Shown here: piece by piece, positions 1-64,000 of the stretch
Position numbering within the stretch: the stretch's first letter is position 1
Layout: every line of letters starts with the position of its first letter
Origin: Pseudactinotalea sp. HY158
Lineage (GTDB): Bacteria; Actinomycetota; Actinomycetes; Actinomycetales; Beutenbergiaceae
Assembly (NCBI RefSeq): GCF_009660225.1
Contig: NZ_CP045920.1
Location: 1,240,001-1,304,000, forward strand
Length of the DNA: 64,000 nucleotides
Reading direction: 5' to 3'
The notes under the pieces: model-generated
Told to the model about the DNA's origin: nothing
Seen by the model: only the letters and a program-made list of their open reading frames with translations
Databases searched by the model: none
Translations under genes and position numbers: made by a program

Positions 1-684
1 ACCGGCCGGCTCCCGCTGGCGGAGCGGCCCCGGCTCGTCGTCCTCAACAAGATCGACGTGCCCGAGGCCCGGGAACTCGCCGAGTTCGTGCGCGCCGATC
101 TCGAGGCGCGCGGGCTGCGCACCCACCTCGTCTCCACCGCCTCGCACGAGGGGCTGCGCCCGCTCTCGTTCGCCCTCGCCGGGATCGTGGCGGAGACCCG
201 CTCGATCGAACCCGAGGCCGAGCCCGCTCCGGCCGTGCTGCGGCCCCGGGCCGTGGACCGGTCCGAGCGCGCGGGCTTCACCGTGGCCCGGCGCCGCACC
301 GACCACGACTACTTCCTCGTGCAGGGCACCAAGCCCGAGCGGTGGGTGCGCCAGACGGACTTCGCCAACGACGAGGCCGTGGGCTACCTGGCCGACCGGC
401 TCGCCGCCCTCGGGGTGGAGAAGGAGCTCATCCGCGCCGGCGCCCAGGCGGGCGACGAGGTGGTCATCGGCGACGGGCCGAGTGGCGTCGTCTTCGACTG
501 GGAGCCGACCATCTCCACCGGCCCGGAGCTGCTCGCCTCCCCGCGCGGCACCGACCTGCGCCTCGAGGACTCCCCGCGGCCGACGCGCTCCGAGAAGCGC
601 GCCGAGTTCAAGGAGCGCATGGACGCGAAGGCCCGGGCCCGGGAGGAGCTGGCGGAGGAAGTGTGGACGGAGCGGGGCGAGTGA
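1..684 (+). CDS. obgE: GTPase ObgE/CgtA, C-terminal part (5' end outside window)
   Basis: The reading frame is open from the first base and ends at 684. It starts inside the G domain: [11 protein letters not shown] is the G4 motif (NKID) and [10 protein letters not shown] is the G5 region. After an acidic/proline linker comes the OCT domain (about residues 80-165, [20 protein letters not shown]...), which is specific to the Obg subfamily in Gram-positives and actinobacteria. The protein ends in a charged tail. Obg is a ribosome-associated GTPase acting in 50S assembly. It is followed 4 bp later by proB, the usual order in actinobacteria. The N-terminal glycine-rich Obg fold and G1-G3 lie upstream of the window. 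Confidence 0.95.
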
Positions 685-688
685 GCGC

Positions 689-1864
689 ATGAGTCCGAGC
701 GTGCTCGACCGGTCCCATCTGTCCGATCCGACCCGCGCCCACCGCGTCGTGGTCAAGGTCGGCTCCTCCTCGCTCACGGACGACGCCGGCCGCCTCGACG
801 TGGACAAGCTCACTGCGCTGGTCGACGTGCTCGCCGCCCGGCGGGCGGCCGGCGGTGAGGTCGTGCTCGTCTCCTCGGGGGCGATCGCCGCCGCCCTGCC
901 GATCCTCGGACTCCCGGGCCGGCCGCGGGACCTGGCCACGGCCCAGGCCGCGGCGAGCGTGGGGCAGGGGGCGCTCATCGCCCGCTACACCCGGGCGTTC
1001 CGCGCCCACGGACTGCGGGTGGGGCAGGTGCTGCTCACCGCGGAGGACGTGACCCGGCGCGGGCACTACAAGAACGCCCAGCGGGCGCTGACGAGGCTGC
1101 TCGCCCTCGGCGTGGTGCCGATCGTCAACGAGAACGACACCGTGGCCACGCGGGAGCTGCGCTTCGGCGACAACGACCGCCTCGCCGCGCTCGTGTCACA
1201 CCTGACGCACGCCGACGCGCTCGTGCTGCTCACCGACGTCGACGCCCTCTACGACGGGCCGCCGAGCCGGGCCGGCGCGAAGCGGATCCCCTTCGTGGGG
1301 GACCCGGCCGAGATCGCCGGGGTGGAGATCACCGCCCGGGGCAGCGCCGTGGGAACGGGCGGCATGGTGACCAAGGTCGAGGCCGCCGCGATCGCCTCGG
1401 CGGCCGGGGTTCCCGTCGTGCTCACCAGCGCCGAGAATGCCGCCGCGGCGCTCGACGGCGCCGACGTGGGCACGTGGTTCGCGCCCGCCCCGCGGCGGGT
1501 GCAGACCCGCCGGCTGTGGATCGCCCATGCCGCCGACGTGCGCGGCCGACTCACCCTCGACGACGGCGCGGTGCGCGCCATCACGGCCGGAAAGAAGTCG
1601 CTGCTCGCCGCCGGGGTCGTGGCGGTGGCCGGGGAGTTCGAGGCCGGGGACCCGGTGGAGCTGGCCGACCTCACCGGGCACGTCGTGGCCCGGGGACTCG
1701 TGGCCTATTCCTCCGAGGAGTTGCCCGACCGGCTCGGACGCACGAGCGAGCAACTGCGGGCCGCGTTCGGCGACGGCCACGACCGCGAGGTCGTGCACCG
1801 GGACGATCTCGTGGTGCTGCGCGGGCGCATGCGGCGGGCGGGCGGGGTCACCTCCGTCGGATGA
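689..1864 (+). CDS. proB: Glutamate 5-kinase
   Basis: A 391-aa protein that catalyses the first step of proline synthesis, ATP-dependent phosphorylation of glutamate. The amino-acid kinase domain shows VVKVGSSSLT near the N terminus, VSSGAIAAA, PIVNENDTVA, FGDNDRLAALV and GTGGMVTKVEAA, all ProB signatures. The last ~100 residues are a C-terminal PUA domain, as in long-form ProB. The ATG at 689 starts MSPSVLDRS, leaves a 4-bp gap after obgE and gives the usual family length. The upstream extension of the frame is only overlap with obgE. proA is not adjacent; a DUF222 gene on the other strand follows. Confidence 0.96.
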   Translation: MSPSVLDRSHLSDPTRAHRVVVKVGSSSLTDDAGRLDVDKLTALVDVLAARRAAGGEVVLVSSGAIAAALPILGLPGRPRDLATAQAAASVGQGALIARYTRAFRAHGLRVGQVLLTAEDVTRRGHYKNAQRALTRLLALGVVPIVNENDTVATRELRFGDNDRLAALVSHLTHADALVLLTDVDALYDGPPSRAGAKRIPFVGDPAEIAGVEITARGSAVGTGGMVTKVEAAAIASAAGVPVVLTSAENAAAALDGADVGTWFAPAPRRVQTRRLWIAHAADVRGRLTLDDGAVRAITAGKKSLLAAGVVAVAGEFEAGDPVELADLTGHVVARGLVAYSSEELPDRLGRTSEQLRAAFGDGHDREVVHRDDLVVLRGRMRRAGGVTSVG

Positions 1865-1911
1865 TTTGCGGAGGTCGACGGAGGTCGACTCCGAGGTCCA
1901 GATCCGCGGCT

Positions 1912-4326
1912 CTAGCCGCCGTTGGGGTGGTTGGCGGCGTCCTGGGCGCCGTCCTCCCATGTGACGGGCGGCTGCAGTCGCCCATCGGCGAGAAGGGCCT
2001 CGATGGGCTCGATGTCCCGGTCGGTGTTGTTGCCGTATTCGTACTCGAGGGCGTCCATGAAGGCCTCGTCGAGGTCGTCACGGCGGGCCCGCGAATCCGG
2101 GCGTGCTTCACGCCCCGGGGCCTCCTCGAGTTCCGGGAGAGTCTCGTTGCCCGGGAGGGCATGATGATCAAGGCGCGGCTCCCGGCCTGGAATCGCGCCG
2201 GAGTCCGGGAGCGCCTCGAGGTCCTGGAGGGCGCCGAGGTCCTGGAGGGCGCCGGGGCCCTGGAGTGCGGCGAGGTCGTGGCGGTGCCAGGCCTGGTCGG
2301 TGACCTCGGTGGTGCCGGTCGGGGTGCGCAGGAACCGTAGGCCCATGGGGCCGGTCCAGTAGTAGGTTCCGGGTCCGAGCGTGACGTAGGACCAGGAGCC
2401 GCGTCCCTGCGGCTGCCCGGGATGGTTGTGGGTCTTCCAGCGATGGTGCCGGCGGCACAGGCTGGCGAGGTTGCACGTGCAGGTCGGCCCGCCGGTCGGG
2501 TCGCCCTGGCGGTCGGTCTTCCAGGGGTCGATGTGGTCGGCATCGCAGGCCCGCGCCGGGCGGGCGCAATTGGGGAACACGCAGGTTCGATCCCGTAGGT
2601 GGAGGTGGTCCTTGATCACGTCCCCCGCGGCATAGCCGGCGACTTCATGTTCGGTTTCGAGGTCGATGACCGGACGCACGAATATCTGCGGCCCCCACGG
2701 CCCACCAGACCCGCCAGGCCCGTGCGCCGCGCCGGACCCGCCAGCGCGCGCGGGCATGGCCGCGCCGTGGGGCGTGGTGAACATGGCCGCGACCTCGGCG
2801 GCGCTGACTAGGAGCCCGGTCGGGATCCCCGGCCCCTCGATGCGCACGGGTTCACGGGCCACCCGCCCGGCGACGTAGGCCGGACCGGCGGCGTGCTCGG
2901 GACAGGCCGTACCGGCGGCGTGTTCGGGACGAGCCGTGTCCGCCGGGGTGGCCGTGCCCGGAGGGTCCGCGCACGATCCACCAGCGGGCGGGCCGCCGTG
3001 ATGACGGTCGGGATGATCAGGGGATCGGCCGTCGGGATGATCAGGAGGCGGGTCGCCGAGCTGGCGATCGGGCCGGTGATCGGGATGATCACGGGGTGGG
3101 CTGGCGGGTTGGTCGGGTGGCCGGCCGTCGGGCCAGAAAGCGGAGGCGTTCATGTGCAGGTACATGACGACCTTCGCCCGCGGCACGCCCCGACCCGACC
3201 ACGCAGGCCCGCAGGACACACCACCGCCCGCAGCCGTGGCAGGCGCCTCGCCGGTCGGGCCCGCCGCAGCTCCGGCGGCGCTGCCCACGGCTGTAGTCGT
3301 GGCCGGGGCCGCGGCTGTGCTCACGGACGGGGCGTCGAACTGGCCTGCGGCTTCATCGGGAGTCAGATCGACTGCGGCGGCCGCAGCCATACCCACAGCA
3401 CCGCTGGTACTGACTGTGCCATCCGTGCTGTTCGTGCAGTCCGGCGCCCCCGCCGCCGGTCCCTGGGCCTGCCGCGCCTGCTGAGTCTCCTGGGCCTGCT
3501 GGGCCTGCTGGGCCTGCTGGGCCTGCTGGCCTGGTTGCCCGTTGGTGAGGTCGAAGCCGTCCTGCCGGGTGGGTGCGGGGTGGTGGGTGGCGGCGATGAT
3601 GCCCTCGAACGTGAGCGAGCGACGGGCGTCGAGGACCTCACCGGATCCGGCGGCCTTGAGTTGCGCGGCCCCGAAGGCCAGGCTCTGTTCCAGATCGAGG
3701 GCCGCGAAGGTGGACACGATCGCGTCGATGCGGCCGGTGCCGTCGGTGCCGATGTGGACATCGGCCCGGCGCGGATCGGCCTGCGCCCGCTGCAGGTCGG
3801 CGTACTGGTCGGGCATGTGGGTGATCATCGCCTCCCGCACCAGACCCTTGATCGCGTATCGGCCCCGGATCGCCCCGGCGGCTGCGACCTGGACATCGAC
3901 GAACCGGGCGGCCTCATCATTCAGGCCGAGGGTCTGTTCGGCCACGAGCCTTGCCGTGTGCGCCCGGGTGCGCCCATCCAGGACCCGCCCGTACAGCAGT
4001 GGCAGGCGTTCGGCGACCTCGAGGGCTTCGAGGAGCATCGCCTGGGCGGCGTCGGTGGAGAAGCCGGTCACGGCCGCGAACCAGTTCGCCGCCGAATCAC
4101 AATACGAGACCCCCAGGGCCAGATCGGTGTGACACGACCACGCCCCGCACTCTTCGGTGACCGGGCTGCGCTGGGCGATCTCGATCGCCAGGAAGAACAG
4201 ATCGGCCTCCGCGCCCGCCTGGACCTTGCGCACCTGGCGGACCCGGTCCAGTACCGCGTCCTCGGACGCGATCGAGGCGATCTCCGCTCGCCTCGCTCGC
4301 ATCTGCCGGACTGCCTTCGTGCTCAT
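1912..4326 (-). CDS. DUF222 / HNH endonuclease domain protein with low-complexity expansions
   Basis: An 804-aa protein. The N-terminal ~250 residues match the DUF222 region that is multicopy in actinobacteria (GFSTDAAQAMLLEALEVAER, GRTRAHTARLVAEQ, DIDAIVSTFAALDLEQ-like core). The HNH nuclease lies around residues 580-640 (CDADHIDPW, then LCRRHHRWKTH), preceded by a CVFPNC cysteine pair that should bind zinc. Between the two is a ~300-residue Pro/Ala/Gly/Gln-rich insertion, and the C terminus holds repeats of the type LQDLGALQDLEAL. The protein is much longer than the usual 400-500 aa because of these expansions. The function of the family is not settled; selfish-element or defence roles have been suggested. 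Start ATG at 4326 (MSTKAVRQ). Confidence 0.85.
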   Translation of the reverse strand: MSTKAVRQMRARRAEIASIASEDAVLDRVRQVRKVQAGAEADLFFLAIEIAQRSPVTEECGAWSCHTDLALGVSYCDSAANWFAAVTGFSTDAAQAMLLEALEVAERLPLLYGRVLDGRTRAHTARLVAEQTLGLNDEAARFVDVQVAAAGAIRGRYAIKGLVREAMITHMPDQYADLQRAQADPRRADVHIGTDGTGRIDAIVSTFAALDLEQSLAFGAAQLKAAGSGEVLDARRSLTFEGIIAATHHPAPTRQDGFDLTNGQPGQQAQQAQQAQQAQETQQARQAQGPAAGAPDCTNSTDGTVSTSGAVGMAAAAAVDLTPDEAAGQFDAPSVSTAAAPATTTAVGSAAGAAAGPTGEAPATAAGGGVSCGPAWSGRGVPRAKVVMYLHMNASAFWPDGRPPDQPASPPRDHPDHRPDRQLGDPPPDHPDGRSPDHPDRHHGGPPAGGSCADPPGTATPADTARPEHAAGTACPEHAAGPAYVAGRVAREPVRIEGPGIPTGLLVSAAEVAAMFTTPHGAAMPARAGGSGAAHGPGGSGGPWGPQIFVRPVIDLETEHEVAGYAAGDVIKDHLHLRDRTCVFPNCARPARACDADHIDPWKTDRQGDPTGGPTCTCNLASLCRRHHRWKTHNHPGQPQGRGSWSYVTLGPGTYYWTGPMGLRFLRTPTGTTEVTDQAWHRHDLAALQGPGALQDLGALQDLEALPDSGAIPGREPRLDHHALPGNETLPELEEAPGREARPDSRARRDDLDEAFMDALEYEYGNNTDRDIEPIEALLADGRLQPPVTWEDGAQDAANHPNGG
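2212..2282. repeat. 18-bp tandem repeats near the 3' end of the DUF222-HNH gene
   Basis: Units of the form GAGGTCCTGGAGGGCGCC occur about three times with small changes on the + strand. They encode the C-terminal LQDLGA-type repeats (6 residues each). Their multiple-of-three length keeps the frame open. Confidence 0.75.
3483..3535. repeat. 9-bp tandem repeat in the DUF222-HNH gene
   Basis: The + strand reads repeated CTGCTGGGC units; on the coding strand they give a run of Gln-Gln-Ala and Gln-Glu-Thr type triplets. This looks like a replication-slippage tract that would vary in length between strains. Confidence 0.8.
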
Positions 4327-4569
4327 GAAACAACTCTAGAACCGAGCACCGACATTCAATCGACCCACCCGAGCCACCCGAGCCGAGGAGGAAGATCACG
4401 GTGCCGGCTCGGAAGGTGGCAGCCGTATTCCCGCTCATCTCCGCTCCCGCAGGGCTGGCTCGCCCGTCCGCCTGCGTGCTCGCGTCTGTCGTGCGGTGGC
4501 GAACATTTCGGCGAGCCGAACCACGGTGGGGCCCTGATGCTCATGCTGCAGCGCTGGCAGGATGGCCCG

Positions 4570-5613
4570 ATGAGCCTGCCGATCGAATTCCCGCTGCAGC
4601 CGATGCTCGCCAAGGCCGCACGGTCCATCCCGGTGGGGGAGTACTCCTACGAACCCAAGTGGGACGGATTTCGCTGCCTCGCGGTGAACGACGGGGGAGT
4701 GGTGCGGCTGGCGAGCCGCAGCGGTAAGGATTTGGCCGTCTACTTCCCCGAACTCGTGGCGATCATGGCCGAGCGGCTCCCGGCCGGAGTCGTCCTCGAC
4801 GGCGAGCTCGTGGTGCGCGCCGGGGAGCCCGGGGCCGAGCGTCTCGACTGGGACTCCCTCACGGCACGGATCCACCCGTCCGCCTCCCGGATCGAGCGGC
4901 TCGCGGCCGAGACCCCCGCGGAGTTCATCGCCTTCGACCAACTGACGGATCCGGGCGTGAGCCTTCTCCCCGAGCCGTTCTCGGCGCGCCGGGCCCGACT
5001 CGAGGCGACTCTCGAAGGCGTGGGAGCGTCGTCCTCGATCCACCTGACCAGGACGACGGACGACGCCGCGCAGGCGGCGGACTGGTTCGCCCGTTTCGAG
5101 GGCGCCGGGCTCGACGGCGTGATCGCGAAGCCCGCGTGCGGCGCGTATCTGCCCGGCAAGCGAACGATGATCAAGATCAAGCACGCGCGCACGGCCGAGG
5201 CGGTGCTCGTGGGGTATCGCGTGCACAAGTCGGGCGCGGGCGTGGGTTCGCTGCTGCTCGGGCTGTACGACGACGCGGGCGACCTCATCGGGGTCGGTGG
5301 CATCTCGGCGTTCACCGCGGCCCGGCGGCTGGAACTGCAGGAGGAGCTCGAACCGCTCGTCGAGCGCGATGCCGGCGGCGAGGTCCGCCACGCCGAGCGG
5401 GAACGGACCCGCTTCTCCTCGGCGAGGGACACCTCGTTCGTACCACTGCGCCCCGAACGCGTGGTCGAGGTCGCCTTCGACCAGCTCGAGGGGAACAGGT
5501 TCCGGCACACCGTCACGTTCCTGCGCTGGCGGCCCGACCGCGAGCCGGAGAGCTGCCGGCTCGAGCAGATCGAACGGGCGCCCGCCTACGACCTGGCGCG
5601 GGTGCTGAGGTGA
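4570..5613 (+). CDS. ligC: ATP-dependent DNA ligase, LigC type
   Basis: A 347-aa protein with the nucleotidyltransferase and OB-fold domains only, the size of mycobacterial LigC. Motif I is EPKWDGFR with adenylated lysine K30. LDGELVV is motif III-like, GLDGVIAKP is motif IV and MIKIKH is motif V. LVGYRVHKSGAGVGSLLLGL opens the OB-fold. The ATG at 4570 (MSLPIEFPLQPMLAKA) gives the standard family N terminus. The frame stays open far upstream but without homology. The enzyme seals nicks and acts with polymerases in base excision or end-joining repair. A PolDom gene lies 630 bp downstream on the other strand, but no Ku gene is in the window. Confidence 0.92.
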   Translation: MSLPIEFPLQPMLAKAARSIPVGEYSYEPKWDGFRCLAVNDGGVVRLASRSGKDLAVYFPELVAIMAERLPAGVVLDGELVVRAGEPGAERLDWDSLTARIHPSASRIERLAAETPAEFIAFDQLTDPGVSLLPEPFSARRARLEATLEGVGASSSIHLTRTTDDAAQAADWFARFEGAGLDGVIAKPACGAYLPGKRTMIKIKHARTAEAVLVGYRVHKSGAGVGSLLLGLYDDAGDLIGVGGISAFTAARRLELQEELEPLVERDAGGEVRHAERERTRFSSARDTSFVPLRPERVVEVAFDQLEGNRFRHTVTFLRWRPDREPESCRLEQIERAPAYDLARVLR

Positions 5614-5628
5614 ATAGGGCTGGACGAA

Positions 5629-6165
5629 TTAACGAGCGACCATCGGCCTGGTCGGGCCTTCGAGCCGTGCGATCGAGATCTTCACCTCTGTGAGGTTCTT
5701 CTCGACGTCGTCGATCTGCCCGCTCAGTTTCTCGTCGAGTGCGTCGATGCGCCCGCTGAGTCGCTCGTCGAGTGCGTCGATGCGCCCGCCGAGCCGCTCG
5801 TCGAGTGCGTCGATGCGCCCGCCGAGCCGCTCGTCGAGTGCGTCGATGCGTCCGCCGACTCCGTCGATCCGCGTGCCGAGACCCTTCTCGACGGAGTCGA
5901 TCCGCGTGCCGAGACCCTTCTCGACGGAGTCGATCCGCGTGCCGAGGCCGTTCTCGACTCCGTCGATCCGCGTGCCGAGACCATTCTCGACGGAGTCGAT
6001 CCGGCCGGTCACCCTGTGTTCGGACTCGGTGACTCGCCCTTCGAACTGGTTCGTCAGTTCGTCTCGGACCGCATCCATTCGGTGGATGACCCAGCCGAAG
6101 CCGCCCGCCAACGCGATCAGCAGCGTGCCCCCACTGATCACGATCGCGACGATCTCCCCGGTCAT
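5629..6165 (-). CDS. Membrane-anchored protein with 11-residue (hendecad) coiled-coil repeats
   Basis: A 178-aa protein of unknown function. Residues 4-28 (IVAIVISGGTLLIALAGGFG...) form one transmembrane helix. The rest is a soluble region of near-identical 11-residue repeats: first units such as GLGTRIDSVEK (about five), then GRIDALDERLG (about four). The 11-residue period with hydrophobic I/V/L at regular positions predicts a right-handed or straight coiled coil. It lies tail to tail with ligC (15-bp gap) and upstream of the PolDom gene on the same strand. No catalytic motif is visible. It may be a scaffold or a spacer protein; its function is open. Confidence 0.8.
   Translation of the reverse strand: MTGEIVAIVISGGTLLIALAGGFGWVIHRMDAVRDELTNQFEGRVTESEHRVTGRIDSVENGLGTRIDGVENGLGTRIDSVEKGLGTRIDSVEKGLGTRIDGVGGRIDALDERLGGRIDALDERLGGRIDALDERLSGRIDALDEKLSGQIDDVEKNLTEVKISIARLEGPTRPMVAR
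5725..6003. repeat. 33-bp tandem coding repeats
   Basis: Two blocks of 33-bp repeats encode the hendecads of the preceding gene. About 5725-5855 has units with CTCGTCGAGTGCGTCGATGC, and about 5860-6003 has units with TCGACGGAGTCGATCCGCGT. Copies within each block differ at only a few bases, so recent duplication is likely. Confidence 0.85.
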
Positions 6166-6242
6166 GAGCCCAGGCTACGCGAGCGTCACCGGTACGGTCA
6201 CGGACACGGCCGCACTGTGGACACGCGGAAGCTGCGCCGCCC

Positions 6243-7244
6243 CTACTCCATCCGCCGCCTGCTCGGCTGCACCCGCGGCGGCTCGCCCGGCATCTTGGGA
6301 TAGTCCGGCGGGAACGGCAACTCGCCGAGCCCGCGCTCCAGGTCCGCCTCCCACAGCGCGAGCGCCGGCTCGAACGATGCGGCGGCTTCGGCCATCCCCT
6401 CCCAGGGATCCGCCGTGCCCGACACGATCCCGGGCACGGTGCCGACCGTGAAGTCGCCGGTCGACACCTCGTCCAGGTCCTCCCAGGCCACCGGCATCGA
6501 CACGGTCGCCCCCGGCAGCGCCCGGGGCGAATAGGCCGAGGCGATCGTGCGGTCCCGGTTCGCCTGGTTGAAGTCCACGAAGATCCGCTCCCCGCGCTCC
6601 TCCTTCCACCAGGCCGTGGTCACGAGCTCCGGCAGCCGCCGCTCGACCTCCCGCGCGACCCCGATCACCCCGTGCCGCACGTCCGTGAACTCGTGCTCGG
6701 GCGTGATCGGGGCGAACACGTGCAGCCCGCGCGACCCGGACGTCTTGACGAAGCCCGTGAGCCCGACCTCGCCGAGCACGGCCCGCAGCTCCCGCGCCAC
6801 GCGCACGATGTCGGTGAACGAGCGCCCCGGCTGCGGGTCGAGATCGATGCGGACCTCGTCGGGCCGGTCGGTATCGCCCGTGCGCACCGGCCACGGATGG
6901 AACGTCACCGTGTTCATCTGCACCGCCCAGACGGCGGTCGCGACCTCGTCGATCACGAGCTGCGGATGCGAACGCCCACTCGGATACGTCACCGGCACGG
7001 CCCTGGCCCACTCGGGCATGCCCCGAGGCGGGTTCTTCGAGTAGAACTCCTGCCCGCTCGTGCCCTGGGGGAAGCGCTGCAGCGTCACCGGTCGATCGCC
7101 GATCGCCGTGAGCAGCCGCGGCCCCACCGCGATCACGTACTCGGCCAGGTCCGCCTTCGTGACCCCCGGCCACATCTGCCGGTCGGGCGAGGAGAGCCGC
7201 ACCCGGCGCTCACCCACCTCGAGAACCCGCGCCGCGCCGTCCAT
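6243..7244 (-). CDS. LigD-type polymerase domain protein (PolDom/PrimPol)
   Basis: A 333-aa stand-alone polymerase domain of the LigD family, an archaeo-eukaryotic primase fold that adds ribo- or deoxynucleotides at breaks and gaps. The catalytic acidic pair is in VRIDLDP (D134 and D136). KTSGSRGLHVF (about residues 168-177) holds the conserved S-R-G-x-H active-site motif, and LQRFPQG with the FYSKNPP stretch is typical of the N-terminal part. There is no ligase or phosphoesterase domain, so it resembles mycobacterial PolD/PrimPolC proteins that partner with LigC. Start ATG at 7244. Confidence 0.92.
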   Translation of the reverse strand: MDGAARVLEVGERRVRLSSPDRQMWPGVTKADLAEYVIAVGPRLLTAIGDRPVTLQRFPQGTSGQEFYSKNPPRGMPEWARAVPVTYPSGRSHPQLVIDEVATAVWAVQMNTVTFHPWPVRTGDTDRPDEVRIDLDPQPGRSFTDIVRVARELRAVLGEVGLTGFVKTSGSRGLHVFAPITPEHEFTDVRHGVIGVAREVERRLPELVTTAWWKEERGERIFVDFNQANRDRTIASAYSPRALPGATVSMPVAWEDLDEVSTGDFTVGTVPGIVSGTADPWEGMAEAAASFEPALALWEADLERGLGELPFPPDYPKMPGEPPRVQPSRRRME

Positions 7245-7289
7245 GCGCTCACCCTAAGGGCTCATGGACGACGCGGCCAGGGTCGCGTA

Positions 7290-8381
7290 CTACAGGTCGC
7301 CGTACGCCGCGGCCAGGCGGGTGACGCCCTCGCGGATATCGTCGACCCCGACCCCGGAGTAGGCCAGGCGCAGGGAGTTCTTGGCGCCGTTGATCAGGAA
7401 GTCCGAACCCTTGACCACGGCGAGGCCGCGGTCGGCCGCCTTCGCGAACAGGGCGTCGCCGTCCACGTCCTCGTCGAAGGTGAGCCACAGGAAGTAGCCG
7501 CCCTCCGGCTTGACGAACCGGGCCTGGGGCAGCCGGGCGGTCAGCTCCTCGGCGAGCACGTCGACCCGCTCGGAGAGGGCCTTCTTCACCGTCTCGATCG
7601 AGCGCTCGTACGACCCGCCCTGGATGAACTCGTGCACGATCGACTGGGCGACCATGTTCGGGGAGATATAGGTCGAGGTGGCGAGCTTGGCGATCCGTGA
7701 GATGACGCCGGCCTCGCCCACGAGGTAGCCGACCCGGATCCCGGGGCAGACCGTCTTGGAGAAGGAGGAGGCGTAGACGACCTCGCCGCCGGTCGCGAGC
7801 GAGAGCATGGTCGGCAGCCGCTCGCCGGTGAAGCGCAACTCGACGTAGGGGTCGTCCTCGAAGATCGTCATGCCCGAGGAACGCGCGAGGTCGACGAGCT
7901 CCGTGCGCTTCTCACCGGCGAGCGTGTAGCCGGCCGGGTTCTGGAAGTTCGGGATGAGGTGGGCGAGCTTGACCGGGCTGCCGCCGGCGAGCAGGTCGCG
8001 CAGCTCGTTCACGGCCACGCCGTCGGCCTCGAGGGTGAGGGCGTGCAGATCCGCGTGGCGGCCCTGCAGCGAGGAGAGTGTGCGGTCGTAGGAGGGGCTC
8101 TCCACGACGACCGAATCCCCGGCCTCCACGAGCGTGGAGAACAGGAACGCATCGGCCTGCATCGAGCCGTTCGTCACGATCACCTGCTCGGGGGCGACCC
8201 CGTGCTGCTCGGCGATCCACTCCCGCAGCGGCACGTAGCCCACGGACGTGCCGTAGCCGAACGTGCGGGCCGGGTCGTTGGTGAACGCCCGGTCGGCGGC
8301 GGCCTTGAGCCCCTCGACATCGATGATGTCCAGCGACGGGGCGCCACGGGCGAATGAGATCGGTGCTGGTTCAGTGGCCAT
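7290..8381 (-). CDS. PLP-dependent class I/II aminotransferase (2-aminoadipate/valine-pyruvate type)
   Basis: A 363-aa fold-type I aminotransferase. Features seen are GYGTSVGYVPLREWIA, VTNGSMQADAF, PNFQNPAGYT (the Asn that contacts PLP), EDDPYVELRF and SSFSKTVCPGIRVGYL with Schiff-base lysine K209. The set is that of LysN/MocR-like aminotransferases, but the protein lacks the GntR DNA-binding half of MocR, so it should be an enzyme. The substrate is not readable; 2-aminoadipate, aromatic or branched-chain amino acids are possible. Start chosen at 8381 (MATEPAPISF). It is divergent from the DedA gene. Confidence 0.88.
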   Translation of the reverse strand: MATEPAPISFARGAPSLDIIDVEGLKAAADRAFTNDPARTFGYGTSVGYVPLREWIAEQHGVAPEQVIVTNGSMQADAFLFSTLVEAGDSVVVESPSYDRTLSSLQGRHADLHALTLEADGVAVNELRDLLAGGSPVKLAHLIPNFQNPAGYTLAGEKRTELVDLARSSGMTIFEDDPYVELRFTGERLPTMLSLATGGEVVYASSFSKTVCPGIRVGYLVGEAGVISRIAKLATSTYISPNMVAQSIVHEFIQGGSYERSIETVKKALSERVDVLAEELTARLPQARFVKPEGGYFLWLTFDEDVDGDALFAKAADRGLAVVKGSDFLINGAKNSLRLAYSGVGVDDIREGVTRLAAAYGDL

Positions 8382-8541
8382 GCCCCCCACACTACTGAGC
8401 ACCGCCGACAGGCCGCGAACCCGATCGGCATGTGAACCGCGTCCCAGTTCGGCCCGCGTGGCCCGGCCCCGGCTCGCCCAGGCCGGCCCAGGCGGGCCCA
8501 GGCAGGCCCGAGTGTGGGCCGCTGCCCGTAGGCTGGGCGCC

Positions 8542-9195
8542 GTGAACGACATTTTCCCGTGGATGAACCCCGAATACCTGCTGACCACGTTCGGCTCGGC
8601 GTTCTTCTGGGTCAGTGTCGCCATCGTCTTCATCGAATGCGGCCTCCTGTTCCCGATCCTGCCGGGCGACTCGCTGCTCTTCGCGATCGGGCTGTTCATC
8701 CATCAGGGCCTCATCCCGATCCCGCTGTGGCTCGCGTGCGTGATCCTGTCCGTGGCGGCCTTCGCGGGCAACGTCGCCGGCTACGAGATCGGCCGGGCGA
8801 TCGGGCCGTCGCTGTACGCGCGCGACGGGCGGATCCTCAAGCGCAAGTACTTCGACGAGACCATCGCGTTCTTCGACAAGCACGGGAACAAGGCCCTCGT
8901 GATCGGGCGGTTCGTGCCGATCGTGCGCACCTTCGTCACGGTCGTGGCCGGCGTGGGCCGGATGCCGCGGCGCCGGTTCTTCACCTGGTCGGCCGTGGGC
9001 GCCGTGCTCTGGGCGGTCGGGGTGACCCTCATCGGCTACTTCCTCGGACAGATCCCGCTCGTGCACGAGAACCTCGAGGTGGCGATCCTGCTCATCGTGG
9101 CCGTCTCGGTCGTGCCGATGATCATCGAGTACCTGCGGCATCGCCGCCAGGCCCGCCGGCTCGCCGCGAGCCACGACGACGCCCCCGTGGAGTAG
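8542..9195 (+). CDS. DedA family membrane protein
   Basis: A 217-aa polytopic membrane protein of the DedA/SNARE-associated family. It shows ECGLLFPILPGDSLLFAIG (the E-x(n)-PGD signature), GNVAGYEIGRAIG and GRFVPIVRTFVTVVAGVGRM (conserved R-F-x-P-x-x-R). DedA proteins are implicated in proton-motive-force maintenance and as lipid (undecaprenyl phosphate) flippases. Start taken at GTG 8542 (VNDIFPWMNP); the upstream open frame is proline/arginine-rich and unlikely to be coding. Confidence 0.92.
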   Translation: MNDIFPWMNPEYLLTTFGSAFFWVSVAIVFIECGLLFPILPGDSLLFAIGLFIHQGLIPIPLWLACVILSVAAFAGNVAGYEIGRAIGPSLYARDGRILKRKYFDETIAFFDKHGNKALVIGRFVPIVRTFVTVVAGVGRMPRRRFFTWSAVGAVLWAVGVTLIGYFLGQIPLVHENLEVAILLIVAVSVVPMIIEYLRHRRQARRLAASHDDAPVE

Positions 9196-9198
9196 GCG

Positions 9199-9579
9199 AT
9201 GGCGGCCCCCTACGGTGAGCACCTGGCCGAGCAGGTCGCGGCGCTGCGCGCGCTCACGTTCACGCAGTGGTTCGACGGCCGCTCGGCGGCGGCGCGCCGG
9301 TTCCGGCCCACCGCCCGGGACCTGGGCGAGCAGGCGCTCCGGGCCGACTACATCGCCGACAAGGCCCGCTGGCTGCGCACGTATGAACCCGGCGCCCACC
9401 CGACGCTCGCCGCGGCCACCCTCGCCGCCCGCGGCGAGCTTCCGGATCCGGCTCCCTCCTCCCGCCGCGCCCCGCGCGCCTGGGCCGACCGGCTCGACGC
9501 CGAGATCGCCGCCGCGGCCGCAGCGTTGCCGGCCCGGCAATGGGCCTCGACCCTCGTGCCCGTGCCGGACGGTCCGTGA
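9199..9579 (+). CDS. Hypothetical protein, coupled to the next gene
   Basis: A 126-aa protein starting 3 bp after the DedA stop. No family is recognised. It is rich in Ala/Arg, with helical segments (AEQVAALRALTFTQWF, DLGEQALRADYIADKARWL) and no signal peptide or membrane span. Its stop overlaps the probable GTG start of the next gene (GTGA at 9576), so the two are probably translated together, perhaps as partners. Conservation cannot be judged from one sequence. Confidence 0.6.
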   Translation: MAAPYGEHLAEQVAALRALTFTQWFDGRSAAARRFRPTARDLGEQALRADYIADKARWLRTYEPGAHPTLAAATLAARGELPDPAPSSRRAPRAWADRLDAEIAAAAAALPARQWASTLVPVPDGP

Positions 9580-10232
9580 CGGGCGGGCTCGATTCCGCGG
9601 GCGATCTCGACGAGGCGCTGCGGGCCTTCGCCTTCGTCGAACCCGTGAGCGAGCACACCCGGCTCACCCTCGGCCCCCACCTGCCCGCGAGCGTGCGGGA
9701 CCTGTGGGACCGAGGAGTCGGCTACCTCGGTGACGGCTACTGGCGCACGGTCGACCCGGTCCACATCGCCGCGGCCGTCTCGCAGCTCGCCGACCCGATC
9801 CACGCCTCCTACTCCTTCCCGGTGCTCACGAGCGCCTTCGGCGACGTGCTCACGTGCTGGCACTCCCGGCTGTATCTCATCAACTCCCGGTTCGGGCGCT
9901 ACTGCGGGCTCGGCCGGGCCGACCACCTCGGGGCGGCCATCGCCGATCTCACCGGACCGGACCGCGAATTCCTCACCGGCCCGGCGCCGTGGGCGCAGGC
10001 TGCCACGGAACTCGGGATCCCCGGCCCGTACGAGTGCTTCGCCTACGTGCCCCCGCTCGCGGCCCGGCCGTTGGGCAATCCCGAAGCCCCTGCGAACCCA
10101 GACAATCCTGCAGACCCAACGAACCCAGCGAACCCCGAACTCAGTGACCTCACCGGCCTCGTGCGCACCGGGCTGGCCGCCCACCTGCGGTTCCTGGCCG
10201 AGTTCAGCGGCCGGGTGCAGGGCAGGTTCTAG
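9576..10232 (+). CDS. GAD-like / DUF1851-type protein (possible immunity-family domain)
   Basis: A 218-aa protein. LPASVRDLWDRGVGYLGDGY followed by WRTVDPVHI resembles the GAD-like/DUF1851 (Tdi1-type) fold, in which a short W-x(3-4)-G-x-G-x-L-x-(D/G)-G-Y/L motif precedes the DUF1851 part; SAFGDVLTCWHSRLYLINSR agrees with this. In other bacteria the fold includes immunity proteins and domains of unknown role. A proline/asparagine-rich linker (NPEAPANPDNPADPTNPANP) sits near residue 180. The GTG at 9576 overlapping the upstream stop is preferred; ATG 9540 would overlap the upstream gene by 40 bp. The assignment is by motif similarity only. Confidence 0.6.
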   Translation: MTGGLDSAGDLDEALRAFAFVEPVSEHTRLTLGPHLPASVRDLWDRGVGYLGDGYWRTVDPVHIAAAVSQLADPIHASYSFPVLTSAFGDVLTCWHSRLYLINSRFGRYCGLGRADHLGAAIADLTGPDREFLTGPAPWAQAATELGIPGPYECFAYVPPLAARPLGNPEAPANPDNPADPTNPANPELSDLTGLVRTGLAAHLRFLAEFSGRVQGRF

Positions 10233-10280
10233 CCGCCCGTAGACTTCGCTGTGGTCCCCGGACGAGAGAAAGCGCAGTTC

Positions 10281-11342
10281 ATGTCAACACCCTCCACGCC
10301 CTCACCCGACGGCTCGCTGTCGCCGTTGGACGCCGACGGGGTCGAGGCCGCGATCACCTCGGCGCTCGTCGCCGTCGCCGCCGCCGACTCCCTCGAGCAT
10401 CTCAAGGAGGTCCGGCTCGCGCACACGGGTGACCGGAGCCCGCTCGCGCTCGCGAACCGGGCGATCGGTGGCCTCGAGCCGGCGCAGAAGGGCGTCGCGG
10501 GCAAGCTCGTGGGGCAGGCCCGCGGCCGGGTGAACAAGGCGATCGCGGCCCGGCAGGTCGAGCTCGAGGAGGAGCGCGACGCCCGGATGCTCGTGACCGA
10601 GGCCGTCGACGTGACGATCCCGACCGACCGGTTCCCCCTCGGCGCCCGGCACCCGCTGAGCACCATCTCCGAGGAGATCTCGGACTTCTTCGTGGGCCTC
10701 GGCTGGGAGATCGCCGAGGGGCCGGAGATCGAGCACGAGTGGTTCAACTTCGATGCCCTGAACTTCGCGGCCGATCACCCCGCCCGGCAGATGCAGGACA
10801 CGTTCTTCGTCGAGCCCGCGGACGCGCATCTGGTCATGCGCACCCACACCTCCCCGGTGCAGGCCCGCGCCCTGCTCGAGCGGGACGTGCCCCTGTACAT
10901 CGCCTGCCCCGGCACGGTCGCTCGCACCGACGAGCTCGACGCCACCCACACCCCCGTGTTCCACCAGGTCGAGGGCCTGGCCGTGGACAAGGGCCTGACG
11001 ATGGCCCACCTGACCGGCGTGCTCGACCACTTCGCCCGCGCGATGTTCGGCCCCGAGGCGCGCACCCGGCTGCGCCCCAGCTACTTCCCCTTCACCGAGC
11101 CCTCGGCCGAGATGGACCTGTGGTTCCCGCACAAGAAGGGCGGCCCCGGCTGGATCGAATGGGGCGGCTGCGGCATGGTCAACCCGAACGTGCTCATCGC
11201 CTGCGGCGTCGACCCGGCCGAGTACACCGGATTCGCGTTCGGCATGGGCATCGAGCGCACGCTCATGCTCCGCCACGGAATCGAGGACATGCACGACATG
11301 GTCGAGGGCGATATCCGCTTCTCGCTGGGAGGACAGCGCTGA
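10281..11342 (+). CDS. pheS: Phenylalanyl-tRNA synthetase alpha subunit
   Basis: A 353-aa catalytic subunit of the (alpha-beta)2 enzyme that charges tRNA-Phe. An N-terminal coiled coil (about residues 15-90) is followed by the class II core: HPLSTISEEISDFFVGLGW, ARQMQDTFFVE (motif 1/2 region), MRTHTSPVQAR and FGMGIERTLMLRHGI (motif 3, arginine in G-x-G-x-E-R). The start at 10281 (MSTPSTPSPDG) gives normal length; an upstream in-frame GTG at 10251 is less likely. The stop overlaps the pheT start by one base (TGATG), showing translational coupling. Confidence 0.97.
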   Translation: MSTPSTPSPDGSLSPLDADGVEAAITSALVAVAAADSLEHLKEVRLAHTGDRSPLALANRAIGGLEPAQKGVAGKLVGQARGRVNKAIAARQVELEEERDARMLVTEAVDVTIPTDRFPLGARHPLSTISEEISDFFVGLGWEIAEGPEIEHEWFNFDALNFAADHPARQMQDTFFVEPADAHLVMRTHTSPVQARALLERDVPLYIACPGTVARTDELDATHTPVFHQVEGLAVDKGLTMAHLTGVLDHFARAMFGPEARTRLRPSYFPFTEPSAEMDLWFPHKKGGPGWIEWGGCGMVNPNVLIACGVDPAEYTGFAFGMGIERTLMLRHGIEDMHDMVEGDIRFSLGGQR

Positions 11343-13921
11343 TGCCGTACGTACCCCTGAGCTGGCTGCGCGACCACGTCGCCGTGCCCGCGGACGCCAC
11401 CCCCGAGACCCTCGCCGCCGACCTCGTGCGCGTCGGGCTCGAGGAGGAGGGCATCGACACCTCCGCCGTGGTCACCGGACCGCTCGTGGTCGGGCGCGTA
11501 CTCGAACTCACGCCCGAGCCGCAGAAGAACGGCAAGACGATCAACTGGTGCCGGGTCGACGTCGGCGACCTGGGCGACGAGACCGGATCGCGCGGGATCG
11601 TCTGCGGGGCGCACAACTTCGCCGTGGGGGATGCGGTCGTCGTGGCCCTGCCCGGCGCCGTGCTGCCCGGCGACTTCGCCATCGCCGCCCGCAAGACCTA
11701 CGGTCACGTCTCCGACGGCATGATCTGCTCCCAGCGCGAGCTCGGCCTGGGGGAGGACCACGACGGCATCGTCGTGCTCCCCGAGCCCGCCCCCGCCCCC
11801 GGCACCGACGCGCTCGCGCTGCTCGGACTGGGCGAGGCGGTGCTCGAGATCAACGTGACCCCCGACCGCGGCTACTGCTTCTCCATGCGCGGGGTCGCCC
11901 GCGAGTACTCCCACTCCACCGGCGCCGCGTTCACCGATCCGGGCCTGCGCGAGGTGCCGTCCGCGACCGCGTCGGGCTTCCCCGTCACGATCGAGGACGA
12001 CGCCCCCATCCATGGCCTGCCCGGTTGTGATCGCTTCGTCACCCGGATCGTGCGCGGGATCGACCCGGCCGCTCCCACCCCGGACTGGATGGTGCGGCGA
12101 CTGAACCAGGCGGGCATGCGCCCGATCTCCCTGGCCGTCGATGTGACCAACTACGTCATGCTCGACCTGGGCCAGCCCTTGCACGCCTACGACCTGGCCA
12201 CGCTCGCCGCCCCGATCACCGTGCGCCGTGCCCGCGCCGGGGAGCGGCTGGTCACCCTCGACGACGCCGACCGCGCCCTCGACACCGGCGACCTGCTCAT
12301 CACGGACGCGGGCGGCGCGAGTGGCGGCCATGCCGGCCGGATCCTCGGCATCGCCGGGGTCATGGGCGGGGCCGAGACCGAGGTGGGCGAGCGCACGCGC
12401 GACGTGCTCATCGAGGCCGCCCACTTCGACCCGATCACGATCGCCCGCTCCGCTCGCCGTCACAAGCTGCCCTCGGAGGCGGCCAAGCGGTTCGAGCGCG
12501 GGGTCGACACGGCCCTGCAGGCCGTCGCCGCCGACCGCGTGGTCGAGCTGCTCGTGGAGCTCGCGGGCGGCACCGCGGAGGGGGACGTGTTCGACCTCGA
12601 CCGCACGGCGCCGCCGGCCACGATCACGATGGACGCCCAGCTGCCGAGCCGGATCGCCGGCGTCGCCTACACCGACGAGGAGGTGATCGGCCTGCTGCGC
12701 GACCTCGGCGCGACCGTCGAGGTCACCGGGGACGGCGCCGGGCGTCACCGCAGCTCCGGGGCCACGCTGCACGTGACCCCGCCGACCTGGCGCAGCGACC
12801 TCGTCGCCGCCGAGCACCTGGTCGAGGAGGTCGTGCGGCTCCACGGCTACGACAAGATCCCCTCGATCCTGCCCACCGCCCCCGCCGGGCGCGGCTACAC
12901 CCCGGCCCAGAAGCGTCGCCGCGCCGTGGCGACCCTCCTCGCCGACCTCGGCCTCGTCGAGGTGCTCACCTACCCGTTCACGAGTGCCGAGCGTCACGAC
13001 GAGCTCGGCCTGCCCGCCGGCGACCCGCGCCGCAGCACGCTGCGGCTGGTCAACCCGCTCGCCGCGGACCGTCCGCTGCTGCGCTCGCACCTGCTCGCGA
13101 CCCTCGTCGACGCGGCCGTGCGCAACCTCGGGCGCGGCACCACCGACCTGGCCATCTACGAGATCGCGTCCGTGCCGGTGATCGGGGGAGAGCCGAGCGC
13201 CTCGCCGTTGCCGCCGCACGCCGTCCATCCGCCCCACGAGACCCTCGCGGCGATCCGTGCCGCCGTGCCGGCCCAGCCGCTGCACGTGGCGGCCCTGCTC
13301 GCCGGGAACCGGCGGGCCGCGGGCGTCGACCCGGCCGGCTCGCGCGCTGCGGCCGGCTACGACCACGCCGACGCGATCGCGCTCGCCGGCCGGATCGCCG
13401 AGTTCCTCCACGTGGAGGTGAGCCTGTCCGCGGCCACCGACCGGGCGCCGTGGCACCCGGGCCGCTGCGCCGCGTTCACGCTCTCCGGTGGCCGCGTGAT
13501 CGGGCACGCCGGCGAGCTCACCCCGAAGGTGACCCAGGCGCTCGGGCTTCCCGATCGCGCCTGTGCCCTCGAGCTCGACCTGACCGCCCTGCTCGACGCC
13601 GCGCCCGCCGAGCCCAGGCAGCTCGCGGGCCTGGCCACGTACCCACCGGTCAAGGAGGACATCGCCCTCGTCGTCGATGCGGGCGTGCCCGCCTCCGAGG
13701 TGCTCTCCTGCGTGCGGACGGCGGGGGGCGAGCTGCTCGAGCAGGTGCGCCTTTTCGACGTCTACTCGGGTGACTCGGTGGCCGGCGGCCGCAAGTCGCT
13801 CGCCTTCGGGCTGCGCCTGCGGGCGCACGACCGCACCCTGACGGCGGCGGAGTCCGCGGCCGTGCGGGAGGCGATCGTGGCGGCCGCGGCCGAGCGGTTC
13901 GGGGCCACCCTGCGCGCCTGA
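11342..13921 (+). CDS. pheT: Phenylalanyl-tRNA synthetase beta subunit
   Basis: An 859-aa subunit with the normal domain order: a tRNA-binding/EMAP-like domain (VVGRVLELTPEP..., IVCGAHNF), the B3/B4 editing region (TRIVRGIDP, VDVTNYVMLDLGQPLHAYDL), B5 (AGVAYTDEEVIGLLRDLG), the class II-like core (EVVRLHGYDKIPSILPTAP) and the C-terminal ferredoxin-like anticodon-binding FDX-ACB domain (YPPVKEDIALVVD..., LRLRAHDRTLT). Editing of Tyr-tRNA-Phe is assigned to B3/B4. It starts at ATG 11342, overlapping pheS by 1 bp, and ends before a hairpin. Confidence 0.97.
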   Translation: MPYVPLSWLRDHVAVPADATPETLAADLVRVGLEEEGIDTSAVVTGPLVVGRVLELTPEPQKNGKTINWCRVDVGDLGDETGSRGIVCGAHNFAVGDAVVVALPGAVLPGDFAIAARKTYGHVSDGMICSQRELGLGEDHDGIVVLPEPAPAPGTDALALLGLGEAVLEINVTPDRGYCFSMRGVAREYSHSTGAAFTDPGLREVPSATASGFPVTIEDDAPIHGLPGCDRFVTRIVRGIDPAAPTPDWMVRRLNQAGMRPISLAVDVTNYVMLDLGQPLHAYDLATLAAPITVRRARAGERLVTLDDADRALDTGDLLITDAGGASGGHAGRILGIAGVMGGAETEVGERTRDVLIEAAHFDPITIARSARRHKLPSEAAKRFERGVDTALQAVAADRVVELLVELAGGTAEGDVFDLDRTAPPATITMDAQLPSRIAGVAYTDEEVIGLLRDLGATVEVTGDGAGRHRSSGATLHVTPPTWRSDLVAAEHLVEEVVRLHGYDKIPSILPTAPAGRGYTPAQKRRRAVATLLADLGLVEVLTYPFTSAERHDELGLPAGDPRRSTLRLVNPLAADRPLLRSHLLATLVDAAVRNLGRGTTDLAIYEIASVPVIGGEPSASPLPPHAVHPPHETLAAIRAAVPAQPLHVAALLAGNRRAAGVDPAGSRAAAGYDHADAIALAGRIAEFLHVEVSLSAATDRAPWHPGRCAAFTLSGGRVIGHAGELTPKVTQALGLPDRACALELDLTALLDAAPAEPRQLAGLATYPPVKEDIALVVDAGVPASEVLSCVRTAGGELLEQVRLFDVYSGDSVAGGRKSLAFGLRLRAHDRTLTAAESAAVREAIVAAAAERFGATLRA

Positions 13922-13929
13922 GGTGGGCG

Positions 13930-13960
13930 TTCGCCCGGGGGTTGTCAGCGCCCGGGCGAA
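13930..13960. terminator. Inverted repeat after pheT, possible terminator
   Basis: TTCGCCCGGG (13930-13939) and CCCGGGCGAA (13951-13960) are a perfect 10-bp inverted repeat with an 11-nt loop, placed 9 bp after the pheT stop. There is no clear T-run, which is common for GC-rich actinobacterial terminators. Confidence 0.6.
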
Positions 13961-13995
13961 GGCGCATCCTTGACTCTTCCCTTCGAGGAGGAGTC

Positions 13996-14880
13996 ATGCA
14001 ACGCATCGTGCCCAATATCTGGTGCCGGCGGAACGCCGTCGAGGTGGGTGACTTCTACGCGGGGGTGTTCCCGAATGCGGCCTCCGAGGTGACCGCCCGC
14101 TACCCGCAGGAGGGCCTGCTCGACTTCCAGCGCGACTTCGCGGGTGAGCCGCTCGTGGTCGACGTGACGATCCGCGGCCACGTGATCCGGCTCATCAACG
14201 CGGGGGAGGAGTTCCTGCCGAACCCCGCCCTCTCCTTCCTCGTCAACGTCGACCCGGCCGACCACGGCGGCGACGAGCAGGCGGCCCTCGCCGAGATCGA
14301 CCGGCTCTGGCACGGGCTCGGTGAGGGCGGGGTCGTGCGCATCGAGATCGGGGAGCAGCCCTACAGCAGGCGCTACGGCTGGGTCGAGGATCGCTACGGC
14401 GTCAACTGGCAGCTCATGTACACCGAGACGGACGCCGGCGAGGGGAACCACCTCGTGCCCGACTTCCTGTTCACGACGGCCGAGCCGCGGGCACGGGAGG
14501 CGATCGAGTTCTACACGGGCCTGATTCAGGGCTCCCGGATCGGGCAGGTCATCGGGAAGCCGGAGGAGCCGGCCGGGGTCATGTTCGCCGACTTCACACT
14601 CGCGGGCCAGATGTTCGCCGCGATGGACGGCCGCGCCGAGCACGAGTTCACGTTCACGCCCGGATTCTCCCTCGAGATCGCCTGCGACGGGCAGGCGGAG
14701 ATCGACCGGCTCTGGGAGGCGCTGTCCTCGGTGCCGGAGGCCGAGCAGTGCGGCTGGTGCATGGACCGCTTCGGGGTGAGCTGGCAGATCGTGCCCGCGA
14801 ACATGGGCGAACTCATGGAGCGGCCGGGCGCCTTCGAGACGATGCTGGCGATGAAGAAGCTCGTGATCGCCGACTTCTGA
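13996..14880 (+). CDS. Two-domain VOC (PhnB-like) protein
   Basis: A 294-aa protein made of two tandem PhnB/3-demethylubiquinone-9-methyltransferase-like VOC domains. The first spans about residues 1-145 (IVPNIWCRRNAVEVGDFYAG, SRRYGWVEDRYGVNWQLMY) and the second about 150-290 (VPDFLFTTAEPRAREAIEFY, EAEQCGWCMDRFGVSWQIVP). The repeated W(V/C)xDRFGVxWQ ending is diagnostic. The substrate is unknown; the family includes resistance- and glyoxalase-like proteins. The start at 13996 has a strong ribosome site (GAGGAGGAG, 5 bp upstream). Confidence 0.9.
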   Translation: MQRIVPNIWCRRNAVEVGDFYAGVFPNAASEVTARYPQEGLLDFQRDFAGEPLVVDVTIRGHVIRLINAGEEFLPNPALSFLVNVDPADHGGDEQAALAEIDRLWHGLGEGGVVRIEIGEQPYSRRYGWVEDRYGVNWQLMYTETDAGEGNHLVPDFLFTTAEPRAREAIEFYTGLIQGSRIGQVIGKPEEPAGVMFADFTLAGQMFAAMDGRAEHEFTFTPGFSLEIACDGQAEIDRLWEALSSVPEAEQCGWCMDRFGVSWQIVPANMGELMERPGAFETMLAMKKLVIADF

Positions 14881-14889
14881 GTCGATCGG

Positions 14890-16344
14890 TCACTCGCCTA
14901 CGAAACGTGTGGGACCGTCGTCCCCACGCGTATCCGGCGCGCCCGCACCCGAATCGACGGCGTGTTGGACGGCGTGCTCGCCCCGCGGCCCGCGCACCCA
15001 GTGGTTGAACAGCAGGTTGAGGATGAACACGACGATGACGGTCGAGGTGATGCCCGAGCCGAAGACCATCCGGAATCCCTCCGGGAACTTGTCGTAGAAG
15101 TGGGGCGCCACGGTCGGGATCATGCCGAACGAGAGGGAGACGGCGACGATGAGCAGGTTCTGGTTGTTCTTGAAGTTCGCCTTGTGCAGAGTCTGGATGC
15201 CGACGGCCGCGACCATCGCGAACATCACCGTCGCCGCGCCGCCGATGACCGGCCCGGGAATGCTCGCCACGACCGCACCGACCTTCGGGATGAAGCCCAT
15301 GATCACGAGGAACACACCGGTCGTGGCCACCACCCAGCGGCTGTGGACCCGCGTGATGCCCACGAGTCCGACGTTCTGCGCGAACGAGGTGTCGGGAAAG
15401 GCGTTCATGACACCGCCGACCACGGCCGAGAGGCCGTCGTTCGCCAGTCCGCGGGCCAGGTCGTTCGGCTTGAGTTCCTTGTCGACCATCTCCGCCACCG
15501 CGAGCATGTCGGCGGTCGACTCGGTGAAGGTCACGAGCATGACCAGGCAGAGGGAGACGATCGCGGCGACCTGGAACTTGGGCGGGCCGAAGTGGAAGAT
15601 CCCGCCGAAGCCGATCCACTTCTCGTCCGCGACCGCGGAGAAGTCGTTCAGGCCCATGACCCCGGAGATGATCGTGCCGATGACCAGGGAGATGAGCACG
15701 GCGATCTGGTTGAGGAATCCCGTGAAGAAGCGGGAGATGAGCACGATGATGAGCACGACCACGACGGCGAGCACGATGTGGGACACCTGCCCGTAGCTCG
15801 CGGCGGTCGGGTCCTCGCCGGCGATGAGGCCGACGTCGGCCCCGATGAGCGAGAGCCCGATGATCGTGATCGTGGTGCCGGCCACGAGCGGGGGGAAGAA
15901 GCGGATGAGCCGGGAGAACGGTTTGGCGATGAGCACGCCGAAGACTCCCGAGCAGATCATCGCCCCGTAGACCACCTGCATGCCGAGGGTCCGGTCGGTG
16001 AACGAGGTGGCGATGATGATCATCGGGGAGAGCACCGTGAACGTCGCGGCGGTGACCACCGGAAGCCGGACACCGAGGATCTTGCCGATCCCCACCGCCT
16101 GGATGATCGTGAAGATGCCCGAGACGAGCAGGTCGGCACTCACGAGCACCGCGATCGATTCGGTCGGCAGCCCCACGGCGGCGCCGACGATGAGCGGGAC
16201 GGCCACCGCCGAGGCGTACATGATGAGCAGATGCTGGATGCCGAGCGTGGCCATGCGGCCGGCCGGGAGCAGCTGGTCCACGGGATGGCTGCTCGACGGC
16301 GGGATGAACTTCTGTTTGCGCGGCGTGGGCGTGTTGACCGACAT
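14890..16344 (-). CDS. Purine/xanthine permease, NCS2 (NAT) family
   Basis: A 484-aa polytopic transporter. LGIQHLLIMYASAVAVPLIV is the first helix of the nucleobase:cation symporter-2 family. The NAT signature is present as QNVGLVGITRV, and the substrate-site acidic residue occurs in LVTFTESTADMLAVAEM. Likely substrates are xanthine or uric acid rather than uracil, judging from the TESTADM loop, but this is inference. The N-terminal ~25 residues are a short cytoplasmic tail and the C terminus is acidic. It lies tail to tail with the VOC gene (9-bp gap). Start ATG at 16344 with an AAGGAGAGC ribosome site. Confidence 0.9.
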   Translation of the reverse strand: MSVNTPTPRKQKFIPPSSSHPVDQLLPAGRMATLGIQHLLIMYASAVAVPLIVGAAVGLPTESIAVLVSADLLVSGIFTIIQAVGIGKILGVRLPVVTAATFTVLSPMIIIATSFTDRTLGMQVVYGAMICSGVFGVLIAKPFSRLIRFFPPLVAGTTITIIGLSLIGADVGLIAGEDPTAASYGQVSHIVLAVVVVLIIVLISRFFTGFLNQIAVLISLVIGTIISGVMGLNDFSAVADEKWIGFGGIFHFGPPKFQVAAIVSLCLVMLVTFTESTADMLAVAEMVDKELKPNDLARGLANDGLSAVVGGVMNAFPDTSFAQNVGLVGITRVHSRWVVATTGVFLVIMGFIPKVGAVVASIPGPVIGGAATVMFAMVAAVGIQTLHKANFKNNQNLLIVAVSLSFGMIPTVAPHFYDKFPEGFRMVFGSGITSTVIVVFILNLLFNHWVRGPRGEHAVQHAVDSGAGAPDTRGDDGPTRFVGE

Positions 16345-16495
16345 GGTGCTCTCCTTCGAACTCCGCTCGTGGCGTCCCGGAGGCCCGTGGGGCGCCCTCG
16401 TCAGGCGCCGGCGATCGTCGGCGTCGTGGTTGCGAGCGTAGACCCGGCCGTGGCTCAGCGGTGGAAAGCGGGCGGCCCCGTGGTGATCCGCCCGC

Positions 16496-17152
16496 TCAGC
16501 GGGCGATCACGTGCGTGGCCGTGAGGCGGTCGTGGGGACCGCGACCCGAGCCGAACGCGCTCATTACGGCGAATGCTCCGATGATCGGGTAGATGAGGAT
16601 GCCGGCGGTGAGCGTCAACGGATCGGAGCGGTCGAATCCTCCGGCCACCGCCCCGATGGCGACGAGGTGGCCGACCTGCCACGGGATCGCGATCTTGATG
16701 GCGTTGCGGGCGAGCGCGCGAGGAAACTCAAGCGCCGGACCGCGCTCGGTGGCGACCATGAGACCCATCCGGCGCTTGCCCCACGTCGCGTGATCAGCCC
16801 CCGCCTCGGCTCGCGCCGCCCAGATGGTCGCCACGATCGGCGGCACGGCGCTCATGAGGAGCACGGCGCGCACGGGGAACACCGCGCGCATGGGGAGCAC
16901 GGCGCGCGTGCGGAGCGCGGTGCGCATGGGGAGCACGGCGCGCATGGGGAGCACAGTGCGCATGGGGAGCACGGCGCTCATGGGAAACGTGGTGCGCGTG
17001 CGGAGCACGGCGCCCGGGGAGGGCGGCGCGTTGCGGCTGAGCACCAGGCCGGCAGGCACCATCGCCGCGGCGACGCCGAGATAGCCGGTCGCGTCGAGCA
17101 GGTAGGCGCGCATCCGGCGTCCTGCCAGCGGGTGAATCTGCATGATGCCCAT
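16496..17152 (-). CDS. RDD family membrane protein with internal repeat expansion
   Basis: A 218-aa protein. [20 protein letters not shown] is the RDD opening (R and D residues in the first helix), [16 protein letters not shown] is the usual loop after helix 2, and the end [10 protein letters not shown] is the standard RDD C-terminal motif. Between helix 1 and helix 2, residues ~45-100 are a string of six-residue repeats ([12 protein letters not shown] and variants) that other RDD proteins lack. The role of RDD proteins is unclear; some are linked to ion transport. ATG 17152 or 17143 could start the gene. Confidence 0.75.
16850..16995. repeat. 18-bp tandem repeats inside the RDD gene
   Basis: About eight imperfect copies of an 18-bp unit (core CATGGGGAGCACGGCGCG on the + strand) encode repeated Met-Arg-(Ala/Thr)-Val-Leu-Pro. 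The copies differ by one to three bases and keep the frame, as expected of a slippage tract. Confidence 0.85.
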
Positions 17153-17522
17153 CGTCTCTCCGATCGCTCGTGCGGCGTTTGATGTCGCGGGTGGTATCGG
17201 TGCGGCCGAGTCCTTGGTTGCTCAGGTGGTGCGGGGTTCTCCGGGCGGGCTGGTGGTGGTGCCGCGGTGGCTGTGGGGGGTCGCGGTGAGGGGGTGGCCG
17301 TGGCGGTCGGTGAAGGTCCAGGTGCCGTTGCGGCGGGTGATGGTGATCTCGCGTTGGTGGACGAGGTCGTGGTGGTGCCAACAGAGCAGGATGCCCTGGG
17401 CGGTCGAGGTGGTGCCGTTGTGTTGCCACCACCATCGGGAGTGGTGGATCTCGCCGTAGCCGGGTGGTTCGTCGCACGCCGGGTATTGGCAGTGACGGTC
17501 TCGGGCGATGATTCCGCGGACC

Positions 17523-17530
17523 TGGTTGGC
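17523..17530. repeat. Target site duplication, left copy
   Basis: TGGTTGGC directly precedes the left end of the ISL3-family element and is repeated at 18971-18978. The 8-bp length is typical of the family. Confidence 0.9.
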
Positions 17531-18970
17531 GGCTCTACGCGGTTCGTGGTGAAAGGCCTGCTGTGATTGGTGTTCGCGCTGCTGCTCGAGCGGCGCTGGC
17601 CAGGAGTATACGGGCCTTGTAGTTGGCGGAGTTCCTGAATCCGCGGCCGGTGCGTTTGATGTTCTTGATCGTGGTGTTCGCGGCTTCGACCTTCGCGGTC
17701 GTGGCGCCGGTGACGATGAGGACTTCGATGGCCTCCCACCAGGTCACGATGGTCTCGTAGAGGCGGTCGGTCTCGGCCATGTTCGCGGTCTGGACGTAGT
17801 GACCCAGTCTCATCCGCTCTTGCCACGCCTGGGCGAGGGTATCAGCGCCGAGGAGGCGGCGGAGCTGCTCCTTGACGCCCCACGCGGCGGAGAGCTCATC
17901 CGTGGGGTCATCGTCGGTGAAGACCTTCTCCAGCCTGGCCCAGCCACGCGGGGACAGCGTATCGGCGCCCCGCAGCAGCATCCGGTGTGCCCAGGACGCG
18001 TCGCTCTTGCGCCCGCGGCGGCCGTGCTGGTCTCGGGCGAGGCGCTGGCGGACCTTGGTGAGCATGTCGCCTGCGAGTTTGACGAGGTGGAACTTGTCGA
18101 CCGAGACCGCGGCGTGGGGCAGGTGCTCGCGCAGGGCCTTACGGAACGCGGCCGAGGGGTCGATCGCGACGACCTCGATACGGTCCCGCCATGACTGTGG
18201 GCGGGCGCTGAGCCACGCGCCCACGCCCGTGCTGTCGCGGCCATCGACGATGCCCAGGACCTGTCCTGTGGCCAGGTCGACCAGGGTCGTCATCCACGGC
18301 TCGAACCGGCGCCAGGCCCCGTGCTCATCACGGAAGAACCGCACGGACCGGTACCGGTGCTCATCGATGCCCAAGCGCGTCACGACCCAGTCGTCGGCGG
18401 CGGGTAGGACGAGCGCCGCGGCAGCCAGCGCCGATTGGACCAGCCACCATGAGACCCCGTGAGCGCGGGCAACCTCGCTGGCGGCTCGACCGGAGTCGAC
18501 CACCGCGGCCACGACCTGATTCTTCAGCCGCGTAGTGGACCGGGCGAACCTGGGGACCTGGATGGTGGACTCGGCGAACGTGCCACGCCCGCACAGCTCT
18601 TCCCGGCAGAACCAGCGCCGCTTGGCCCACCACACCTCGACCGCACCCGCGATCGGCAGATCACGCAGACGCTGCCGGCGCCGGGAATGGATCTTCACCG
18701 CGATCACACCACACGCCGGGCAGCCAGGCGGGGCGAGTGACTCGATCACGACCCGACGGCCTCCGCCGGGAAGATCGATCGCGTCGATGACACGGTAGTC
18801 AGACAGATTGAAGATCGTGCTCGCAGCATCACGCTGCGAGCCAGTAAACTCGTCCATAGCTCGTGGTCCTCTGCTCTTGTGGATGTCTCGCAACACCCAT
18901 CACAGCAGGACCACGAGCCCTCACACGCCTACGACGCGCGGGCCACTTTCACCACGAACCACGAAGAGCC
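17531..18970. mobile_element. Intact ISL3-family insertion sequence, 1440 bp
   Basis: The ends are imperfect inverted repeats: the left end starts GGCTCTACGCGGTTCGTGG, and the right end read inward starts GGCTCTTCGTGGTTCGTGG. They match at 22 of the first 24 bases. The element carries one transposase gene on the minus strand filling nearly its whole length, and it is bounded by perfect 8-bp direct repeats. Everything needed for transposition seems present. Confidence 0.92.
17535..18857 (-). CDS. ISL3 family transposase
   Basis: A 440-aa transposase. The N-terminal zinc-finger-like part has CPACG and a C-x(n)-C pair (WFCREELCGRGTF). The DDE domain shows GIDEHRYRS (first D), VVAIDPSAAFRKAL with VDKFHLVKLA (second D region and the typical D-x-F-H), and TTAKVEAANTTIKNIKRTGR (the last E with the ISL3 ending GFRNSANYKARILL). 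Start chosen at 18857 (MDEFTGSQ); an in-frame ATG at 18896 is possible. The stop TAG lies inside the terminal inverted repeat. Confidence 0.93.
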   Translation of the reverse strand: MDEFTGSQRDAASTIFNLSDYRVIDAIDLPGGGRRVVIESLAPPGCPACGVIAVKIHSRRRQRLRDLPIAGAVEVWWAKRRWFCREELCGRGTFAESTIQVPRFARSTTRLKNQVVAAVVDSGRAASEVARAHGVSWWLVQSALAAAALVLPAADDWVVTRLGIDEHRYRSVRFFRDEHGAWRRFEPWMTTLVDLATGQVLGIVDGRDSTGVGAWLSARPQSWRDRIEVVAIDPSAAFRKALREHLPHAAVSVDKFHLVKLAGDMLTKVRQRLARDQHGRRGRKSDASWAHRMLLRGADTLSPRGWARLEKVFTDDDPTDELSAAWGVKEQLRRLLGADTLAQAWQERMRLGHYVQTANMAETDRLYETIVTWWEAIEVLIVTGATTAKVEAANTTIKNIKRTGRGFRNSANYKARILLASAARAAARTPITAGLSPRTA

Positions 18971-18978
18971 TGGTTGGC
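18971..18978. repeat. Target site duplication, right copy
   Basis: TGGTTGGC directly follows the right end of the ISL3-family element and matches 17523-17530. Confidence 0.9.
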
Positions 18979-20291
18979 GGGGAAGATGCGTTTCTCGCGG
19001 CCGACGTCCAGGATCGTGGAGTCGGGTCCGAAGACGACGCGGGAGAGTTGGGAGCCGCATGCCAGGCGGGCCAGGAGCCCGGGCGCCAGTGGGGTGCCGT
19101 CGGGGAACGTCGCCGGTTCCAGGCCGCGGAGGGCCTCGTAGTCGAGACCGGTGGCCAGGGAATACTCGCCGTGGTCGCCGTCGTCAGCGGGGTCAGCGGC
19201 GTCGCCGTGGGGTTCGGCGGGGTCGGCGTGGTGTTCGGCGGGTTGGTCGGGGTGGTGTGTCGTGGTGAGGGCGCGGAGGGTGTTCCAGGGGACGGTGACG
19301 GTCAGGTGGGGGCGGATGCGGGCGGAGGTGCCGTGGGTGCCGGTGTCGAGGGATTCGCGGGCGAGGCCGGTCAGGGCGGCGGCGCGGCGTTGGTTCGGGG
19401 TGCGTTGGTCGTCTTGGCTCTTGCGGCCCATGTGGGCGGTCAGGGCTGTGTCCAGGGCCTGTCCGGAGGTGGTGGTGAGCCAGCCGGTGAGGTGGTAGCC
19501 GCCGGTGGTGGGGGCCAGGGAGAGTTCTTCCTTGCCGGTGTCCTCGCGCCAGGCGCGGTCGGCGGCCTCGGGGTCGGTGCGGATGGCCCAGGCGGCGACG
19601 AGTTTGGCGAATCGGTCGGCGTCGAGGGTCTGGGCGTGGGTGAGGAGGAAGGTCTCGCCGAGGTCGGGGTCGGTGAGTTGGTCTCGTAGTCGCTGGGTGC
19701 GGGTCGCGTCGCGGGCGAGGATGCGCAGGTGGTCGGTGCCGATCCGGCCGTGGGCCAGGGCGGTGGCGGGGCGGGCAGGTGGTCGCGCAGGGCGCGTGAT
19801 TCACGTACGCGGCGGGAGGTGGCCCCGGCGGCGGCGCCGGAGTGGTTCCGGAGCCAGGAGGTGAAGGTCCGGGCTCCCTGCAGTGCCCAGGATCCGTCGG
19901 CCTCGACCGCGGACAGGGCCCCGGCCCGGGCGCCCTCGAGTCGTCGTTGGGCCTGTTCGAGCTGGTCGACCAGCTCGATCACCATCGGTGCGGGAAGGTC
20001 CGCCCAGGACGTCTGGGCCAGCACCTCCAGGCCCTTGAGCACCACCCCGGCCGCCGCCACCGTCGTGCCTGCTGCACCGGCCGCATCCGCCGTCGTGCCC
20101 GCTGCGCCGGCCGCTGTCACCGCTGCGCCGGCCGTGCTGCCGGCCGCATCCGCGCGGGCGGTATTGCCTGGCCCGGCCACGCGGGCCGCGCCGATCTCGC
20201 CGGCGGCGTCGTCGGCACCGGCCCCGATGCCCTCGCCGGGCGTGCTGCCGCCTCGAGCGGGCTGGGTGGGCTGTGGCTCCGACATCCTCAT

Positions 20292-20941
20292 TCACCTCCG
20301 ATGGTGGCTGATGACCCCATCATACTAGAACGTATGTTCGATAACAAGGGTCGAGAACAGATTCATCGCCCGGAGCTGACAGTGGGGTCGACGGCGGGTC
20401 GACGGCAGGGCCGACGGCGTCGACTCCGCCTGCTCCCGGCAGTCCCGAGCGTTCACGACCCTTGCCGCACGGACTGAACTCGACATGCCGACGCGGTCTG
20501 CACCATCACGGTGGCCACGTCGTGCCGACCGTGCTGCCCGTGCCGACTGTGATGCCCGCGCCGACTGTGCTGCCGTGCGGCCCGCGCCGGCCGTGCGGCC
20601 CGCGCCGGCCGTGCTGCCTGTGCTACCCGTGCTGCCCGCGCCAACCGCGCCAACCGCACCCGAGGCCTGTGGTGGGTGGTGGGACCTTCGATTGTCGTGC
20701 TCTGTATGGATCGTGCCGAGTCGTCAGATGTGAATTATCGAGGCTCGAATAGGTGAATTGGAGATTGCGTCTCCCACAATATTGGTATGAGTGCGGGGTG
20801 AGGTGAGGGTGAGATATGAAGTCGTCGAAATAATTGGTGGGTGAGGCCCCAGGACTGCGGCCTGATCGGCGTAGACTCCCATTCGCATCTTGCTCTGGCC
20901 CGTGGGTCGCGAGACCCGCCCAATGAATGGAGTGGATCGCG
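20292..20941. other. 650-bp intergenic region with GC-rich short repeats
   Basis: No convincing gene. Short open frames on the + strand at 20462-20752 have Cys/Pro/Arg-rich translations without a ribosome site and look spurious. About 20515-20660 is built from repeated GCCGTGCTGCC / CGCGCCGGCCGTG-like 12-15-bp units. The part from 20700 to 20935 is AT-richer and probably holds the promoter of the following secreted protein; the first ~50 bases hold that of the broken DUF222 gene, which reads away. Confidence 0.6.
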
Positions 20942-23900
20942 ATGTCGCGTGACCTGGCTCGGCCCGTACGTCGGATTGTGGGATTGCGCGCTGTTGTGCT
21001 CGCGGTCCTGGCCTCGATGCTGGCGGCAATGCTGCTCGTGATCACCCCGCAGGTGAGCGAGGCCGCCACCCCGCACACGATCGTCGCCTGGGGGCGCGAC
21101 ACGTGGGGTGAGTCCGACGTTCCGAGCGGCATGTCCGACATCAAGCAGATCTCCGGGGCCGCGCACAGCCTCGCCCTCCGAGAGAACGGCACCGTGGTCG
21201 CCTGGGGCGACGACGAGGCCGGTGAGGCCGACGTACCCGCCGGGCTCTCCGATGTGTCCGCCGTGGCGGCCGGGGGGTTCCACAGCCTCGCCCTCCTCGG
21301 CGATGGCACCGTCGTGGCCTGGGGCGACGACGACCACGGCCAGGCAACGGTGCCCGCGGGCCTCGGCGGCGTCACGGCGATCTCGGGCGGCCGCTATCAC
21401 AGCCTCGCCCTCGAGGGCGACGGGAGCGTCGTCGCCTGGGGTGACGACGACGACGGCCAGGCGAGCGTTCCGGCAGGGCTGCACGACGTCGTGGCCATCG
21501 ACGGGGGCGGATTCCACAGCCTCGCGCTCGAGAGCGACGGAACGGTCGTCGCCTGGGGGAACAACGACTACGGCCAGGCGACCGTGCCCGCCGGCCTCAC
21601 CGGAGTCGTGGCCATCGCGGCCGGCTGGTATCACAGCATGGCGCTGCTCGGCGACGGGAGCGTGGTCGCGTGGGGCAGGAACGACGATGGGCAGGCGAGC
21701 GTACCGGCCGATCTCCCGCCCGTTGCGGCGATCTCGGCCGGGGCGACCCACAGCACGGTCGCGCTCCGGGACGGCACGGTGCGGACATGGGGAGACAACT
21801 CCTTCAATCAGCAGGACATCCCGCCGGGAATCACCGGCGTCACCCAGGTCACCGGTAAGGCGATGAACAGTATGGTTCTCGCAGACGATCCTCCGCCGAC
21901 CCCGGTGGTCGATCTGAGCGCGCCGATCGTGAGCTCCACGAAGGTCTCCCTGAGTTGGGGGTATCCGACGCAGCCGACCGATTTGGATATCGCCCGGATC
22001 ATCGTGCGGGGCGCGGCCGGGCAGGTGGCGCCGGCGACGGCGACCGATGGGGTCGAGGTTCCGACCGGCCACCCCTTGCAGACCTATGCCTCGGATCCGG
22101 GGGGACTGCAGCCCGGCCAGCGATACTCCTATTCCGTGTTCGTCCAGGACAAGGCGGGGAATATCGGGCAGCCGGCCTCGATTACGGTGCCGGTGGTGTT
22201 TCCGGGTGCGGTGACAGATGTGACGGCGTCGGTCGATGGTTCCAGTCGGGTGGTGTTGGCTTGGCAGAATCCGGTCGATGCGCAGTTGAAGCGGATCACG
22301 GTGCGGCGGGTGGATGGGGCGGTGGCTCCGGCGACGATCGATGCGGGTCGTAAGGTCCCGTTGGTGCAGGCTCAGGACGAGTCGGTGACCGATACCGGGC
22401 TTGCGGCGGGTATGCAGTATTCGTATGCGGTTTTCGCCACCGACCGGGTGGGGAATGTGAGTCCGCTCGGGGCGGGCAGTACCGTCACCGTGACCATGCC
22501 GCCGTTGACCGTGCCGCCCGGCGGCGGCGGTGACAGCGGCGGCGGCGGCGCGGGTGATGGTGGTGGGACGGGTACGGCGCCGCCGGCGGTGACGGGTCTG
22601 GTTGCTCCGATCGTGACGTCGGCCAAGACGGTGCTCAATTGGGAGTATTCGCCCGATGCCGGGATCGCTCGGATCATCGTGCGGGGCGCGGCCGGGCAGG
22701 TGGCGCCGGCGACGGTGACCGATGGGGTCGAGATCGTGACGGGTCGGGCGTTGACGACTCATGCCACCGATGATTCGGGTTTGGCGCCGGGGCAGCGGTA
22801 TTCGTATTCGGTGTTCACGCAGGCGAACTCGGGCGCGGTGAGTGAGGCGGCCTCGATTACGGTGCCGGTGGTGTTTCCGGGTGCGGTGACGGGGGTGACG
22901 GCGTCGGTCGATGGTGGCAGTCGGGTGGTGTTGGCTTGGCAGAATCCGGTCGATGCGCAGTTGAAGCGGATCACGGTGCGGCGGGTGGATGGGGCGGTGG
23001 CTCCGGCGACGATCGATGCGGGTCGTAAGGTCCCGTTGGTGCAGGCTCAGGATGAGTCGGTGACTGATACCGGGCTTGCGGCGGGTATGCAGTATTCGTA
23101 TGCGGTTTTCGCCACCGACCGGGTGGGGAATGTGAGTCCGCTCGGGGCGGGCAGTACCGTCACCGTGACCATGCCGCCGTTGACCGTGCCGCCCGGCGGC
23201 GGCGGTGACAGCGGCGGCGGCGCGGGTGATGGTGGTGGGACGGGTACGGCGCCGCCGGCGGTGACGGGTCTGGTTGCTCCGATCGTGACGTCGGCCAAGA
23301 CGGTGCTCAATTGGGAGTATTCGCCCGATGCCGGGATCGCTCGGATCATCGTGCGGGGCGCGGCCGGGCAGGTGGCGCCGGCGACGGTGACCGATGGGGT
23401 CGAGATCGTGACGGGTCGGGCGTTGACGACTCATGCCACCGATGATTCGGGTTTGGCGCCGGGGCAGCGGTATTCGTATTCGGTGTTCACGCAGGCGAAC
23501 TCGGGCGCGGTGAGTGAGGCGGCCTCGATTACGGTGCCGGTGGTGTTTCCGGGTGCGGTGACGGGGGTGACGGCGTCGGTCGATGGTGGCAGTCGGGTGG
23601 TGTTGGCCTGGGAGAATCCGGTCGATTCGCAGTTGAAGCGGATCACGGTGCGGCGGGTGGATGGGGCGGTGGCTCCGGCGACGATCGATGAGGGTCGCAA
23701 GATCCCGTTGGTGCAGGCTCAGGACGAGTCGGTGACCGATACCGGGCTTGCGGCCGGTAGGCAGTATTCGTATGCGGTCTTCGCCACCGACCGGGTGGGG
23801 AATGTGAGTCCGCTCGGGGCGGGCAGCACCGTCACCGTGACCACGCCGCCGTTGACCGTGCCGCCCGGCGGCGGCGGTGACAGCGGCGGCGGTGACAGCG

Positions 23901-24565
23901 GCGGCGGTGACGGCGGCGGTGATGGTGATGGTGGGACGGGTACGGCGCCGCCGGCGGTGACGGGTCTGGTTGCTCCGATCGTGACGTCGGCCAAGACGGT
24001 GCTCAATTGGGAGTATTCGCCCGATGCCGGGATCGCTCGGATCATCGTGCGGGGCGCGGCCGGGCAGGTGGCGCCGGCGACGGTGACTGATGGGGTCGAG
24101 ATCGTGACGGGTCGGGCGTTGACGACTCATGCCACCGATGATTCGGGTTTGGCGCCGGGGCAGCGGTATTCGTATTCGGTGTTCACGCAGGCGAACTCGG
24201 GCGCGGTGAGTGAGGCGGCCTCGATTACGGTGCCGGTGGTGTTTCCGGGTGCGGTGACGGGGGTGACGGCGTCGGTCGATGGTGGCAGTCGGGTGGTGTT
24301 GGCCTGGGAGAATCCGGTCGATTCGCAGTTGAAGCGGATCACGGTGCGGCGGGTGGATGGGGCGGTGGCTCCGGCGACGATCGATGCGGGTCGCAAGATC
24401 CCGTTGGTGCAGGCTCAGGACGAGTCGGTGACCGATACCGGGCTTGCGGCCGGTAGGCAGTATTCGTATGCGGTCTTCGCCACCGACCGGGTGGGGAATG
24501 TGAGTCCGCTCGGGGCGGGCAGCACCGTCACCGTGACCACGCCGCCCGCAGCCCCGTCCCCGTGA
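20942..24565 (+). CDS. Secreted RCC1-repeat / fibronectin type III-like repeat protein
   Basis: A 1207-aa exported protein. Residues ~15-42 form the signal peptide (AVVLAVLASMLAAMLLVITP, then VSEAATP). Residues ~45-300 are about seven RCC1-like blades of ~39 residues with the pattern GTVVAWGDDxxGQAxVPAGL and FHSLAL; these should form a beta-propeller. From residue ~320 on come paired FN3-like domains joined by Gly/Ser/Asp linkers (PPGGGGDSGGG). There is no LPXTG motif or membrane anchor at the end (TVTTPPAAPSP). A role in adhesion or surface binding is likely but not demonstrated. ATG 20942 (MSRDLARP) is preferred over 20927. Confidence 0.85.
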   Translation: MSRDLARPVRRIVGLRAVVLAVLASMLAAMLLVITPQVSEAATPHTIVAWGRDTWGESDVPSGMSDIKQISGAAHSLALRENGTVVAWGDDEAGEADVPAGLSDVSAVAAGGFHSLALLGDGTVVAWGDDDHGQATVPAGLGGVTAISGGRYHSLALEGDGSVVAWGDDDDGQASVPAGLHDVVAIDGGGFHSLALESDGTVVAWGNNDYGQATVPAGLTGVVAIAAGWYHSMALLGDGSVVAWGRNDDGQASVPADLPPVAAISAGATHSTVALRDGTVRTWGDNSFNQQDIPPGITGVTQVTGKAMNSMVLADDPPPTPVVDLSAPIVSSTKVSLSWGYPTQPTDLDIARIIVRGAAGQVAPATATDGVEVPTGHPLQTYASDPGGLQPGQRYSYSVFVQDKAGNIGQPASITVPVVFPGAVTDVTASVDGSSRVVLAWQNPVDAQLKRITVRRVDGAVAPATIDAGRKVPLVQAQDESVTDTGLAAGMQYSYAVFATDRVGNVSPLGAGSTVTVTMPPLTVPPGGGGDSGGGGAGDGGGTGTAPPAVTGLVAPIVTSAKTVLNWEYSPDAGIARIIVRGAAGQVAPATVTDGVEIVTGRALTTHATDDSGLAPGQRYSYSVFTQANSGAVSEAASITVPVVFPGAVTGVTASVDGGSRVVLAWQNPVDAQLKRITVRRVDGAVAPATIDAGRKVPLVQAQDESVTDTGLAAGMQYSYAVFATDRVGNVSPLGAGSTVTVTMPPLTVPPGGGGDSGGGAGDGGGTGTAPPAVTGLVAPIVTSAKTVLNWEYSPDAGIARIIVRGAAGQVAPATVTDGVEIVTGRALTTHATDDSGLAPGQRYSYSVFTQANSGAVSEAASITVPVVFPGAVTGVTASVDGGSRVVLAWENPVDSQLKRITVRRVDGAVAPATIDEGRKIPLVQAQDESVTDTGLAAGRQYSYAVFATDRVGNVSPLGAGSTVTVTTPPLTVPPGGGGDSGGGDSGGGDGGGDGDGGTGTAPPAVTGLVAPIVTSAKTVLNWEYSPDAGIARIIVRGAAGQVAPATVTDGVEIVTGRALTTHATDDSGLAPGQRYSYSVFTQANSGAVSEAASITVPVVFPGAVTGVTASVDGGSRVVLAWENPVDSQLKRITVRRVDGAVAPATIDAGRKIPLVQAQDESVTDTGLAAGRQYSYAVFATDRVGNVSPLGAGSTVTVTTPPAAPSP
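22565..24565. repeat. Three near-identical ~0.67-kb tandem coding repeats
   Basis: The copies begin at about 22565, 23237 and 23933. The first two are offset by exactly 672 bp (224 codons); the third by 696 bp, because of a 24-bp longer Gly/Ser/Asp linker. The third copy stops at the gene end, before its linker. Differences are a handful of substitutions (for example AGAATCCGGTCGATGCG versus AGAATCCGGTCGATTCG). A diverged fourth unit precedes them (21900-22560). Such homology permits copy-number change by recombination. Confidence 0.92.
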
Positions 24566-24671
24566 GGCTCAGCCCCGTCCCCGTGAACCCCGTCACCGTG
24601 AATGGCGGCGTCGGCGAACCCGCCCGTGCACCGGACGATTGGAGGCCTACCGGTTTCGTTGACAGTCTTAA

Positions 24672-25616
24672 TTATGCCGCATGTAATGCGTGAGTGTCAA
24701 GTTGGGGTCGTGTTTGCTCGCCCTTTTCGTGGGGTGTGAGTCCGCCGAGAGCGGAATGTGGGCGCCTGCGATTGTAGTAGGTTTCGATGTAGTCGAACAC
24801 TGCTGTTCGTAGCTTCGTGATCGATGGCCATGTGTGCAGGTGTATGAGTTCCTTCTTGAAGGTCGCGTTGAATGATTCTGCCATGGCGTTGTCGTAGCAT
24901 ATTCCGGTATGGCCCACGGAGGGGATGATGCCGTTGGCGAAGGCGAGGTTACGGAATTCGCTGGAGGTGTACTGGCTGCCGCGGTCGCTGTGTATCACGC
25001 ATTGTCCAATGGGTGGTCTGCGCCTGGTGATCGCATCCTTCAGCGCATCGGTGACCAGGCTGGTGCGCATGTGGCCGGCCAGGGCCTGCCCGACGACCTC
25101 GCGGGTGTGTCCGTCCAGGATCACGGCCAGGTAGGCCCACCCTGCCCAGGTGCGGATGTAGGTGATGTCGGTGTACCAGATCTCATCGGGCCCGTCCGGG
25201 ACGAAGTCGCGTTCGACGAGGTCGATCAGCCCGCCCTGGCGGCTCTTGTCGCGGATCGTGGTGGTCTTGTAGGGCCGTGGATGCACCGATTCCAGGCCGG
25301 CTGCCCGGGCCAGGCGTCGTACTCGCTTGGGTGAGTGGTGGTCCCCGGCCTTGGCGAGTTCGACGACCATGCGCTCGATCCCAAGGCGGCCCTCGTGGGC
25401 GCGGTGGAGGGCGACGATGTGCTGGCTGAGTTCTTCATCGGCCAGCTGGTGGGCCGAGGGTGTCCGCTTCTCCCACGCGTAGTAGCCGCCCCGGGAGACC
25501 TCCAACACCTCACACATCAGCGCAAGGGGGATCCGTTCATTGCGTGGTTTGCCAGACTGCTCGGCTGCGAGATCGCGAATGAACGCGAACCTCACATGCT
25601 CTCCTTCGCAAACCAC
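24672..25616 (-). CDS. IS3 family transposase OrfB (DDE integrase domain)
   Basis: 314 aa if read alone from GTG 25616; probably made as an OrfAB fusion. An HTH_21-like region (LALMCEVLEVSRGGYYAWEK) is followed by the rve catalytic core: IWYTDITYIRTWAGWAYLAV (first D), VIHSDRGSQYTS (second D) and AMAESFNATFKKELIH (E), ending with TYYNRRRPHSALGGLTPHE. All three catalytic residues are present, so the enzyme may be active. Confidence 0.93.
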   Translation of the reverse strand: MVCEGEHVRFAFIRDLAAEQSGKPRNERIPLALMCEVLEVSRGGYYAWEKRTPSAHQLADEELSQHIVALHRAHEGRLGIERMVVELAKAGDHHSPKRVRRLARAAGLESVHPRPYKTTTIRDKSRQGGLIDLVERDFVPDGPDEIWYTDITYIRTWAGWAYLAVILDGHTREVVGQALAGHMRTSLVTDALKDAITRRRPPIGQCVIHSDRGSQYTSSEFRNLAFANGIIPSVGHTGICYDNAMAESFNATFKKELIHLHTWPSITKLRTAVFDYIETYYNRRRPHSALGGLTPHEKGEQTRPQLDTHALHAA

Positions 25617-25888
25617 GCCGCGGCTTTTTTTAGTATCTCCCGTTCCATCTTCAGCCGGCGGTTCTCACCCCGCAGCTCCGTGAGCTCGGAACGCTCATCG
25701 ATCGTCAACGGCTTCTCGGTCAACTCGCCTCGCTTCTTCGCCAGATTCACCCAATTTCCTAACGTTCCCTCGTTGACTCCCAGGTCGCGAGCGATCTCGG
25801 CGATCGGGCGACCCGAGGTCACCACTAGCTCGACCGCCTCGGACTTAAACGAGTCCGTGTACTTCTTACGTGCTTCACCCATGATCAT
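25592..25888 (-). CDS. IS3 family transposase OrfA (helix-turn-helix)
   Basis: 98 aa. RKKYTDSFKSEAVELVVTSG, then IAEIARDLGVNEGTLGNWV, is the standard HTH_Tnp_1 domain; the leucine-rich tail ELTELRGENRRLKMEREILK is the OrfA zipper. The frame passes through an A7 run (CTAAAAAAAGCC, around 25623-25633). A -1 slip there enters the OrfB frame, as usual for programmed frameshifting in this family. Start at 25888 with a GAGGAGAAC ribosome site. Confidence 0.9.
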   Translation of the reverse strand: MIMGEARKKYTDSFKSEAVELVVTSGRPIAEIARDLGVNEGTLGNWVNLAKKRGELTEKPLTIDERSELTELRGENRRLKMEREILKKAAAWFAKESM

Positions 25889-25991
25889 GTTCTCCTCGTA
25901 AACCAGTATCCCAGCCGGGCGACTGTCTACCAAAGCGGGAGGGCTCCAGATCGCCACCTCGCCCCACTCCGGGGCCTGCTGGGGCATCCGG

Positions 25992-26669
25992 TTACTGTCG
26001 GGCCATTCTGATCACCAGGTTGAGACCGTTGTCCGGGTGATAGCTCCACTCGGCCCGAAAGTGCTCCCATTCGCCCTGCCGGCGCCCGTCGAGCGCTCGA
26101 GTCTGGCCGATATTGGTCTGCAGCCATGCGGGCGTGTCGAGGCTGACGTAGAGACATTCGAGCACGAACGTGCTCAGGCCGAGGGGGTCGTCGTCCTGAG
26201 GCAGTGTGTCGAGCACGAGGGTCGTGGCGTCGTCGTCGAGGGAGAGACGGCCGGCGAGGTACTCCTCCAGCGCATCCGGCCGGCGTGTGTGCGGGGAGTC
26301 CGTCTCGGTCGGCGTGGGCTCGTCGGCCCAGGCGGCCGAGACGACCGTGAGCGCGTTCGTGCCGTCGCATGTCTCGAAGGCCTCGGCCAGCGGATCGGGG
26401 GTGAGCATCGTCAGGCCCACGACGACGGTGCCGACGAGCACGGCCACAGCCCCGCCCGCGATGAGCGCGGTGCGTAGACCGCGGCGCGGCTTCGAGCCGG
26501 CGGGTATGGACGGAGGGTGGCCGGGTTCTCCGGGGAGGTCCGGCTCGTTCGAGCCGAAGCGTGTGGACGGCGGGTGGCCGGGTTCTCCGGGGTGGTCCGG
26601 CTCGTGCGGGTGGTCGTCCCGGGCGGCCGCCTCCGGACTGAAGGGCGCCGGCTCGTTCGGATTCGTCAT
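25992..26669 (-). CDS. Single-span membrane protein, unknown
   Basis: A 225-aa protein with a Pro/His/Glu-rich cytoplasmic head containing two copies of an EPDLPGEPGHPPS-like repeat, one membrane helix at about residues 62-83 (ALIAGGAVAVLVGTVVVGLT) and an extracellular acidic domain of ~140 residues (FETCDGTNALTVVSAAW, STFVLECLYVSL). The domain has two cysteines that may pair. No family is recognised. Start ATG 26669 (MTNPNEPAPF). The 3' end is 63 bp from the IS3 element. It probably forms a unit with the lipoprotein gene 10 bp upstream. Confidence 0.7.
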   Translation of the reverse strand: MTNPNEPAPFSPEAAARDDHPHEPDHPGEPGHPPSTRFGSNEPDLPGEPGHPPSIPAGSKPRRGLRTALIAGGAVAVLVGTVVVGLTMLTPDPLAEAFETCDGTNALTVVSAAWADEPTPTETDSPHTRRPDALEEYLAGRLSLDDDATTLVLDTLPQDDDPLGLSTFVLECLYVSLDTPAWLQTNIGQTRALDGRRQGEWEHFRAEWSYHPDNGLNLVIRMARQ

Positions 26670-26679
26670 CTGCCTCGCC

Positions 26680-27306
26680 TCATTCCGCCGCGAAGAAGGC
26701 CGGCTCGCCGTAGTCCGTGGCCACGGTCCAGAGGCCATCGGCGCCGGCGGGCACCTCGAGGCACACGTTCCCCTCGGCGACCCCGCCCTCGTACAGGTCG
26801 CCGACCTCGTCGAGATCGCCGGGGATGACTCCGCAGTAGCCGTCGTAGGTGCGGTTGTCGGAGCCGACGAATTTCACGTCGATGTCGAGCCAGGCCGTGC
26901 CCGTCTCGGCGCCCAGGTAGGTCGCCTCGAGCGGCACGATCCAGAACTCCATGCCCTCGGCGGGCGGGTCGTTGAATCGGTTCTCGGCCTTGATCTCCGT
27001 CCACGCCTCCCGCGGTGTGTCGAGCACGAGATCCCAGGTCTCGTTGCCCATGCTCGTGCCGATCGCGAACGGATTCGCGCGGCTGCCCTCGGGTTCGGGC
27101 TCCGGTGTCGGCTCGGGCTCCGGGCTCGGCGTGGCGGGGGCGGATGCCGGCTCGGTGGCCGGTTCGGACTGCCCCGCCTGCTCGTCGCCGTGGGCCTTCT
27201 GGCCGGTGCTCTCGTCGGCGGTGAGCGCCGCCCCGCATCCGGTCAGGCCGAGCATCGCCGCGGCAAGGACTGCCGCCGCCGGTCGCCTGGTCATGGCGCT
27301 TGTCAT
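26680..27306 (-). CDS. Lipoprotein with a DUF4352-like domain
   Basis: A 208-aa lipoprotein: the signal AAAVLAAAMLGLTGCGAAL has the lipobox L-T-G-C (cysteine ~23). A Pro/Glu-rich linker (SPEPEPTPEPEPEG) leads to a beta-sandwich domain (NPFAIGTSMGNETWDLVLDT, EGMEFWIVPLEATYLG, FVGSDNRTYDGYCGVIP) of the DUF4352/telomeric-repeat-factor-like type seen in actinobacterial exported proteins. The two cysteines in this part (YCGV and VCLEV) may form a disulfide. Start 27306 or the internal ATG at 27294. Function unknown. Confidence 0.75.
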   Translation of the reverse strand: MTSAMTRRPAAAVLAAAMLGLTGCGAALTADESTGQKAHGDEQAGQSEPATEPASAPATPSPEPEPTPEPEPEGSRANPFAIGTSMGNETWDLVLDTPREAWTEIKAENRFNDPPAEGMEFWIVPLEATYLGAETGTAWLDIDVKFVGSDNRTYDGYCGVIPGDLDEVGDLYEGGVAEGNVCLEVPAGADGLWTVATDYGEPAFFAAE

Positions 27307-27380
27307 CGTGATCTCCTTCGCATCGGGCTGGTCATTGCGTCGAGTGTCCAGCGCCGATCAAGGGCGATCAACGAACGGTG

Positions 27381-27398
27381 CGATAAGTGGGCTTATCG
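27381..27398. promoter_or_regulatory. Palindromic operator candidate upstream of the restriction locus
   Basis: CGATAAG-TGGG-CTTATCG: perfect 7-bp arms with a 4-bp spacer, 70 bp before the HTH/pseudo-methylase start and in an otherwise AT-richer region between divergent genes. It could be an autoregulatory site for the HTH of the first protein; this is inference. Confidence 0.55.
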
Positions 27399-27467
27399 TG
27401 AAAAACACCATCAGAGTTGCATTCTCTGGCACGATGGCTCCGAACCGAGATGGAGAGAGGGGGACGG

Positions 27468-29621
27468 ATGAGCCCGCACCCGAGAAGGCAGCTGAGCCGG
27501 CACCGCCTCCTGGATGATCTGCGGGTCGGCCTCGCCGACATTGCGGAGGTCGCGGGCGTGCAGCGCCCCGTCGTCTCGGTGTGGCGCAGCCGCCATCCCG
27601 ACGGGCCGAACCGTTTTCCCCTCCCGTGCGAGCAGCGCGGGACTCGGCTCCTCTTCCGGGCGGGTGAGGTGGCCGACTGGATCGACCGCACCGGCCTCGG
27701 GAACAACCGCGAGTTCACCGCCGACGTCGTGGTCCGCGCGCTGCGGGGAAGCGTGGCGCCCGCGGAGCTCCACGTGATCACCGCCCTCGTGCGCCTGCGG
27801 GCCGCATCGGGTGGGCCGCTCGCCGGATGCGACGTCGAGGCGCTCCTCGACCTGGCCGACGACGCCGACCCGCACGACCGCGACAGCTATCGCGAGCTCG
27901 AGGCCGCGGCCGCCGTTCCTGCTCGTCTCGAGCACCTCGCCTCCCTCGCCGACGAGGTGGTCGACTCCGCCTACTCCGCGGGCGCCGCCATCGACCGGCT
28001 CCTGCCGGCCCTCGTCCCTGCGGACGACGCGCTCGCCCCCGCGGCCCTCGACCTGCTCGCCCGCCTCGCGCTGACGCTGAGCCCGGGTGGGCCGCTCGTC
28101 GTGGCCGATCCCGAACCCGGCGCCGGGGACGTACTCGCGGCCGTGCTCTCCCACGAGGAGCACCTCGACCGGGCCCGCGCCGTGCTCCCGGAGCCGGCCG
28201 GCGCCCCCCCGACCATCGACCACCCGCCCGGCGACCGCCCTGCCGACGACCGCCCGACCACCGACCACCCGACCACCGCGCGGTCGGGCCCCGGCGCGGG
28301 CACCCTCGCGAGGCTCGCCCGACGGCGCCTGCTCGCCCACGGATGGCAGGTGACCCATTCCGACATGGCGAGTGGATTCGCCGCGGGGGCGATCGTCGTC
28401 ACCACGCTCTCGCGCTGGGTTGAGCGGGGTGAGCGGGGCGAGCGGGGCGATGCGGGCGTGCTCGAACGGATCGACGAGATCGCGGTGCGGCTCGCGCCGG
28501 GGCAACGGGCAGTCGTGCTCGGCCCGGCGCGGGTGCTCATCGACGAGGCCGGCCCCGAGGTGGAGTCGATCCGTTCCGACCTGCTGCGCACCGACAAGGT
28601 GCGGGCGGCGGTGCTCCTGCCGGCCGGATTGGTGCCGTCGCGATCCCGGGAGCGGCTCGCCCTGTGGGTGCTCGGCGACGCCCATCCCGAGGTGCCGATC
28701 GGCGGGCGGTGGATCATGGTCGCCGACGCCTCCGTGCAGCCGCTGCGCCGCGGGCGACTGCCGGCCGGTCTCGTGGACGACCTCCTCACCGACGTGCTCG
28801 CCGCGATGGGAACGAGCGCCGAGGTCCGCGCGCACGCGTTCCGCTTCGCCCGGTTCGCCCACACCTCGCGCATCCTCGCCGAGCGGGCCGGCCTGCTCGC
28901 CACGTCCCGGCCGCTCCAGCGCGCGATCAGGGACGACGCAGCCGCGCCCGCGCGCGTGCGCGAGCTCTCCCGTGCCCTCGCCGACGTGCCGGCGGCCACG
29001 GTCGACCTGGCCGTCCGGGCCGGGGACCCGGTCGCGGTGCGGCGCTTCACGCTCGGGGAACTCATCGACCGGCGGGCACTGCGCCGCCTGCCCGGGAACC
29101 GGATCGAGGGCCTCGCGCGGCCGGCGACCGGAGCGAGCGGGGAGGTGCGGGTGATCGGCCCGGCCGAGGTGACCGGCGAGGGCGGGCCGCGAGCGGTCGA
29201 CCGGATGGAACTGATCGCCCGCCACCCGGGGAGCCGGTTGACCGAGCCGGGCGACGTCGTCTTCACGAGTGCCCCGCGCCCGGCCGCGATCGTGGATCGC
29301 GCCGGCCTGAGCCTCGTGGCCTACCCGGCCCAGGTGCTGCGGGTGCGCGACCACGCGGTCGGCCTCGTGCCCGCCCTGATCGCCGCCGACATTCGGCGCG
29401 CCGAACGGGGCACCCGCCGGCGCGATTGGGCGCTCCGGCTCGTGCCGCCGGAGCAGGCGGCGCAGACCGCCGCGGCGCTCGCCCGTATCGAGGAGGCGCA
29501 GGCGGCCGCCCGCGAGTCGCTGCGGCTGCTGCAGGAGCTGACCACCGAGGTGACGGCGGGCGTGAGCGCCGGTGTCGTACGTCTGGTGGATGATGAATCC
29601 GACCACCCCGAGCAGGAATGA
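27468..29621 (+). CDS. HTH domain fused to degenerate N6-adenine methylase and HsdS-like C terminus
   Basis: A 717-aa protein, first gene of the restriction row. Residues ~10-75 are a MerR/HTH-like reader (LADIAEVAGVQRPVVSVWRS then a wing with LLFRAGEVADWIDRTG). Residues ~130-470 follow the HsdM/N6_Mtase fold, with motif I as VVADPEPGAGDVLAAVL (~residue 211). The place expected for motif IV (N-P-P-F/Y), about residue 310, instead reads GAIVVTTLSRWVERG. Later strands match well (GQRAVVLGPARVLIDEAG, VRAAVLLPAGLV, RLALWVLGDAHPE). Residues ~520-700 resemble half an S subunit ending in a helical stretch (ARIEEAQAAARESLRLLQEL). A sensor/regulator or DNA-binding pseudo-enzyme is likely. Start ATG 27468 behind GGAGAGAGGGGG. 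Six bases separate it from hsdM. Confidence 0.7.
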   Translation: MSPHPRRQLSRHRLLDDLRVGLADIAEVAGVQRPVVSVWRSRHPDGPNRFPLPCEQRGTRLLFRAGEVADWIDRTGLGNNREFTADVVVRALRGSVAPAELHVITALVRLRAASGGPLAGCDVEALLDLADDADPHDRDSYRELEAAAAVPARLEHLASLADEVVDSAYSAGAAIDRLLPALVPADDALAPAALDLLARLALTLSPGGPLVVADPEPGAGDVLAAVLSHEEHLDRARAVLPEPAGAPPTIDHPPGDRPADDRPTTDHPTTARSGPGAGTLARLARRRLLAHGWQVTHSDMASGFAAGAIVVTTLSRWVERGERGERGDAGVLERIDEIAVRLAPGQRAVVLGPARVLIDEAGPEVESIRSDLLRTDKVRAAVLLPAGLVPSRSRERLALWVLGDAHPEVPIGGRWIMVADASVQPLRRGRLPAGLVDDLLTDVLAAMGTSAEVRAHAFRFARFAHTSRILAERAGLLATSRPLQRAIRDDAAAPARVRELSRALADVPAATVDLAVRAGDPVAVRRFTLGELIDRRALRRLPGNRIEGLARPATGASGEVRVIGPAEVTGEGGPRAVDRMELIARHPGSRLTEPGDVVFTSAPRPAAIVDRAGLSLVAYPAQVLRVRDHAVGLVPALIAADIRRAERGTRRRDWALRLVPPEQAAQTAAALARIEEAQAAARESLRLLQELTTEVTAGVSAGVVRLVDDESDHPEQE

Positions 29622-29627
29622 GGAACC

Positions 29628-31328
29628 GTGCCGCCACGTAAGAAGCAGGCCGCCGTACCGAGCGAGAGTGTCGGTGCAGCCACCACGATGAAGGAACTGA
29701 AGGACACGCTGTGGAAGGCCGCCGACAAGCTGCGGGGGTCGATGGACGCGAGCCAGTACAAGGACGTGATCCTCGGGCTCGTGTTCCTCAAGTACGTGTC
29801 GGATGCGTTCACGGAGCGGCGCCGAGAGCTCGGCGAGGAGCTCGCCGCCGACGGCTTCACCGAGGAGCAGCGGGTGCTCATGGAGGAGGACGTCGACGAG
29901 TACCGCTCGGAGGGCGTGTTCTGGGTTCCGAAGCGGGCGCGGTGGGAGTACCTCGCGGCGCACGCCAAGGGCAGGGTCGCCACCGAGGTCGAGTCCGAGG
30001 CCTCGATCGGGCAGCTCGTGGACGAGGCGATGGAGCAGCTCATGGGCGCGAACGTCGCGCTGCACGCCACGCTGCCCACGATCTTCAACCGGGACGGGGT
30101 GGATCAGCGCCGGCTCGGGGAGCTGATCGACCTGTTCCACGCGGCGCGCTTCTCCGGGGTGGGGGCGCGGAAGGCGCGCGACGTGCTCGGCGAGGTGTAC
30201 GAGTACTTCCTCGGGCGCTTCGCCGCGGCCGAGGGCAAGCGGGGCGGGGAGTTCTACACACCGCCGGACGTGGTGCGGGTGCTCGTGGACGTGCTCGAGC
30301 CGTTCCAGGGGCGCGTGTACGACCCGTGCTGCGGTTCGGGCGGCATGTTCGTGCAGGCGGAGAAGTTCCTCGAGCGGCACGACGCCGACCGGCAGGCGAT
30401 CAGCGTGTACGGGCAGGAGCTGAATCAGGGCACGTGGCGGATGGCGAGGATGAACCTCGCCGTGCACGGGCTCACCGGGAACCTCGGGCCGCGGTGGGGT
30501 GACACGTTCGCCCGCGACCTGCACCCGGACGTACCGATGGACTTCGTGCTCGCGAACCCGCCGTTCAACATCAAGGACTGGGCGCGCTCGGCCGAGGATG
30601 CCCGCTGGACCTACGGCGTGCCGCCGGCGAATAACGCGAACTACGCGTGGATCCAGCACATCCTGAGCAAGCTCGCCCCGGACGGGTCGGCCGGCGTGGT
30701 AATGGCCAACGGGTCGATGTCGAGCAACAGTGGGGGAGAGGGGCAGATCCGGGCGAACCTCGTGGAGGCGGACCTGGTCAGCTGTCTCGTGGCGCTGCCC
30801 ACCCAGCTGTTCCGCTCGACCGGGATCCCCGTGTGCGTGTGGTTCTTCGCGAAGGACAAGTCCGCTGGGCACGCCGGGCAGTCCGGGGGCGGTGACGCGG
30901 CCGGTGATGCGGCCGGTGACGAGGGGAGCGGCGTCGGCGCGGCCACGGACCGGCGCGGCCAGGTGCTCTTCATCGACGCCCGCGACCTCGGCCACATGGT
31001 CGACCGGGCCGAGCGGGAGCTGGGCGAGGAGGACATCGCCAAGATCGCCGGCACCTTCCACGCCTGGCGGGGCAGCGCCTCCGCGCGCGACGCCGGCCTC
31101 GAATACGAGGACGAGCCGGGCTTCTGCTACTCGGCCACGCTCGCCGAGATCAAGGACGCCGACTACTCCCTCACCCCCGGGCGCTACGTCGGCGCCCCGC
31201 CCGAGGAGGACGACGGCGAGCCCATCGAGCAGAAGATCGAGCGGCTCACCGGAGAGCTGTTCGCCCAGTTCGAGGAGTCGGCCCGACTCGAGCAGGTCGT
31301 GCGCGAGCAGCTGGGGCGTGTGCGGTGA
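29628..31328 (+). CDS. hsdM: Type I restriction-modification DNA methyltransferase subunit
   Basis: A 566-aa N6-adenine methyltransferase. The N-terminal HsdM domain (LKDTLWKAADKLRGSMDASQ, VILGLVFLKYVSDAF) is followed by the methylase core: GGEFYTPPDVVRVLVDVLEP, motif I DPCCGSGGMFVQ (~residue 232) and motif IV ANPPFNIKDW (N310). A Gly/Ala/Asp-rich insert (HAGQSGGGDAAGDAAGDEG) near residue 425 precedes VLFIDARDLGHMVDR. It needs HsdS for specificity and forms the M2S methylase; with HsdR it restricts unmodified DNA. The start is GTG 29628 (VPPRKKQA). The stop overlaps the hsdS start. Confidence 0.95.
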   Translation: MPPRKKQAAVPSESVGAATTMKELKDTLWKAADKLRGSMDASQYKDVILGLVFLKYVSDAFTERRRELGEELAADGFTEEQRVLMEEDVDEYRSEGVFWVPKRARWEYLAAHAKGRVATEVESEASIGQLVDEAMEQLMGANVALHATLPTIFNRDGVDQRRLGELIDLFHAARFSGVGARKARDVLGEVYEYFLGRFAAAEGKRGGEFYTPPDVVRVLVDVLEPFQGRVYDPCCGSGGMFVQAEKFLERHDADRQAISVYGQELNQGTWRMARMNLAVHGLTGNLGPRWGDTFARDLHPDVPMDFVLANPPFNIKDWARSAEDARWTYGVPPANNANYAWIQHILSKLAPDGSAGVVMANGSMSSNSGGEGQIRANLVEADLVSCLVALPTQLFRSTGIPVCVWFFAKDKSAGHAGQSGGGDAAGDAAGDEGSGVGAATDRRGQVLFIDARDLGHMVDRAERELGEEDIAKIAGTFHAWRGSASARDAGLEYEDEPGFCYSATLAEIKDADYSLTPGRYVGAPPEEDDGEPIEQKIERLTGELFAQFEESARLEQVVREQLGRVR

Positions 31329-32491
31329 CGAGCGATCACATTTCTACCCGACGTATCGCTGACTTCGCGGAGATTTTCGATGGTCCACACGCAACGCCGA
31401 ATCGGCGGGCCAGCGGCCCCTACTTCCTCAATATTTCAAGTCTGTTGAATGGCCGTCTCGACCTTTCACGGTCGGACCGCGTCGATGAGGTGGACTTTAA
31501 GCGATGGACAAGGCGCGTCACCCCACGTGAAGGTGACCTCCTCTTCTCTTATGAGACCAGACTAGGCGAAGCAGCCCTCATGCCAGCCGGTACTCGGGCC
31601 TGCCTCGGTCGCCGCATGGCCCTGCTACGCCTGACGGCCGACGACGTGTGTCCCCGATACTTGCTCTATAAGTGGCTCTCTCCCGAAGTGAAGAACTTGA
31701 TCCATCGGCACGTCATTCATGGAGCCACGGTCAACCGGATCGCGCTGAGCACATTGGGGGAGTGGCGCCTTCACCTTCCGTCACTACCTGAGCAGGAGGC
31801 AGTCGCCAACGTCCTTGGCGCGCTCGACGACAAAATCGAGGTCAATCGCAGGCTCGCCGCCACGGCGGATGAACTTGCAACTGCTGTCGTCCGATCCCTT
31901 CCAGCAAGCGACTGGGTCCGGCTTGCTGACGTTGCTGACGTGACGATGGGGAGTTCTCCCAAGGGGGAGAGGTTGAACGAAGACGGTGAAGGGCTTCCCT
32001 TCTACCAGGGGATACGAGATTTCGGACTTCGCTATCCGTCTCGTCGAGTCTTCACGACCGCTCCCATTCGACATGCCGCGGCTGGTGACGTACTCGTAAG
32101 TGTTCGAGCGCCCGTGGGGACCTTGAACTTGGCCAGCGAGGAGATGTGCATTGGCCGTGGGGTTGCGTCACTTCGGCCCCAGGATCGCAGGCCATACCTG
32201 CTATTCCATCTGCTGCGAGGAATTCCCGAGGTATGGGCGAAGTATAATGCGGGTGGCACCGTCTTCGGTTCGATCAACAGGTCCCAGTTGGAGGACCTTG
32301 AAGTGCCAAGGCCCGCTGGCGTAGTCGCAGAGCAGTTCGAGTCTCGACTGCGTTCGCTGGAGGGAACTCTCGCGGCAGCGGTCGCCGAGACCCACACTCT
32401 CGGCACACTCCGCGACACGCTCCTGCCGAAGCTCATGTCGGGTGACCTGCGGGTCCGGGAGGCCGAGGCGGCCGTGGCGGAGGCCGTATGA
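31325..32491 (+). CDS. hsdS: Type I restriction-modification specificity subunit
   Basis: A 388-aa protein with two target-recognition domains (residues ~1-160 and ~195-345) separated by conserved helical spacers: LPSLPEQEAVANVLGALDDK (~155-175) and, at the end, RSLEGTLAAAVAETHTLGTL with RDTLLPKLMSGDLRV. Each TRD binds one half of a bipartite site; the site itself cannot be read from sequence. It starts at GTG 31325 in a 4-bp overlap with hsdM. The DNA is visibly richer in A/T than its neighbours, particularly 31330-32300, consistent with exchange of recognition domains by horizontal transfer. Confidence 0.94.
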   Translation: MTSDHISTRRIADFAEIFDGPHATPNRRASGPYFLNISSLLNGRLDLSRSDRVDEVDFKRWTRRVTPREGDLLFSYETRLGEAALMPAGTRACLGRRMALLRLTADDVCPRYLLYKWLSPEVKNLIHRHVIHGATVNRIALSTLGEWRLHLPSLPEQEAVANVLGALDDKIEVNRRLAATADELATAVVRSLPASDWVRLADVADVTMGSSPKGERLNEDGEGLPFYQGIRDFGLRYPSRRVFTTAPIRHAAAGDVLVSVRAPVGTLNLASEEMCIGRGVASLRPQDRRPYLLFHLLRGIPEVWAKYNAGGTVFGSINRSQLEDLEVPRPAGVVAEQFESRLRSLEGTLAAAVAETHTLGTLRDTLLPKLMSGDLRVREAEAAVAEAV

Positions 32492-32563
32492 ATCGATTCC
32501 CACCCCGTGGAGGGGACCAGCGTCCATTGCGTGGCGCCTCACGACTCTTCTGAACGGAGCATC

Positions 32564-33157
32564 ATGACGACACCGTCGCCGAACCCGATCCCACCCGAAT
32601 CCGTGTCCCCGAACCCGATGCGCCCATACGAGAGCGCTCACGCACCCTCGGACTACGGAAGCCCGCAGGCGCCGGTCCAGCCGCCGGGGCAGTCTCCAGC
32701 GGCAAGCACTCCCGCGGCCCCGAAGATCAGAGTCGGCACGAGCGCTGCTGCGGCGCGCATCCGTCTCGTTTGGGCGGCCGTCATGCTTCTGGCGTTGGCG
32801 CCGGTCTACTTCAACACGGCCCCCGAGGCTCCGAACGCGCTGGCGGTCAACGGCTGGGAATCGCAGCAGCTCATGGCGAGCACGCGTAACGACCTGAACA
32901 ACGAGAACACCCAGGGCGCGCCGCAGCAGAGCGTCGTGAACGGGTGGTACGCGAACGACCTCCTCGACCTGCAGGTCACCCAGGCAGGCGGCCTCTACGA
33001 AGTCCAGCTCTATGAGGCGGCCGTGACCCGGCGAAACGGTGACCTGCTCGCTCTGCTCGGCCTCGCCGTCCTCGGTGACCTCCTGATCCAGGCCGCCGGA
33101 CGAAGTGGTCGGGGCGGGCGCCGAGAATCGACAACCGCGACGGCAGCGGAGTCATGA
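32564..33157 (+). CDS. Proline-rich membrane protein in the restriction row
   Basis: A 197-aa protein. Residues 1-60 are Pro/Ser/Ala-rich and disordered (SPNPIPPESVSPNPMRP). A helix at ~68-86 (IRLVWAAVMLLALAPVYF) leads to a mainly polar, probably extracytoplasmic stretch of ~75 residues (NGWESQQLMASTRNDLNNEN, VVNGWYANDLLDLQ). A second hydrophobic helix sits at ~165-182 (LLALLGLAVLGDLLIQAA). No family is recognised. It lies 72 bp after hsdS and 1 bp before the ArdC-like gene, so it is probably co-transcribed with both. Confidence 0.65.
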   Translation: MTTPSPNPIPPESVSPNPMRPYESAHAPSDYGSPQAPVQPPGQSPAASTPAAPKIRVGTSAAAARIRLVWAAVMLLALAPVYFNTAPEAPNALAVNGWESQQLMASTRNDLNNENTQGAPQQSVVNGWYANDLLDLQVTQAGGLYEVQLYEAAVTRRNGDLLALLGLAVLGDLLIQAAGRSGRGGRRESTTATAAES

Positions 33158-33158
33158 C

Positions 33159-34235
33159 ATGGCCACCACGAACTCGACCTCCACGCCATTCGACCTGAGG
33201 GCGAGCGAGCCCGAACAAGCGAGCCTCTTCGACGGGGACGTCGACTTCGACGTCGATCGCCCGGAGCCCGCGCCTCCCGCGGGCGCGCGCCGCGATGTCG
33301 ACGTCGAGGATGCGCGGAAGTCGATCGATGCACTGATCCACAGCGCCGGGAACTACGGCGGCCCGCAGGAGTATCGGGAGCTTCTCCGGTTCGTCTCCCG
33401 GCTACCGGAGTACCGCCCGTTCAACCGGATGCTGATCCACGTGCAGAAGCCGGGCGCCGAGTACGTCGCGACCGCGAACCGGTGGTTGCGCACATTCAAG
33501 CGGACGATCCGGCCCGGAGTGCGACCGCTCGTCATCCTCCAGCCGAGGGGCCCGGTCCGAGTGGTCTTCGACGTGGACGACACCGAACCCCTCGTGGACG
33601 ACGCGCCACCCGTGCCCCGGAGCGCGGTCCGGCCCCTCGAAATCCAGCTCGACGGCACCGTGGCCCAGATCGACGACCGATGGCGCTACACCGAACTGAA
33701 CGCGATCCGCGACGGCATCCGGATCACCCTCGTGGACCACGGCGGGCACTCCGGCGGGAGGATCCGGAAGACACCGAACTCGACGATCCGGCTCTCCCGG
33801 CCCGCAACCGGCAGAACGCCGGACGGCCTGCCGCAGGTCGAGTACTTCCCGTTGCGGTACGAACTCGAGATCAACCGGAACCTCAGCCCGACGGACCGTT
33901 ACGCCACCCTGATCCACGAACTAGCCCACCTCTACTGCGGACACCTCGGCTCGCCGGACACAGACCATTGGCCCGATCGTTCACAGCCGATCCTGGACCA
34001 CGCGACCCGCGAGATCGAGGCGGAATCCGTCGTCCATATGCTTCTCGCCCGGATCGACCCGGACGTGCGCATGGGCGATTACATCCAGGGCCACCTCGAC
34101 AAGACGAAGCAGGTGCCGCCGTCCGTCAGCCTCAACGCGATGATGCGGTGCGCCGGACTCATCGAGGAGATGGGAGAGCACCGCATGCCGAGGCGACGAT
34201 CCCGGCCTACACCGACCACATCGACCACACGATGA
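33159..34235 (+). CDS. ArdC-like protein with zinc metallopeptidase motif
   Basis: A 358-aa protein. Residues ~65-135 (YRELLRFVSRLPEYRPFNRM, YVATANRWLRTFKRTIRPGV) resemble the N-terminal ArdC/DUF1738-type region. Residues 235-330 form a zincin domain with LIHELAHLYCGH (H253, E254, H257) and the downstream acidic ligand candidate in REIEAESVVHMLL. ArdC proteins are plasmid antirestriction factors with ssDNA-binding and peptidase-like parts. Finding one next to hsdMS suggests modulation of restriction or a separate defence effector; this is inference. Start ATG 33159, 1 bp after the previous stop. The last ~20 residues are Arg/Thr/Pro-rich and may be unstructured. Confidence 0.72.
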   Translation: MATTNSTSTPFDLRASEPEQASLFDGDVDFDVDRPEPAPPAGARRDVDVEDARKSIDALIHSAGNYGGPQEYRELLRFVSRLPEYRPFNRMLIHVQKPGAEYVATANRWLRTFKRTIRPGVRPLVILQPRGPVRVVFDVDDTEPLVDDAPPVPRSAVRPLEIQLDGTVAQIDDRWRYTELNAIRDGIRITLVDHGGHSGGRIRKTPNSTIRLSRPATGRTPDGLPQVEYFPLRYELEINRNLSPTDRYATLIHELAHLYCGHLGSPDTDHWPDRSQPILDHATREIEAESVVHMLLARIDPDVRMGDYIQGHLDKTKQVPPSVSLNAMMRCAGLIEEMGEHRMPRRRSRPTPTTSTTR

Positions 34236-34278
34236 CGGCTCTCGGACGTGCGCGGGCGGGCGCGGCTACGATGGCTCA

Positions 34279-35334
34279 ATGGTGGATGATCATGGTGGAT
34301 CCGAGGGGCAGGCGGAACATGTGCACGTCGAGCTCGTGCTGTTCGACACTCGGCGGGCGATAGCCCGCACCGTCGAGAAGCTGCGTTCCCTGCGCCTGAT
34401 CGGCGTGGTCGAACGGGCCGACCACCCGGCAGACACGCTCGGCCGGGTCCGCGCGACGGTGCTCACGGCCGGGGACTCGGTGCTCACCGCCGGGCCCGAG
34501 GGCATCGCGCCGGGCAGGTCGATCGAGGAGACCGCCGAGCTGCTGCGCCGACAACTCGCGGCGGGCGTGCTCGCGCACGACTGCGCGGGCAACCAGCGCG
34601 CCGCCACGGTGCCGGCGAATATCGCCGACCGGATGCAGGGCGCCGGCGCCGAGCAGCAGGAGATCCGCCGGGTGTACGTGCTGCCGACCTCGTTCTCGGC
34701 AGAGAAGGCGGACATCGAGTTCCTGGCGTTCTGCGTGGGCGGTGCGATCACGCACGTGCAGGTCGGCGGGCGGGACGTACTGGTCGGATTCCCGCGGCGG
34801 CCGAGCACGTGGCCGAAGAGCCAACGCCCGGTCGTGCAGCTCATCGCCATGAGCGACCACGTCGAGGTCGCGGTCTACAGCACATCGGCGGTGCAGTGGT
34901 GGCGCGGACCGCTCAAGGCGGCACGGCAGCAGGCGGTGGTCAGCCTGCTCTCGGTCTGGAACGCGCCGCCGGTCCGACTCGTCGAGGACTCCGCCGGTCA
35001 CGGCCCCTACCCGGCCATGGTGCGCGGGCAGGCGATCGCCCTCGAGCGGCTCGGCCAGGCCGTGCCCTCGGTCCCGGAGGACTTCCCGGCGGCGGCCGGC
35101 CGGTCCCTGAGTGAACTGGGCCTGGACCGGGAGGCGATCGACGAATTCGTCGCCCTGGCCGCGAGCGAGTGGTCGGCGGAGCTGCTGCCGCGGCTCGTAC
35201 GCCTGCTCCGCCTTCCCGAGGAGGTGGCGTCCCTCGCCACCGGGGAGCTGACCGCGGACTCCCTGCCCGGGGCGGTGGCCGCCGATTCCACCGGTGCCCT
35301 GGCACAACTGACGGAGCGCCGCTACCGCCGCTGA
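34279..35334 (+). CDS. Unknown 351-aa protein at the end of the restriction row
   Basis: No known family is recognised. The translation looks like a real globular, mixed alpha/beta cytoplasmic protein: VELVLFDTRRAIARTVEKLR, EIRRVYVLPTSFSAEKADIE, EFLAFCVGGAITHVQVGGRD, LIAMSDHVEVAVYSTSAVQW. A C-terminal helical part follows (ELGLDREAIDEFVALAASEW). There is no signal peptide, membrane span or obvious catalytic motif. It follows the ArdC-like gene by 43 bp on the same strand. The first codons (MVDDHGGSEGQAEHVHVEL) could also start a little downstream. Confidence 0.65.
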   Translation: MVDDHGGSEGQAEHVHVELVLFDTRRAIARTVEKLRSLRLIGVVERADHPADTLGRVRATVLTAGDSVLTAGPEGIAPGRSIEETAELLRRQLAAGVLAHDCAGNQRAATVPANIADRMQGAGAEQQEIRRVYVLPTSFSAEKADIEFLAFCVGGAITHVQVGGRDVLVGFPRRPSTWPKSQRPVVQLIAMSDHVEVAVYSTSAVQWWRGPLKAARQQAVVSLLSVWNAPPVRLVEDSAGHGPYPAMVRGQAIALERLGQAVPSVPEDFPAAAGRSLSELGLDREAIDEFVALAASEWSAELLPRLVRLLRLPEEVASLATGELTADSLPGAVAADSTGALAQLTERRYRR

Positions 35335-35407
35335 CGTCGCGAGGCGCCCCCGCCGGCGCTCTCAGTCCAGGAGTGCTTCGGCCACCAACCGCGCCGGCGC
35401 TCTCCGC

Positions 35408-36640
35408 CTATCCGGACCGATGCAGCCGCTGCCCGTAGTCCTCGAGCACGCCGAGGATCCCGTCGTGCTGCCACACGCGGTTGCGGCGGAAGCCCGTGCG
35501 TTCGGCGAGTACGCCGCGTTCGGTCAGTTGGCCCAGGGCGCGCTGCGCCGTGACCTCGTTCAGGCCGAGCCGGGTGACCAGGAACGTGCTGGTGACGACC
35601 GGATGGGCGATGAGATGGGGCAGTACCGACCAGGCGCTCGCGTTCGTGCGGAGTCCGGCGAGCATGTCACGGGCGGCGTCGATCTGTCCGGCGAGGTCGT
35701 CGATGAGGCGGGTGCCGGTGGTGGCCGCGTAGCGGCCGGCCAGGGCGAACCGTTCGACGATCGGCCGGGCATCGCCCTCCCGGAAGCTCGTGAGCGCGTC
35801 GAAGTAGCCGGCCGTGTCCGTGAGAAGGCCGGCCGAGATCGGCGCCGTCGTGCTCTGCAGGATCCCCGCAGCGCGCAGCATGGCGTGCACGAGGGCGCGT
35901 CCCGTGCGGCCGTTACCGTCGGTGAACGGGTGGATCGTCTCGAACTGCGCGTGGGCGATCGCCGCCTGGGCGATGACCGGCAGGTCGGCGCGATCGACGA
36001 AGTGCATGAGATCGGCGATCGCGCCGGGCACCAGCTCCGGCTGTGGCGCCACGTGCGCCGCGCCCCGCGGGCTGACCGAGGACGTGCCGATCCACACCAA
36101 CTGGCGACGGAATCGTCCAGCGTGGTCCTCCCAGCCTGGTTGTCGCGTCATGAGCGCGGCGTGCATTCGCAGGATGGCATCCACGTCGAGCCGGTCCGCG
36201 AGATCCAGAGCGGCCTCCATGGCCCGCACGTTCGCCACCACGAGCGCCGCATTGGCGCTGGTGGACTGGTCCACCTCTGCCATCGCCAACTGCCGGGCGC
36301 TCACGGTGAGGTTCTCGATCTGGGAGGAGGAGGACGATTCGCTGCGAAGGAGCACGGCACTCATCGGACCGAGCGTCGGGCTCGATGCGCCGAGAGTGGC
36401 TGCGGCATACCTGTCGAACCGCGTGAGATCGGTGGCCGCCTCCTCGATTTCTGCGGTGAGATCCGCTGGGATCGCCGGGCGATAGTCGATCAGTGAGGGC
36501 GGCACGCTCGATGAATAGGGGCCCGATCCCGCCCGTAGACGCGCCCGTGACGTCATCCCGTCCGGCTCCGCAAGCCACTCGTGCTCTTCGTCACCCGTGG
36601 CAGGGACCGGCAGCGGCTCGTCGGACGGACGCTTCAGCAT
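35408..36640 (-). CDS. Fic family protein (probable AMP transferase) with HTH tail
   Basis: A 410-aa protein. The Fic motif HPFTDGNGRTGR (residues 237-248) is complete, with catalytic H237. The inhibitory helix motif S-x-x-x-E-N is present as SSQIEN (105-110), so it belongs to the N-terminally autoinhibited class II type. N-terminal Fic_N-like residues (~45-130) include RPAIPADLTAEIEE. The C terminus (~345-400) is a winged-helix-like region (RLGLNEVTAQRALGQLTERG). Fic enzymes transfer AMP from ATP to hydroxyl side chains of target proteins; the target is unknown. An inverted repeat just upstream may be its own operator. It faces the unknown 351-aa gene tail to tail. Confidence 0.9.
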   Translation of the reverse strand: MLKRPSDEPLPVPATGDEEHEWLAEPDGMTSRARLRAGSGPYSSSVPPSLIDYRPAIPADLTAEIEEAATDLTRFDRYAAATLGASSPTLGPMSAVLLRSESSSSSQIENLTVSARQLAMAEVDQSTSANAALVVANVRAMEAALDLADRLDVDAILRMHAALMTRQPGWEDHAGRFRRQLVWIGTSSVSPRGAAHVAPQPELVPGAIADLMHFVDRADLPVIAQAAIAHAQFETIHPFTDGNGRTGRALVHAMLRAAGILQSTTAPISAGLLTDTAGYFDALTSFREGDARPIVERFALAGRYAATTGTRLIDDLAGQIDAARDMLAGLRTNASAWSVLPHLIAHPVVTSTFLVTRLGLNEVTAQRALGQLTERGVLAERTGFRRNRVWQHDGILGVLEDYGQRLHRSG

Positions 36641-36650
36641 GAGATCAGTT

Positions 36651-36679
36651 TACTTACACTTAAGGGACAAGCGTAAGTA
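36651..36679. promoter_or_regulatory. Inverted repeat in the fic promoter
   Basis: TACTTAC (36651-36657) and GTAAGTA (36673-36679) are perfect 7-bp arms separated by 15 bp, starting 11 bp upstream of the fic start codon. The position fits autoregulation by the winged-helix end of the Fic protein. Confidence 0.45.
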
Positions 36680-36815
36680 TGTCGATCCTGTACTTCCAGT
36701 TCGCGCGCGACGCCTCGACCATCGGAGCGGCCGGGCGCGGCTCCTGGAGTGACGTTCCGATACGGACCGGGACGTCGGCCCCCAGGCCCGCGGGTCGTCC
36801 TGCGGTCCGCAGGCG

Positions 36816-37436
36816 TCAGGCGTTCGCGACCGTGAAGCGGGCGTTGCGCACGGACGGCTCCTTGATCTCGTCCAGCACCGCGGCGGCCAGCGTTCCGGAA
36901 CTGACGTAGTCGCCCACCGGCTCGTCGCCCCCGATACGCCGCTCGGCGCTCGCCTCGCCCGGACCGATCTCGGGCGAAGGCGACACGATCACCCAATCGA
37001 GCCGGGCGCCGTCCGCACGATACAACTCGAGCATCTGCGAGGCCGTGCGCGACTCCTTGACGTACGCCTCGGGAAACCCGGGGGAGTCGACGAGGCGCGC
37101 ACCGTCCTCACCGTGCAGGCTGCCCGCACCGCCGAGGACGACCAGCCGCGCCGAGGGCGCCGCCGCGATGATGCCCCGGTGGGCCTGCAGGTACGGCTCG
37201 TGCGGGCCGCCCGTGCGATCCGGCGGCACGGACACCACCACGACGTCACTGCCGGCCGCGCGGCGCACGAAGTCGCCGGTGTCGGCCAGGTCGCCGCGCT
37301 CGTACGTGACGCCCTCGACCGGATTCTCGGGCGCATGCCGCGAGACGCCGGTGACCGAGTGCCCCCGCCGCGCCGCCTCCCGGGTGATGTCCTGGCCGAT
37401 CATGCCGGTCGTTCCGTAGATGGTGATGGCGCTCAT
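36816..37436 (-). CDS. NAD(P)-binding (atypical SDR) oxidoreductase
   Basis: A 206-aa Rossmann protein of the NmrA/YwnB-like atypical SDR type. The nucleotide-binding motif is YGTTGMIGQDI (G-x-x-G-x-x-G), followed by GHSVTGVSRH, VTYERGDLAD, SDVVVVSVPP and RLVVLGGAGSLH, with a YVKESR stretch in the place of the Y-x-x-x-K region. Such proteins are anti-sigma/NAD(P)-sensor-like proteins or reductases of unknown substrate. Start ATG 37436 (MSAITIYGTTG). It lies between fic and the carbohydrate cassette and is not obviously linked to either. Confidence 0.85.
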   Translation of the reverse strand: MSAITIYGTTGMIGQDITREAARRGHSVTGVSRHAPENPVEGVTYERGDLADTGDFVRRAAGSDVVVVSVPPDRTGGPHEPYLQAHRGIIAAAPSARLVVLGGAGSLHGEDGARLVDSPGFPEAYVKESRTASQMLELYRADGARLDWVIVSPSPEIGPGEASAERRIGGDEPVGDYVSSGTLAAAVLDEIKEPSVRNARFTVANA

Positions 37437-37513
37437 GCGTGTCTCCGCGTGGTGGATGGATCGTTCACCCACCCGAACAGGTCGACGCCGTGATTTCTTC
37501 CGGGCGCATGGGG

Positions 37514-39595
37514 TCAGCTCGACCGGGGCCTCGCCGGCCGGGGCGCGGTGGCGATGACCCGCACGGCCGGGTCGCACTCGACCCGAAGCGCCCGGTCGTC
37601 ACCGCCTGCCGCCGTGAGGGTCAGGGGGCGTCCGCCGACGCGCAGGCCGGCCACGCGCGATGCCACGGCGCCGCCGTGGCCGCCGTGGCTGCCGACCATC
37701 CTGATGGTCCCGTGTGGCATGTCGGGCGCGAGGCCCCACGGCGCGGTCGCCAGCACCACCCCCGCGGCGGCGGCCCACGCCTGCGGGCGGCACGAGGCCG
37801 GGTACGGCACCGGCCGCCCTTCCCCCGAGAACAGCTCGGGAAGGCGGTAGTCGAAGGCGGGTGCGGCGCTCAGCAGCAGGGTCGCCAATTCCGCTGCATG
37901 CAGCGTGAAGCCGGCCCGGGACAGGTTCATCACCGCAATCGCCGTGTCGTGAGACCAGATGCTGCCGCCGTGGTAGCTCAGTGGCCAGAAGCCCCCCTGC
38001 CCCTGCGCGAGGGTCCGCAGCCCGGTGGGAGCGGCCAGCTCCGGCCCGAGGAGCCGGTCGGCGACCGCCTGCTCGTCGGCCGGGCTCAGGATGCCGGTGC
38101 CGATGAGATGACCGATATTCGACGTCAGGGAGTCGACGGGGCGCTTCGCGCCGTCGAGCGCGATGGCCGGGTAGCGCCCCCGGGTGTCGTCGACCCAGAA
38201 CTGTTCGTTGAAACGGCGCCTCAAACCCTCGGCCCACGTGCGCCAACGGGTTCCGTCCCGCCCGAACGCCTCGAGCAACTGCGCCCCTCCGACGGCCGCC
38301 TCGTAGGCGTATCCCTGGACCTCGACGAGTGCGACGGCGCCGTCGGCGAGCGTGCCGTCCCGGAACCGCACCGAATCGGCGGAATCCTTCCACCCCTGGT
38401 TCGCCAGACCGGTGCCGGACTCGTCGAAGTACTCCAGGAAGGAGTCGCCGTCCGCATCCCCGTGGTCGACCTGCCATGCCAGGGCCGCCTCGAGGTTTCC
38501 CAGCAGCGGCTCGATCTCCTCGCTCGGCATCCCCCAGCGCCACGCATCGACCAGCAGGTTGATCCACAGGCTCGTCGCGTCGATCGTTCCGTAGTACTCA
38601 CTCGGCAGCTGCGCACCGGTGTCGAGGTGCTGGCTCGCCGCCCGGATCTCGTGCATGATCTTGCCCGGCTGCTCGGCCGTGGCCGGATCGTCTCGCGTGC
38701 CCTGCCGGCGTGCGAGGGTCCGCAGCGTGCCCCCCGCCAATTCCGTGCCCAGCGGCAGCAGCATCCGGGCGGTCCAGAGGCTGTCGCGGCCGAAGAGGGT
38801 GAAGAACCACGGGGCGCCGGCGGCGACGAACACGTCGTTCGGCGCGTCTCGGGTCGACATGACCAGCCCGGAGAGATCCTCGAGGGAGGTGCTCAGCAGT
38901 CGCGCCAGGCGGTGGTCCGGGCCCTCGACCGTGGCCGCGAGCGGCGGCATCCAGGCCGGCGCCGTCACGACGGATCGAGCATCGTCGGCGCGGACGGCCC
39001 ACGTGATGCCCGTCTCGCCTCGCGCCGGTATCCGAACGCGCCACGTGGCCACCGCGCCGACCTCGGAGCGTTCGAGGGTGGCACCCGGGCAGTCGACGGC
39101 CACGGTCAACCCGTCCCGCCGCCAGGCGACCTCGCCGTCGGTCGCGGGTTCCGGGCGAACCGGCGGGCCGCCCCGCCCCTGCTTGACCAGCGACATGTCG
39201 GCCAGGTCGGTGGCCAGGTGGATCGTGACCACGGCCTCGAGATCCTCCGGCAGCGCCGAGCTGAGCACGATCCGCTCCTCGACGGTTCGCCGTGAGACCG
39301 ACCGGATGCGGTCGCATCGGACCTCGGGATCCGCTCCGGGACCGTCGATATTCCGTGGCACGTAGACGATCCGCGCCCGGTCGGCCCCCTCGATCGCCGA
39401 GAAGACGTGTTCGGGTTCCGCACCCACCCCGTCGGTGCCGATCTCGAGCCGGGCCTCGTTCAGGACCCGGGTGTCGGCGCAGTACACGCCGTCCACGTGC
39501 CCTCCCGGACCGATCTGCCCGTCCGGACCCGACCACGCCTGCATCGGCGCCTCGAGCACCGCGAGCCGGTCGTGAAGAAGTGGTTGTAACGGCAT
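37514..39595 (-). CDS. Glycogen-debranching-type glycosidase (amylo-alpha-1,6-glucosidase family)
   Basis: A 693-aa protein. The N-terminal beta domain (HDRLAVLEAPMQAWSGPDGQ, GVYCADTRVLNEARLEIG) is the N-terminal GDE domain. The C-terminal (alpha/alpha)6 barrel starts near residue 270 and shows FTLFGRDSLWTARMLLPLG, DATSLWINLLVDAW, LEYFDESGTGLANQGWKDSA and YHGGSIWSHDTAIAVM, typical of GDE_C/GH63-like enzymes, including the acidic residues in G-W-K-D-S and W-x-H-D. It should cleave alpha-glucosidic linkages of an imported oligosaccharide in the cytoplasm (no signal peptide). Start ATG 39595 has an AAGAGGAG site. It diverges from lacI over a shared operator. Confidence 0.88.
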   Translation of the reverse strand: MPLQPLLHDRLAVLEAPMQAWSGPDGQIGPGGHVDGVYCADTRVLNEARLEIGTDGVGAEPEHVFSAIEGADRARIVYVPRNIDGPGADPEVRCDRIRSVSRRTVEERIVLSSALPEDLEAVVTIHLATDLADMSLVKQGRGGPPVRPEPATDGEVAWRRDGLTVAVDCPGATLERSEVGAVATWRVRIPARGETGITWAVRADDARSVVTAPAWMPPLAATVEGPDHRLARLLSTSLEDLSGLVMSTRDAPNDVFVAAGAPWFFTLFGRDSLWTARMLLPLGTELAGGTLRTLARRQGTRDDPATAEQPGKIMHEIRAASQHLDTGAQLPSEYYGTIDATSLWINLLVDAWRWGMPSEEIEPLLGNLEAALAWQVDHGDADGDSFLEYFDESGTGLANQGWKDSADSVRFRDGTLADGAVALVEVQGYAYEAAVGGAQLLEAFGRDGTRWRTWAEGLRRRFNEQFWVDDTRGRYPAIALDGAKRPVDSLTSNIGHLIGTGILSPADEQAVADRLLGPELAAPTGLRTLAQGQGGFWPLSYHGGSIWSHDTAIAVMNLSRAGFTLHAAELATLLLSAAPAFDYRLPELFSGEGRPVPYPASCRPQAWAAAAGVVLATAPWGLAPDMPHGTIRMVGSHGGHGGAVASRVAGLRVGGRPLTLTAAGGDDRALRVECDPAVRVIATAPRPARPRSS

Positions 39596-39644
39596 GGGGC
39601 TCTCCTCTTGACAGTCGGTGGATCGGGTTCGGACCATAGAACTA

Positions 39645-39660
39645 GTTTGAGCGTTCAAAC
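39645..39660. promoter_or_regulatory. LacI-type operator between the glycosidase and regulator genes
   Basis: GTTTGAGCGTTCAAAC: arms GTTTGA and TCAAAC around a central CpG, the usual symmetry of LacI-family sites. It lies 50 bp upstream of the glycosidase start, overlapping the probable promoter (TATGGT at 39632-39637 on the minus strand may be a -10). Confidence 0.7.
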
Positions 39661-39764
39661 CGGCGACTGGCCATCGCAACGGCAGACCAAAACGACCCGC
39701 TCTCCCGACCCCACGGTCGGGGGGCGGTGTCCGGTTCGGCGACGGGCGAGCAAGGAGGCAGAGC

Positions 39765-40766
39765 ATGGTTGCTCCACGCGTCACTGTGGCCACGGTCGCT
39801 GCTGCGGCGGGGGTCTCCCGTCAGACCGTGTCGAACACGCTCAACTGCCCCCAGGTGGTCCGGCCCGACACCCGCGATCGGGTGTTGGCCGCCGTCGAGC
39901 AGCTCGACTACCACCCCTCCCTCGCCGCTCGCCAGCTCAAGACGGGTCGATCCCGCGTCTTCGGGTACGGGCTGCGGACCACCCGGGCCTCGAGCCCGGA
40001 CCCGATCGGGGACCGCTTCATCCACGCCCTCGCCTCCGCCGCCCAGGCCCACGGCTACCGGATCCTGCTGTTCGCGACCGTCGACGACCTGGATGAGATC
40101 GCCCACTATCGGAAGTTGCGCCTGCAGGCCGACCTCGACGGATTCGCCGTCACGAACACCCATCGAGACGATCCGCGCGGGAATTGGCTCTCGAAGTCCT
40201 CGACACCGTACGTCACCTTCGGCCGGGCATGGTCGGACGCCGCATCCCCGCATCCGTGGGTCGATGTCGACGGCGCGGCGGGGGTCGCGCTCGCGGTCGG
40301 CCACCTGTGGGAGCTGGGCCACCGGCGGATCGGCTTCCTGGGATGGCCCCAGGGCTCCGGGGTGGGTGACGACCGATTCCACGGATGGCGCGACGCCCTC
40401 CTCGCCCGCGGGGTCCAGCCCGGCGAGGCGTCACCCTGGCACCGCGCGTGCGAGAACGCGACCGATGCGGCAACGGCGGCCGCGCGCGATCTGCTATCGG
40501 CCGTGACGGCCGTCGTGTGCGTCTCCGACATCGTGGCCCTGGGAGCCATGACCGCACGATCCGAACTCGGGCTGTCGACGTCGATCGTCGGGTTCGACGA
40601 CTCCCCGGTCGCCCACGCGATCGGCCTCACCTCGATCGCCCAGCCGCTGACCCGGGTCGCGGACGCCGTCCTCGAACGGCTCATCCACCCGACGATGCCC
40701 AACGCGCTCATCGAACCCAGCCTCACCCGACGTTCGTCAACATCCCCGGTCCAGTCCGGCGGCTGA
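39765..40766 (+). CDS. LacI family transcriptional regulator
   Basis: A 333-aa repressor. The HTH (VTVATVAAAAGVSRQTVSNT) and hinge helix (RDRVLAAVEQLDYHPSLAAR) form residues 1-60; the periplasmic-binding-like effector domain follows (HGYRILLFATVDDLDEIAHY, HLWELGHRRIGFLGWPQGSG, TAVVCVSDIVALGAM, SIVGFDDSPVAHAIGLTSIA). It should sense the sugar carried by the adjacent importer and bind the palindrome at 39645-39660. Start ATG 39765 behind AAGGAGGCAG. The importer genes follow 24 bp later in the same direction. Confidence 0.94.
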   Translation: MVAPRVTVATVAAAAGVSRQTVSNTLNCPQVVRPDTRDRVLAAVEQLDYHPSLAARQLKTGRSRVFGYGLRTTRASSPDPIGDRFIHALASAAQAHGYRILLFATVDDLDEIAHYRKLRLQADLDGFAVTNTHRDDPRGNWLSKSSTPYVTFGRAWSDAASPHPWVDVDGAAGVALAVGHLWELGHRRIGFLGWPQGSGVGDDRFHGWRDALLARGVQPGEASPWHRACENATDAATAAARDLLSAVTAVVCVSDIVALGAMTARSELGLSTSIVGFDDSPVAHAIGLTSIAQPLTRVADAVLERLIHPTMPNALIEPSLTRRSSTSPVQSGG

Positions 40767-40790
40767 GCTATCACCCGAACGGAGAGAAAG

Positions 40791-42047
40791 ATGAAGACAC
40801 GAACATGGCTCTCGACCCTGACCCTCGTGAGCGCCGGCGCGCTCGCCCTGACCGCCTGTGGCGGCGGGGGAGGGTTCGACGACGACAACGGCGGCGGCGG
40901 TGCCACGGAGGGTTCGAGCGGCTCGGGCGGTGGCTCGCTCACGCTCCTCATCGGTTCATCCGGTGAGGCCGAGACGAAGGCCGTCAAGGACGCCGCGGCC
41001 ACCTGGTCCAAGAGCTCCGGCGTGGATGTCACCGTGCAGGTGGCCGCCGACCTCAACCAGCAGCTGAGTCAGGGTTTCGCGGCAAGCTCGCCGCCCGACC
41101 TGTTCTACCTGAGCACCGACCAGGTCGCCGCCTATGCCAACAACGGCTCGCTCGCCGCGTACTTCGACAAGCTCGACAACACCGCGGACTTCTACCCGAA
41201 CCTGGTCTCCGCGTTCACCGTCGGCGGCACGACCTACTGCGCGCCGAAGGACTTCTCCACTCTCGCACTCGTGATCAACACGGACATGTGGAAGGACGCC
41301 GGGCTGACCGACAGCGACATCCCCACGACCTGGGACGACCTGTCGAACGTCGCGGCGAAGCTGACGACGAGTGATCACGCCGGCCTGAGCTTCACCCCCG
41401 AATGGGCGCGAATCGGCGCCTTCATGGCCGAGGCGGGCGGGTCCCTGGTCAACGACGACGGCACCAAGGCCACCGTCGATTCCCCCGAGAACCTCAAGGC
41501 CCTGAAGTACGTCCAGAGCCTGCTCGAGAGCGGCAACGCCAAGTTCGCGGCCGACCTCGGCGCCGGGTGGGGCGGCGAGGCGCTCGGAATCGGCAAGGCA
41601 GCGATGGTGATCGAGGGCAACTGGATCGTCGGCGCGATGGCCAGCGACTATCCCAAGATCAACTACAAGGTGGTCGAGCTCCCCGCCGGCCCGGCGGGAA
41701 AGGGCACGTTGCTGTTCACGAACTGCTGGGGCGTGGCGACGGGCGGTGACGTCGCCGATGCCACGAAGTTCGTCGAGTTCCTCACCAGCGCCGATCAACA
41801 GATGGCCTTCGCGAAGGCGTTCGGCGTCATGCCCTCGATCCAGTCGGTTCGCGACCAGTGGGCGAAGGAGTTCCCCGACCAGGCGGCCTTCATCGCCGGC
41901 GCCGACTACGCCGAGTCGGGTCCGGTGAACGAAGGCGCATCCGTCGTCATCTCCGACTTCAACTCGCAGCTGCAGGGACTTCCCGGCGCCGACCCCGCGC
42001 AGATCCTCAAGTCGGTGCAACAGAACCTGGCCGCGACACTGGATTAG
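40791..42047 (+). CDS. Sugar ABC transporter substrate-binding lipoprotein
   Basis: A 418-aa extracellular solute-binding protein family 1 member. Signal WLSTLTLVSAGALALTACGG has a lipobox L-T-A-C (cysteine ~23), followed by a Gly/Asp linker. SBP_bac_1 features are WSKSSGVDVTVQVAADLNQQ, YLSTDQVAAYANNGSLAAYF, IPTTWDDLSNVAAKL and AAMVIEGNWIVGAM. The ligand is probably an oligosaccharide, perhaps alpha-glucosidic given the neighbouring enzyme. The ribosome site is GGAGAGAAAG. Confidence 0.93.
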   Translation: MKTRTWLSTLTLVSAGALALTACGGGGGFDDDNGGGGATEGSSGSGGGSLTLLIGSSGEAETKAVKDAAATWSKSSGVDVTVQVAADLNQQLSQGFAASSPPDLFYLSTDQVAAYANNGSLAAYFDKLDNTADFYPNLVSAFTVGGTTYCAPKDFSTLALVINTDMWKDAGLTDSDIPTTWDDLSNVAAKLTTSDHAGLSFTPEWARIGAFMAEAGGSLVNDDGTKATVDSPENLKALKYVQSLLESGNAKFAADLGAGWGGEALGIGKAAMVIEGNWIVGAMASDYPKINYKVVELPAGPAGKGTLLFTNCWGVATGGDVADATKFVEFLTSADQQMAFAKAFGVMPSIQSVRDQWAKEFPDQAAFIAGADYAESGPVNEGASVVISDFNSQLQGLPGADPAQILKSVQQNLAATLD

Positions 42048-42143
42048 CCATCCCCGGTCGCCGGGCCCCTCGGTGAGCCGATCGGCCCGGCCCACAGCCT
42101 CGGCGCCGTGCGGATCGCGCGCACGGCAGGAAGGGGTCTCGAC

Positions 42144-43310
42144 ATGAGCGACGCGCATGGCTCCACGAGAAGCGGCAGGATCCGCACCCCGGGAGCGTGG
42201 TCGAAACGAAACCGGCCCCAGGCGATCTCCGGGTGGATCTTCATCGCCCCCGCGGTCGTGCTGCTGCTGCTGTTCCTCGTGCTGCCGATCATCATGGCCG
42301 CGTGGGTGAGCGTGTCCGACTGGAGCGGCCGCGGCAGCCCCTTCAGTTCGAACGTCTCGTTCGTCGGGGCCGACAACTACGCCACCCTGACGACGCAGGG
42401 AGGGCTCGCAGAGAAGGACTTCGCGGTCTCGCTCCGGAACAACGTCTACTACGTGATTCTCGTCGTGCCGATCCAGACGGCCCTGTCGCTGACCCTGGCG
42501 GTCATGGTGAACCGGCGGCTGCTGCGCGCTCGCGGATTCTTCCGGACCGCGTTCTACTTCCCGTCGGTCACGAGTTCGGTGGCGATCACCGTCCTGTTCC
42601 TGTTCCTCTTCTCCCCGGAGGGGGCCGTGAACAAGGCGCTGTCGTACCTGAGCGTCGACGGCCCGAACTGGATGTCCGAACCGCGCGGCCTGGTGCACCT
42701 CCTCCTCGGGGCCTTCGGCGTCGATCACAGCCCCGCCGCCCTCCAGGCGAGTCCGCTGCTGGGTCTGTCGTGGTGGGAGTGGATCGCCGGGCCGAGCGTG
42801 GCGATGACGGTGTTCATCATCATGGCCATCTTCACGACCTCCGGCACGTTCATGCTGCTGTTCATCGCGGCGCTGCAGAGCATCGGGGAGGAGATCGATG
42901 ACGCGTCGCGCGTCGACGGCGCCACGGCCTGGCAGCGCTTCAGCCGGGTCACGGTCCCGATGCTGCGCCCGACCCTGTTCACGGTGATCACGCTCGGCCT
43001 GATCGGCACGTGGCAGGTGTTCGACCAGATCTACACCGGCACGAAGGGTGCCCCCGCCAAGACCACGCTGACCCCCGCGTATCTCTCTTATGAGGCCTCC
43101 TTCGAGCGGCAGCACTGGGGCGAAGGCGCCGCGATCGCGTTCATCCTCTTCGCGATCATCGTCATCATGACGATCGTGCAACGCGCGACCCTGCGCGAGC
43201 ACACCACCGTGCCCCGACGGCACCGGTTCGTGTTCGGCGACGGGACCACGATCGCCGACCGCAAGAAGCAGTCGAAGGCCCCCGGCACGGAGGAGGACGG
43301 TCATGTCTGA
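42144..43310 (+). CDS. Sugar ABC transporter permease (MalF-like)
   Basis: A 388-aa permease. It shows GWIFIAPAVVLLLLFLVLPI and six predicted membrane helices. The cytoplasmic EAA loop is present as EIDDASRVDGATAWQRFSRV with TVPMLRPTLF. A ~55-residue insert (YLSVDGPNWMSEPRGLVHLL to SWWEWIAGPS) between helices is longer than usual. Start chosen at ATG 42144 (MSDAHGSTRSG) behind AAGGGG; an in-frame GTG at 42108 is possible. The stop overlaps the next gene by 8 bp. Confidence 0.93.
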   Translation: MSDAHGSTRSGRIRTPGAWSKRNRPQAISGWIFIAPAVVLLLLFLVLPIIMAAWVSVSDWSGRGSPFSSNVSFVGADNYATLTTQGGLAEKDFAVSLRNNVYYVILVVPIQTALSLTLAVMVNRRLLRARGFFRTAFYFPSVTSSVAITVLFLFLFSPEGAVNKALSYLSVDGPNWMSEPRGLVHLLLGAFGVDHSPAALQASPLLGLSWWEWIAGPSVAMTVFIIMAIFTTSGTFMLLFIAALQSIGEEIDDASRVDGATAWQRFSRVTVPMLRPTLFTVITLGLIGTWQVFDQIYTGTKGAPAKTTLTPAYLSYEASFERQHWGEGAAIAFILFAIIVIMTIVQRATLREHTTVPRRHRFVFGDGTTIADRKKQSKAPGTEEDGHV

Positions 43311-44181
43311 CGTCGTTGCGCCTCGCTCGCACCAGCAGCAGCACGCGGGCTGGAGTCTGCGCCCGCATCTGGGCACCTACATCGCCACGCTCGTGCTCAT
43401 CGTGCTCGCCGTGATCTACATCTATCCGTTCGTCGTCAACGTATTGACGTCGTTCAAGTCGCAGCCCGAGGCGGTGGCCAATCCACTCGGACTACCCCAC
43501 ACGTGGACGGTCGCCGCCTATCAGCGACTCTTCTCCGCGTCCGACTTCCCGCTGTGGTTCAGGAACTCCGCGATCGTGGCCGTGGTCGTCACCGTGGGCC
43601 GGGTGTTCTTCGACGCACTGGCCGGCTACGCGCTGGCACGGCTCCGCTTCCCCGGCCGGGGCACGGTGTTCGCCACGCTCGTGGCCATCATGGCCGTGCC
43701 GAGCGTGGTGCTCCTCATCCCGAAGTTCCTGGTGCTCAAGCAACTGAACATCTACAACACGTACGCGGCCCTCATCATCCCGCTGCTCGTGGACGCCGCG
43801 GGCATCTTCATCATCAAGAACTTCTTCGAGTCCATCCCCGTGAGCGTGGAGGAGGCCGCCCGCATCGACGGCGCCAGCACGTTCCGAATCTTCTGGTCGG
43901 TGGTCCTGCCGATGGCGCGGCCTGCGATCATCACCATCGTCATCCTCTCGTTCCAGGGGTCGTGGAACGAGTTGTCGCACTTCATCATCGCCTCCGACAG
44001 GCCGGACCTGTTCACTCTGACGAAAGGGGTCGCCCAACTCTCCTCGGGTGCGCTGTCCGCGGGCACGCAGTATCCGATCAAGCTCGCCGCCGCGGCCATC
44101 ATGACCATTCCGGTGGCCGTCGCGTTCTTCGTCTTCCAGAAGCGGATCATGAACGTCTCGAGCGGGGCGGTCAAGGAATAG
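43303..44181 (+). CDS. Sugar ABC transporter permease (MalG-like)
   Basis: A 292-aa permease with six helices and the typical opening TYIATLVLIVLAVIYIYPFV. The EAA loop is SVEEAARIDGASTFRIFWSV with VLPMARPAI. It completes the importer, but no ATPase gene follows. Actinobacteria commonly energise such importers with a shared MsiK/MalK ATPase encoded elsewhere. Starts 8 bp before the end of the previous gene. Confidence 0.94.
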   Translation: MSDVVAPRSHQQQHAGWSLRPHLGTYIATLVLIVLAVIYIYPFVVNVLTSFKSQPEAVANPLGLPHTWTVAAYQRLFSASDFPLWFRNSAIVAVVVTVGRVFFDALAGYALARLRFPGRGTVFATLVAIMAVPSVVLLIPKFLVLKQLNIYNTYAALIIPLLVDAAGIFIIKNFFESIPVSVEEAARIDGASTFRIFWSVVLPMARPAIITIVILSFQGSWNELSHFIIASDRPDLFTLTKGVAQLSSGALSAGTQYPIKLAAAAIMTIPVAVAFFVFQKRIMNVSSGAVKE

Positions 44182-44212
44182 GCGGAATGGGTGGAATGGG
44201 CGGCCGCCCGGC

Positions 44213-44725
44213 TCACGCCCCGGGCGCGCGGGGTGGGCGGTCGCGGGCCGCTTCGGCATCGGCGGCCGCCTCGGCGTAGTGCGCCACGAATTGCCCGAGC
44301 AGCGAGGTGAAGTTCTCCCGGTCGGCCGGGTCGAACCGGGCGAGCGCGGCCTCGTAGGTGTCGAGCTGGTGCGAGATGGACCCGGTGAACGAGCGCAGCC
44401 CCGCATCACTCGGGCGGACCTGCCGGGGGCGGATCTCGATCGACTCGACGAGGCCGTCGGCGGCGGCCCCGTTGACCTGCCGGTTGACCGTTGACTGTTC
44501 GAGCCCGAGCTCCTCGGCGATCTCCCGGAAGGTGCGCGGGCGCCCGTCGGCCAGCAGCCAGAGCAGGCGCCGCTCGGCCCGGGTGAGCGATGCCTGCCGC
44601 TCGACCACCCGCCGGGTGGCGTCGAGGCGGTGGAACTCCGCGGCGACGTGCCGGCCGGGGTGCGCGTCGAAGAGGGTCTGGGGCGTGGGCGTGCCGGGGC
44701 CCGCTCCGGCTGCGTTCGTGACCAT
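44213..44725 (-). CDS. MarR family transcriptional regulator
   Basis: A 170-aa winged-helix regulator: TRAERRLLWLLADGRPRTFR, EIAEELGLEQSTVNRQVNGA (recognition helix), AADGLVESIEIRPRQVRPSD, then a C-terminal dimerisation helix region. It is divergent from an MFS exporter with a 13-bp palindrome between them, so it probably represses the exporter and itself and is relieved by a small molecule. Start ATG 44725 with a GGAGGAACG site. Confidence 0.88.
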   Translation of the reverse strand: MVTNAAGAGPGTPTPQTLFDAHPGRHVAAEFHRLDATRRVVERQASLTRAERRLLWLLADGRPRTFREIAEELGLEQSTVNRQVNGAAADGLVESIEIRPRQVRPSDAGLRSFTGSISHQLDTYEAALARFDPADRENFTSLLGQFVAHYAEAAADAEAARDRPPRAPGA

Positions 44726-44779
44726 CGTTCCTCCGTGTTGACGTGCGGCTTCGCGTAGGGCTACCTTATCCACGGTTCT

Positions 44780-44792
44780 ATGTAAGTTACAT
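44780..44792. promoter_or_regulatory. MarR operator candidate
   Basis: ATGTAAGTTACAT is a perfect 13-bp palindrome in the 82-bp gap between divergent marR and MFS genes, 16 bp before the MFS start codon. Location and symmetry fit a MarR-family site. Confidence 0.7.
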
Positions 44793-44807
44793 ACTGTAAG
44801 GATCTTC

Positions 44808-46289
44808 ATGGGGTCACGCACCCAATTCGCCACCCGGCCCTCCTCCCTCGTCATCGCGGTCCTGTGCTTCGGAAGCATGGCCGGAGCGCTCATGCAGTCG
44901 CTCGTCATCCCGATCCAGTCGGAGCTGCCGGCACTGCTGTCGACGAGCGCGAGCAACGCCTCCTGGGTCGTGACCGTGACGCTGCTCGCGGGAGCCATCG
45001 CGATGCCCGTGGCCGGCCGCCTCGCCGACATGTACGGCAAGAAGCACGTGCTCGTGACCTCGGCGGCCGTCCTGCTCGTCGGCTCGCTCATCACGGCCCT
45101 CTCCTCGACCCTCGCGCCGGTGCTCGTGGGGCGCGCCCTCCAGGGGGCGGCGATGGGATACATCCCGGTGGCGATCTCGCTCGTGCGCGAGGTGGCCCCG
45201 CCGCACCTGCGCACCGGCGCGGTCGCCGCGGTGAGCGCCACCCTCGGCGTGGGCGGCGCGCTCGGGCTGCCGCTGGCGGCATGGATCGCCCAGTCGTATT
45301 CCTGGCACGGCCTCTTCTGGGTGTCGGCGGCCCTGGCGGTCCTCGTGCTCGCCTTCTCGTGGCTGCTGGTGCCCGCCACGGGCTCGGCCCGGTCGGGGCG
45401 TCTGGACGGCGTGGGGATCCTCGGTCTGAGCGTCGGCCTGGCCGTCCTGCTCGTCGGTGTGTCGAAGGGATCGGGATGGGGGTGGGGCTCTGCGACGACC
45501 TGGGGTTGCATCGGCGGCGGACTCGCCGTGCTCCTCGCCTGGGGCGCCTATGAGCTGCGACGGCGCAGCGCGCTGGTCGACCTGCGCACGATGGCGCTGC
45601 GGCCCGTGCTGTTCACCAACACCGCCGCCGTGCTCATCGGCTTCGGGATGATGGCCCAGAGCATCGTGGTGCCGCAGCTGCTGCAGGCGCCCGAGGCGAC
45701 CGGCTACGGACTCGGCCAGAGCATCCTGGCCGTCGGGCTGTGGATGGCCCCCGGCGGCCTCATGATGATGGCCATGGCCCCGGTCTCGAGCCGAATGATC
45801 CGCCGGTACGGCGCCCGGATCACGCTCGCGGTGGGGGCCGTGGTCCTCTCGGCGGGCTATTTCATGGCGCTGTTCCTCATGGGATCGCCGTGGCAGCTCA
45901 TGCTCGCCACAATCGTCGCCTGTTCCGGGGTGGGGATCGGCTACGCCGCGATGCCCACACTCATCCTCGACAACGTTCCCGCCGGCGAGGCGGGCTCGGG
46001 CGTCGGCGTGAACAGCCTCATGCGCGCGATCGGCACGACCACCGCGGGCGCCGTCATGGCGGCGCTGCTCACCAGCCAGTTGCAGGAGATGGCCCCCGGC
46101 GGTCCGTCGATTCCGACGAGCGGCGCCTTCCAACTGTGCTTCCTCGTGGGGGCGGTCGCCGCGCTCGCCGGGGCGGCGATCACCCTGCTCGTGCCGCCCG
46201 AGGCCGGGCGCCGGGCGGTCCCCGGTCCCGACGCGGACCAGGAACTCCCCATTCGGAAAGCGGGCTCCCCGGAGCCCGTTCGCGGCTGA
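44808..46289 (+). CDS. MFS multidrug-type exporter (DHA2-like)
   Basis: A 493-aa transporter with about 14 predicted helices. Motif A is GRLADMYGKKHVLV; ALQGAAMGYIPVAISLVREV and RTGAVAAVSATLGVGGALGL fit the drug:H+ antiporter-2 subfamily (motif C-like glycine-rich helix). The last ~40 residues are polar and cytoplasmic. It sits beside MarR, a common arrangement for inducible efflux of drugs or toxic metabolites. The substrate is unknown. Start ATG 44808. Confidence 0.9.
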   Translation: MGSRTQFATRPSSLVIAVLCFGSMAGALMQSLVIPIQSELPALLSTSASNASWVVTVTLLAGAIAMPVAGRLADMYGKKHVLVTSAAVLLVGSLITALSSTLAPVLVGRALQGAAMGYIPVAISLVREVAPPHLRTGAVAAVSATLGVGGALGLPLAAWIAQSYSWHGLFWVSAALAVLVLAFSWLLVPATGSARSGRLDGVGILGLSVGLAVLLVGVSKGSGWGWGSATTWGCIGGGLAVLLAWGAYELRRRSALVDLRTMALRPVLFTNTAAVLIGFGMMAQSIVVPQLLQAPEATGYGLGQSILAVGLWMAPGGLMMMAMAPVSSRMIRRYGARITLAVGAVVLSAGYFMALFLMGSPWQLMLATIVACSGVGIGYAAMPTLILDNVPAGEAGSGVGVNSLMRAIGTTTAGAVMAALLTSQLQEMAPGGPSIPTSGAFQLCFLVGAVAALAGAAITLLVPPEAGRRAVPGPDADQELPIRKAGSPEPVRG

Positions 46290-46400
46290 CCATCCGCCGC
46301 GACGCCTATGCGAGACGCTCCTCCCAGCGGGGCCTCGCCGGCGCGGTGATGTGAGCGGGAAGCGTGGAAGGCGAGGGGATAGGCTCTGCTATCTGCGGAG

Positions 46401-46997
46401 GTGGTCATCCTGGAACACGAACTTCTGACGGCGGCCCGGACGGCGGGGCTGATGCGAGCAGAAGCGTCACGGCTGTTGCGCAATACCGCAGCGCGGGCCG
46501 CCAGGGGTGGCATGAGTCAGCGCCGCATTGCCCAGGCGATGGGGCGCAGCCAGCCCGAGATCCACCGCCTGGTCACCGCCTCCGAGCTGCGGGACGCGCA
46601 CGGCGAGAAGCGCCGTTGGATGACCGCGCGCTCGAGCGCCGAGGCCACACGTGAGGCTCTCGTCGCCGGCGACGAGTCGCGGGCAATGCGGATGCTGATC
46701 CAGGGAATCGAACACCTTCGTGGACTCGGCGAGCCGGAGGACATCGCGGAATGGTCCGTGGAGCCTCGGCAGATCCCCGATGCGCGCTTCGACGCGCTCC
46801 TGCGGGTGCTGGCCGCCAGGGCACTGCGTGTCATGGGCGAAGCAGTACCCGAGTGGGCGACGGACGTGCGGGCGCTCTCCGAGCCGTGGGTCATTCCGCA
46901 GACGACATCGCAACGTGCCCGGGCACTCGAGGAGACTCCGTCCGAACTGGCCGAATTGGGGATCTACGCCACCGAAGCGGACCTGAGCACATTATGA
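46401..46997 (+). CDS. HTH protein, probable antitoxin
   Basis: A 198-aa protein with a helix-turn-helix near residues 36-60 (GGMSQRRIAQAMGRSQPEIH) and helical flanks, followed by a C-terminal domain (LVAGDESRAMRMLIQGIEHL, DARFDALLRVLAARALRVMG). This plan resembles DNA-binding antitoxins encoded just before nucleotidyltransferase-type toxins in actinobacteria. The frame downstream overlaps by 4 bp (ATGA) and encodes a decayed partner, supporting this reading. Start GTG 46401; the family is inferred from layout and motif. Confidence 0.6.
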   Translation: MVILEHELLTAARTAGLMRAEASRLLRNTAARAARGGMSQRRIAQAMGRSQPEIHRLVTASELRDAHGEKRRWMTARSSAEATREALVAGDESRAMRMLIQGIEHLRGLGEPEDIAEWSVEPRQIPDARFDALLRVLAARALRVMGEAVPEWATDVRALSEPWVIPQTTSQRARALEETPSELAELGIYATEADLSTL

Positions 46998-47101
46998 GCG
47001 AGTGACGAGAACTGCGTGCCGATGAAATCGGCCACCTGCTCGATGCTGTCGGAGAGAGGCTCGCGCAACCTCGACCCGACCGGCGGATCGCCGAGGAGGG
47101 G
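46994..47101 (+). pseudogene. Remnant of a nucleotidyltransferase-like toxin N terminus
   Basis: The frame starts at ATG 46994, overlapping the antitoxin-like stop (ATGA), but codon 4 is TGA. Beyond it the same frame reads ELRADEIGHLLDAVGERLAQ, much like the first helix of nucleotidyltransferase toxins paired with HTH antitoxins. The similarity stops near 47101, where a different remnant on the other strand begins. The toxin is therefore nonsense-mutated and truncated. Confidence 0.45.
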
Positions 47102-47235
47102 ACGTGCCGGATGAGCGTCAACTTCCCCGTCCTCGCCCCTCCGGTGAGGAAAAGATTCTCGCCGCGCTCGAGCCGCTCGAGGGCATCGGTGAATTCGTCG
47201 GTGAGGATGAGACCCGTGGAGGCCGTCGGCGTCAT
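47101..47235 (-). pseudogene. P-loop ATPase/helicase fragment
   Basis: From ATG 47235 the minus strand reads LTDEFTDALERLERGENLFL then TGGARTGKLTLIRHV. This matches the first ~40 residues of PIF1/UvrD-like or AAA ATPases (usual form FLTGRAGTGKSTL). The Walker A glycine is altered (ART instead of AGT) and the serine after lysine is Leu. No downstream helicase motif remains. Confidence 0.5.
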
Positions 47236-47688
47236 CGATGGCTCCTGGGGCCGATGGGCGGTACCCCGGATGCCATCCACGGCCGGGGCAGGCGGGGCAA
47301 GGTCGACGCAGCCGTGTCGACCGCCCGACCTGCTGTGCCTGTCACCAGCGCAGATGGCGAATCGCGGACGTTCCAGCTAGCAGATCGCGACCGTTCCAGC
47401 TAGCAGATCGCGACCGTCTGTTCGAGCTCCGGGATCACGTCGGAGGACGCTTGGAACTGCCCTCGACCGGATACCACTCGCGTTCGAGATGGATCGCATG
47501 ATTGGCGCCGACCACCGTGAGCCCGACTTCGACGGCGAGGGGCGACAGGATGACTATCCGGAGCACCGTCCGAACGACCCTGGTCTCGATGGGTGGTGCG
47601 CGGGCACTGGCCGACCTACCGAGTCTCATTTCGACAACAGACGGCCTGGTCGATCGCCACAGGTGCCCCATCCTGGAGGAACGCCACC
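47236..47688. other. Debris region without a recognisable gene
   Basis: No translation in any frame shows a domain. It contains a 23-bp tandem duplication (47370-47415) and scattered short open frames of Arg/Pro/Ser-rich composition. It looks like decayed DNA between two mobile-element-prone segments. Confidence 0.5.
47370..47415. repeat. 23-bp perfect tandem duplication
   Basis: Two adjacent copies of a 23-bp unit starting GTTCCAGCTAGCAGATCGCG (47370-47392 and 47393-47415). A weaker third match (ATGGCGAATCGCGGAC) lies directly upstream at 47354-47369. Confidence 0.8.
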
Positions 47689-47814
47689 ATGCCCGCGATC
47701 TTCGAGTTCTCCTTCGAGGCCGTCGGACCTCGCGCATGGCACGCCGCCGTCGTGACCGTTGACGAGCATGCGGCCCGCCCGCACCGCCGGGTGTGCCAGA
47801 GGGCCGATCAGTAG
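47689..47814 (+). CDS. Small open frame, 41 aa, uncertain
   Basis: ATG 47689 sits 8 bp after TGGAGGA and encodes MPAIFEFSFEAVGPRAWHAA followed by VVTVDEHAARPHRRVC. The first half has a plausible beta-strand pattern, the second half looks random. It could be a small protein or the head of a truncated gene. It precedes hsdR by ~100 bp. Confidence 0.3.
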   Translation: MPAIFEFSFEAVGPRAWHAAVVTVDEHAARPHRRVCQRADQ

Positions 47815-47912
47815 GGTTATCGCCTCCAGGCGATCGAGCGCGATCACTTGCTGCCATGCTGCCCTGGGCGGCGCCGATAGGCTCGCCCACAACCGGAAGC
47901 GATGGAGGCACC

Positions 47913-50900
47913 GTGCGGGAATCCGACTGGGAACAGCTCGCGCTCGAGCGGCTCGCCGAGGAGCACCTCGGCTGGCAGCCGCTCTCCGGGCGTGAGATCG
48001 CGCCCGGGGCGAGCAGCGCCGTCGGTCATCCCGGCTACGCGGCCCTCGGCGCACAGTCGCAGCGCGAGTCGTGGGCCGAGCTCGCGATCCCGTCGCGGCT
48101 GCGGTCGGCGCTGCGGCGGCTCAACCCCGAGGTTCCCCGCCAGTACCTCGACCAGGCCGCCGCCGAGATCCTGCGCGCCACCTCGGCCGATGCGATCGCC
48201 GAGAACGAGCGGATCCACCGCTACCTCACCGACGGCTACCGCCTCACCTATATCGACGAGGGCCGAGAACGCTCGCCCTCGATCCGGCTCACCGGAGCCG
48301 CGCCGGGGCAGAACGAATGGCTCGCAGTCAACCAGGTCACGGTGATCTCGGGCGAGGTCGAGCGCCGGTTCGACCTCGTGCTCTACCTCAACGGGATGCC
48401 CGTGGTCGTGATGGAGCTGAAGAACGCGAGTGCCGGCGACGACATCGCCACCGCGCAGGCCCAGATCGCCACCTACGTGCGGGAGCTGCCGAGCGCCTTC
48501 CGGTTCTGCGTGCTCACGGTGGTCTCCGACGGTGTGACCGCCCGCTACGGCACCCCGTTCACCCCGCTCGAGCACTACGCCCCGTGGAACGTCGACGCGA
48601 CCGGCGCGGTTGTCGCCCCCGGCGGCCCGCCCGATGCGAGCGAGGGCCTCGACGGACCGCAGCAACCACTCCTGCTCGATCTCGATGTCGACCGGGACAC
48701 CGCCCTCGACGTGCTGATCGACGGACTCTTCGACCACGCCCGATTCCTCCAGCTCATGCGGTCCTTCGTCGCCTTCGACTCCGGCGAGGACGGCCTGACC
48801 AAGCGCATCGCCAAGGCCCACCAGTACTTCGCGGTGACCAAGGCGGTCGAGGCCACCGTGGCCGCCGTCGCCGGTGACGGCCGGGCCGGCGTCGTGTGGC
48901 ACACACAGGGCTCGGGCAAGTCGATGGAGATGGAGCTGTACGCCGCGCTCGTCGCCCGCCGTCCCGAACTCGAGAACCCGACGATCGTCGTGGTGACCGA
49001 CCGCACCGAGCTCGACGGCCAGCTGTACGCGACGTTCGCCCGCTCCCAGCTGCTGCCCGAGCAGCCGCGCCAGGTGCGGCGTCGCTCCGAGTTGCGCGAG
49101 GCCCTCAGTTCCCGGCGCACCGGCGGCATCTACTTCACCACCCTGCAGAAATTCGGTCTCACCCATGAGGAGCGGGACGCCGGCGCCGCCCATCCGATGC
49201 TCTCCGAACGTTCGAATATCCTCCTCATCGTCGACGAGGCGCACCGCAGCCACTACGACAACCTCGACGGCTACGCCTGGCACCTGAAGAACGCACTGCC
49301 GAACGCGACCCTACTCGCCTTCACCGGCACCCCGATCGACACCGCCGACCGGAACACCCGCGAGGTCTTCGGGGACGTCATCGACACCTACGACCTCACC
49401 CGCGCGGTCGAGGACGGCGCCACCGTGCCCGTCTACTTCGAGTCGCGGCTCGTCAAGGTCGGCCTCGCCGAGGACGTGACCGCCGAGGAGATCGACGCGA
49501 CCGCCGACGAGGTCACGACCGGGCTCGACGACGCCGAACGCGAGCGCCTCGAACGCTCCGTCGCCGTGATCAACGCCGTCTACGGCGCCCCCACCCGCAT
49601 GCGCGAACTCGCGGCCGACCTCGTGACCCACTGGGAGGCGCGACGTGACGCCGTTGCGGAACTGGTGCGGGCGTCGTCCACAAGCGAGGGAGCACCCGGC
49701 AAGGGCCTCATCGTGGCCGCCACCCGCGAGATCTGCGCGCGGCTCTACGAGCAGATCGTCACGCTGCGCCCGGACTGGCACCACGACGACCTCGACCGGG
49801 GCCGCATCAAGGTGGTCTACTCCGGCACGCCCGCCGACGCGCCGCCGATCTCCGAGCACGTGCGCCGCGAGTCCCAGAACGACGTGATCAAGCGGCGCCT
49901 CAAGGATCCGGACGACGAACTCGAGCTCGTGATCGTCAAGGACATGATGCTCACCGGCTTCGACGCGCCGCCGCTGCACACCCTCTACCTCGACCGGCCG
50001 ATGCGCGGGGCGCTGCTCATGCAGACCCTCGCCCGGGTCAACCGCACCTTCCGCGGCAAGAACGCCGGGCTGCTCGTGGCGTACGCACCGATCGCCGAGA
50101 ACCTGCGGGACGCGCTCGCCGAGTACACCGAGCGCGACCGGGACTCCCGGCCGGTCGGGCGCACGGTCGAGGACGCCGCGGGGCTCGCACGGGCGCTCGT
50201 GCTGCAGCTGCGCGACCTGCTCGGCGGCTCCGACTGGCGCGCCCAGCTCGAGCGGGTGGGCGTCGACGGGCGCGGCTACGCGAGCGCCGCACTCCAGGTC
50301 GTCGATTGGCTGCGCAGCCCGCGCACCCCGGGCAACCAGGTGCCCGCGGGGCAGGAGACCCGCCAGGAGCGGTTCCGCCGGCTCGCCGGGCGGCTCACCC
50401 GGGCGTGGGCGCTGTGCGGCCGGAGCGAGGGCCTGGCCGAACTCGCGACCGAGGCCCGCTTCTACGAGGAGGTGCGCGTGTGGATGGGCAAGGTCGACGC
50501 CGAGGACCGGCACGCGCGCGGTGAGCCGATTCCGGACGACGTCGCTCGCCTTCTCGCCGATCTCGCCGCCCGCTCCTTCACCTCGGGCGAGGTGCTCGAC
50601 GTCTACGAGGCCGCCGGCCTCGGCGTGCAGCGCATCGATCAGCTCGACGCCACGTTCCTCGCCGGTGCCCAGCGAAGCGCCACCCCGCAGGTGACGATCG
50701 AACTGCTCCGGGCGCTGATCGAACGCGAGAGCCGGGCGGCCACCCGCGGGAACACGATCCGGGCGCGGGCCTTCTCCGATCGGCTCGAGGCGATCATGGT
50801 GCGCTACACGAACTCGAACCTCACCTCGGCGGAGGTCATCGCCGAACTCGTGCAGGTGGCGAACGAGGTGCGCGCCGAGAAGGACCGCGGCCGGCTCTTC

Positions 50901-51194
50901 GACCCGCCCCTGAACCCGGACGAGCTCGCGTTCTTCGATGCGGTGGCCACGAACGACGCGGCCCTGGAGCTGCAGGGGGAGGGGGTGCTGGCCCAGATCG
51001 CCCGCGAACTCGTGCGGATCATGCGCCGGGACGTGAAGACGGACTGGGCGGTGCGCGACGACGTCCGCGCGACCCTGCGGCGCAACGTCAAGCGGCTGCT
51101 CATCAAGTACGACTATCCGCCGGACCGGCGCGAGGACGCCGTGGTCGTCGTGCTCGAGCAGATGGAGGCCCAGGCCCGGCGCCGGGCGGCGTGA
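47913..51194 (+). CDS. hsdR: Type I restriction endonuclease subunit R
   Basis: A 1093-aa motor-nuclease. The PD-(D/E)xK nuclease is near residues 140-175 (RRFDLVLYLNGMPVVVMELK, D...E-x-K). The translocase follows: Walker A WHTQGSGKS (~331), DEAHRS (motif II, ~440), FTGTPI (motif III), VIVKDMMLTGFDAP (motif V) and QTLARVNRTF (motif VI), then a long helical C-terminal part that contacts the methylase. The start GTG 47913 gives MRESDWEQLALE, normal for the family. Its hsdM and hsdS lie ~15.4 kb upstream on the same strand; no other M/S pair is in the window. Confidence 0.94.
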   Translation: MRESDWEQLALERLAEEHLGWQPLSGREIAPGASSAVGHPGYAALGAQSQRESWAELAIPSRLRSALRRLNPEVPRQYLDQAAAEILRATSADAIAENERIHRYLTDGYRLTYIDEGRERSPSIRLTGAAPGQNEWLAVNQVTVISGEVERRFDLVLYLNGMPVVVMELKNASAGDDIATAQAQIATYVRELPSAFRFCVLTVVSDGVTARYGTPFTPLEHYAPWNVDATGAVVAPGGPPDASEGLDGPQQPLLLDLDVDRDTALDVLIDGLFDHARFLQLMRSFVAFDSGEDGLTKRIAKAHQYFAVTKAVEATVAAVAGDGRAGVVWHTQGSGKSMEMELYAALVARRPELENPTIVVVTDRTELDGQLYATFARSQLLPEQPRQVRRRSELREALSSRRTGGIYFTTLQKFGLTHEERDAGAAHPMLSERSNILLIVDEAHRSHYDNLDGYAWHLKNALPNATLLAFTGTPIDTADRNTREVFGDVIDTYDLTRAVEDGATVPVYFESRLVKVGLAEDVTAEEIDATADEVTTGLDDAERERLERSVAVINAVYGAPTRMRELAADLVTHWEARRDAVAELVRASSTSEGAPGKGLIVAATREICARLYEQIVTLRPDWHHDDLDRGRIKVVYSGTPADAPPISEHVRRESQNDVIKRRLKDPDDELELVIVKDMMLTGFDAPPLHTLYLDRPMRGALLMQTLARVNRTFRGKNAGLLVAYAPIAENLRDALAEYTERDRDSRPVGRTVEDAAGLARALVLQLRDLLGGSDWRAQLERVGVDGRGYASAALQVVDWLRSPRTPGNQVPAGQETRQERFRRLAGRLTRAWALCGRSEGLAELATEARFYEEVRVWMGKVDAEDRHARGEPIPDDVARLLADLAARSFTSGEVLDVYEAAGLGVQRIDQLDATFLAGAQRSATPQVTIELLRALIERESRAATRGNTIRARAFSDRLEAIMVRYTNSNLTSAEVIAELVQVANEVRAEKDRGRLFDPPLNPDELAFFDAVATNDAALELQGEGVLAQIARELVRIMRRDVKTDWAVRDDVRATLRRNVKRLLIKYDYPPDRREDAVVVVLEQMEAQARRRAA

Positions 51195-51299
51195 GCGGGC
51201 GGGGTGGGACCGGTTCGAGCTACTGCGTCCAGCAGGGAAGCTCCATGAGGCCCGTGGACATCAAGGGAGCGAGCCCGTCGTCCATGATCGGGCGAGAGG

Positions 51300-52127
51300 T
51301 CATGCCGTGGTGCCCTCGGGAGGTTCGTCGTCCAGGTCGCTGAGATCGACGGAGACCATGGGTAGGTCTGCGGCGGACAGCCACGGTGGCCGAGGGGTCC
51401 GAGGGATGATTCCGGCGGCTGAGAGCTCATCGGTGGCCGCTTCGAGGCTGATTCCCCTGAGGGTCGCAATGGCCTGTGCGCTGATGACGCCTTCGCCGTA
51501 GCCGTTGATCGCGCGAGCGAGGAGCCGCTGCGGTGAGCGTAGCCGGTCGGCATCGTTCTGTAGCGAGGCGTATTGGTCGCTCCAGCCGAAGCGCGTTGCC
51601 AGGTGGAGCGTCGACAGCGTCATCCATTCGTGCTTGGTGGATTCATCGATATAGCCGCAGCTCTGAAGAGCGATGGCTGCCATCGCCGGAGAGACCAAGA
51701 ACGACTGGACGACGGTGGAGAGATCTCGTGCGGCTACGCTGTCGCGATCACCGAGGAGTTCCGCGACACCTTGAAGGGGTACGAGGAGGTGGCGCGCGAA
51801 CGCGTCAGCCCGGACCTCTTGTGGTGACCGGCTCGTGAGGCTCGGCGTGCCGTCCCAATCATCGAAGACAACGTGGGCGAGCTCGTGGGCGAGGGTGCTG
51901 CGCTGCCGCATGGGATTGCGGGTGCGTGCGATGCCGATGAACGCGACGCCGCGAACCGGATCGCGCATGGTGAGGCCGTGCTCGTCGGGCGTCGCGTCGA
52001 GGATGGTGACGTCGTGTGGGGTGGCGCGCTCGATGAGCGCGACGAGATCCCCCAGGGGTTGGAAGCCGAGGTGGTGCTCGGCGCGGAAGGCGGCCGCTGC
52101 CGCTCGGCCCTGCTGTTCGCTTGTCAT
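51300..52127 (-). CDS. ImmA/IrrE family metallo-endopeptidase
   Basis: A 275-aa zinc peptidase with HELAHVVF (H81, E82, H85) and the downstream acidic ligand in EVRADAFARHLLVP. The later part is helical with two winged-helix-like stretches (AQAIATLRGISLEAATDELS). ImmA-type proteases cut a partner XRE repressor to relieve repression on stress. The XRE gene lies 12 bp upstream on the same strand, so the two form a pair. It faces hsdR tail to tail. Confidence 0.92.
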   Translation of the reverse strand: MTSEQQGRAAAAAFRAEHHLGFQPLGDLVALIERATPHDVTILDATPDEHGLTMRDPVRGVAFIGIARTRNPMRQRSTLAHELAHVVFDDWDGTPSLTSRSPQEVRADAFARHLLVPLQGVAELLGDRDSVAARDLSTVVQSFLVSPAMAAIALQSCGYIDESTKHEWMTLSTLHLATRFGWSDQYASLQNDADRLRSPQRLLARAINGYGEGVISAQAIATLRGISLEAATDELSAAGIIPRTPRPPWLSAADLPMVSVDLSDLDDEPPEGTTA

Positions 52128-52139
52128 GGTCCCCCCGGG

Positions 52140-52475
52140 TCAGCGTGTCGTCGAGATCGCCTGGTCGTCCAGGTAGGCATCGAGTTCGATGAAGTGCAGC
52201 AGTCGTTGCCGCATGCCCTCCATGGTGGCCCCGTTGGTGGAACGGGCCGCGCACTGCACACGGTTCGCGACGGCCGTACCCGTCAGTTGCGTGACGGTAC
52301 AGCCGGTGGCGGCGGCAATCTGGATCAACTCGGTCATCTTCGGCGCCCGTTTGCCGGTCAGGATGCGGTTGAGGGTCGATTGGGAGATGCCCGTGCGGTT
52401 CTCCAGGGCGCGCTGAGAGAGGCCGGCAGCCGTGCGGGCGCTTTCGATGGCTGCGTTCACGGTGCTCGTGTTCAT
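52140..52475 (-). CDS. XRE family HTH repressor, partner of ImmA-like peptidase
   Basis: A 111-aa protein. The XRE domain spans residues ~8-62 (RTAAGLSQRALENRTGISQS, TLNRILTGKRAPKMTELIQI). The C-terminal tail is short and could be the cleavage target. It precedes the peptidase gene by 12 bp. Such pairs are found in phages, ICEs and stress-responsive TA-like modules. An inverted repeat upstream is a candidate operator. Confidence 0.9.
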   Translation of the reverse strand: MNTSTVNAAIESARTAAGLSQRALENRTGISQSTLNRILTGKRAPKMTELIQIAAATGCTVTQLTGTAVANRVQCAARSTNGATMEGMRQRLLHFIELDAYLDDQAISTTR

Positions 52476-52488
52476 GCGCTCCGCCTAC

Positions 52489-52514
52489 TGAATCAAATTA
52501 CGTAGAGCGATTCA
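52489..52514. promoter_or_regulatory. Inverted repeat upstream of the XRE gene
   Basis: TGAATC (52489-52494) and GATTCA (52509-52514), 14 bp apart, in an AT-richer stretch 14 bp from the XRE start. It is a possible operator or promoter element. Confidence 0.4.
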
Positions 52515-52682
52515 TTCTAGCGGCAGCGGGCGACGGGTTCCACCCTGGGTGTGGAAATGATCGGCGAGATGGAGTACCGACAGATCGGGGGTGTCGCGGT
52601 CGACGCGTGCGTGTTACGGTACGTGGACCTTCTGACAACGCTGTCAAGCCACTGGCCGGGCAGCCGGCACGCTAGGACCCCC

Positions 52683-55600
52683 GTGATCTTCACCCGCACA
52701 GCCCATGCATCCGCGAGCCTCGTGCTCGCCGCCGCCCTCGTCTCCGGCGGGGCGATCTCGGCGAGCGCGGCGCCCGAACCGGCGATCACGCCCGCGGCCA
52801 CCCCCGTGACCGACGTGACCTCGCTGGTCGACCCGTTCGTCTCGACCGAGGACGACTACGGCCAGGACCTCCCGGGCGCGCAGGCGCCGAACTCGCTCGT
52901 CAAGATCAACCCGATGACGACCCCCGATCGCTCGCACACCGGTTACGACTACGCCGAGGACCAGATCGCCGGGTTCACGCACACGAACCTCGACGGCGTC
53001 GGCGGCAGCGGCGCGGGCGGCGACCTGCTCGTCGTCCCGACCTACGTCGACTACACGCAGCGGCCCGACCGCGCCTCCTACGCGAAGACCTACTCCCACG
53101 ACGCGGAGGAGGCCTCGCCCGGGTACTACCGGGTCGACCTGACCACGACCGAGGGAACCGACTCCGACGTCAGCGATGCCCCCGGCGCCGACCCGATCGT
53201 GGCCGAGGCGACGACGGACACCCGCGCCGGCTGGGATCGCTTCACCTTCCCGGAGGCGGGCACGGCCTCGCTCGTGCTCGACCTGGCCAACAACTTCACC
53301 GACCGGCGCGACGCGACCCTCGCGGTGACCGAGCTGCCCGATGGCCGGGCCGCGCTCTCGGGGGAGGTCGTCGGCTACTTCAACGGCTACGAGTACCGGC
53401 TCTTCTACTACGCGGAGTCGACCGCGCCCACGGCCGCCGTGCGCACGTGGGGCGGCAACCGGATGCTCAGCACGACCTCGAAGAACCGGGCCGGCACCGA
53501 CATCGGCGCGATCCTCGACTTCGACGTCGAGGCCGGCGAGCAGGTGGGCCTGCAGGTGGCGATCTCGACGATCAGCGCCGAGCAGGCCGCCGTCGACTTC
53601 GGCGTCGAGATCGCCGATCGCACTTTCGGCCAGATCCGCACCGACACCCGCGCCGCCTGGGAGGACTTGCTCGGCCGGGTGGCGATCTCGACCAGCGCGA
53701 CGAGCGACCCGGACGGCACGCTCGCCCGGCTGTTCTACACCCACCTCTACCGGATGCTGGCCACCCCCGTGAACGCCACGAGCACGAGCGGGACCTACCG
53801 CTCCCTCGACGGCACGATCCGCCAGGCGGAGGGGTACACCCACTACGACGGCTGGGGCTTCTGGGACGACTTCCGCAAGTACGGGGCGCTGGCGATCGCC
53901 TACCCCGACCTCTACGCCGACATGGCCCAATCGATCGTCGACCTGTTCGCGGGCCTCGGCGACAGCGGCGCGAGCAGGCTCGGGAGCCTGACCCACGCGG
54001 TGCCGACGGTGCGATTCGAGCGAGCCGCCGTCGTCCTCGCCGACGCGATCGCGAAGGGAGCGCAGCCGACCGGGCTCGCGCAGGCCTGGCCGGGGCTCGT
54101 GACCGAATCCCAGGGACGCTACGCGGACGAGTCGAACGTCGAGCTCGGGTACATCGCGAACGAGATGGACGAGACCCTCGGCACCGCCTACGACGACTGG
54201 GCGATGTCGACCATCGCCACGGCGCTCGGGTACACCGACGAGGCCCGCGCCTACCGCGACCGCGCGACGAACTGGGTCAACATCTTCTCCGAGAATGCGG
54301 TCGAACTGCCCGACGGCACGACCGTGGGCCTCAACCTGCCCCGGCGCGCCGACGGCACCTTCGCGGACATCGACCCGGAACGGTTCCAGGCAGGCAACCT
54401 CTACCAGGGCACCGCCTGGCAGTACCACTGGTACATGGCCCCCGACATGGGCGGCCTCATCGACCTCATGGGCGGGCGGGAGAACACCCTCGCCGCGCTC
54501 AGCTACATGTTCGGCGAGCAGGCGCCCGACGACGGGTCGCGGATGCTCCACTCGAACGCCAACGAGATCGACCTGCAGGCCCCGTACCTGTTCAACTACG
54601 TGGGCGCGCCGTCGAAGACCCAGCACTGGGTGCGCAGCATCTACACGGAGAAGACCTGGAACCGGTACATCGCCACCGGGTCCACGAGCTACGCGCCCTC
54701 CTCCGGTGGCGAGTTCACCCCGCCGGTCAAGACCCGGGTCTACTCGCTCGACCCGCAGGGCTTCCTGCCGACCATGGACAACGACACCGGCACGATGTCG
54801 TCGATGTTCGTCGCCGCCGGCCTCGGCCTCTTCCCGGTCAACCTCGGGTCGGACCAGTACCAGATCGGCAGCCCGTTCTTCGAGCGCACGACGATCACCT
54901 ACCCCTCGGGCTCGAGCTTCACGATCTCGGCCGACGGCGTCTCCGCGGACTCCTACTACATCCAGTCGGCCCGGCTGAACGGCGCCGCCTTCGACCGCAC
55001 GTGGGTGACCTACGACCAGCTCATGGCCGGCGGCGAGCTCGCGTTCACCATGGGCTCCGAGCCGTCCGACTGGGCGGCCGACGGCATCGCCCCGCCCTCG
55101 CTGAGCGACTCCGTGGACAGCTCGATCTACGAACCGGACTCCCCGGTGTCGCTCGACTCGCGCGAGTTCCACGAGGCGCCCGCCGGCGACGGGTCGATCG
55201 GCAACTCGCTCACCCTGAGCCTGGCGGACGGCGCGTTCGCGGGCGCGGACGGCGACGACCTCGCCGCCGGCGGGGCGATCGAGGCGAGCGGCGTCCCGGC
55301 CGGCCTCACCCTCTCGGCGATCCGGGTCGACGACCGCACGGTGCAGCTCTCCCTCACGGGCCGGGCCGCCGCCTCCACCCCGCTCGACAGCACCGACGAC
55401 CTGCGTCTGAGTGTGACCGATGCGGCGTTCGCGCAGCGCCTGGACGACGCCCCGCCGGCCCTCGATCTGCGGGTCACCTTCGCCGGCGTCACCGTGAGCG
55501 CGGACCGGCTGACCATGCGGGCGGGCGCCGACGGCGCGCTGGAGGAGTCGGTCGTGCTCACGATGCACGGCGCCCGCTTCGCCGGCGCCGAGGGCCGCGA

Positions 55601-57920
55601 TCTCGTGGCCGACGGCGACCTCACCCTGCCCGGATTGCCGGCGGGCCTCGAGGCCGCGGCCGAGAAGACCGGACCGAGCACCCTGGACCTGCGGGTGCAC
55701 GGCACGATCGAGCGCGGCGCGAGCTTCGTGCTCCGCTTCGCCGACGGCGCGTTCGAGGCCACGCCGGCGCCGTCGATCAGCGGTGACGGCCTCGGGCTGC
55801 GCGCCTTCACCGTCGCCCTCGACCGACAGTGGCACGCGCAGCTCGCCGACCTCTACGAACGGGTGCGCCTCATCGAGAAGGGCAACTACGCGTCGTCCAC
55901 GTTCGCCGGCTTCGAGGCGGCGCGGACCGCCGCCCGAGACCTGCTCGCCGACGAGGACGCGAGCGAGGAGGACCTGCGCAGCGCGTTCTACGACCTCCAG
56001 GGGGCCGTGGGGTCGCTGTCGATCGCGCAGTCGCCGCACCGCCGGCTGCAGGCCGAGAGCAGCGACGACTGGTCCGGCGGCGACCTCAAGGCCGAATCGA
56101 GCACCGACTCCAGCGGCGTCCCGCTCGGGAACCTCGGCGGGGTGCGCGACGGCAGCTGGATCGCCTACGGCGACCTGGACTTCGCAGGCGCCCCGCCGGA
56201 GACGTTCACGATCCGCTACGTGAACAACAGCGGACGCGGCCCCGCCGACTCGCGCGTGGCGCTGCGCCTGGATGCCCCGGACGGCCCGCTCCTCGACGAG
56301 GTCGCCCTCCCGTCGTCGGGATCGAGCTGGAGCGACTACACCACGGTCGAGCACACCCTGTCCGACCCGTCGCTGCTCGAGGGCTCCCACACGCTCTACC
56401 TGGTGTTCGAGGGCTCGACCACCGAGGCGCGGCCGTGGATCGGGAACATCGACTGGGCGCAGTTCTCGAGCCCGGGCGACGGCTCCGAGGCGCAGACCGC
56501 GCGTGTCGAGGCCGAGGCGTTCACGGACTCGAACGGGAACGGGCTCAAGACCGAGACGAGCACCGACGACGCCGGCAACACGATCGGCAACGTCGGCGGC
56601 ACCTGGGACGGCGGCGTGCTCACCTACGACGACGTCGACCTGTCGGCCCGCGAGTTCAGCACCCTGTCGGTGCGGTACGCGAACAACTCCGGGCGCACCG
56701 GTCCCGGCGCGCTGATCGAGGTGCGACTGGACGACGCGGCGAACGACCCGATCGCGACGATCCCCCTGCCCACCACGGGAACGAGCTGGAGCGCCTACCG
56801 CACCGTGACCGCTGCCCTGCCCGCGGAGGTCACCGGCGTGCACACCCTCGTGATCACGATGCGTGCGCGCACCGACTCCGGGCATCCCTACGTGGCGAAC
56901 TTCGACTGGTTCGAGTTCGGCGGGGCGGACCTGACCGAGCTGCGCCAGGCCGTCGAGGCCGCCCGCGACCTGCTGCCGCAGCGCGACAGGTACATCGCGG
57001 TGGACTTCGGGGTCTTCGAACGCGCCCTCCAGGACGCTCAGGTCACCCTCGAGGATCCGACCTCGCTCCAGCCGGAGGTCGACGACGCGCTCTGGGTGCT
57101 GAACGCGGCCCAGGAGCAGCTCGAATGGGTGGTCGTTCGGGAACTGGCCGAGGTCGTGGACGCGGCCGAATCGCTCGACACGACCGCGTACACGCGGGAG
57201 AGCGTCGAGGCGTTCGAGGACGCGCTCGCCCAGGCCCGGGGTCTTGCCGCCGGCGCGTCCCACGCGGACTACACGGCGGCCCGCGACGGTCTCGTCGCCG
57301 CGATCGACGGGCTCGTCGAGATGACCGTGCCGGCCCGGCCGGCCGCGCCGGCGGCCGAGCTGACGGCGCCGACGACGATCACCGTGCGCTGGTCCGGTGT
57401 GAGCGACGACGGCGGCTCCGCCGTGACCGGGTACTGCGTCTCGCTCTCCGGCGACGCCGATGCCGCGACCGTCACGGTCGACGCGGGAACGACTTCGGCG
57501 GACTTCACCGACCTCGTTCCCGGGGCCACGTACACGGCGACCGTCACGGCGCTCAACGCGCTCGGGGCCGGTGCCGAGTCGCCGGCCTCCGCGGCCGTGA
57601 CGACCGAGGCGGCGCCCACCGATCCCACCGACCCGACGGATCCGGACCCGACGGACCCGACCGACCCGGACCCGACGGACCCGACGGACCCGGACCCGAC
57701 GGATCCGACCGATCCGACACCCGGCGGCCCGGGCGGCGATGCGGATCCGTCCGACTCGTCCGATCCGTCCGTGCAGCCGTCGGGCGATGCGGGTGATGGG
57801 GGCGCGATGCCGGACACCGGCCTGTCCGCCGGGCCGCTCGGGATCGCGACGGCCGCGCTCGTGCTTGCGGGTGCCGTGCTGCTCACCATGCGGCGCCGGA
57901 GCCACCCCCGCGGCCGATAG
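52683..57920 (+). CDS. Cell-wall-anchored GH92 alpha-mannosidase with CBM6-like, FIVAR and FN3 modules
   Basis: A 1745-aa surface enzyme. Signal peptide 1-30 (ASASLVLAAALVSGGAISAS, cleaved near ASA-AP). GH92 catalytic part ~45-800: GFTHTNLDGVGGSGAGGDLL, THYDGWGFWDDFRKYGAL and MDNDTGTMSS (~698, aligned with the catalytic PGNDDxGxMS loop), followed by FPVNLGSDQYQIGSPFFER. GH92 enzymes are calcium-dependent inverting exo-alpha-mannosidases acting on N-glycans. Then come helical segments (~1050-1115), two CBM6-like modules (~1120-1262, ~1272-1416), FIVAR-type helices (~1416-1545), FN3 (~1549-1642), an Asp-Pro-Thr spacer, the sortase-like MPDTG (~1709), a membrane helix and a basic tail. The start is GTG 52683. 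Confidence 0.9.
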   Translation: MIFTRTAHASASLVLAAALVSGGAISASAAPEPAITPAATPVTDVTSLVDPFVSTEDDYGQDLPGAQAPNSLVKINPMTTPDRSHTGYDYAEDQIAGFTHTNLDGVGGSGAGGDLLVVPTYVDYTQRPDRASYAKTYSHDAEEASPGYYRVDLTTTEGTDSDVSDAPGADPIVAEATTDTRAGWDRFTFPEAGTASLVLDLANNFTDRRDATLAVTELPDGRAALSGEVVGYFNGYEYRLFYYAESTAPTAAVRTWGGNRMLSTTSKNRAGTDIGAILDFDVEAGEQVGLQVAISTISAEQAAVDFGVEIADRTFGQIRTDTRAAWEDLLGRVAISTSATSDPDGTLARLFYTHLYRMLATPVNATSTSGTYRSLDGTIRQAEGYTHYDGWGFWDDFRKYGALAIAYPDLYADMAQSIVDLFAGLGDSGASRLGSLTHAVPTVRFERAAVVLADAIAKGAQPTGLAQAWPGLVTESQGRYADESNVELGYIANEMDETLGTAYDDWAMSTIATALGYTDEARAYRDRATNWVNIFSENAVELPDGTTVGLNLPRRADGTFADIDPERFQAGNLYQGTAWQYHWYMAPDMGGLIDLMGGRENTLAALSYMFGEQAPDDGSRMLHSNANEIDLQAPYLFNYVGAPSKTQHWVRSIYTEKTWNRYIATGSTSYAPSSGGEFTPPVKTRVYSLDPQGFLPTMDNDTGTMSSMFVAAGLGLFPVNLGSDQYQIGSPFFERTTITYPSGSSFTISADGVSADSYYIQSARLNGAAFDRTWVTYDQLMAGGELAFTMGSEPSDWAADGIAPPSLSDSVDSSIYEPDSPVSLDSREFHEAPAGDGSIGNSLTLSLADGAFAGADGDDLAAGGAIEASGVPAGLTLSAIRVDDRTVQLSLTGRAAASTPLDSTDDLRLSVTDAAFAQRLDDAPPALDLRVTFAGVTVSADRLTMRAGADGALEESVVLTMHGARFAGAEGRDLVADGDLTLPGLPAGLEAAAEKTGPSTLDLRVHGTIERGASFVLRFADGAFEATPAPSISGDGLGLRAFTVALDRQWHAQLADLYERVRLIEKGNYASSTFAGFEAARTAARDLLADEDASEEDLRSAFYDLQGAVGSLSIAQSPHRRLQAESSDDWSGGDLKAESSTDSSGVPLGNLGGVRDGSWIAYGDLDFAGAPPETFTIRYVNNSGRGPADSRVALRLDAPDGPLLDEVALPSSGSSWSDYTTVEHTLSDPSLLEGSHTLYLVFEGSTTEARPWIGNIDWAQFSSPGDGSEAQTARVEAEAFTDSNGNGLKTETSTDDAGNTIGNVGGTWDGGVLTYDDVDLSAREFSTLSVRYANNSGRTGPGALIEVRLDDAANDPIATIPLPTTGTSWSAYRTVTAALPAEVTGVHTLVITMRARTDSGHPYVANFDWFEFGGADLTELRQAVEAARDLLPQRDRYIAVDFGVFERALQDAQVTLEDPTSLQPEVDDALWVLNAAQEQLEWVVVRELAEVVDAAESLDTTAYTRESVEAFEDALAQARGLAAGASHADYTAARDGLVAAIDGLVEMTVPARPAAPAAELTAPTTITVRWSGVSDDGGSAVTGYCVSLSGDADAATVTVDAGTTSADFTDLVPGATYTATVTALNALGAGAESPASAAVTTEAAPTDPTDPTDPDPTDPTDPDPTDPTDPDPTDPTDPTPGGPGGDADPSDSSDPSVQPSGDAGDGGAMPDTGLSAGPLGIATAALVLAGAVLLTMRRRSHPRGR

Positions 57921-57957
57921 GACGGCACCGCATCATCGCACCGGATGAGGTGAGGAT

Positions 57958-57994
57958 CGCCCCCTCGAGGATCAATCCTCGAGGGGGCGTTCTT
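57958..57994. terminator. Strong intrinsic terminator after the GH92 gene
   Basis: A 14-bp perfect stem (CGCCCCCTCGAGGA paired with TCCTCGAGGGGGCG), 4-nt loop TCAA, then TTCTT. It lies 38 bp after the GH92 stop. Confidence 0.9.
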
Positions 57995-58133
57995 GTGAGC
58001 GGTTTGTGAGCGGCCGCTGCAAGAGTGGGCCGCTGCTGCGCCGGGCCCTGCCCGGAGTCGATGACGGCCCTGCCCGGAGTCGATCGCGAAGGCCCCCGGC
58101 GCGGCCGCCGACCCCATCCAAGGAGAGCCACAC

Positions 58134-59558
58134 ATGACCGCAACCCGTCCACGACGCGCCGCCCTCGCGGGTGCCGGAGCCTGCGCCGTGCTCCTCGCCG
58201 GATCCGTGCCGACGGCCGCCGCCCCCGGTGATCCACTCCCGGACGGGCAGCGGATCACGGCCCTGACCCAGATCGTCGTCGATGCCGAGGGGGACGACCT
58301 CGAGCCCGCGGACGCGGTGACCCGGCTCTTCGACCTCGACTCCGTGACGGCGGCGTCCGTGGCCGCGGGCGGGCCGATCACGGGCTGGTCGAGCGGCGGC
58401 TGGGTGATCGGCGGGGGGCTCGACGTCGACGAGGACGGCCAGGGGTACGCGGTACTCCAATCCGCTCCGGTCGACGCGCCGGACGACCTTCCGACCACCC
58501 AGATGCTCGAGGTCGACCCCGACGCTCCGGACCCCGAGGAACCGCCGACCGGCGATCCCGAGACCGACCTGTACCGAGCGCCCGCCGTCGTCCCGGTGGA
58601 CGCCACCGACGGCACCTTCGGCGCGCCCGTCGCCATCGTGTACGACTCCGCGCTCGGCGACCGGGAGGACCTGCGGCTCGAGGGCTGCCTCGGTGCCGAC
58701 TACACCGGCGGCCTCCTCCGCGCGATCTGCATCGGGTACGGAACCCTGGACGATCGCGCCGACGTCGTGGAGATCGGCGTGATCGACCCCGTCACCGGCG
58801 AGTTCACGCCCGAGACCCGCGTCGCGAACCATCTCGGCTACGACTACACCTGGGTGCAGGACCTCTCGACGAGCCCCACCGGTGAGACCTGGCTGCTGTT
58901 CGTCGCCCTCGAGGAGGACGGCCAGGTCGAGTCCATCTCCCACAGGCTCGCACCGGTCGATCTCGGGACCGACGAGGTCGCCACCTCGGGCCACCGAGAG
59001 ATCCTCCAGGGCGACGAGGACTCCATGTTCGCGATCGAGGCGATCGACTTCGATGCGGCCGGCCAGTTGTGGGCGCTCGGATCCACGGTGGCCGGCGAGG
59101 TGGAGGTCCACACCGCGCTCGGCACCATCGACCCCGCGACCGGTGCCATGGAACTCGTCGACGACGTCTCCGGCCCCGCCGACCGGCCCGGCGACAGCTT
59201 CCTCGGCGTGAGCGTCTGGGGAGCCGAGCCCACCGACCCGGACCCGACCGAGACGGCCGACCCGGACCCGACGGAGACGTCCGACCCGGACCCGACCGAG
59301 ACCACGGACCCGACCGACCCCGACCCGACGGAGACGACCGAGCCCGACCCGACCACGGACCCGGCGGAGACGACCGAGCCCGACCCGACCACGGACCCGG
59401 CGGAGTCGAGTGACCCGGACCCGACCGCGGCCACGCCGGACGAGGAACTGGCCCGGACGGGCAGCGAGCCGGCCCTGCCGGTCGCGCTGGCCCTCGCGGC
59501 GATCCTCGGCGGCGGGGCGATCCTCGCGGCGGTGCGGCGCCGGGCGCGCGCGAACTGA
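58134..59558 (+). CDS. Surface-anchored protein of unknown function with LARTG sorting signal
   Basis: A 474-aa exported protein. The signal peptide (RAALAGAGACAVLLAGSVPT, then AAAPGD) is followed by a ~350-residue domain rich in beta strands, with repeated statements such as VIDPVTGEFTPETRV and TIDPATGAMELVDDV. These resemble beta-propeller blades, but no family is certain. Residues ~365-430 are an Asp-Pro-Thr-Glu repeat spacer. The sorting motif is LARTG (~439), then a hydrophobic helix and RRRARAN. It is probably attached by a sortase, like the preceding GH92 enzyme, whose spacer it shares in style. Confidence 0.8.
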   Translation: MTATRPRRAALAGAGACAVLLAGSVPTAAAPGDPLPDGQRITALTQIVVDAEGDDLEPADAVTRLFDLDSVTAASVAAGGPITGWSSGGWVIGGGLDVDEDGQGYAVLQSAPVDAPDDLPTTQMLEVDPDAPDPEEPPTGDPETDLYRAPAVVPVDATDGTFGAPVAIVYDSALGDREDLRLEGCLGADYTGGLLRAICIGYGTLDDRADVVEIGVIDPVTGEFTPETRVANHLGYDYTWVQDLSTSPTGETWLLFVALEEDGQVESISHRLAPVDLGTDEVATSGHREILQGDEDSMFAIEAIDFDAAGQLWALGSTVAGEVEVHTALGTIDPATGAMELVDDVSGPADRPGDSFLGVSVWGAEPTDPDPTETADPDPTETSDPDPTETTDPTDPDPTETTEPDPTTDPAETTEPDPTTDPAESSDPDPTAATPDEELARTGSEPALPVALALAAILGGGAILAAVRRRARAN

Positions 59559-59631
59559 CGCACCCCGAGGTGGGTGACGGTCCGGCGCCGCTCGTGGACA
59601 CCGCGCCGGCGGCGGTGGGACGATCGTGGGT

Positions 59632-60765
59632 ATGAGGCGCAGCGGGAGCGTGCCGGACCGACTCGTGCGCGATGTCGCGCGGGTCTGTGCCCGCGCGCAG
59701 GATCCGCTGGACCTGCTCGAGTGGGTGGCGGCCCGGATCCGCTCCGACGTGCCGTACGCCGCCGCGGGCTGGATCCTCGTCGACCCGGACACGATGCTCA
59801 TGAACGGCGTCTACGGTGAGGGCGTCGACCGGCACACCCATCTCGAGCTCATCGAGGCGGAGATGAGCGAGACCGAGGACGTCAATCGGTTCGTCGAGAT
59901 GGTCGATCGGGGAGTCCCGGCCGCCTCGCTCAGCCGTACGACCGGCGGCGACCTGAATGCGAGCAGCCGGTGGCGCCGTGTCTACCGGCCGCGCGGCTAC
60001 GGCGACGAGCTGCGGGCCGTCTTCGCGTGCGGCTCGGACGCCTGGGGCCATGCGTGCCTCGTGCGGCGCCGCGACGAGCCCGACTTCACGGCGGCCGAGG
60101 TCGGGCTCCTCGCCCGGGTGGCCCCGCATGTCGCCGACGGAATCCGCACGGGCCTGGCCGTCGGGGCGGTCGAGGCCCCCGCCGACGGCACCCCGGAACT
60201 CATCGTGCTCCGGGACGACGGCTCGGTCGAGTCGATGACGCCGATGGTGTCCACGTGGTTCGGCGACCCGGAGGACGAATCCCTGCGGAGCACGATGGTG
60301 CTTCACCAGGTGGCGCGACGGGCCCGGGCGCTCGTCGGCGACGGCGCTGCCGGCCCCGACCCGGCAGCCGTCGATCCCGCCGGTCTCGACCCGGCCCGGG
60401 CGTGGGCCCGCACGGCGGCCGGGGAGTCCGTCATCGTGCGCGGCGCGCGGCTGGGCGGGGAGGGGCCGGGGCGTACCGTGCTCGTGCTCGACCCCGCCAC
60501 GCGCGGCGACCTGGCACCGCTCGTGATGAGGCTGCATCAGCTCACCCGTCGGGAACGCGAGGTGACCCAGCTGTTGCTCACGGGCAAGACCACCCGGGCC
60601 ATCGCGGCCGACCTGTGGATCACTCCCGAGACGCTGCGGGGCCACGTGAAGAACGTGCTGGCGAAGCTGGCGGCGTCGAGCCGCGTCGAGCTCGTCGCGA
60701 TGCTCTCTCCCGAGCCGCGATCTCGGATGCGGCCCGCCGAGCCAGCCGGCCGGCGTAGCCCGTGA
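59632..60765 (+). CDS. GAF-like LuxR family transcriptional regulator
   Basis: A 377-aa regulator. The N-terminal ~190 residues look like a GAF-type sensor (YAAAGWILVDPDTMLMNGVY, LRAVFACGSDAWGHACLVRR), followed by a middle region. The C-terminal LuxR HTH is clear: HQLTRREREVTQLLLTGKTT, then IAADLWITPETLRGHVKNVL. The effector is unknown. It may control the flanking surface or oxidoreductase genes. Start ATG 59632. Its 3' end overlaps the next gene on the other strand by 146 bp. Confidence 0.88.
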   Translation: MRRSGSVPDRLVRDVARVCARAQDPLDLLEWVAARIRSDVPYAAAGWILVDPDTMLMNGVYGEGVDRHTHLELIEAEMSETEDVNRFVEMVDRGVPAASLSRTTGGDLNASSRWRRVYRPRGYGDELRAVFACGSDAWGHACLVRRRDEPDFTAAEVGLLARVAPHVADGIRTGLAVGAVEAPADGTPELIVLRDDGSVESMTPMVSTWFGDPEDESLRSTMVLHQVARRARALVGDGAAGPDPAAVDPAGLDPARAWARTAAGESVIVRGARLGGEGPGRTVLVLDPATRGDLAPLVMRLHQLTRREREVTQLLLTGKTTRAIAADLWITPETLRGHVKNVLAKLAASSRVELVAMLSPEPRSRMRPAEPAGRRSP

Positions 60766-61849
60766 TCCCCGGCCTGGCGACGTAACCGACGAACCGCAGT
60801 CCCGGCGCGGATTCACGCCCGGTGCGTTCGACCGGTTCGCCCCGCTCGTCGAGCACGCCGAACCGGCCGACGAGCGGTTCGAGGCCGGTCCGGTACCCCG
60901 TCGCGGCGATGACGACGTCCGGGCGCAGTCGCCGCCCGTCCGCGAGTCGGGCGTGCTCGCCCTCGAGGGAGTCCACGGCCGGGACCACCCGGATCGCGCC
61001 GGACCGGATCGAGTCGACCACCGGTGGATCGACCACGGCCACCCCGATCCCGCCGCGGTTCCGCAGCCGGGTCATCGGGCCCGCCGACGCCTCGGGCAGG
61101 CCGTAGGGCGCGAGGTTGCCGACGACCCGGCGCTGCATCGGCCGGAGCAGGCGGTCCACCCAGGCCGGCGGCAGGTGCATCATGACCGGGACCGGGAGGT
61201 CGCCCGGCGCGCCGAGCATCATCCGGAACAGGATGGTCGGGGGAGTGCGGACCGAGAGCCAGACGGTCCCGGCGACGCCCACCAGCTCGTGGGCGATCTC
61301 CATCCCGGTCGATCCCGCGCCCACCACGAGTACCCGCTGTCCGGCGAGCGGGGCCGCGTTCCGGTAGTCGAAGGCGTGCATCAGCCGGCCGCCGAACCGT
61401 TCCCGGCGGGCCCAGTCGGGCAGCACGGGAACGTTGAATCGCCCGCAGGCGACGACCACGTGCCGGGTCGTCAGGATTCCCGCCGGGGTCGTCACCCGCC
61501 ACGTGCCACCCCGGCGGTCGAGCCGCTCGACGCGGGCGTGGGTCCGAACCCGCACGTGCCGGGACCGCGCGTACGCCGCGAGGTAGCCCACGTACTGGTC
61601 CCGGGTCGGGAACTGACCCCAGGCGCGCTCGAAGGGCGCCCCGGGAAGGGCCGAGTGGAGCCGGCTCGTATTGAAGCGCAGGCCGTCGTAGCGGGCCGCC
61701 CACGCGGCGCCGATGCCCGCCCCCTGCTCGAGCACGACGGCGCCGACTCCCCGCCGGGTGAGCTCCGCGGCCGTGGCCAGCCCGGCCGGGCCGCTGCCGA
61801 TCACCACCACGGGCTGGTCGTCTCCTTGGGTGAACGGGTCGGTGTTCAT
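60620..61849 (-). CDS. Flavin-containing monooxygenase (YUCCA-like)
   Basis: A 409-aa flavoprotein. The FAD site is VVVIGSGPAGLATAAEL, the NADPH site is VLVVGAGSTGMEIAHEL, the FMO identifying motif is FGGRLMHAFDY (F-x-G-x-x-x-H-x-x-x-Y) and DVVIAATGYRTGLEPLV holds the ATGY motif. These belong to class B flavin monooxygenases that oxygenate N, S or ketone substrates; the substrate is not readable. The functional protein should end near GYAGRLARRAASEIAARE. The last ~40 residues are Ser/Arg/Pro-rich and antisense to the luxR end. Start ATG 61849. Confidence 0.9.
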   Translation of the reverse strand: MNTDPFTQGDDQPVVVIGSGPAGLATAAELTRRGVGAVVLEQGAGIGAAWAARYDGLRFNTSRLHSALPGAPFERAWGQFPTRDQYVGYLAAYARSRHVRVRTHARVERLDRRGGTWRVTTPAGILTTRHVVVACGRFNVPVLPDWARRERFGGRLMHAFDYRNAAPLAGQRVLVVGAGSTGMEIAHELVGVAGTVWLSVRTPPTILFRMMLGAPGDLPVPVMMHLPPAWVDRLLRPMQRRVVGNLAPYGLPEASAGPMTRLRNRGGIGVAVVDPPVVDSIRSGAIRVVPAVDSLEGEHARLADGRRLRPDVVIAATGYRTGLEPLVGRFGVLDERGEPVERTGRESAPGLRFVGYVARPGITGYAGRLARRAASEIAARERASRRARRGSTPPASPARSSRGPAASRE

Positions 61850-62029
61850 GTCGGCTCCTCGGTCCGGTCCACACAGCGTCCACCCGGCCCCGTCGGCCGG
61901 GAACCCCCCGGTCGGGGGGTCTTCCTGGCCGCCACCACGCGGGCAAGACGATCGTCCAAACCGCTCTCATCCGAACGGCCCCGTCAGTAGATTGGACTCG
62001 TTGTAACGGGGCGACGCAGGAGAGTGCAC

Positions 62030-63457
62030 ATGTCCTTCCACACCGACGGCGCGCGGATCCGCGATTCCCACGGCCGCCACCGCGTGTTTCACGGGATCAA
62101 CCTCGTGGCCAAGGGCGGTCACGCGACCACCGGGAGCTATATCGAGCGCGGTTTCCGCGGCCCCTGGAGCCCGGCCGACATCGACGACCTCGCGGCCCGC
62201 GGGTTCACCCTCGTGCGCCTCGGCCTCATCTGGGCCGCCGTCGAACCGGCCCCGGGCGACTACGACGAGGACTACCTCGACTGGATCGCCACCCAGCTCG
62301 ACCTCCTCCACTCCGCCGGCATGGTCGTGCTCCTCGACTCCCACCAGGACCTGTACTCACAGGCGTTCGGGGACGGCGCCCCCGCCTGGGCCACCCTGAC
62401 CGAGCAGCCGTTCGACGCCACGGAGCTGTGGAGCGACGCCTACCTGACCAGCCCCGCCCTGCACGAGGCCCTCGACCGGTTCTGGGCGAACGCCCTCGGC
62501 CCCGGCGGAATCGGGCTGCAGGACCGGTTCGCGGCGATGTGGGCGCACGTCGCCGAACGCTTCGCCGGTCATCCGGGCCTGCTCGGCTACGACCTGCTGA
62601 ACGAGCCTGCCCCCGGCAGCGGGGCGCCGGAGACCTTCGGCGCGCTCATCGGCGCGTTCGCCGCCGCGACCGGGCAGGACCTCGAGCAGGTGCTCGCTGA
62701 CTTCGCCGACCCCGCGGCGAAGTTCGCCCAGCTCGCCCACCTCGATAGCGAGAGCGTGCACCGACAGGTGGGCGACGCCGTCCATCCGCTCGTATCGGCC
62801 TTCGAGAACGAGGCCGTGGCGCCGTTCATGGCGAAGGTGACGGCCGCCGTCCGTACGCGTGACGGCCGCGGCCTCATCGCCCGCGAGCACTCCTATTTCG
62901 CGAACACGGGCGTGCCCTCGGGACAGCCGCCGCTCGCCGACGACGCGTGGCTGTACTCCCCGCACGGGTACGACCTGACCGTGGACACGCCGGCGATCGC
63001 GCTCTCGAGCAATACCCGGGCGGGCACGATCTTCGCCCGTCACGCGGAGACCGCCGAGCGGCTCGGCGTGCCCGTGCTCGTGGGGGAGTGGGGCGCGCTC
63101 GACCTCGGCCCCGGGGTGGGCGAGCACGCCCGCTTCCTGCAGGACCTGTTCGATGCCCACGGTTGGTCGTGGACCTATTGGTGCTGGCAGGAGGGCTTCG
63201 CCGGGTCCGAGGCGGCCGCCGCCCTGACCCGCCCCCGCCCGGCCGCTTTCGCGGGCGACGGCCTGGACTGGCGGGTCGCGGGCGGCACGCTGCGCGCGCG
63301 CTGGCGCGGCACCGGCGCGGGCGGACCCTCGCTGTTCTACCTGCCCGGGGGAGAATGTACGGTCACACGGGACGGCGCGCCCGCCGCGTGCGAGCGGGAC
63401 GGCGCCTGGGTGCAGGTCCCGCCGGGGGAGGGCGCCTACGAACTGACCGGGCGCTGA
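62030..63457 (+). CDS. GH5 endoglycoceramidase-like glycoside hydrolase
   Basis: A 475-aa protein. The (beta/alpha)8 barrel shows VFHGINLVAKGGH, LARGFTLVRLGLIWAAVEP, GMVVLLDSHQDLYSQAFG, GYDLLNEPAPGSG (acid/base Glu) and VLVGEWGALDLG (nucleophile Glu). This set is that of endoglycoceramidase-related GH5 enzymes, which release oligosaccharide from glycosphingolipids or cut related beta-glycosides. A C-terminal beta domain (~385-475) follows. No signal peptide is seen, so it may act in the cytoplasm on imported glycosides. Start ATG 62030 with an AGGAGAG site. The next gene is a sugar transporter. Confidence 0.88.
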   Translation: MSFHTDGARIRDSHGRHRVFHGINLVAKGGHATTGSYIERGFRGPWSPADIDDLAARGFTLVRLGLIWAAVEPAPGDYDEDYLDWIATQLDLLHSAGMVVLLDSHQDLYSQAFGDGAPAWATLTEQPFDATELWSDAYLTSPALHEALDRFWANALGPGGIGLQDRFAAMWAHVAERFAGHPGLLGYDLLNEPAPGSGAPETFGALIGAFAAATGQDLEQVLADFADPAAKFAQLAHLDSESVHRQVGDAVHPLVSAFENEAVAPFMAKVTAAVRTRDGRGLIAREHSYFANTGVPSGQPPLADDAWLYSPHGYDLTVDTPAIALSSNTRAGTIFARHAETAERLGVPVLVGEWGALDLGPGVGEHARFLQDLFDAHGWSWTYWCWQEGFAGSEAAAALTRPRPAAFAGDGLDWRVAGGTLRARWRGTGAGGPSLFYLPGGECTVTRDGAPAACERDGAWVQVPPGEGAYELTGR

Positions 63458-63532
63458 GGCCCGGGACGGGGCCGGAACAGTGCCGGCGTGCATGACGGGT
63501 TCGACGATGAACACGACCGATCGGAGCGGGCG

Positions 63533-64000
63533 ATGGCCCTGACCTTTCGCCAGAAGGCACTGCTGGCCACGCCACTGCCGGCCACGTGGATGTCGACGGT
63601 GCTCATCCACAACGTGTATATCAAGTTCTACACGGACGTGATCGGGCTCGATCCGGCGTACGTGGGCTGGGTGTACCTGGCGTTCAACATCTGGAACGTG
63701 GTCAACGACCCGATCTTCGGGTTCATGCTCGACAAGATGCGCTACCGGCCCGGGCGCGGCAAGTTCCTGCTCGTCATGCGGCGGACGATCCCGTTCATGC
63801 TGCTCGGGCTCGTGGCGATGGCGTGGACGAGCCCGGACTGGTCGCAGGCGGCGATCCTGTGGGTGTTCCTGCTCGAGTTGTTCCTGTTCGATGTGGCCTC
63901 CACCTTCTATCTCATCGCGGCGACGAGCTATGTCTACCTCGCGGCGCCGACACGCGAGGATCGCATCGACGTCGAGGTGGGCAAGTCGTGGATCGGGAAC
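63533..64000 (+). CDS. GPH-type sugar/cation symporter (MFS), 5' part; runs off the window
   Basis: 156 codons are visible. MALTFRQKALLATPLPATWM, then IKFYTDVIGLDPAYVGWVYL and VVNDPIFGFMLDKMRYRPG, is the opening of MFS_2/GPH transporters (conserved N-D-P-x-x-G and the R-x-R-x-G-K loop). It should import a glycoside for the adjacent GH5 enzyme. Start ATG 63533, 75 bp after the hydrolase stop; the 3' end lies outside. Confidence 0.88.
   Translation, partial: MALTFRQKALLATPLPATWMSTVLIHNVYIKFYTDVIGLDPAYVGWVYLAFNIWNVVNDPIFGFMLDKMRYRPGRGKFLLVMRRTIPFMLLGLVAMAWTSPDWSQAAILWVFLLELFLFDVASTFYLIAATSYVYLAAPTREDRIDVEVGKSWIGN

Follow-up and report, generated by a model that had tools for sequence, protein, structure and literature searches.

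The gene at positions 27,468 to 29,621 of the 64,000-nucleotide stretch analysed here (the window) encodes a protein, called X below. X would have arisen from a dead M-S½ methyltransferase and would now control the transcription of one type I restriction-modification system, to which it is dedicated, a reading to which we give a probability of about 0.84. Its architecture, the loss of catalytic motif IV, the conservation of an operator before X and before some hsdR genes, the covariation of operator and HTH in a few lineages and the co-loss of X with hsdR were all established computationally. The initial annotation had proposed that X may bind DNA or SAM and regulate its locus, and the operators at X and at some hsdR genes, together with the HTH covariation, strongly support DNA binding and regulation. 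The parts of X are as follows.

27468..29621, + strand: X open reading frame, ATG start, 717 aa; HTH, HsdM body predicted to be catalytically dead, and half S subunit
27519..27713, + strand: HTH with wing, X residues 18-82 (AF2 model)
27714..28082, + strand: HsdM_N-like helical domain, X residues 83-205 (most VIA alignments to HsdM begin at model residues 80-90)
28083..28913, + strand: MTase-like Rossmann body, X residues 206-482 (model and fold comparison)
28104..28130, + strand: motif I remnant ADPEPGAGD, X residues 213-221 (alignments)
28395..28418, + strand: place of motif IV, VVTTLSRW, X residues 310-317, where T-L-S-R replaces N-P-P-F of HsdM
29040..29567, + strand: half S subunit with a single TRD and a single CR helix, X residues 525-700 (model and fold searches)

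The sequence GAGAGAGGGGG lies 5' of the ATG of the X reading frame (27468-29621). The HTH that had been placed in front of a methylase-like body is seen in the model, with helices at residues 22-29 and 33-42, strands at 55-64 and a recognition helix around residues 31-40 (VQRPVVSVWR); profiles support it weakly, with Pfam HTH_17 found in 2 of 39 homologues (E <= 0.01) and PADLOC PDC-M06B reaching 0.006. Superposition of the AF2 model with VIA brought residues 86-482 onto 3khk_A (Z 23.8, 4.4 Å, 334 residues), in agreement with the HsdM fold of the initial annotation. Likewise, the half S subunit announced at the C-terminal end was recovered, since residues 505-717, folded alone, match the TRD and CR helix of HsdS (1yf2_A, Z 10.8; 7eew_A, Z 10.2). 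An M-S½ build, that is an M body with one TRD and a CR helix, is present in X according to the fold searches and the comparison with 7eew. In profile searches, X itself gave no N6_Mtase match at the Pfam curated cut-off and no NCBIfam family, and of 39 homologues, 2 matched N6_Mtase at E <= 0.01; the family has no name in Pfam, NCBIfam or PADLOC. Weak general MTase/HTH similarity was found with the MADS profiles mad2 (6 of 39 homologues) and mad1 (1 of 39) at E <= 0.01, and none in X itself.

A bridged MAFFT alignment of 3 HsdM, 5 HTH-MTase relatives and 11 X proteins, computed in two modes, placed VVTTLSRW of the window protein opposite FVLANPPF of HsdM in both modes and VADPEPGAGDVL opposite motif I. 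The catalytic NPPF/Y place had been read as TTLSRW, and indeed TLSR stands opposite NPPF; strand 309-313 of the model precedes this place, and the third-place P of the motif is absent too in the window. The placement of motif I by hhalign of X against HsdM (E 0.08) agrees with MAFFT. Its placement of ANPPF on AAGAI, about 6 residues earlier, is weak and was superseded by the bridged alignment, and AAGAI is no motif either. The loss is common to the family: N occupies the catalytic place in none of the 81 aligned X homologues (63 have Q), neither N nor D is found there in any of them, and [ND]PP[FYW] occurs nowhere in the 81 proteins, so that a methyltransferase with its motif elsewhere is ruled out and no homologue was found to carry NPPF/Y. 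The claim that motif I was kept stands in part, as the remnant aligns with it, but its two glycine places are G in only 46 and 44 of the 81 homologues. X is thus predicted to be a catalytically dead N6 methyltransferase of HsdM fold. An active or slowly active enzyme with an unusual motif IV might be imagined from the partly kept motif I and from the DPPF, HPPA, DPPT, DAPF or ETPF of related actinobacterial HTH-MTases; with the catalytic place devoid of N and D in all 81 proteins, the third-place P gone in the window and an HsdM with NPPF encoded by the adjoining gene, we regard it as very improbable.

29628..31328, + strand: hsdM, active-type, NPPF present (Pfam N6_Mtase 1.3e-106, HsdM_N 5.6e-27)
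31325..32491, + strand: hsdS with two TRD stretches (Pfam Methylase_S, 2 stretches)

The architecture and gene order of this locus are common to many actinobacterial families. Directly 3' of X lies hsdM in 78 of 80 genome-contig loci, the exceptions being a contig end (L088) and a truncated X (L114), and NPPF is present in all 79 neighbouring hsdM genes found. The order X, hsdM, hsdS, hsdR is kept in 5 of 5 plasmid matches, one of them with X and hsdM in several annotated pieces. All 12 pairs compared gave a dN/dS of about 0.10-0.28 for the MTase part of X, the pairs being partly non-independent. Since motif IV has N in 0 of 81 homologues, dN/dS is low and an hsdM with NPPF stands next to it, X is a kept family rather than a product of decay. 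A decaying gene born of a chance fusion would also have lost its catalytic motif, but the constancy of architecture and gene order across families and a dN/dS far below 1 leave this idea with practically no weight.

Two further features lie upstream of X.

27382..27397, no strand: operator GATAA-GTGGGC-TTATC, 70 nt upstream of the ATG of X, sole exact copy in the genome
26680..27306, - strand: divergent gene with a lipoprotein-like N-terminus, on the other side of the operator

All 81 loci carry the palindrome YGATAA-N6-TTATCR upstream of X, 75 exactly and 6 with one mismatch, L101 being counted although its HTH lies outside the called ORF; random order-1 Markov upstreams would give 0.007 of 81. 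GATAA-type members are favoured in this set, and the invariance of the HTH in the alignment owes something to the choice of loci, as 80 loci were collected via a pattern in the recognition helix of X. Among 40 genomes whose X was identified in another way, an exact copy lies beside X in 29, and in the other 11 the operator has 1-2 mismatches or is a symmetrical variant. The genome of the window (G000, 3.65 Mb) holds 1 exact site, and no operator with at most one mismatch occurred in the stretches examined from 7 sister loci and from 9 loci that lack X but belong to the same hsdM clade. Exact palindromes are nevertheless present somewhere in 10 of 33 genomes without X (15 sites), three of which (G314, G331 and G578) belong to the X-less part of the hsdM clade, so the pattern also arises by chance or for other reasons. 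Related ORFs on the opposite strand lie upstream in part of the X loci, and no single conserved family was found for the divergent gene across them; it is possibly co-controlled with the X operon.

The HTH changes with its site. Relatives with S/T32 and A35 have a GTTAA-type operator (G333, G358, G623) or a GTTTA-type one (G651), whereas near relatives with Q/K/R32 and V35 have GATAA (G308, G417, L040), and the operator changes in the four variant relatives are symmetrical. These 4 variant loci represent perhaps two or three events, a fifth variant (G264, GATAG) being outside the comparison, and L036, with L at residue 35 yet a GATAA-like site, speaks against simple covariation. Because residues 32 and 35 of the recognition helix change with operator type, the HTH of X probably reads the operator, and these two residues would form a specificity code. 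Another possibility is that the half-S domains of an X dimer, not the HTH, read the palindrome as a bipartite type I-like site; the fold and the bipartite, symmetrical site of type I length would suit it, and a half-S dimer of EcoR124INT reads GAAN7TTC (PMC3320862). As operator variants track HTH residues 32 and 35 in 4 loci, and as the HTH is the more conserved part of X (46-48% vs 36-37% at the largest distances, partly by construction because the loci were found via the recognition-helix pattern), we find it improbable.

Nor does the half-S end appear to follow the specificity of the enzyme. Between loci with HsdM 90-100% identical, the half-S of X shows 78% identity against 22% for HsdS (identity table of 75 of the 81 loci). 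X thus does not follow the enzyme's targets, its half-S being conserved while HsdS domains are swapped. On this ground X was rejected as a specificity guide, and the proposal of the initial annotation that it guides complexes to DNA without methylating finds no support.

The position of the operator bears on the sign of the regulation. A TAnnnT element lies 28-38 nt from it in 75 of 81 loci (1 and 8 in two control spans), and 41 of 81 have a mirrored one on the divergent side; the window's own -10 place reads CACGAT, not TAnnnT. The operator is located upstream of the core promoter and not over it, mostly 32-34 nt from the -10. This fixed distance, together with little sign of a -35, favours an activator; the argument is weakened by a slight excess of -35-like hexamers (at least 4 of 6 matches in 12% vs 5%) and by the fact that actinobacterial promoters are often without a -35. 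On balance, we lean slightly towards X activating rather than repressing. In the contrary case, X at about -52 would block RNA polymerase at both divergent promoters until infection or entry into a new host lifted the block, in the manner of RptR at its defence island, and autoregulated HTH proteins are often repressors. RptR, the closest functional precedent among type I systems, is itself a repressor (PMC12255303). An operator upstream of the core promoter with little -35 fits contact with RNA polymerase better, and repression, although a serious contender, seems to us the less likely sign.

Control by X may extend to restriction itself, whose gene lies apart from the X operon in the window.

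47913..51194, + strand: hsdR (Pfam HSDR_N, SWI2_SNF2, T1RH-like_C)
47806..47821, no strand: second site resembling the operator, GATCA-GTAGGG-TTATC with one mismatch, 91 nt upstream of the probable start of hsdR

The longest hsdR ORF runs from 47793, and the GTG at 47913 after GGAGG is the likelier start. The score of the hsdR site in the window (13.6) is weaker than that of every X-promoter site (minimum 17.7). Where hsdR is detached, 10 of 31 loci have an operator site near its start, against 0 of 37 where it is adjacent; the 10 include L052, L086 and L104, with sites 168-281 nt inside the longest hsdR ORF (the preset span alone gives 7 of 31), and in these the true start is probably further down, as in the window. 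The operator matrix found no site at the other 21 detached genes.

X and hsdR also tend to disappear together. Both are present in 39 genomes, X alone in 1, hsdR alone in 1 and neither in 8, in a table drawn up without G170 and G203 (80% and 84% complete, with HsdM matches at contig edges); the genome with X alone (G052) is a fragmented assembly in which X is split over two contigs. On an HsdM tree of 18 other sequences and the 34 of 75 loci that remained when these were thinned at 88% identity, about 5 losses of X were placed, 4 of them together with hsdR; this tree was quickly built, leaves some forks open and has a very long branch (L173). Restriction can do without X, since G578 has kept hsdR without it and the sister hsdM clade has hsdR in 21 of 22 and no X. 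The coincidence of 4 of 5 losses and the purifying selection on the full M-S½ body would suit a structural fourth subunit that attaches to HsdM/HsdR by way of its M body or half-S helix and either permits or holds back restriction, autoregulation being a side role. Such a subunit is rather unlikely in our view, as the half-S is conserved independently of HsdS, the sister systems manage without X, and the dedicated operator and HTH covariation indicate control at the DNA level; X could have both roles at once.

In the controller reading that we prefer, the ancestor of X would be an M-S½ methyltransferase, with a modification domain and half a specificity subunit, that later lost catalysis. The winged HTH, in a putative homodimer held by the M/S½ body, would bind YGATAA-N6-TTATCR between the X-hsdM-hsdS promoter and the divergent gene and, in some loci, also the operator copy before a detached hsdR. 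From a fixed distance upstream of a -10 with hardly any -35, it would most likely activate transcription, and a self-reinforcing, C-protein-like loop might tie restriction to modification. Predicted extra targets are hsdR and a RecF/SMC-like ATPase gene. Against this reading, a controller has no obvious need of a 640-residue methylase body. As to what the dead body senses or holds, a bolder possibility, to which we give clearly less than even odds, is a stoichiometry sensor: it may pair with free HsdM (or bind SAM) and alter the hold of the HTH on the operator, gauging working methylase before hsdR is expressed. A dead enzyme copy would then be gauge and switch for the live one.

The best Foldseek match to X (E 7e-15) is the Vibrio vulnificus YJ016 MTase (PDB 7eew), which we take to be a dimeric, M-S½ fused type I methyltransferase. 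In both proteins a single chain contains the HsdM body, a TRD and a CR helix, and the alignment covers X residues 88-707; unlike 7eew, X has an added N-terminal HTH, has lost motif IV and has a complete hsdM-hsdS (and hsdR) as neighbours. C-protein sites are positioned before their own gene, and X resembles C proteins in having a palindromic operator ahead of its reading frame (81 of 81 loci when one mismatch is allowed, by sequence only). C proteins also activate and repress their promoter directly; for X, the promoter geometry bears on this point. The C proteins are products of small genes of type II systems, which autoregulate and control the restriction gene (PMC3978073), whereas X is a 717-aa pseudo-enzyme with M and half-S parts in a type I system. 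In M.SsoII an HTH is joined to a methyltransferase, and the protein recognises a 15-bp quasi-palindrome and regulates restriction-modification genes (PMC3978073); HTH, methyltransferase fold and palindrome before the gene are shared with X, but M.SsoII is an active C5 MTase and the modification enzyme itself, while X has the N6 fold of HsdM, is inactive to judge by its sequence and is separate from the working HsdM. The way in which type I systems spare a new host has been attributed mainly to HsdR proteolysis and, in one recent case, to the transcriptional repressor RptR (PMC12255303), which acts on type I restriction-modification islands in gammaproteobacteria and is conserved with its palindromic site. 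RptR, like X, is a dedicated regulator encoded within a type I locus; it is a small protein with a 6-bp TAGCTA in repeats, against the 717 aa, methylase derivation, 16-bp spaced palindrome, Actinomycetota hosts and probably activating role of X. No description of a switch of this kind, a dead methylase controlling restriction genes, was found in the literature. If our reading is right, X would add a second and different kind of controller to those of type I systems, one that occurs on conjugative plasmids and in many actinobacterial families, and it would be an instance of a restriction-modification enzyme that died and was put to new use as a transcription factor.

Some actinobacterial HTH-N6_Mtase proteins (L042, L176-L179, L181) carry an X-type HTH before an N6_Mtase domain, some with S-like ends, and PDLC03037 was the best PADLOC match in the four scanned. 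They differ from X in their clear Pfam N6_Mtase (5 of 6, L176 being weak) and their other motif IV forms. Neither a GATAA/GTTAA palindrome with at most one mismatch in the stretches examined nor a palindrome common to the upstreams of the six was found, so the HTH code is not simply extendable to them.

X relatives were absent from one scan of viral contigs and from a scan of genome contigs with the single protein X as query, whereas an alignment-based scan succeeded. In a phylum-wide draw, X was found in at least 4 of 346 genomes, including the window's own and one partial case, a lower bound as 3 candidates were scored per genome. Among near relatives, it is present in 15 of 149 genomes, again including the window's own, with G042 as an HTH match only.

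We consider it likely, with a probability of roughly 0.84 on sequence comparisons, that X, the 717-aa protein combining an HTH, an HsdM-like body and half an S subunit, is a dedicated controller of the type I restriction system beside it, whose modification (hsdM), specificity (hsdS) and restriction (hsdR) genes are laid out as follows.

Features of the locus (window coordinates)
27382-27397: operator, exact palindrome, sole exact copy in the window's whole genome
27468-29621 (+): X, ORF of 717 aa
29628-31328 (+): hsdM, immediately 3' of X
31325-32491 (+): hsdS, after hsdM
33105-34235: IrrE-like peptidase, PADLOC RT_III-A match (6e-23)
35408-36640 (-): Fic protein, between hsdS and hsdR
47793-51194 (+): hsdR, longest ORF, 15 kb beyond hsdS
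47806: predicted operator site of hsdR, one mismatch, scoring below every X-promoter site
47913 (+): GTG, probable hsdR start, preceded by GGAGG

Besides the peptidase and the Fic protein, the 15-kb gap between hsdS and hsdR (32492-47792) holds a glycogen debranching enzyme and sugar-uptake genes. On the far side of the operator, transcribed away from X, are genes for a lipoprotein-like protein (26680-27306, -) and a single-span membrane-like protein (25992-26738, -), which may belong to the system with X; ORFs resembling them occupy the same place in some loci only. Just 5' of the locus, inspection by eye indicated a large protein whose repeats resemble those of RCC1 and fibronectin (20927-24565, +) and an IS3-type transposase pair (24672-25987, -).

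Profile searches gave no convincing Pfam or NCBIfam match for X. In an AlphaFold2 model built from 39 sequences (pLDDT 86.5), residues 86-482 match HsdM structures of type I systems on superposition, including the N-terminal helical domain (3khk_A, Z 23.8, 4.4 Å over 334 residues; 3lkd_A, Z 23.6), and a winged HTH occupies residues about 18-82 at the N-terminal end. The best Foldseek match (E 7e-15), aligned over residues 88-707, was 7eew_A, which we take to be an M-S½ fusion; its residues 444-635 align to the C-terminal part of X, in agreement with such a fusion. The entry title names an intact MTase of Vibrio vulnificus. Modelled separately (pLDDT 93.4), the C-terminal 213 residues resemble HsdS halves (1yf2_A, Z 10.8) and Esub1 (8vsr_B, Z 11.3). 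The HTH in front and the S-like end described in the initial annotation both reappear in the models.

X was aligned to HsdM through HTH-methyltransferase relatives that retain N6_Mtase similarity (19 sequences, MAFFT in two modes). Both modes placed VADPEPGAGDVL at the motif I position and VVTTLSRW opposite the FVLANPPF of HsdM; a direct profile comparison of X with HsdM, weak at E 0.08, placed motif IV some six residues N-terminal of this, with no NPP there either. None of the 81 X proteins aligned has N at the first position of NPPF: Q stands there in 63, and the rest have H, T, A, R or other residues. At the third position, 75 have P. Since, in addition, the partner HsdM carries NPPF at all 79 loci where an HsdM was found and dN/dS in the methyltransferase part of X is low (about 0.10-0.28 in 12/12 pairs), the loss of motif IV is, by this comparison, old and the body maintained by selection. 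The claim of an N6-methylase fold lacking NPPF thus held on two of the checks proposed with it: superposition recovered the HsdM fold, and the loss, read as TLSR in the window, is common to every homologue aligned. Further actinobacterial HTH-methyltransferase proteins (L176, L177, L178, L179, L042) have altered motifs IV (DAPF, DPPF, HPPA, DPPT, ETPF), and drift towards inactive or altered enzymes may have occurred in several such lineages.

The palindrome YGATAA-N6-TTATCR precedes X in all 81 loci, in 75 of them exactly and in 6 with a single mismatch, against 0.007 of 81 expected for random upstreams of the same make-up, and conservation near it is confined to -10 regions. The loci were found independently of the palindrome; 80 of them, retrieved with a peptide pattern taken from the recognition helix of the HTH, are therefore biased to one helix type. 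A fairer set, partly overlapping the first, comprises 40 X genomes from whole-genome searches: the exact palindrome lies beside X in 29, while in the remaining 11 the site deviates at one or two positions or is a symmetrical variant. With up to one mismatch allowed, it is absent from the fetched stretches of nine X-less hsdM loci of the same clade and of seven sister loci. Since 10 of the 33 X-less genomes also carry exact palindromes, at 15 sites in all, the pattern on its own does not amount to proof.

In three genomes (G623, G333, G358) both half-sites have changed jointly to GTTAA-N6-TTAAC, and a fourth (G651) has the symmetrical GTTTA-N6-TAAAC. In the recognition helix of their X proteins, residue 32 is S or T and residue 35 is A, whereas GATAA-type proteins, near relatives G308, G417 and L040 included, have Q/K/R and V, the exception being L at 35 in L036. 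A fifth variant, GATAG in G264, stands apart; the covariation rests on the other four. These joint changes, in few lineages and perhaps two or three events, point to the HTH as the predicted reader of the operator, as a symmetrical dimer. Of the roles first suggested for X, binding DNA and regulating the locus is supported and made specific. The other, guiding complexes to DNA without methylating, is not supported. Across 75 loci, in 181 pairs with HsdM 90-100% identical, the half-S of X is 78% identical against a mean of 22% for the two HsdS TRDs; by these identities X does not track swapped specificities and goes with hsdM and hsdR.

X occurs in 15 of 149 near relatives, counting the window's own genome (one an HTH match only), and in five plasmid records, four typed conjugative, where it is annotated as a hypothetical protein; one scan of viral contigs gave no relatives. 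It matches 210 stretches of the genome_contigs collection, and hsdM lies directly 3' in 78 of the best 80, which were fetched. Among 73 genomes with an HsdM match at E <= 1e-100, two of them fragmentary and excluded from the comparison, X is present in 40, of which 39 have hsdR. Nine have an X-clade HsdM without X, and eight of these also lack hsdR; in two (G226, G418) only a C-terminal scrap of X is left. The exception, G578, retains hsdR, with X and operator gone; at X's place 5' of hsdM stands an ORF resembling, by eye, a Mug-type uracil-DNA glycosylase (L175 9795-10313, -). The HsdM tree implies about five losses of X, four together with hsdR. Loci that lost both (L158, L169, L170 and L171 of family f22, L159, L160, L166, L167) keep hsdM, mostly with hsdS. 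The remaining 22 genomes, a sister HsdM clade, have no full X and an hsdR match in 21. Within this HsdM clade, co-occurrence and joint loss tie X to restriction, not methylation, as read from gene content; other type I systems manage without it.

In operation X would resemble known controllers. RptR, described in 2025, is a repressor dedicated to type I systems, although small, reading TAGCTA repeats and gammaproteobacterial (PMC12255303). M.SsoII is an HTH-methyltransferase controlling RM genes via a palindrome, but an active C5 enzyme (PMC3978073), whereas X appears to be an HsdM-type pseudo-enzyme. With its half S subunit, X would belong to neither group; half-S dimers reading symmetrical spaced sites are described for EcoR124INT (PMC3320862). 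Searches of open-licence PMC papers listed no HsdM-type pseudo-enzyme controller among their top matches, and the 12 of 16 matching places shown for a type I enzyme review (PMC3874165) do not mention such a protein.

A TAnnnT lies 28-38 nt 3' of the operator in 75/81 loci, mostly at 32-34, with a mirror image on the divergent side in 41/81. This puts the operator's centre near -52, at a fixed distance and outside the core promoter, which favours activation; if X is a dedicated controller, we lean modestly towards this sign. The -35 hexamer is barely detectable (mean match 2.4 of 6 vs 2.3 in controls; at least 4 of 6 in 12% of loci vs 5%). Two points count against the argument: -35 elements are often absent from actinobacterial promoters, and the window's own -10 place reads CACGAT.

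A matrix derived from X promoters and applied to 1.7 Mb gave 112 matches scoring at least 8, of which 81 are X promoters. At a cut-off of 9, 28 other sites comprise 10 at the hsdR start, 12 beyond hsdR and 6 unassigned. Sites at the hsdR start occur only where hsdR is detached from hsdS (10/31 vs 0/37 adjacent); the window's lies 91 nt 5' of the GTG. The 12 lie 3.4-6 kb downstream of the hsdR ORF start, and ten were inspected, in Streptomyces and relatives.

Sites beyond hsdR
L098 18753; L100 18419; L103 19539; L109 18522; L111 20974
L115 17272; L116 19259; L121 18438; L123 18664; L126 18443

The next ORF has 825-967 aa in eight, ends at the stretch boundary in L111 and is short in L123. The four of ten that were scanned all encode RecF/SMC-like AAA ATPases, perhaps an additional defence gene that is controlled in the same way. 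One of the 6 remaining sites (L105) precedes an RmuC gene.
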